Below the pieces are notes generated by a model, which saw only the letters and a list, made by a program, of their open reading frames with translations, had not been told where the DNA came from and made no database searches. 18,359 bases of DNA, from contig JAIPJR010000057.1 in the NCBI GenBank assembly GCA_021734045.1, positions 1 to 18,359 of the forward strand. Direction: 5' to 3'. Both the position numbers and the translations under genes were made by a program. The stretch's first letter is position 1; each line of letters opens with the position of its first letter. The DNA comes from Fidelibacterota bacterium (GTDB taxonomy: Bacteria > Fidelibacterota > UBA8477). This document shows positions 1-18,359 of the stretch, one piece after another.

Positions 1-33
1 GTCTTGTTTGTCCATCTTTAGAGTATTTCCCAT
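1..33 (-). CDS. istA: IstA-like transposase, N-terminal fragment (IS21 family), runs off the left edge
   Basis: Read on the minus strand, an ATG at 33-31 opens a frame MGNTLKMDKQD that continues past the window edge. A GGGAG ribosome binding site sits about eight bases upstream on that strand. IstA transposases of IS21 elements commonly begin with an M-x-N-x-LKM-x-K pattern before their helix-turn-helix. Only eleven residues are visible, so the call depends mainly on the adjoining IS21-type terminal repeats. Catalytic DDE residues and the istB partner would lie outside the window. Confidence 0.55.
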   Translation of the reverse strand, partial: MGNTLKMDKQD

Positions 34-138
34 CTCTTTGGCTCCCTTTTTTTATTCGGAGAACCTAAAGGTTTTTCTCTCTAGAGGTGGCCTGTTTTCA
101 ACTGCCCCTTACTGGCCTATTTTGACTGCCCCCTGACA
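34..138 (-). mobile_element. Terminal region of an IS21-family insertion sequence
   Basis: On the minus strand this segment starts with the tip TGTCAGGGGGCAG at 138 and carries two near-identical units, at 132-113 and 108-88, each reading GGGGCAGTyrAAAAyAGGCCA with a one-base length difference. Closely spaced multiple terminal repeats with a 5'-TGT tip are characteristic of IS21-family ends, where IstA binds. The leader between the repeats and the transposase start also holds an imperfect inverted repeat at about 60-81. The right end and target duplication are outside the window, so the exact boundary at 138 is inferred from the TGT tip. The element inserted just upstream of the metal-resistance operon. 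Confidence 0.65.
88..132. repeat. Double terminal repeat of the IS21-like element
   Basis: Two direct copies, TGGCCTGTTTTCAACTGCCC(C) at 88-108 and TGGCCTATTTTGACTGCCCC at 113-132, lie 25 bases apart. They differ at two or three positions plus one indel. They are the probable transposase binding sites. Confidence 0.75.
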
Positions 139-211
139 AGGAAGTTGCATGTTATGAAAAATACTTGCGACGATGAAACAATCGTGTAGGTTTCGCATTG
201 AAAGCCAAACA

Positions 212-571
212 ATGCTCAAGAAACTCATAGCCCAATTCACAATACTCTTCATGGTCATGGCCAATGCCACACCCTTTCTGACACGGGAAGCACCGTGTGA
301 AGAGAGCTGCTGTACCACCGTGTCGTGTTGTGAGATGGGTGGTGATGCAGCGAGCCAGTGCGAAATGGAAATGACATCCTGTGAAGCGCACGTATTCATT
401 CCCTTAATCACGGCACCACTGGTGAAGCAGGAGCATCAGGTTCAGCTAACCATTGAGTCCCGTCCGGACCCGGTTCTGCTACCATTGATTACGCAATGCC
501 AATTTCCCCCCAACACACATGAGGCCGATTCAGGTCCGGCTCCCTTTCGGACACTGCCACTTCTGATTTAG
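212..571 (+). CDS. Cys/Met-rich exported small protein, first gene of the metal operon
   Basis: I do not recognise a named family. The protein from ATG 212 is 119 residues with a typical export signal (MLKK, then a hydrophobic run to about residue 20, then ANA). An in-frame ATG at 173 would add 13 polar residues before the signal, and neither start has a good ribosome binding site. Directly after the signal lies a 29-residue stretch with seven cysteines (C-x3-CC-x4-CC-x9-C-x6-C) and three methionines, including CEM and CEMEM, followed by a His. This composition suits soft-metal binding such as Cu(I) or Ag(I). The rest (IPLITAPLVKQEHQ onward) is Pro-rich without a clear domain. Its place ahead of the tripartite efflux genes suggests a periplasmic metal scavenger or sensor peptide (inference). 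The IS element ends about 35 bases upstream of the 173 start and may have replaced its native promoter. Confidence 0.6.
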   Translation: MLKKLIAQFTILFMVMANATPFLTREAPCEESCCTTVSCCEMGGDAASQCEMEMTSCEAHVFIPLITAPLVKQEHQVQLTIESRPDPVLLPLITQCQFPPNTHEADSGPAPFRTLPLLI

Positions 572-588
572 ACAATTTTCCCGGATTG

Positions 589-620
589 GGTACCCGATCC
601 CTGCTAGCATCACGGGTACC
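589..620 (+). other. Intergenic hairpin between the Cys-rich gene and the outer-membrane factor gene
   Basis: GGTACCCG at 589-596 and CGGGTACC at 613-620 form a perfect 8-bp inverted repeat around a 16-base loop. The left arm is also part of an 18-base palindrome (583-600, GGAT-t-GGGTACCC-g-ATCC with one T/G mismatch), so two folds compete. No T-run follows, so this is not a standard intrinsic terminator. It could be an mRNA-processing or stability element, or an operator for an unseen regulator. Confidence 0.45.
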
Positions 621-657
621 GGTTATCACATCATGTCACCTGTACAAACGGTGAAAG

Positions 658-2001
658 ATGCGTGCGGTGAATGCCGTAACAACGCAACGGGAGATGAAAC
701 CATTGAAATCAGATAAAAATCGGAATAACCATTTTAGGTGCACAGTCCTGGCTGCCGTGCTGCTCTCCATCCAAGCCGGATTTGGACAGCCACAGGTAAC
801 CAGACTAAGCCCGCCTTTACTGGATTCATTACTGCAATACAATCAGGGCGTTCAAGCCGCCTACACCAAATTCCAATCACGTGCGGCCGAGGTGCCGGCA
901 CACGGGGCTCTTCCAGACCCCCAACTTGAAGTGAGTACCTCGCTGTCACCGCTGGAAACACGCAACGGTCCGGTGACCAACCAGGTGATGCTGGGACAAA
1001 AATTCCCACTGTGGGGCAAGTTGAAGCGTGAACGCTCCCTGGCAACCTTGCAGGCTGACATTGCCTGGCAGGATTATCGGCGAACTGTTGTATCCACCAC
1101 GTTCGAAATGACCAAAGCCTGGGCAGAGTATGTAAAATTGTCCCGGTCGCTGGAAATATTATCCCATTATTTGGAGGACCTGGAGGCCTTCCAAAATGTT
1201 GCCTTGACCCATTATTCCACGGGTCAGGGAAATACACAGCATCCTGTTCTGAAATTGCAGATTGAACAATCATTGATCCAGAGTAAGGCCAACACACTCA
1301 AAGGTCAACTGGAGGCGGCCACCCATCGGTTAGGTGCGTTGTTTAATGGCCATTTTCAACCAGCGGACTTTTCAGCAAGCTGGACGGAATATTCTGTTGA
1401 CCACACGGAGCAGGAATGGTTGGATCTGGCGCGTCAGGTGAATCCCAATCTCCAGACCGATCGCATTCGGGAGCAAATCGCTATTCTTATGCAGGAATTG
1501 AACCAGCGGAAAAATTATCCCGATTTGGTGGCCGGTATGACCTGGTCACTGGTGGGGGACACCGATTTAGGTGGTGCAGTGGAATCCGGCAAGGATGCCC
1601 TGGGTGTGAAATTGGGTATAAATCTACCCCTTTGGCTCAATCGTAATGCAGCCCGGGTAGAAGCTGCCCGGATTAATGGAAAAGCAACACAGTTGGCTAG
1701 TACGGAATCCTGGAATCAGGTTCAGGCGACGATACAATCCCAACTTCAGGTGTTGGTAGAAATCGAGAAAAATTATCAACTGTATCAGAAAAATCTGCTG
1801 CCTGAATCGCGTCAAATGCTGGCGTCAGCTTACTCGGCTTATGAAACCGGCAAGATCAGTTTTTTAGACGTGCTGGATAGCGAGCGGATGACATTCACAG
1901 TACAACTGGAATTCGAAGCGGTTAAAGCCAGGCGCACCGTTGCTCGTGCGAAATTACTGAAAGCTGTGGGATTGCCTCTCAATGGAGAAAATCATGATTA
2001 A
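658..2001 (+). CDS. TolC-family outer-membrane factor of a metal efflux system (CusC/CzcC-like)
   Basis: This is the outer-membrane channel of the tripartite efflux complex encoded by this gene and the next two. The protein is 447 residues, the usual size for CusC/CzcC homologues. It has an N-terminal signal (hydrophobic run TVLAAVLLSIQAGFGQ) and long amphipathic helical segments typical of the outer-membrane efflux protein (OEP) domain. LPDPQLEVS near residue 85 and the C-terminal pattern SAYSAYETGKISFLDVLDSER near residue 390 are family hallmarks. No lipobox cysteine is present, unlike E. coli CusC. ATG 658 has a GGTGA-like site; ATG 694 (MKPLKSDK) would give a more standard signal length and is a possible start. 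It ends inside the start of the adaptor gene, which indicates coupled translation. Confidence 0.88.
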   Translation: MRAVNAVTTQREMKPLKSDKNRNNHFRCTVLAAVLLSIQAGFGQPQVTRLSPPLLDSLLQYNQGVQAAYTKFQSRAAEVPAHGALPDPQLEVSTSLSPLETRNGPVTNQVMLGQKFPLWGKLKRERSLATLQADIAWQDYRRTVVSTTFEMTKAWAEYVKLSRSLEILSHYLEDLEAFQNVALTHYSTGQGNTQHPVLKLQIEQSLIQSKANTLKGQLEAATHRLGALFNGHFQPADFSASWTEYSVDHTEQEWLDLARQVNPNLQTDRIREQIAILMQELNQRKNYPDLVAGMTWSLVGDTDLGGAVESGKDALGVKLGINLPLWLNRNAARVEAARINGKATQLASTESWNQVQATIQSQLQVLVEIEKNYQLYQKNLLPESRQMLASAYSAYETGKISFLDVLDSERMTFTVQLEFEAVKARRTVARAKLLKAVGLPLNGENHD

Positions 2002-3724
2002 GAATAAAGTCTATTTTTTTACACTAACGATAATTTTGCTGGGTTCGGCGATGTTCTTCACCGGATGCGCCGAGCGTGATACGCCGGAAACCACACAAAA
2101 TAATGAATCCCAAACCCTCTACACCTGTGGCATGCATCCCAATGTGATCCAGGAGGGGCCGGGGAATTGTCCCATCTGTGGTATGAAATTAACACCCATG
2201 GATGGTGGCGATGAATCCACTGCATCCGCCGATAAGAATGATTCCGGTAAAAAAGAAATTCTTTATTACCGGGCACCCATGGATCCCTCTTACATCAGTT
2301 CCAAACCGGGTAAATCGCCCATGGGAATGGATCTGGTACCGGTGTATGCCGGTGAAGAGGCTTTTGGTTCTACAGTGAAGATATCGCCGGTCGTGGAACA
2401 AAATATGGGCGTACGCACGGCGGAAGTCACCCGGCGCGATCTGTATCGCAAAATTCGCACGGTGGGACGCGTGGATTACGACGAGCGGCTTATCTCTCAC
2501 ATTCATACAAAGTTTTCTGGCTGGGTGGAAAAAGCGCATGTGAACACCACCGGTGGGAAAGTATCCAGAGGCGAACCGCTGGTGGACATTTACAGTCCCC
2601 AATTGGTGACCGCACAGCAGGAGTATCTGGATGCTTACAAAAGTTTACAAAAAGCAGGGAATCAGATCACCGACGCGGTGCGTAAGAACCTGACCGCCAT
2701 GATGCAATCTTCCCGCATTCGCCTGGAGTATTTTGACATTTCCCAGAATCAAATCCGCAAGCTGGAGGAGACCGGTAATGTCACCAAAACGGTCACTATC
2801 CAATCACCATTTACCGGTTATGTCATGGAAAAACAGGTTCTGGATGGAATGGAAGTCAAGCCGGGCATGCGCATGTACTCCATCGCGGACTTAAGCAATA
2901 TCTGGGTGTACGCTGATATTTATGAATTTGAATTACCGTGGCTGGAAACGGGGCAGTCAGCCCGTGTGACACTTTCCTATATGCCGGGAACCACGCTGGA
3001 AGGCACTGTGGATTATATCTATCCCTATCTGGATTCCAAAAGTCGCACCGTGAAAGCACGCCTGGTGTTTCCCAATCCGAATTTAACGCTCAAACCTGGC
3101 ATGTATGCCAATGTGGAACTTCAGTCGTCACCGGTGAAAAATGCCGTGGCCGTGCCACTGGAAGCCGTGTTGTTTACCGGTGAACGGGCGCTGGTTTTTG
3201 TGGCGCTGGGTGAAGGGCGCTTTGCACCGCGGGAGGTGACCGTGGGTGTGGAAAGCGGCGATGGCTATTACGAAATCAAGTCCGGGATCACGGAAGGGGA
3301 GACCATTGTAACTTCGGGTCAATTTCTGCTGGATTCGGAAAGCCGGCTCCGGGAGGGCTTGGCAAAAATGCTGGGTGATCGCCAGTCTCCTGATCCCCCC
3401 GACGATGTGGATCACTCAGATCATCAACACGCTGAAGAGGATGATGATTACGACCATAACCGCGCTTTCGGTCACCTGGGAGCTGATGGGAAAATCACCA
3501 CCTACACCTGTCCCATGGAATCCCACGCCTATGTGAAATTGGCTGAACCCGGTGAATGTCCTGATTGCGGGATGACATTGGTGGAAAAGCAGCTGGAGGA
3601 TGACCCGGAAGGGGATTGGTACACGTGCCCCATGGATTCGCACGCCCATGTGGTGCAATCAGAGCCCGGCAAATGTCCCGTGTGTGAAATGGAACTGGTG
3701 CCTTTTGAACCGCAGTGGAATTAG
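1994..3724 (+). CDS. cusB: CusB-like periplasmic adaptor lipoprotein with four HMBD modules
   Basis: This is the membrane-fusion protein of a heavy-metal RND efflux pump, bridging the inner-membrane pump and outer-membrane channel. ATG 1994 is preferred over 1982 because GGAG lies six bases upstream; it overlaps the previous stop by eight bases. Residues 1-25 form a lipoprotein signal ending FTGC, with lipidation at C25. HMBD1 (Y43-M69: YTCGMHP then CPICGM) keeps all cysteines. HMBD2 (91-118: YYRAPMDP then SPMGMDLVPVY) is the Cys-free Met form usual at CusB N-termini. The adaptor core follows (about 120-460), with a lipoyl/barrel-sandwich segment beginning near GWVEKAHVN. An acidic His-rich linker (DHSDHQHAEEDDDYDHN) leads to HMBD3 (504-530) and HMBD4 (543-570). 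At 576 residues it is much longer than E. coli CusB (about 400), the excess being the extra metal-binding modules. Confidence 0.9.
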   Translation: MIKNKVYFFTLTIILLGSAMFFTGCAERDTPETTQNNESQTLYTCGMHPNVIQEGPGNCPICGMKLTPMDGGDESTASADKNDSGKKEILYYRAPMDPSYISSKPGKSPMGMDLVPVYAGEEAFGSTVKISPVVEQNMGVRTAEVTRRDLYRKIRTVGRVDYDERLISHIHTKFSGWVEKAHVNTTGGKVSRGEPLVDIYSPQLVTAQQEYLDAYKSLQKAGNQITDAVRKNLTAMMQSSRIRLEYFDISQNQIRKLEETGNVTKTVTIQSPFTGYVMEKQVLDGMEVKPGMRMYSIADLSNIWVYADIYEFELPWLETGQSARVTLSYMPGTTLEGTVDYIYPYLDSKSRTVKARLVFPNPNLTLKPGMYANVELQSSPVKNAVAVPLEAVLFTGERALVFVALGEGRFAPREVTVGVESGDGYYEIKSGITEGETIVTSGQFLLDSESRLREGLAKMLGDRQSPDPPDDVDHSDHQHAEEDDDYDHNRAFGHLGADGKITTYTCPMESHAYVKLAEPGECPDCGMTLVEKQLEDDPEGDWYTCPMDSHAHVVQSEPGKCPVCEMELVPFEPQWN

Positions 3725-3742
3725 GATGGTGAGGTTAACAAT

Positions 3743-6700
3743 ATGATTGAACGCATTATCGAATGGTCCGTTAACAATCGTTTCATCGTCATCCTGGCAA
3801 CGCTGTTTGTGATTGTGGGCGGCTATATCGCCATGACCACCACACCGCTGGATGCCATACCCGATCTCAGTGATGTCCAGGTGATTATTCAGACCAAATA
3901 TCCGGGGCAGGCACCGCAGGTTGTGGAAGATCAGATCACCTATCCGCTTACCACGGCCATGTTATCGGTCCCCTTCGCCAAAGTGGTGCGCGGCTATTCC
4001 TTTTTCGGAATATCCTTCGTCTATATCATTTTCGAAGATGGGACGGATATGTACTGGGCGCGGAGTCGCGTGCTGGAGTACCTGAATTTCGTATCGGGAA
4101 GGCTCCCGGATGGTGTGAATCCACAACTGGGTCCGGACGCAACCGGTGTGGGGTGGGTCTATGAGTACACGGTAGAGAGTGAAGTCCACGACCTGCAGCA
4201 ATTACGCGCCATACAGGATTATTACCTGCGGTACGAACTCATGGCCGTTCCGGGTGTCTCGGAAGTGGCCAGTATCGGTGGTTTTGTGAAGCAGTATCAG
4301 GTGGATGTGGACCCCAGTAAGTTGCTGGCTTATAACATTCCGCTGAACAAGGTGAAAATGGCGATTAAGCGTAGCAATAATGATGTTGGTGGGCGCCTGG
4401 TGGAGATGGCGGAGACCGAATTCATGGTGCGCGGTTTGGGATACATTAAAAGTATTGATGACATCAAAGCCATCCCTGTGGGTGTGGATGACAATGGCAC
4501 CCCGATTCTGATTCGCAATATCGCTGATGTGCATTTGGGCCCCGATCTGCGGCGTGGTCTGGCTGAGCGGGATGGCGTGGGGGAAACGGTGGGAGGCATC
4601 ATTGTGATGCGCTATGGCGAAAATGCCATGGACGTGATTCGCAAGGTGAAGGAAAAATTAGAGGATCTCAAGCCTGGTCTTCCGGAGGGCATGGAGGTGA
4701 AACCAGCCTATGACCGGTCACTTCTGATCCAGCGGGCGGTGGATAATCTAACCGCCAAACTATTGGAGGAGATTATCATTGTCTCCATCATCTGCATCAT
4801 CTTCCTGCTCCATTTTCGCAGTGCCTTTGTGGTGATTTTTACCTTACCGGTTGGCATTTTACTCGCCTTCCTGATTATGCGCTATCAGGGCATTAATGCC
4901 AATATCATGTCGTTGGGCGGAATCGCAATCGCCATCGGTGTCATGGTGGATGCGGCTATTGTCATGATCGAGAATGTCCATAAGCACCTGGAGCGGGATA
5001 ATGGCGACGAAAGTCATTGGCAAATCGTCCTGAAAGCCTCAAAAGAGGTGGGACCGTCGCTGTTTTACTCTCTGCTCATCATCACCGTTTCTTTCGTACC
5101 CGTGTTCAGTTTGCAGGCGCAAGAGGGGCGACTTTTTCGGCCGCTGGCGTATACAAAGACCTATGCCATGGCAGCCGCGGCAATTCTGGCTATCACCATT
5201 GTGCCGGTGTTGATGGGCTATTTCATCCGGGGAAAAATTCTGCCGGAAGAACGCAATCCCATTAGTAGATTCCTCATCCGGATTTATCGACCGATTATCC
5301 GATTCGTACTGCATTTCCGGAAAACGACCCTGGTAATCGCAGGTGTAGCGCTCCTGGTGACTGTATGGCCGCTCCGGCAATTAGGATCGGAATTCATGCC
5401 CCCAATCAACGAAGGGGATCTGCTTTACATGCCTACCACCGATCCGGGAATTTCCATTACCAAAGCACGGGAGTTGCTCATGCAGACGGATCGCATTATC
5501 AAAGGCTTTCCTGAAGTGGAGCAGGTATTCGGTAAAATCGGACGGGCAGAAAGCGCCACGGACCCGGCACCACTGAGCATGCTGGAAACCACCATTACCC
5601 TGAAGCAACCGGACGAGTGGCCGGCCCGGAAATATGAAACCCGGTTTTACAGCGATTGGTCACTACCGACATTTTTGCGGTCTCCGCTGGAATGGATCTG
5701 GCCAACGCGCCGACCGGTTACCATGGACGAACTCACCACCGAGCTCAATGCCGCCATTCAATTTCCCGGTCTTACCAATGCCTGGACCATGCCCATTAGA
5801 ACCCGGATTGATATGCTCAGCACCGGGATTAAAACACCGGTGGGCATTAAAGTCATGGGGAATGACCTGGATACGCTGAATGAGGTGGCCGGAAAAATTC
5901 AATCTATCGTGCAGAAAATTCCCGGGACACTCAGCGCCTATGCTGATAAGGTGACCGGTGGAAATTTCTTAGACTTTGAAATCCGTCGCTCTGAGGCAGC
6001 CCGTTATGGTCTCACGGTTGGTGATATTCAGGACATTATCCAATCCGCAATAGGCGGCATGAATGTGACCTACACGGTGGAGGGTCGTGAGCGCTATCCG
6101 GTGAATGTACGCTATAGCCGGGAGTTGCGTGACACCGTGGAGAAACTCCGCCGCACCATAATTCCCACACCTGTGGGCGCGCAGATCCCCATTTCCCAGG
6201 TGGCGGATATCCGGATTAAAAAAGGTGCTCCTGTGATAAAAAGTGAAAATGCCCGGATGACGGGATGGGTGTATGTTGACCTGAGCGGTATTGATGTGGG
6301 TACATATGTCCGGAATGCCAAAACGGTTCTGGCACGGGAAATTCAGCTTCCGGAAGGCTATTCGCTGGTATGGAGCGGACAATATGAGTACATGGAGCGT
6401 GCGAACAAGCGCCTGAAAATCGTGGTTCCGGTTACCCTGCTCATCATCTTTCTGTTGCTCTATTTCAACTTTCGCAACATGACGGAAAGTCTTATCGTCA
6501 TGCTGTCCTTACCCTTCACGCTTATCGGCGGAATCTGGTTCATGTACTTTTTGGGGTACAATCTGAGCGTAGCTGTGGGAGTAGGCTTTATCGCGCTGGC
6601 CGGCTTGGCGGCTGAAACCGGCGTTGTGATGCTTATTTATCTGGATGGTGCGTATAAAAATCGCAAGCAAAATGGTCGCATGCAATCGGTGAAAGATCTC

Positions 6701-6946
6701 TACGATGCCGTTATGGAAGGCGCTGTTGATCGCGTCCGACCCAAAATGATGACGGTAGCGTCCACCATGCTGGGATTGGTGCCGATTTTATGGGGAACCG
6801 GAACCGGTTCACAGGTGATGAAGCGCATTGCTGCACCCATGGTTGGCGGTCTGGTAACATCCACCATTCTGACACTGGTGGTCATTCCCACGATCTACTT
6901 CATCTGGAAGTCGATTGAGCTAAAGCGCAAGAACTTGGAGGTATGA
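3743..6946 (+). CDS. cusA: CusA-like heavy-metal RND efflux pump
   Basis: This is the proton-driven inner-membrane pump of the tripartite complex, 1067 residues, with GGTGAGG upstream of the ATG. It aligns along its length with CusA: YPGQAPQVVEDQITYPLTT, FEDGTDMYWARSRVLEYL, GPDATGVGWVYEY and the TM4 proton-relay segment GGIAIAIGVMVDAAIVMIENVHKHL with its Asp, which marks the heavy-metal (HME) RND subfamily. Two of the three CusA metal-site methionines are kept: M613 (APLSML, equivalent to CusA M573) and M691 (RIDML, M623). The third, CusA M672 in RYGMTV, is Leu757 here (RYGLTV). About 30 residues (near 625-660, rich in Trp, Pro and Arg) are inserted in the porter domain relative to E. coli CusA. 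Cu(I)/Ag(I) is the likely substrate given the neighbours, but the altered triad leaves room for another specificity. Confidence 0.93.
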   Translation: MIERIIEWSVNNRFIVILATLFVIVGGYIAMTTTPLDAIPDLSDVQVIIQTKYPGQAPQVVEDQITYPLTTAMLSVPFAKVVRGYSFFGISFVYIIFEDGTDMYWARSRVLEYLNFVSGRLPDGVNPQLGPDATGVGWVYEYTVESEVHDLQQLRAIQDYYLRYELMAVPGVSEVASIGGFVKQYQVDVDPSKLLAYNIPLNKVKMAIKRSNNDVGGRLVEMAETEFMVRGLGYIKSIDDIKAIPVGVDDNGTPILIRNIADVHLGPDLRRGLAERDGVGETVGGIIVMRYGENAMDVIRKVKEKLEDLKPGLPEGMEVKPAYDRSLLIQRAVDNLTAKLLEEIIIVSIICIIFLLHFRSAFVVIFTLPVGILLAFLIMRYQGINANIMSLGGIAIAIGVMVDAAIVMIENVHKHLERDNGDESHWQIVLKASKEVGPSLFYSLLIITVSFVPVFSLQAQEGRLFRPLAYTKTYAMAAAAILAITIVPVLMGYFIRGKILPEERNPISRFLIRIYRPIIRFVLHFRKTTLVIAGVALLVTVWPLRQLGSEFMPPINEGDLLYMPTTDPGISITKARELLMQTDRIIKGFPEVEQVFGKIGRAESATDPAPLSMLETTITLKQPDEWPARKYETRFYSDWSLPTFLRSPLEWIWPTRRPVTMDELTTELNAAIQFPGLTNAWTMPIRTRIDMLSTGIKTPVGIKVMGNDLDTLNEVAGKIQSIVQKIPGTLSAYADKVTGGNFLDFEIRRSEAARYGLTVGDIQDIIQSAIGGMNVTYTVEGRERYPVNVRYSRELRDTVEKLRRTIIPTPVGAQIPISQVADIRIKKGAPVIKSENARMTGWVYVDLSGIDVGTYVRNAKTVLAREIQLPEGYSLVWSGQYEYMERANKRLKIVVPVTLLIIFLLLYFNFRNMTESLIVMLSLPFTLIGGIWFMYFLGYNLSVAVGVGFIALAGLAAETGVVMLIYLDGAYKNRKQNGRMQSVKDLYDAVMEGAVDRVRPKMMTVASTMLGLVPILWGTGTGSQVMKRIAAPMVGGLVTSTILTLVVIPTIYFIWKSIELKRKNLEV

Positions 6947-6950
6947 ATCA

Positions 6951-7298
6951 ATGAAGGAAATCAAAGCATATATCAGAACCAACAAGGTGGAGAAAACGCT
7001 CGCTGCGTTGAAGAAAATCGGTATCCAGAACATGACCGTTATTGATGTAATGGCCTTGGGGCAGGGCATGCTGGATCGTGCTGATTACAAATATTCCATG
7101 GCGCTTGTGGAGCGGTATTCTACGATTGCTAAACTGGAAATCATTGTTCCAGATAATCAATCAGAACGAACTGTGGAAACCATCCGTTCTGCTGCCTATA
7201 CCGGTGAGAGTGGCGATGGCCTGATCCTGGTATCATCAGTTGAATTTGCTCAAAAGGTCCGCTCCGGAAAACAAGGGGAGACAATTGTTCAAGCCTGA
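6951..7298 (+). CDS. PII-like signalling protein associated with metal RND efflux
   Basis: The 115-residue protein has the PII fold signature: an N-terminal MKEIKAYIRTNKVEKTLAAL strand-helix, a B-loop TGESGDGLILV (T84-G90 and on), and a C-loop-like VRSGKQGE near the end. The T-loop lacks the usual Q-K-G-h and Y-R-G-x-E-Y residues, so uridylylation and the classical ammonium partners are not expected. A divergent PII group, called PII-NG in the literature, is known next to CusA/CzcA-type efflux genes and fits this context. The gene starts four bases after the pump stop with a GGAGG site, so it is in the same operon. A role in sensing nucleotides and modulating the pump or the ATPase is inference; its ligand is unknown. 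Confidence 0.82.
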   Translation: MKEIKAYIRTNKVEKTLAALKKIGIQNMTVIDVMALGQGMLDRADYKYSMALVERYSTIAKLEIIVPDNQSERTVETIRSAAYTGESGDGLILVSSVEFAQKVRSGKQGETIVQA

Positions 7299-7357
7299 AA
7301 TGATTGTTCTCCAAAATCAATCTCTGTCAAATCAACGCTGATGTAAATGGAGAAAAA

Positions 7358-9730
7358 ATGACTAATAAACTTCAAGCCACCGATCCAGTATGCGGCATGA
7401 CCGTTGACCAGGAGGAGGCATTTTCAACCGTATTTAAAAGTACAACCTACTATTTTTGCTCGGAGCATTGCCTGCACAAGTTCCAGGCTGAACCGGAGAA
7501 ATATGCCCAAACCGAGCAGGAGAGTGAGGACGAAAATGAGTACAAAGAAGAGCCGGTGCATCATCACCATCGCGCAGAAAATCATCCGGCTCAACCTGAA
7601 GCGGTAACACAGACCGGAAGTGTGAAATACACGTGCCCCATGCACCCCGAGGTGATTCAGGATCATCCTGGCGCTTGTCCTAAATGCGGTATGGCATTAG
7701 AACCCATGACGGTTTCCAGTTCTGACGAGGAAGAAAATCCTGAATTGGCGGATATGACACGCCGATTTAAAATCAGTTTGCTGCTGGGAGTACCCGTTTT
7801 GCTTCTGGCTATGGGAGAGATGTTTCTGCCGTGGAATTGGTTGAAAAGCCCGGCCATCCTGTGGATTCAAATCCTGCTGGCGTCACCGGTGGTGCTTTGG
7901 GGTGGGGCTCCATTTTTTGACCGCGGTTGGAAGTCGCTGGTGTATAAAAGTCCCAATATGTTCACACTCATCGGACTCGGGGTCGGTGTGGCTTATGTGT
8001 ACAGCCTGATCGCTGCACTCTTCCCTGAGATTTTTCCCGAGGCATTTCGAGATGCGCATGGCAAGGTGGCAATTTATTTCGAAGCAGCGTCCACCATTAT
8101 CATTCTGGTATTGCTAGGTCAGGTTCTGGAGTTGCGCGCCCGGAGTCGCACCAGCTCGGCAATTAAGGCTTTACTGGGACTGGCACCCAAGACCGCCCGC
8201 CTGGTCAGGGCGAATGGTGATGAGGCGGATGTGCCCCTGGAAAATGTTCAGCAAGGTGATCATCTCCGGGTCCGGCCCGGTGAAAAAGTTCCCGTGGATG
8301 GTGAGATTCTTGAGGGGAAAAGCATCATCGATGAATCCATGGTGACCGGGGAGCCTGATCCGGTGAAAAAAGCAAGCGGTGATGGCGTAACCGGGGGGAC
8401 GATCAATGGTAATGGCAGTTTTGTCATGGTTGCCCAGCGGGTTGGCAGCGAGACGCTACTCAGTCAAATCGTCCAGATGGTTTCGGAAGCCCAGCGCAGT
8501 CGCGCACCCATTCAGGGCTTGGCAGACAAGGTATCTGCTTATTTCGTGCCAGCGGTGGTTATCATCAGTTTTATTACATTTGCCGTCTGGGCTTGGATCG
8601 GACCAGAACCCCGGCTCGCGTATGCATTGGTGAATGCGGTAGCCGTCTTAATTATCGCCTGCCCCTGCGCACTGGGTTTGGCGACGCCGATCTCGATCAT
8701 GGTTGGAACCGGGCGCGGAGCAACTGCAGGTATTTTGATCCGTAACGCGGAGGCGCTGGAGGCTATGGAAAAAATTGATACACTGGTCGTGGATAAAACC
8801 GGCACGCTCACCGAAGGAAAACCAAGGTTGGTAGCCGCTGATCCTGTTGATGGCGTGGATGAAAATGAATTAATCGGATTGGCGGCATCACTGGAACAAC
8901 AAAGCGAACATCCACTGGGGCAGGCCATTTTGAATGCTGCGAAAGAACGCGATTTGGCATTGCGCAAACCTTCCGAATTCAACGCGGAGACTGGCAAAGG
9001 CATCACCGGGACTATTGATGGGGAACAGCTTCTGGTAGGAAATCAGCGTCTGTACGAACAGTTGAATATCCCCATTGAGGAAGCAGTGGTTCAGTCCAAA
9101 GGCCGGTCTGAATCGGGTGCTACCATGGTATGGATTGCCCGGGAAGGAAAGCACCTGGGTGTTCTCGAAATTCGCGACCCAATCAAATCCAGTACAGCGG
9201 GAGCCATCAGAGGTTTGCGGGAAGCGGGAATTCATGTGGTGATGCTCACTGGTGATAAGCGCGAAACAGCAGAAGCAGTGGCCCGGGAGTTGGGCATTGA
9301 TGAGGTGGAGGCTGAGGTGTTGCCACAGGACAAACACGCGGTTGTAAAGCGTTTACAGGATGAAGGTAAGCGAGTTGCCATGGCGGGCGATGGCGTGAAC
9401 GATGCACCGGCATTGGCGCAGGCCACTGTTGGTATTGCCATGGGTTCCGGGACCGATGTAGCCATTCAAAGTGCTGGAATCACGCTGGTGAAGGGTGATC
9501 TGGAAGGCATTCGTAAAACTGTCCATCTTAGCCATGCCACCATGCGAAACATTCGGCAAAATCTGTTTTGGGCTTTTGGCTACAATAGTCTTGGTGTACC
9601 CGTGGCTGCCGGCGTGCTGTATCCCGTTTTTGGACTGTTGCTAAGCCCGATTATTGCCGCCGCAGCCATGAGTTTCAGTTCGGTTTCGGTGATCACGAAT
9701 GCGCTGCGCTTAAAACGGATTGAACTATGA
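7358..9730 (+). CDS. copA: P1B-1-type copper-exporting ATPase with N-terminal YHS and HMBD modules
   Basis: This ATPase exports Cu(I), and possibly Ag(I), from the cytoplasm across the inner membrane. ATG 7358 is preferred (GGAGAAAAA just upstream); an in-frame TTG at 7304 lacks a site. The protein is 790 residues. A YHS domain (about 7-48: DPVCGM, then YFCSEHC) is followed by a His-rich linker (H68-H71) and one HMBD (91-117: YTCPMHP, then CPKCGM). There is no CxxC HMA domain of the usual CopA kind. Core motifs are intact: TGE in the actuator domain, transport motif C435-P-C437, phosphorylated D479 in DKTGT, and GDGVND (G677-D682). The later membrane-helix signatures Y742-N743 and M771-S-x-SS match the P1B-1 copper class. 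It lies 59 bases after the PII-like gene. Confidence 0.93.
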
Positions 9731-9744
9731 AGGAGGGTATAGCA

Positions 9745-9822
9745 GTGAAAAATAATTACGTATATAGGAGTGGGATGAACCACTCAACAATCACGGAGGT
9801 TAACGATGGTTTTTCATGGTGA
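9745..9822 (+). CDS. Possible 25-residue ORF overlapping the next gene's start
   Basis: A GTG at 9745 has a very strong AAGGAGGG site seven bases upstream, and the frame runs 25 codons to TGA 9820-9822, overlapping the next start out of frame. An internal ATG at 9775 also has its own AGGAG site and would give a 15-residue peptide. Otherwise the ATPase-to-next-gene gap contains nothing to explain that strong site. The peptide has no recognisable features. It may be a coupling leader or just a chance frame. Confidence 0.25.
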   Translation: MKNNYVYRSGMNHSTITEVNDGFSW

Positions 9823-10297
9823 CATTGCAATCGCATTAACACTCATTGCCTTGGGTGTTGGCTATCTCGTTATGGTGAAAGCTGGAAAAGAGGAAAATAG
9901 TGGCTCCAGAACGATCGGTCTCATCATCGGATGGATCGTAATCGTTGTTGCTGCCATCACTTTCCTATGCGCATCCTACTACACGGTGCGTTATTGGGAC
10001 GATGGGTATTATGAATCCCCGCGGCCCATGATGATGGAGGGGCGTAACCTGATGAACAGCGGCAAGATGATGCCGGGCATGATGGGTGGCCACGGGATGC
10101 GGGACGGCATGCCGGACAAAAACTGTCAGCACGAAGGTGGCATGCGCGACCATTGTAACAAGCTGCAAAAAGACCAATGCAGGCAAAAAATGCATGATAA
10201 AATGGGAATGTCTGGTAAAATGACTCCCGGTATGCATCATCCCGGTGGTGGTGGAATGATGCCGGGGATGCAAAATCCGGACAGCACGAATCAATAA
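9806..10297 (+). CDS. Met/His-rich two-span membrane protein, probable copper-binding
   Basis: The 163-residue protein starts at ATG 9806 behind an ACGGAGG site. Two membrane segments are clear (about 6-24 and 37-57), joined by a short charged loop. The hydrophilic C-terminal 100 residues hold about 19 methionines in MMM, MMPGMM, GMRDGM and MMPGM patterns, plus several His and three Cys. With this topology the tail probably lies on the periplasmic side if both ends are periplasmic (inference). Met-rich motifs of this kind bind Cu(I)/Ag(I) in CusF, PcoC/PcoE and SilE-type proteins, but no homologous fold is visible. It could hand metal from the ATPase to the efflux adaptor or buffer it. I know no family name. 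Confidence 0.75.
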   Translation: MVFHGDIAIALTLIALGVGYLVMVKAGKEENSGSRTIGLIIGWIVIVVAAITFLCASYYTVRYWDDGYYESPRPMMMEGRNLMNSGKMMPGMMGGHGMRDGMPDKNCQHEGGMRDHCNKLQKDQCRQKMHDKMGMSGKMTPGMHHPGGGGMMPGMQNPDSTNQ

Positions 10298-10380
10298 GTA
10301 TAAAGAATGAGTGTGGTATCAGGGAGTGAGACGAAATCAAGACTAATTCGCCTTGCTTCCTGTTTTCCCGGGAGCGTTAG

Positions 10381-10617
10381 ATGATGTTCTCACATGGATG
10401 GTTTGGTGGGATGATGGGATGGGGCATTCTGTTCTGGATCGTTATCATCCTGCTGCTAATCTGGGTGGTCAAAACTCTGGTTGGTCGTCAGGAAACATCA
10501 CCCACCACCAATGACAATGGAAACGATAACGCGGAAGCCATTTTACGCAAACGCTATGCGCGGGGTGAAATCAGCCGCGAAGAATTTGAACAAATGAAAA
10601 ATGACTTAAGGAGGTAA
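10381..10617 (+). CDS. Small SHOCT-domain membrane protein
   Basis: The 78-residue protein begins MMFSHGWFGGMMGWG, has one membrane helix (about 15-33), a polar linker, and a C-terminal SHOCT domain (AEAILRKRYARGEISREEFEQ onward, residues about 51-78). SHOCT domains are short helical segments found at the ends of many small membrane proteins; a role in oligomerisation is proposed but unproven. Small SHOCT proteins with a Met/Gly/Trp/His-rich head often accompany copper ATPases and Cus-type genes, which agrees with its place here. The start may equally be ATG 10384; a GGGAG site is upstream. Its last codons contain AGGAGG, the ribosome binding site of the next gene. Confidence 0.8.
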   Translation: MMFSHGWFGGMMGWGILFWIVIILLLIWVVKTLVGRQETSPTTNDNGNDNAEAILRKRYARGEISREEFEQMKNDLRR

Positions 10618-10619
10618 CG

Positions 10620-11027
10620 ATGCGAAACACAATACTCATAACTCTGGCGGTGCCGGTGCTGGCGCTGCTACTGGTTGGCTGCAGTGGGAAAAAGGATGAT
10701 TCAGCTGCAAGTCATGATCATCAACAAATGAACAATACCATGACCCACGACGCTGAAATGAGCGCTGAAATGTCAGGGAAACAGGCTGGTGAGCGCTTTA
10801 TTTACTACACCTGTCCCATGCCAGAACACAAGCACATTCACAGCAAAGAACCCGGTCAGTGTACCGAGTGCGGAATGCCGTTGGTGCAGGCGGTGGTCAC
10901 CGATACCGCCCAGATGGAATTCTGGGGCTGTCCCATGGAGGCTCATTCCCATGTGCGGCATGAAAATTCAGGGAAATGCCCGGAGTGTGGCATGAACCTG
11001 AAGCCCATGCGACTGGTGAAAAACTAA
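10620..11027 (+). CDS. Lipoprotein consisting of two tandem HMBD metal-binding modules
   Basis: The 135-residue protein has a lipoprotein signal ending LVGC (lipidated C21), a Met/His-rich linker (SHDHQQMNNTMTHDAEM and on), then two heavy-metal-binding modules. The first (about 63-90) reads YTCPMPEHKHIH, then CTECGMPLV; the second (about 101-129) reads WGCPMEAHSHV, then CPECGMNLKPM. Both keep the CPM and CxxCGM ligands. The PMxxHxH variant resembles the two C-terminal modules of the CusB-like protein more than the canonical CPMHPEV modules. No transport or enzyme domain is present, so a membrane-anchored periplasmic metal buffer or chaperone is the likely job (inference). Its start lies two bases after the SHOCT gene stop, and it is the last gene before the candidate terminator. 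Confidence 0.85.
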   Translation: MRNTILITLAVPVLALLLVGCSGKKDDSAASHDHQQMNNTMTHDAEMSAEMSGKQAGERFIYYTCPMPEHKHIHSKEPGQCTECGMPLVQAVVTDTAQMEFWGCPMEAHSHVRHENSGKCPECGMNLKPMRLVKN

Positions 11028-11051
11028 ACCAGTTTCTCCATGACACGCCCG

Positions 11052-11097
11052 CGGAACCGGTGGGGAAATTATTCGCGCCGGTTTCGTGGGTTTGTTG
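11052..11097 (+). terminator. Candidate intrinsic terminator of the metal-resistance operon
   Basis: CGGAACCGG at 11052-11060 pairs with CCGGTTTCG at 11078-11086 (nine pairs including one G-T), with a 17-base loop, followed by the T-rich TGGGTTTGTTG. The loop is long and the T-run broken, so termination may be partial. Its position 25 bases after the last metal gene supports the call. Confidence 0.4.
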
Positions 11098-11103
11098 TAT
11101 ATT
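11098..11103 (+). promoter_or_regulatory. Possible -10 element (TATATT) for the downstream regulatory operon
   Basis: TATATT directly follows the candidate terminator. No convincing -35 hexamer lies 16-18 bases upstream, so this is a weak prediction based mainly on position. Confidence 0.25.
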
Positions 11104-11135
11104 CATTCTGAACGTGAACAGGAAAGAAAGGTGTT

Positions 11136-11192
11136 ATGAATCACCACTCACCCGGATTGGTCCGGGATGAATCGTCAAATAGGGTGGACTAA
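11136..11192 (+). CDS. Possible 18-residue leader peptide ahead of the PP2C phosphatase gene
   Basis: ATG 11136, behind AGGAAAGAAAGGTG, opens an 18-codon frame (MNHHSPGLVRDESSNRVD) whose TAA (11190-11192) ends one base before the ATG at 11194. A perfect hairpin (CCCGGA-TTGG-TCCGGG, 11151-11166) lies inside it. The tight junction suggests translational coupling to the phosphatase. No function can be read from the peptide. Confidence 0.35.
   Translation: MNHHSPGLVRDESSNRVD
11151..11166 (+). other. Short GC-rich hairpin in the leader of the phosphatase gene
   Basis: CCCGGA (11151-11156) and TCCGGG (11161-11166) form a perfect 6-bp stem with a TTGG tetraloop. It lies immediately before the ATG at 11167, which would hinder initiation there and supports ATG 11194 as the phosphatase start. 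It could modulate translation of the leader ORF or the phosphatase. Confidence 0.45.
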
Positions 11193-11193
11193 C

Positions 11194-11922
11194 ATGTTTT
11201 GGACAGGATACGGTGCCACCGATGTGGGTCTGCGGCGCGATCAAAACGAAGATGCTTTCCTGGTTGATAATGAGCGGGGCTGGTTTGCTGTGGCTGATGG
11301 GGTGGGTGGTACCCCGGGCGGTGGCATTGCCAGTAAACTGGCTATTATTGAATTTAAATCACGCCTGTCGGAATTGGCAAAATCTGCATCTCTGGTCAGT
11401 GATGACACCGCCCCGGCTGTTATCAGGGGTATAAATAATGCCATCGTGGATTTTGGATTGACCCATCAATCCACACCAAATCTGGCCACAACTTTTACCG
11501 CTTTGGTTATACTCACTACCAATCAAGGGTATCTTTTACACGCGGGGGATTCCAGATTGTACGGATTTCATGATGAATTGGGGTTGACTGCTTTGACAGC
11601 AGAACACACGCTGGCGACCGAGCGGCGGAACCAGGGACTGGAATCCGGGCGTCCTGAGGACGAGAATGTCCTGGTCAACTGCATGGGTAATCTGAACATG
11701 AATTGGACTGAATACCGGAGCATTGACCTGGCGAATTATGATGCTTTTCTGCTCTGCTCCGATGGCTTGAATAAAATGGTTCCCCACGACCGGTTGGAAC
11801 AGATTATGCGTGGCAATTGGCGTGACCCCCAAACCTGTGTGGGTCGCATGATTGATTCGGCATTGAATGTGGGCGGATATGATAATACCACCGCCATCAT
11901 GATAAAGCGACAGAACGAGTGA
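11194..11922 (+). CDS. PP2C-family Ser/Thr protein phosphatase
   Basis: This soluble metal-dependent phosphatase removes phosphate from Ser/Thr residues and probably counteracts the kinase encoded three genes downstream. From ATG 11194 it has 242 residues, the usual single-domain bacterial size (Stp1/PstP/PrpC type). The canonical motifs are all present: TDVGLRRDQNEDAF, VADGVGG with a metal-binding Asp, LLHAGDSRLYGF, LLCSDGLNKMV and GYDNTTAIMI. An upstream in-frame ATG at 11167 would add nine residues, but a hairpin sits against it, and GGGTGGA upstream of 11194 is the better site. The phosphatase is the first gene of the second operon. In other bacteria PP2C enzymes commonly pair with Hanks-type kinases. 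Confidence 0.9.
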   Translation: MFWTGYGATDVGLRRDQNEDAFLVDNERGWFAVADGVGGTPGGGIASKLAIIEFKSRLSELAKSASLVSDDTAPAVIRGINNAIVDFGLTHQSTPNLATTFTALVILTTNQGYLLHAGDSRLYGFHDELGLTALTAEHTLATERRNQGLESGRPEDENVLVNCMGNLNMNWTEYRSIDLANYDAFLLCSDGLNKMVPHDRLEQIMRGNWRDPQTCVGRMIDSALNVGGYDNTTAIMIKRQNE

Positions 11923-11931
11923 ACAATTAGC

Positions 11932-12930
11932 GTGAATCCGGTACGCACTATTCTGGTCAGTTGCCTTTTGTGTAGTCTTCTGTTCTGGCATTGCATGCAG
12001 GACGCCCCCCGGGATAATATTTTTGATCCGGAAAGTGGGTTGTACGACCGCAGTGGCGCGATTCAGGGTGTGATTACGGGAAAATATCCACCGTATGAAC
12101 CCCTCGAAGCTGTGCTGGTGACCGTAACCCTCACCGAACTGCAGCTATTTACCACCACAAATGGAGCGGGTAAATTTGCATTCTCACAGGTTAAACCTGG
12201 TAGCGGGCTGATTACCTGTACTGCAGGTGACTATGTGACTAAGGACGATACCGTGCAGATACCGGAGGGTCAGGCTGTAAATTTATCTATTCGACTGAAT
12301 GGTAAGCCGCGAATCGCCACGGTTAATCTGATTACAAAGCACATTTCCCACTGGCAGCCGGTAGAGGATGAATATGTTCTGGAAGTGGAGGCAGAGGTGA
12401 GCGATCCGGATGGTGCACCCGATGTGGATTCGGTGCGGTTCCAAATCCCGGCCTGGGAATTTGATACACTTTTGACAACCGGTGCAGATCAGGGGGTGTA
12501 TCAGGGTGTTTATTTCGACGATGACTTCGGGGCAGCCTTCCCGGAGTTGGAGGGTGAATCGATTCGGCTGCGGTGTGGTGATCAATCGGGTGATTGGGGA
12601 GAATGGTACACCACTCAAATTTCCAGACTTATCGTGTCCGTTCCCCAAATTTTATCACCAGCGGGACTGGCTACGGTGGATTCGCTGCCCGTTTTTCGCT
12701 GGTCCCATTTTGATGCCGGATTTCAGGTGCAGTATCAGGTGGATATATTTCGCTTGAATGAGTTGGCCATCCCCCAATTTGTTCAATCAAGTCCCGCTCT
12801 TGCGGATACCACGCTGCAATGGCAGACCCAAGCGTCCCTCGCGCCGGCGCGCTACTACTGGACCATCTCGGTAATGGATCGCTACGGTAACATCAGCGTC
12901 TCCAAAGAAGCCGCATTTAGGGTGGATTGA
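11932..12930 (+). CDS. Lipoprotein with a carboxypeptidase-regulatory-like domain and an Ig/Fn3-like domain
   Basis: The gene starts at GTG 11932, nine bases after the phosphatase stop. Residues 1-21 form a lipoprotein-type signal ending LFWHC. The His before the Cys is atypical, but the C-x4-PRDN-x-x-DPES sequence after it is a familiar start of lipoproteins in this part of the FCB group. Residues about 42-125 resemble a carboxypeptidase regulatory-like (beta-sandwich) domain: IQGVITG, TTTNGAGKFAFSQV and TVQIPEG. The C-terminal third (PQILSPAG, VFRWSHFDAG, YYWTISVMDRYGN) looks like an Ig or Fn3-type domain. No enzyme motif is visible. Located between phosphatase and activator genes, it may be an envelope-side partner of the signalling module (inference). 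Confidence 0.75.
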   Translation: MNPVRTILVSCLLCSLLFWHCMQDAPRDNIFDPESGLYDRSGAIQGVITGKYPPYEPLEAVLVTVTLTELQLFTTTNGAGKFAFSQVKPGSGLITCTAGDYVTKDDTVQIPEGQAVNLSIRLNGKPRIATVNLITKHISHWQPVEDEYVLEVEAEVSDPDGAPDVDSVRFQIPAWEFDTLLTTGADQGVYQGVYFDDDFGAAFPELEGESIRLRCGDQSGDWGEWYTTQISRLIVSVPQILSPAGLATVDSLPVFRWSHFDAGFQVQYQVDIFRLNELAIPQFVQSSPALADTTLQWQTQASLAPARYYWTISVMDRYGNISVSKEAAFRVD

Positions 12931-12934
12931 CATT

Positions 12935-14416
12935 ATGACCTCACCCCGCCAGGACGATTTTTTTAATGCGCTGCTGAAAATCAGTGAAGCACTGCTGGAA
13001 GGTTCCGCTACACGCCTCTTACTGGAGCGGATTCTGGATATTGCCATGGAGGTAACCGAGGCAGAGCGGGGGTTCCTGTTCATCAAAAGTCTGCAGCGCG
13101 AGAATGATATCGTCCCGTCCATTTACCGGAATTTTGATCCACGGCATTTCGCAGAGAAGGAGCGCTACTCCATCGGCGTGCTGGAGCAGGTTATGCAGAC
13201 CGGTGAACCGGTGGTCACAATCAATGCGGAGGAAGATGAGCGTTTTAAAGGCCGGGAAAGTGTGGTCATCAACAAACTCACCTCCATCATCTGCGTGCCG
13301 ATTCGCAAACAAAAAATGGTGTTGGGATATATCTATCTGGACAGTCAGGAGCGGCGTGCCCATTTCAATCTGGAGACGCTGAATTTCATGCGGGTTTTTG
13401 CCAATCAAACCGCGATAGCACTTGAAGCAGCTGATTTTGTAAACCGACTGGCACTGGAAAATGAAGCCTTAAAAGCCCAATCCGATACCCCCTCGCCTTT
13501 CGAGGAGATCATTGGTGAGAGCCCTGAAATGCACGCCATTTTTCGTCTGACCCGCCGGGTGATGGAAACGGAATTGCCGGTTCTCATTCTGGGTGAAAGC
13601 GGAACCGGCAAGGAACTCATTGCCCGGGCGATCCACTATCGCGGTGCACGCAAGAATAAGCCTTTTATTGCGCAGTTTTGCGGTGCCTTGGCTGATAATC
13701 TTCTGGAGAGTGAGCTTTTCGGTTATAAAAAAGGCGCCTTCACCGGAGCCGGCAGGGATAAACCGGGCTTACTGGAGGCCGCGGATGGCGGGACATTTTT
13801 CCTGGATGAGATTGCCGATGTTTCCCTGGAGATTCAGACCAAATTGCTGCGCTTTCTGCAGGAGGGTGAATTTCGGCGGGTTGGAGACACGCAGGTCCGG
13901 ACGGTGGATACCCGTATCATCGCGGCGACCAATAAAGATTTGGACCAACTGGTGAAAGATGGCGCTTTCCGCGAGGATTTGTATTACCGGCTCAATGTGG
14001 TGTCGGTAAAAATGCCTGCTTTGCGGGAGCGTCGTGGCGATTTACCCATTCTGGCTGAACATTTTCTGACGAAATACCGGGAGAAGTATCACCGTAATGT
14101 GGAAAAATTCAGCCGGGCAGCCATGGCAGCGATTTTACACCACGACTGGCCGGGGAATGTACGGGAATTGCAAAATGCCATTCAGCGGGCGGTGACATTA
14201 TGTCCCGGAAACATCATTGAACCGGAGCATCTGGCCTTGGGGCGGGGTGATGCGTCATTCACTGCGGAGCCCGTGACAATGGCCGAGATGGAGCGACGGT
14301 TTGTGTTAGAGACACTGTCTGAAATGGGGGGAAATCGTACAAAAACGGCGGAACGGTTAGGCGTATCCCTGCGCTGGCTCCAGTATCGTCTGAAGGATTG
14401 GCATGTTGAAGATTAA
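12935..14416 (+). CDS. Sigma-54-dependent transcriptional activator: GAF, AAA+, Fis-type HTH
   Basis: The 493-residue protein is an enhancer-binding activator that remodels RNA polymerase carrying sigma-54. An N-terminal GAF domain (about 20-165, FNALLKISEALLEG to FANQTAIALEAA) replaces the usual response-regulator receiver, so control would come from a ligand, a protein partner or phosphorylation by a kinase. The AAA+ domain (about 185-420) is complete: Walker A GESGTGKE (220-227), the sigma-54 contact loop GAFTGA (267-272), Walker B with D291-E292, and WPGNVRELQNAIQRA. A Fis-type helix-turn-helix closes the protein (TKTAERLGVSLRWLQYRLKDW). The start ATG 12935 lacks a strong site and follows the lipoprotein stop by four bases. 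The stop overlaps the kinase start by 14 bases, which implies coupled expression of activator and kinase. Confidence 0.93.
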   Translation: MTSPRQDDFFNALLKISEALLEGSATRLLLERILDIAMEVTEAERGFLFIKSLQRENDIVPSIYRNFDPRHFAEKERYSIGVLEQVMQTGEPVVTINAEEDERFKGRESVVINKLTSIICVPIRKQKMVLGYIYLDSQERRAHFNLETLNFMRVFANQTAIALEAADFVNRLALENEALKAQSDTPSPFEEIIGESPEMHAIFRLTRRVMETELPVLILGESGTGKELIARAIHYRGARKNKPFIAQFCGALADNLLESELFGYKKGAFTGAGRDKPGLLEAADGGTFFLDEIADVSLEIQTKLLRFLQEGEFRRVGDTQVRTVDTRIIAATNKDLDQLVKDGAFREDLYYRLNVVSVKMPALRERRGDLPILAEHFLTKYREKYHRNVEKFSRAAMAAILHHDWPGNVRELQNAIQRAVTLCPGNIIEPEHLALGRGDASFTAEPVTMAEMERRFVLETLSEMGGNRTKTAERLGVSLRWLQYRLKDWHVED

Positions 14417-16052
14417 GGGCTATCAGATTCAGAGCGTTCTGGAAGAGCGGAACGATTTGATTATTGCCAAGGCGATTCAGACCTCATTGGACCGTATCGT
14501 TTTTCTGAAAATCCTCACCAAAATGGCTGACGCACCGGACATCAGGGAACAATTTACCCGGGAAGCCAAACTGCTGGCCAGGCTCAATCACGCCAATATC
14601 GTGACCATCCACGAATTCAACGCCCATCATGAACCCCCCTACCTGGTGTTGGAATATTTTTCCGGTGAGGACATGTCACGGGTCTTGGCCAATCAGGGCA
14701 CTTTGAAACCGGAAATCCTGGGGGAGGTGATGCGGCAGTCTCTGGCCGGTTGCGCTAAAGCCCATGCTGCCGGCATTCTACACCGCGATTTGAAACCGGC
14801 AAACCTGCTCATGAACCAGGATGGTCAGGTGAAAATCACCGATTTTGGACTGGCTGCAGTATTGGAGCAAACCCGGCAACCCGTTGCCGGATCGCCCGGC
14901 TACCTTGCTCCCGAACTGGCGTTGGGTGAAGCGCCCACACCGCAAAGTGATATCTACGCCCTGGGCATGACATTCTACACGCTGGCGACAGGTGAAAACC
15001 CCTTGATTGGTCAGAATCTGAATGACACGCTCAATCTGGCCATCAAATCCAACCCCAAAAATCTTGCCGAGATCCGTCCGGATTTACCAGGAGAGTTGGT
15101 AAAAATTATTCATCGCATGATTCGGAAAGAGGCTGGCGACCGGTATCAGGATTGTGAGACAATTTTGGAGCACCTTGGGGATTTGGCAGTGGTCAAACCC
15201 TCCAGCCGCAACTTACAGCCTGAACTTGGTCCTTCCGCATTCCGGCCCCGTTTCGGTAAAAATGACCCGGTAAAGGATTTGGACCTGCTGGATACGCCTT
15301 CCCGCAAAGATTGGCTGCTGGGGCTGGCGTTCTTTGTTTTACTGGTCATTGCAATCTACTCCTGGAGCAACAGTAAAAAGCCCGACAGTGTGGTTCCATA
15401 CCCAGTGATGGTTCCTGAAACTTCCCGGGTGGATACCGGAACCATGTTTCAGTCACGCAGTCCCATACCGGATGATGCAAACGATCAGGAGACTAAAACA
15501 GCGTCATACCCAGAGGGAGAGGGCGTCACAACTGAGGCGCAGGAAACACAAGCTGAAGATACATCCACAAATGCTCCGCGCATTTTCAGTGAATCCAAAT
15601 CCTCAGCTCCGGCGAATGAATCGGGGTTACTTTTCCTGGCAGCCATTCCCTGGGCACAGGTTCACCTGGATGGTGAGACTGTCGGCACAACGCCATTTGC
15701 AGAGCCCATTACCATGACACCGGGACAGCATACTGTGCAATTTTTGCATCCTGATTACCCGAAACTCACCAAATTGGTGGATATTCAGGCGGGAAAAACC
15801 GATTCCGTATGGTTGAATTGGCGAACGGAATTAGGATTTTTATCTATTAATGTTTTTCCATGGGCGGACATTTACGTGAATTCCGATTCTGTGGATGTCA
15901 CGCCGATTGAGAAACCATTACCGCTGCAACCCGGTGAGTATCAATTACTTTTGAAGAATCCTGATTTTCCGCCCTGGCATCGTTTCGTTCAAATTACCGC
16001 CGGTGACACCCTGGAAATCACCGCCCGCTTAGGTCAGGTCAGCGCACCTTGA
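14403..16052 (+). CDS. Transmembrane Ser/Thr protein kinase (Hanks type) with two extracytoplasmic PEGA domains
   Basis: The 549-residue membrane kinase has its catalytic domain in the cytoplasm (about 7-265). It keeps K36 (VFLKIL), HRDLKPAN (catalytic D129), DFG (D147-G149) and GYLAPE. The ATP-binding glycine loop is strikingly degenerate: residues 13-24 (LEERNDLIIAKA) contain no glycine. One membrane helix (about 304-322) leads to a Ser/Thr/Glu-rich linker and two PEGA-type repeats (about 407-475 and 477-545), each with a hydrophobic start, PWAxxxxxxxxxxxTP and a PGxHxV or PGxYxL turn. PEGA domains are surface or envelope beta-domains often fused to such kinases. Likely target candidates are the overlapping sigma-54 activator and the phosphatase substrate pool (inference). 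Confidence 0.92.
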   Translation: MLKIKGYQIQSVLEERNDLIIAKAIQTSLDRIVFLKILTKMADAPDIREQFTREAKLLARLNHANIVTIHEFNAHHEPPYLVLEYFSGEDMSRVLANQGTLKPEILGEVMRQSLAGCAKAHAAGILHRDLKPANLLMNQDGQVKITDFGLAAVLEQTRQPVAGSPGYLAPELALGEAPTPQSDIYALGMTFYTLATGENPLIGQNLNDTLNLAIKSNPKNLAEIRPDLPGELVKIIHRMIRKEAGDRYQDCETILEHLGDLAVVKPSSRNLQPELGPSAFRPRFGKNDPVKDLDLLDTPSRKDWLLGLAFFVLLVIAIYSWSNSKKPDSVVPYPVMVPETSRVDTGTMFQSRSPIPDDANDQETKTASYPEGEGVTTEAQETQAEDTSTNAPRIFSESKSSAPANESGLLFLAAIPWAQVHLDGETVGTTPFAEPITMTPGQHTVQFLHPDYPKLTKLVDIQAGKTDSVWLNWRTELGFLSINVFPWADIYVNSDSVDVTPIEKPLPLQPGEYQLLLKNPDFPPWHRFVQITAGDTLEITARLGQVSAP

Positions 16053-16060
16053 AAAAAGTA

Positions 16061-16076
16061 TGGCACCCCGTTTGAT
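16061..16076 (+). promoter_or_regulatory. Weak sigma-54-like site upstream of the kelch protein gene
   Basis: TGGCAC-CCCGT-TTGAT keeps the -24 GG/GC core and spacing, but the -12 element has GA in place of GC. A start at about 16087 would leave only five bases before ATG 16092, which counts against function. Confidence 0.2.
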
Positions 16077-16091
16077 TTATACAGAGATGAA

Positions 16092-17333
16092 ATGAAGAAA
16101 TTTATCGCAATACTAATCCACGTTGTGCTCTTGCGTGTCATGCTGCAGGCTGGAGATGGCTATTGGGTTGAGCGGGCATCCATTCCCGAATCCCGCTCCC
16201 AGCACGCCGCCGTTGTTGTGGATGGGACGGTGTACCTTACCGGTGGCCGAACTGCCGGACCAGCCATGATGGCGACCAGGTCACAATTGTGGGCATACCA
16301 TCCTGATACAGATGAATGGTTCACCAATCTCCCGGACATGCCGGAACCCCGGGAAGATCATGTGATGGTGGCAACTGGTGATACGCTCTGGGTGTTTGGT
16401 GGACGGAACCATAACACCATGGTCACCTCTGTGGTTTACTGGATTGTGGGTGCTCCGGCCTGGCAAGAGGCTGGTGAAATGCCATTGCCAAGAGAGGGGA
16501 TGGGCGCTACCACCTACGGTGGCAAGATATACCTGGTCGGCGGGAAAGCATCCCATGCCATGTGGGCTTCACCGGTATCGCGTGTGGATGAGTTTGATCC
16601 TCAAACCTGGCAATGGACCGTCAGCGATACACTTCAGCAAGCCCGTGTGGGCTTCGCCTGGGCAGCCCATGGAGATACAGTTCTCTGTGCCGGCGGACGA
16701 TTTCTGGATCCGTTGGCCAGTGTGGAGCGCCGGATTGATGGAAATGCCTGGGAGGCAGCACCGCAATTAAACGGACCCCGTAGCGATGGTGCTGCTGTCT
16801 TTTTTGAGGGAAATTTCGTCCTGCTGGGCGGTGTCGGTTCTGAAGGACAATCCGGGAATAATCTGGTGTTCGACGGTACAAGTTGGCAGACATTTGAACC
16901 CAATTTGCTCCCCAGATATGAAGAAACAGCCGTTGTCGTCGATAATGCTATCCTGGTCATGGGGGGCCGGAATGGTAATCAACTTCTGGCATCCACTGAA
17001 CAGTACATAATCCTCACCGCGTCAGCGGAGGAACCGGAATTACCAGCTGAAATGGTGTTGATGCAGGCCTATCCCAATCCCTTCAACGGGTCGTTGCGTG
17101 TGGCCATCACCCTTGATGAGCGTGTTTATTCTGTGCATGTTGTGGATGTTTACAATTTACAGGGACAACGGGTTCACTCATACGCAGTGCAGGCGGGCGG
17201 CGGATCTGTCCTGACCATGCGAATCCAGGGCGCTGATCTGGGGGCAACCGGGGTTTATCTCATGGTATTGCGCTATCAAACCAGCGATGGAACGCAACAC
17301 CAGCTTCTGCACAAACTCACCTATCTGAAATAA
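16092..17333 (+). CDS. Kelch-repeat beta-propeller protein with type IX secretion C-terminal sorting domain
   Basis: The 413-residue protein has an N-terminal signal (MKKFIAILIHVVLLRVMLQA) and six kelch motifs, with the paired glycines at about 51-52, 103-104, 150-151, 201-202, 246-247 and 291-292. Spacing of 45-52 residues suggests a complete six-bladed propeller. The C-terminal 90 residues are a T9SS type A sorting domain: AYPNPFN (326-332), then VVDVYNLQGQRV and LGATGVYLMVLRY. Such proteins are exported by the Sec pathway, passed through the type IX machine, and attached to or released from the surface. No catalytic residues are evident. Its location behind the PEGA kinase suggests a surface ligand-binding or adhesion component read by the signalling proteins (inference). 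Its TAA stop overlaps the next ATG by one base. Confidence 0.88.
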   Translation: MKKFIAILIHVVLLRVMLQAGDGYWVERASIPESRSQHAAVVVDGTVYLTGGRTAGPAMMATRSQLWAYHPDTDEWFTNLPDMPEPREDHVMVATGDTLWVFGGRNHNTMVTSVVYWIVGAPAWQEAGEMPLPREGMGATTYGGKIYLVGGKASHAMWASPVSRVDEFDPQTWQWTVSDTLQQARVGFAWAAHGDTVLCAGGRFLDPLASVERRIDGNAWEAAPQLNGPRSDGAAVFFEGNFVLLGGVGSEGQSGNNLVFDGTSWQTFEPNLLPRYEETAVVVDNAILVMGGRNGNQLLASTEQYIILTASAEEPELPAEMVLMQAYPNPFNGSLRVAITLDERVYSVHVVDVYNLQGQRVHSYAVQAGGGSVLTMRIQGADLGATGVYLMVLRYQTSDGTQHQLLHKLTYLK

Positions 17334-18040
17334 TGTCTGCCATTACCCGGCAATTTGTTTTAATACTCCTACTCGCGATCGCCGTTGCAGGTCAGGACAA
17401 ACCTCTTGCACTAAATGACGTGCAACAGCTGTACGAAAATCTTCAGTACCATCAGGTGGTTTCACAAGTAAAAGCGGAACTGGAAGCACGTCCCCAGCAA
17501 CCGCTCGTGCGCTTGGAAGTATTGCTGAAATATCTGGCCCTGGCGCAAGTTTCTCTGGGACGGGAAGCCGAAGCGCGGGGAACCCTGGCATCGTTGGTTT
17601 TGGTGAACCCGGATTTTCAATTTCAACCCACCGAGGTCTCTCCCAAAATCATGGAGCTCTTTGACGATGTGCGCAGTGAATATGTACGATCCGGTTCCAT
17701 CGGGCAGTCTCAACCAACCTATCTGGTTCAAACAGACCTCCGCTCTCAACTCATTTTAAAGTCACTCACCTTTCCAGGTTGGGGACAGATTAAGGCCGGC
17801 AAGAAACGCGGTTATGTCTGGGGAACCGTTTTTGGTGCCGCCCTGGCCGGTAGCGCTATCGCAGCTTACCAGACCCAACAAACCCACACAGACTATTTAG
17901 ATGCCTACACATCCCATGAAATCAGCACCCGCTATAACACTTACAATCAATGGTATCAAACACGCAACACGCTGATTCTGAGTGCCATCCTGATATACAC
18001 CGGCAATGTGCTGGATATCTCGTTTTTCACCACACCATAA
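17333..18040 (+). CDS. Exported helical-repeat protein with a DUF5683-like membrane C-terminus
   Basis: The 235-residue protein has a signal sequence (ITRQFVLILLLAIAVAGQ), a helical region about 25-115 that reads like one or two TPR-type repeats (LYENLQYHQVVSQVKAELEA, then LKYLALAQVSLGREAEAR), and a C-terminal part beginning LILKSLTFPGWGQIKAGKK. The PGWGQ-x-K-x-G-K-x-x-GY pattern followed by hydrophobic helices resembles the DUF5683 family, of unknown function and frequent in the FCB group. The start overlaps the kelch gene stop (TAATG), so the two are translationally coupled. It could anchor or assemble envelope components; I see nothing that fixes its function. Confidence 0.7.
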   Translation: MSAITRQFVLILLLAIAVAGQDKPLALNDVQQLYENLQYHQVVSQVKAELEARPQQPLVRLEVLLKYLALAQVSLGREAEARGTLASLVLVNPDFQFQPTEVSPKIMELFDDVRSEYVRSGSIGQSQPTYLVQTDLRSQLILKSLTFPGWGQIKAGKKRGYVWGTVFGAALAGSAIAAYQTQQTHTDYLDAYTSHEISTRYNTYNQWYQTRNTLILSAILIYTGNVLDISFFTTP

Positions 18041-18068
18041 GACCCAAAACCATCCGTTTTTCCCGCGC

Positions 18069-18106
18069 CACGCAAAATCTGCGTGCAGGCCATGCAAAAT
18101 CTGCAT
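18069..18106. promoter_or_regulatory. Tandem palindromes, candidate enhancer (upstream activating) sites
   Basis: CACGCA-AAATC-TGCGTG (18069-18085) and ATGCA-AAATC-TGCAT (18092-18106) are two palindromes of the same design with identical AAATC centres. They are offset by 22 bp, about two helical turns, so they face the same side of DNA. One arm base pair differs in a compensated way (C/G in the first, T/A in the second). Their centres are about 130 and 108 bases upstream of the start predicted for the sigma-54-like promoter, a typical distance for enhancer-binding activators. No T-run follows, so a terminator is unlikely. Confidence 0.55.
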
Positions 18107-18180
18107 ATGACCAGGCAGTTTCATGGGATAATAACCTGAAAGAATGTCATAAAACTAATAGAAACAGCATCTAAGAGCGA

Positions 18181-18196
18181 TGGCACGAAAGTTGGT
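18181..18196 (+). promoter_or_regulatory. Candidate sigma-54 promoter (-24/-12)
   Basis: TGGCACG-AAAG-TTGGT fits the sigma-54 consensus TGGCACG-N4-TTGCW. The -24 element matches at all seven bases and the spacing is exact; the -12 element has GG where GC is usual. Transcription would start near 18207, leaving about 28 bases before ATG 18235, enough for the AAAGGAG site at 18222-18228. A complete sigma-54 activator gene lies 4 kb upstream. Confidence 0.5.
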
Positions 18197-18234
18197 CTAT
18201 ACCCTAGCAGAATTTGAATACAAAGGAGTTTACG

Positions 18235-18359
18235 ATGAGAACACGAATGACAATTTTAGCACCAGCAGCACTGGCAGTAATCTTTGCGTTCACCAATCCG
18301 GTGTCGGCGCAGGGTATGGGAGGACCGGGCGGAGGCCACGGACACATGTTCGATTCTGA
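18235..18359 (+). CDS. Exported Gly/His/Met-rich small protein, N-terminal part, runs off the right edge
   Basis: ATG 18235 stands six bases after a strong AAAGGAG site and opens a frame that continues to the window end (41 codons). It begins MRTRMTILAPAALAVIFAF and continues TNPVSAQ, a clear signal sequence with cleavage after VSA, followed by the Gly/His/Met-rich mature start GMGGPGGGHGHMFDS. This style of mature N-terminus is common in Spy/CpxP-like periplasmic chaperones and small metal-binding proteins of the FCB group, but too little is visible to assign a family. It begins a new transcription unit, separated by 194 bases from the preceding gene and preceded by the sigma-54-like promoter. 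Confidence 0.7.
   Translation, partial: MRTRMTILAPAALAVIFAFTNPVSAQGMGGPGGGHGHMFDS

Follow-up and report, generated by a model that had tools for sequence, protein, structure and literature searches.

A predicted sigma-54 switch with paired palindromic boxes at the end of a GAF-activator operon in a Fidelibacterota bacterium and in other phyla

Among the enhancer-dependent systems described so far, NifA and FhlA combine a GAF sensor with an AAA+ domain and a Fis-type HTH, and their paired boxes are sited ahead of a sigma-54 promoter; ZraR has a receiver domain and a partner histidine kinase. The NtrC box is TGCACCAnnnTGGTGCA, i.e. GCA-N9-TGC (PMC8743547), and the boxes of the NifA/FhlA type read TGT-N10..12-ACA (PMC6615313). 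We analysed an 18,359 bp stretch of DNA, here called the window, which has near its end an intergenic region resembling each of these systems in part (Table 1). The likeness to NtrC lies in a -24/-12 promoter preceded by two dyads of ~17 bp whose spacing is about two helical turns, and in an AAA+ GAFTGA activator with a Fis-type HTH; however, the activator encoded here carries a GAF domain but lacks a receiver domain, and the target is an exported protein. A sequence-only reading of the stretch had called the arrangement NtrC-type, which suits the geometry; the box, however, is a different one, with GCA-N5-TGC in place of GCA-N9-TGC, and an NtrC box proper was rejected for this reason. NifA and FhlA share with the present case a GAF, AAA+ and Fis HTH activator and paired boxes upstream of a sigma-54 promoter, whereas the box differs and the operon that encodes the activator here also includes genes for a PEGA Ser/Thr kinase and a PP2C phosphatase. 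The best solved-structure match to the activator is the AAA+/HTH part of ZraR, and as in ZraSR-ZraP a local sigma-54 activator is thought to drive one adjoining exported-protein gene; but the activator has no receiver-domain match and the operon no histidine kinase, so that it does not class as a ZraR, the target family is unrelated to ZraP, and the metal link here is a neighbourhood hint in the genus of the window. We found no description of this circuit in the open-licence literature.

Table 1. Features of the window and similar box pairs elsewhere in the phylum
Feature	Position	Strand	Remarks
Window (whole contig G000:C21)			18,359 bp; genome G000 of 2.54 Mb, 119 contigs, 92% complete
PP2C-type phosphatase, operon gene 1	11167..11922	+	Syntenic in G002 and G073
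Lipoprotein with CarboxypepD_reg domain	11932..12930	+	Conserved operon member
GAF-AAA+-Fis sigma-54 activator	12935..14416	+	Candidate box binder; Walker A, GAFTGA and Fis HTH intact
Ser/Thr kinase with PEGA domains	14403..16052	+	Conserved operon member
Kelch protein, sorting-domain-like tail	16092..17333	+	Kept in much of the family
DUF5683-like membrane protein	17333..18040	+	Last gene before the control region; Pfam match below curated cut-off
Box 1, candidate activator-binding, CACGCAAAATCTGCGTG (CACGCA-AAATC-TGCGTG)	18069..18085	+	Arms perfect; centre 18077 (-130)
Box 2, candidate activator-binding, CATGCAAAATCTGCATA (CATGCA-AAATC-TGCATA)	18091..18107	+	Outermost pair mismatched; centre 18099 (-108)
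Sigma-54 promoter element TGGCACGAAAGTTGGT	18181..18196	+	Predicted +1 at 18207
RBS AAAGGAG	18222..18228	+	From sequence reading; ATG of target at 18235
Target gene 5' part, exported Gly/His/Met-rich protein (332 aa)	18235..18359	+	Remainder on contig G000:C67
Similar pairs, L059 (G005:C22)	7204-7238 and 8231-8266		Near receiver-domain activators
Similar pair, L058 (G011:C33)	9952-9987		Near receiver-domain activators

Direct reading of the sequence bears out the layout that had been proposed: two near-identical dyads of 17 bp with their centres 22 bp apart, a perfect -24 and a near-match -12 element, and then a ribosome binding site and a new gene for an exported protein. Since the -24 GG (18182-18183) places the expected +1 at 18207, the dyads sit at -130 and -108. 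The promoter has GG at -25/-24 and G at -13, 10 bp apart, within TGGCAC-N5-TTG; the canonical C at -12 is lacking, with GG-N10-GG against the consensus GC at -13/-12 and TTGG instead of TTGC. Twin palindromes equally alike arose in none of 5000 dinucleotide shuffles of the intergenic region, a comparison in which no motif is assumed. The -24/-12 match taken alone is weak in one genome (27 matches observed at three or fewer mismatches, against 33 expected), and the weight of the promoter assignment rests on position and cross-species conservation. The pair pattern at 22 bp spacing, with up to two mismatches, occurs at only one place in the genome of the window, and at 21 bp spacing with up to one mismatch it occurs at no place. 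The last 131 bp of the contig (18229-18359) are common to positions 1-131 of G000:C67, and a contig of the sister genome G001 starts at the same base (G001:C138 6071); this looks like the product of co-assembled strains rather than biology.

The six genes upstream of the boxes form the regulator operon. Its activator is of the GAF type: a GAF domain, an AAA+ domain and a Fis HTH are present, with the GAFTGA loop and the HTH intact as had been claimed and the Walker A motif intact too, and a receiver domain is absent. A complete rpoN gene of 468 aa with an intact RpoN box (ARRTVAKYRE) is present on contig C47. This genome has ~12 sigma-54 activator genes in all, so that adjacency alone is insufficient to say which of them acts at the boxes. 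A search of contigs with the DUF5683-like protein as query gave no match, and we found no open-licence literature on DUF5683 in bacteria or on this operon. Upstream of the PP2C gene, at ~11085-11115 of the window and at ~1015-1042 of the G002 locus L025, a stretch near GTTTCGTGGG...TTGTATATTC is kept in both genomes; this is possibly the operon's own, non-sigma-54 promoter.

Two boxes of the form YGCA-N5-TGCR, 19-22 bp apart and followed by a GG-N10-G element, recur after the same operon in four genomes of the phylum. The stop codon of the DUF5683-like gene served as the landmark for locating them, and in the window the boxes begin 28 bp downstream of it. The DUF5683-like protein is 61% identical to that of the window in G002, 43% in G004 (another family) and 38% in G073 (more distant). 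Downstream of it, G002 has the pair CGCAAATTCTGCGT..TGCATATTTTGCGT and the -24/-12 element TGGCATGACTCTTGGA, with the DUF5683 gene and the promoter region on two overlapping contigs; G004 has TGCAAACCTTGCGT..TGCATATTTTGCGT and TGGCACGCATATTGAA; and G073 has CGCAATTTCTGCGT..TGCAGATTTTGCAT and TGGCACGATCCTTGAG. The next gene is an orthologue of the exported protein of the window in G002 and G073, and the G004 contig stops at the ATG. Across 245 genomes of the phylum the exact 22-bp pair is found at four places, three of them syntenic (G000, G002, G004) and one elsewhere (G011), and the exact 21-bp pair at a single place, the syntenic spot in G073; reversed-pattern controls for both spacings gave no hits in the same 245 genomes. 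Under a strict cut-off (E 1e-100), orthologues of the activator are encoded in five of the 245, namely these four syntenic genomes and G001, whose contigs are interrupted in this region; exact pairs at 21-22 bp thus stand at the syntenic spot in 4/5 genomes with the orthologue. A natural negative control is provided by G003, which encodes a 47% homologue of the exported protein and lacks the operon, and in which neither pair nor promoter is found upstream of that homologue. Similar pairs also lie near loci for hybrid histidine kinases and receiver-domain sigma-54 activators in G005 (one mismatch) and G011 (exact), which suggests that boxes of this kind are recognised by several activators within the order.

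An argument from the palindrome arms did not survive this comparison. The sequence-only reading had seen a covarying arm base pair as a sign of selection on palindromic shape; the eight boxes of the four genomes give C-G three times, T-A twice and T.G three times at that position, and with T.G in 3/8 boxes the argument was dropped. The remainder of that reading, a complete enhancer-dependent sigma-54 control region, appears well supported in the genomes compared, given the presence of rpoN, the retention of the palindrome pair in related genomes and the conservation of the activator alongside it.

The operon, with its lipoprotein, activator, PEGA kinase, DUF5683-like gene and often the kelch gene, is distributed more widely, being found in the candidate phyla KSB1 and LCP-89, a Rhodothermaceae, Ignavibacteria and Calditrichota; these distant operons were located by scanning named genomes with an alignment of the activator. 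We took the eight boxes found in the four genomes of the phylum, derived a position matrix from them and ran it without alteration over the DNA downstream of DUF5683; it detected pairs, diverged in sequence, 19-21 bp apart in six held-out loci: L166 in LCP-89, L168, L169 and L231 in Ignavibacteria, and L170 and L171 in Calditrichota. Shuffle p values for the six range from 0.0005 to 0.021, with L166 and L169 weak, and the combined Fisher p is 1e-11; each pair is followed by a GG-N10-G element and then by a gene for an exported protein. In KSB1 (L164) and the Rhodothermaceae (L167) a convergent gene follows DUF5683, and neither pair nor promoter is present there.

The exact pair pattern was also run on 15 whole genomes, 11 of which hold distant relatives of the activator. 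Those 11 contain eight places that match, two of them (L243, L247) within coding sequence; each of the other six is followed on one strand, at 51-126 bp, by a sigma-54 element, where 0.35 would be expected. At L248, in the genome of L163, a DUF5683-like gene (24% identity, E 7e-18) is followed by the pair, the element TTGGCATGTTAGTTGAA and a Gly/His-rich gene of the target family, whereas L245 and L246 have pair and promoter away from the operon. The remaining three (L244, L249, L250) all belong to a single Calditrichota genome, G254: the pairs are near-identical, the sigma-54 elements are of the TTGAA type and exported genes lie downstream, so that the regulon can have several members there; on the locus of the G254 activator (L172) a kinase match is absent. 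In Ignavibacteria there is a further sigma-54-like promoter between the kinase and kelch genes (L169 4406-4517; L168 12034), accompanied in L169 by another box pair that overlaps the 3' end of the kinase gene.

Sixteen promoters downstream of pairs could be compared at the -12 position. GG-N10-G and TTG are invariant in all 16, part of which invariance stems from the search pattern, and the -12 base is A in eight, C in four, G in two and T in two. A C at -12 is common though not universal in verified sigma-54 promoters, and we therefore take the TTGG of the window as a lineage deviation and not as disproof. It seems that sigma-54 in these phyla does not need the canonical C, which suggests that standard scans will miss such promoters.

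The boxes are also placed regularly with respect to the promoter. With the box 2 centre and the leading G of the -24 element as end points, the distances in the first set of loci were 83, 83, 94, 63, 51, 105, 59, 168, 104 and 61, with a phase coherence R of 0.80 at 10.5 bp (p 0.0007, or 0.002 when the sister genome G002 is left out). For 15 loci R is 0.74 (p about 1e-4) with the best period near 10.75 bp; the later six loci on their own give p 0.054. The boxes are in turn about two helical turns from each other, and there are thus two dyads, phased mutually and with the promoter and conserved between species, as in a paired enhancer. Such a phase between boxes and promoter would be expected if an activator seated on one face of the helix looped to the promoter.

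The proteins encoded downstream point to the cell surface. The C-terminal sorting domain typical of type IX secretion cargo is found in the target: its G002 orthologue matches Por_Secre_tail, and the targets in other phyla have sorting-domain matches in six of six examined, four above the curated cut-off and two below. In a structural model that is otherwise poor (mean pLDDT 52), the predicted C-terminal fold of the target matches the CTDs of PorU, PorZ and RemA. The gene at the same position in other phyla encodes a C25 peptidase, a VWA-domain protein or CarboxypepD_reg-repeat proteins; as judged by these comparisons, the control unit is kept while the output gene changes. Members of the target family have in common an undescribed domain, ..DYVLNFGPPWYxP..RPxxGDxVTVTG..VVTELNGxxWR, which some relatives carry in two or three copies and for which there was no Pfam match (L057 432-1442, L129 3266-4177, L248 1528-2862, L108 and L109).

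Positions 658-11027 of the window form a heavy-metal efflux island, which encodes an outer-membrane factor, an HMBD membrane fusion protein, a CusA-type RND pump, a P-II-family protein (6951-7298), a YHS/HMBD copper-type P-ATPase and an HMBD lipoprotein. The HMBD lipoprotein precedes the operon in G002 too (L025 504-962), but not in G073. A metal-response reading of the circuit was rejected since this neighbourhood is not conserved in G073, and the metal link is thus a hint at genus level only.

The recognition helix of the HTH, GVSLRWLQYRLK, is identical in G000, G001, G002, G004 and the Ignavibacteria locus L231, and within the phylum of the window it is identical wherever readable; the L231 boxes match the window consensus well. 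The identical helix, the co-occurrence of pair and operon in 245 genomes and the position at the operon end make the adjoining GAF activator by far the best candidate for the protein that binds the boxes. The L231 activator (L231 2-757) has GAFTSA in place of GAFTGA, although in HTH and boxes few loci outside the phylum match better. A rival reading keeps the sigma-54 dependence of the promoter but assigns the boxes to another of the genome's activators, for example one of the response-regulator type; we regard it as unlikely. The genome does offer ~12 such genes, and YGCA-N5-TGCR pairs stand near the histidine-kinase/receiver-activator loci of G005 and G011, so that a group of activators may read this box type; yet across the 245 genomes the exact pairs follow the GAF-activator operon and not activators generally, the pair is found at the end of that operon in several phyla, and among 45 weaker pairs in loci of unrelated activators only one has a promoter nearby.

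Two further readings would separate the palindromes from the promoter or from sigma-54. Palindromes that start 28 bp past a stop codon, each able to form a stem of 5-6 bp, might be RNA hairpins at the operon end, serving as a terminator or 3' processing element unrelated to the promoter. The region, however, has neither a terminator-like site nor a T-run and does not qualify as an intrinsic terminator, and it folds no better than shuffles (z -0.33); on these two grounds the RNA reading was rejected. Moreover, it is the GCA and TGC bases that are conserved rather than pairing (T.G being tolerated at the variable position), the pairs in G002 and L231 lie ~180 bp past the stop and yet 61-83 bp from the promoter, and the boxes are in phase with it, all of which leaves hairpins an exceedingly improbable explanation. 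It is scarcely more credible, and still very improbable, that the boxes bind an unrelated dimeric regulator (a repressor or a non-sigma-54 activator) and that the -24/-12 resemblance is fortuitous: the imperfect -12 and the lack of significance of a -24/-12 match within one genome would allow this, but GG-N10-G and TTG are kept at phased spacing in the 16 promoters downstream of pairs, and the operon itself codes for a sigma-54 activator.

We therefore hold it to be highly likely that 18069-18196 serves a dedicated sigma-54 switch as its control region, with the GAF activator of the adjoining operon binding the boxes. As far as the genomes tell, this activator very probably works by the ordinary sigma-54 mechanism. 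The activator would bind both YGCA-N5-TGCR boxes on one helix face, probably as two dimers; the bound protein would loop to RNA polymerase-sigma-54 at TGGCACG-N4-TTGG and use ATP to open the promoter of the exported gene. As for the signal, gene order suggests that the PP2C phosphatase and the PEGA Ser/Thr kinase are probably involved, acting on the activator, and together with the lipoprotein and the DUF5683-like membrane protein they probably carry or gate it.

The principle of the sigma-54 switch is familiar; the novelty lies in the circuit, in its box and in how widely it is spread. More tentatively, and with the chances somewhat against so broad a claim, the operon and its control region may constitute a cross-phylum cassette of the wider Bacteroidota-related phyla, in which a GAF activator would be gated by PP2C, Ser/Thr kinase and envelope proteins, the enhancer and promoter at the operon end would stay fixed, and the output would be swapped between Gly/His-rich, C25 peptidase, VWA and CarboxypepD_reg-repeat proteins. 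Activator, predicted box, promoter and target form one testable unit in phyla with hardly any known transcriptional regulation. It has been proposed that sigma-54 controls the bacterial exterior (PMC3162934), and a circuit that would tie sigma-54 to the control of an exported surface protein fits this proposal.
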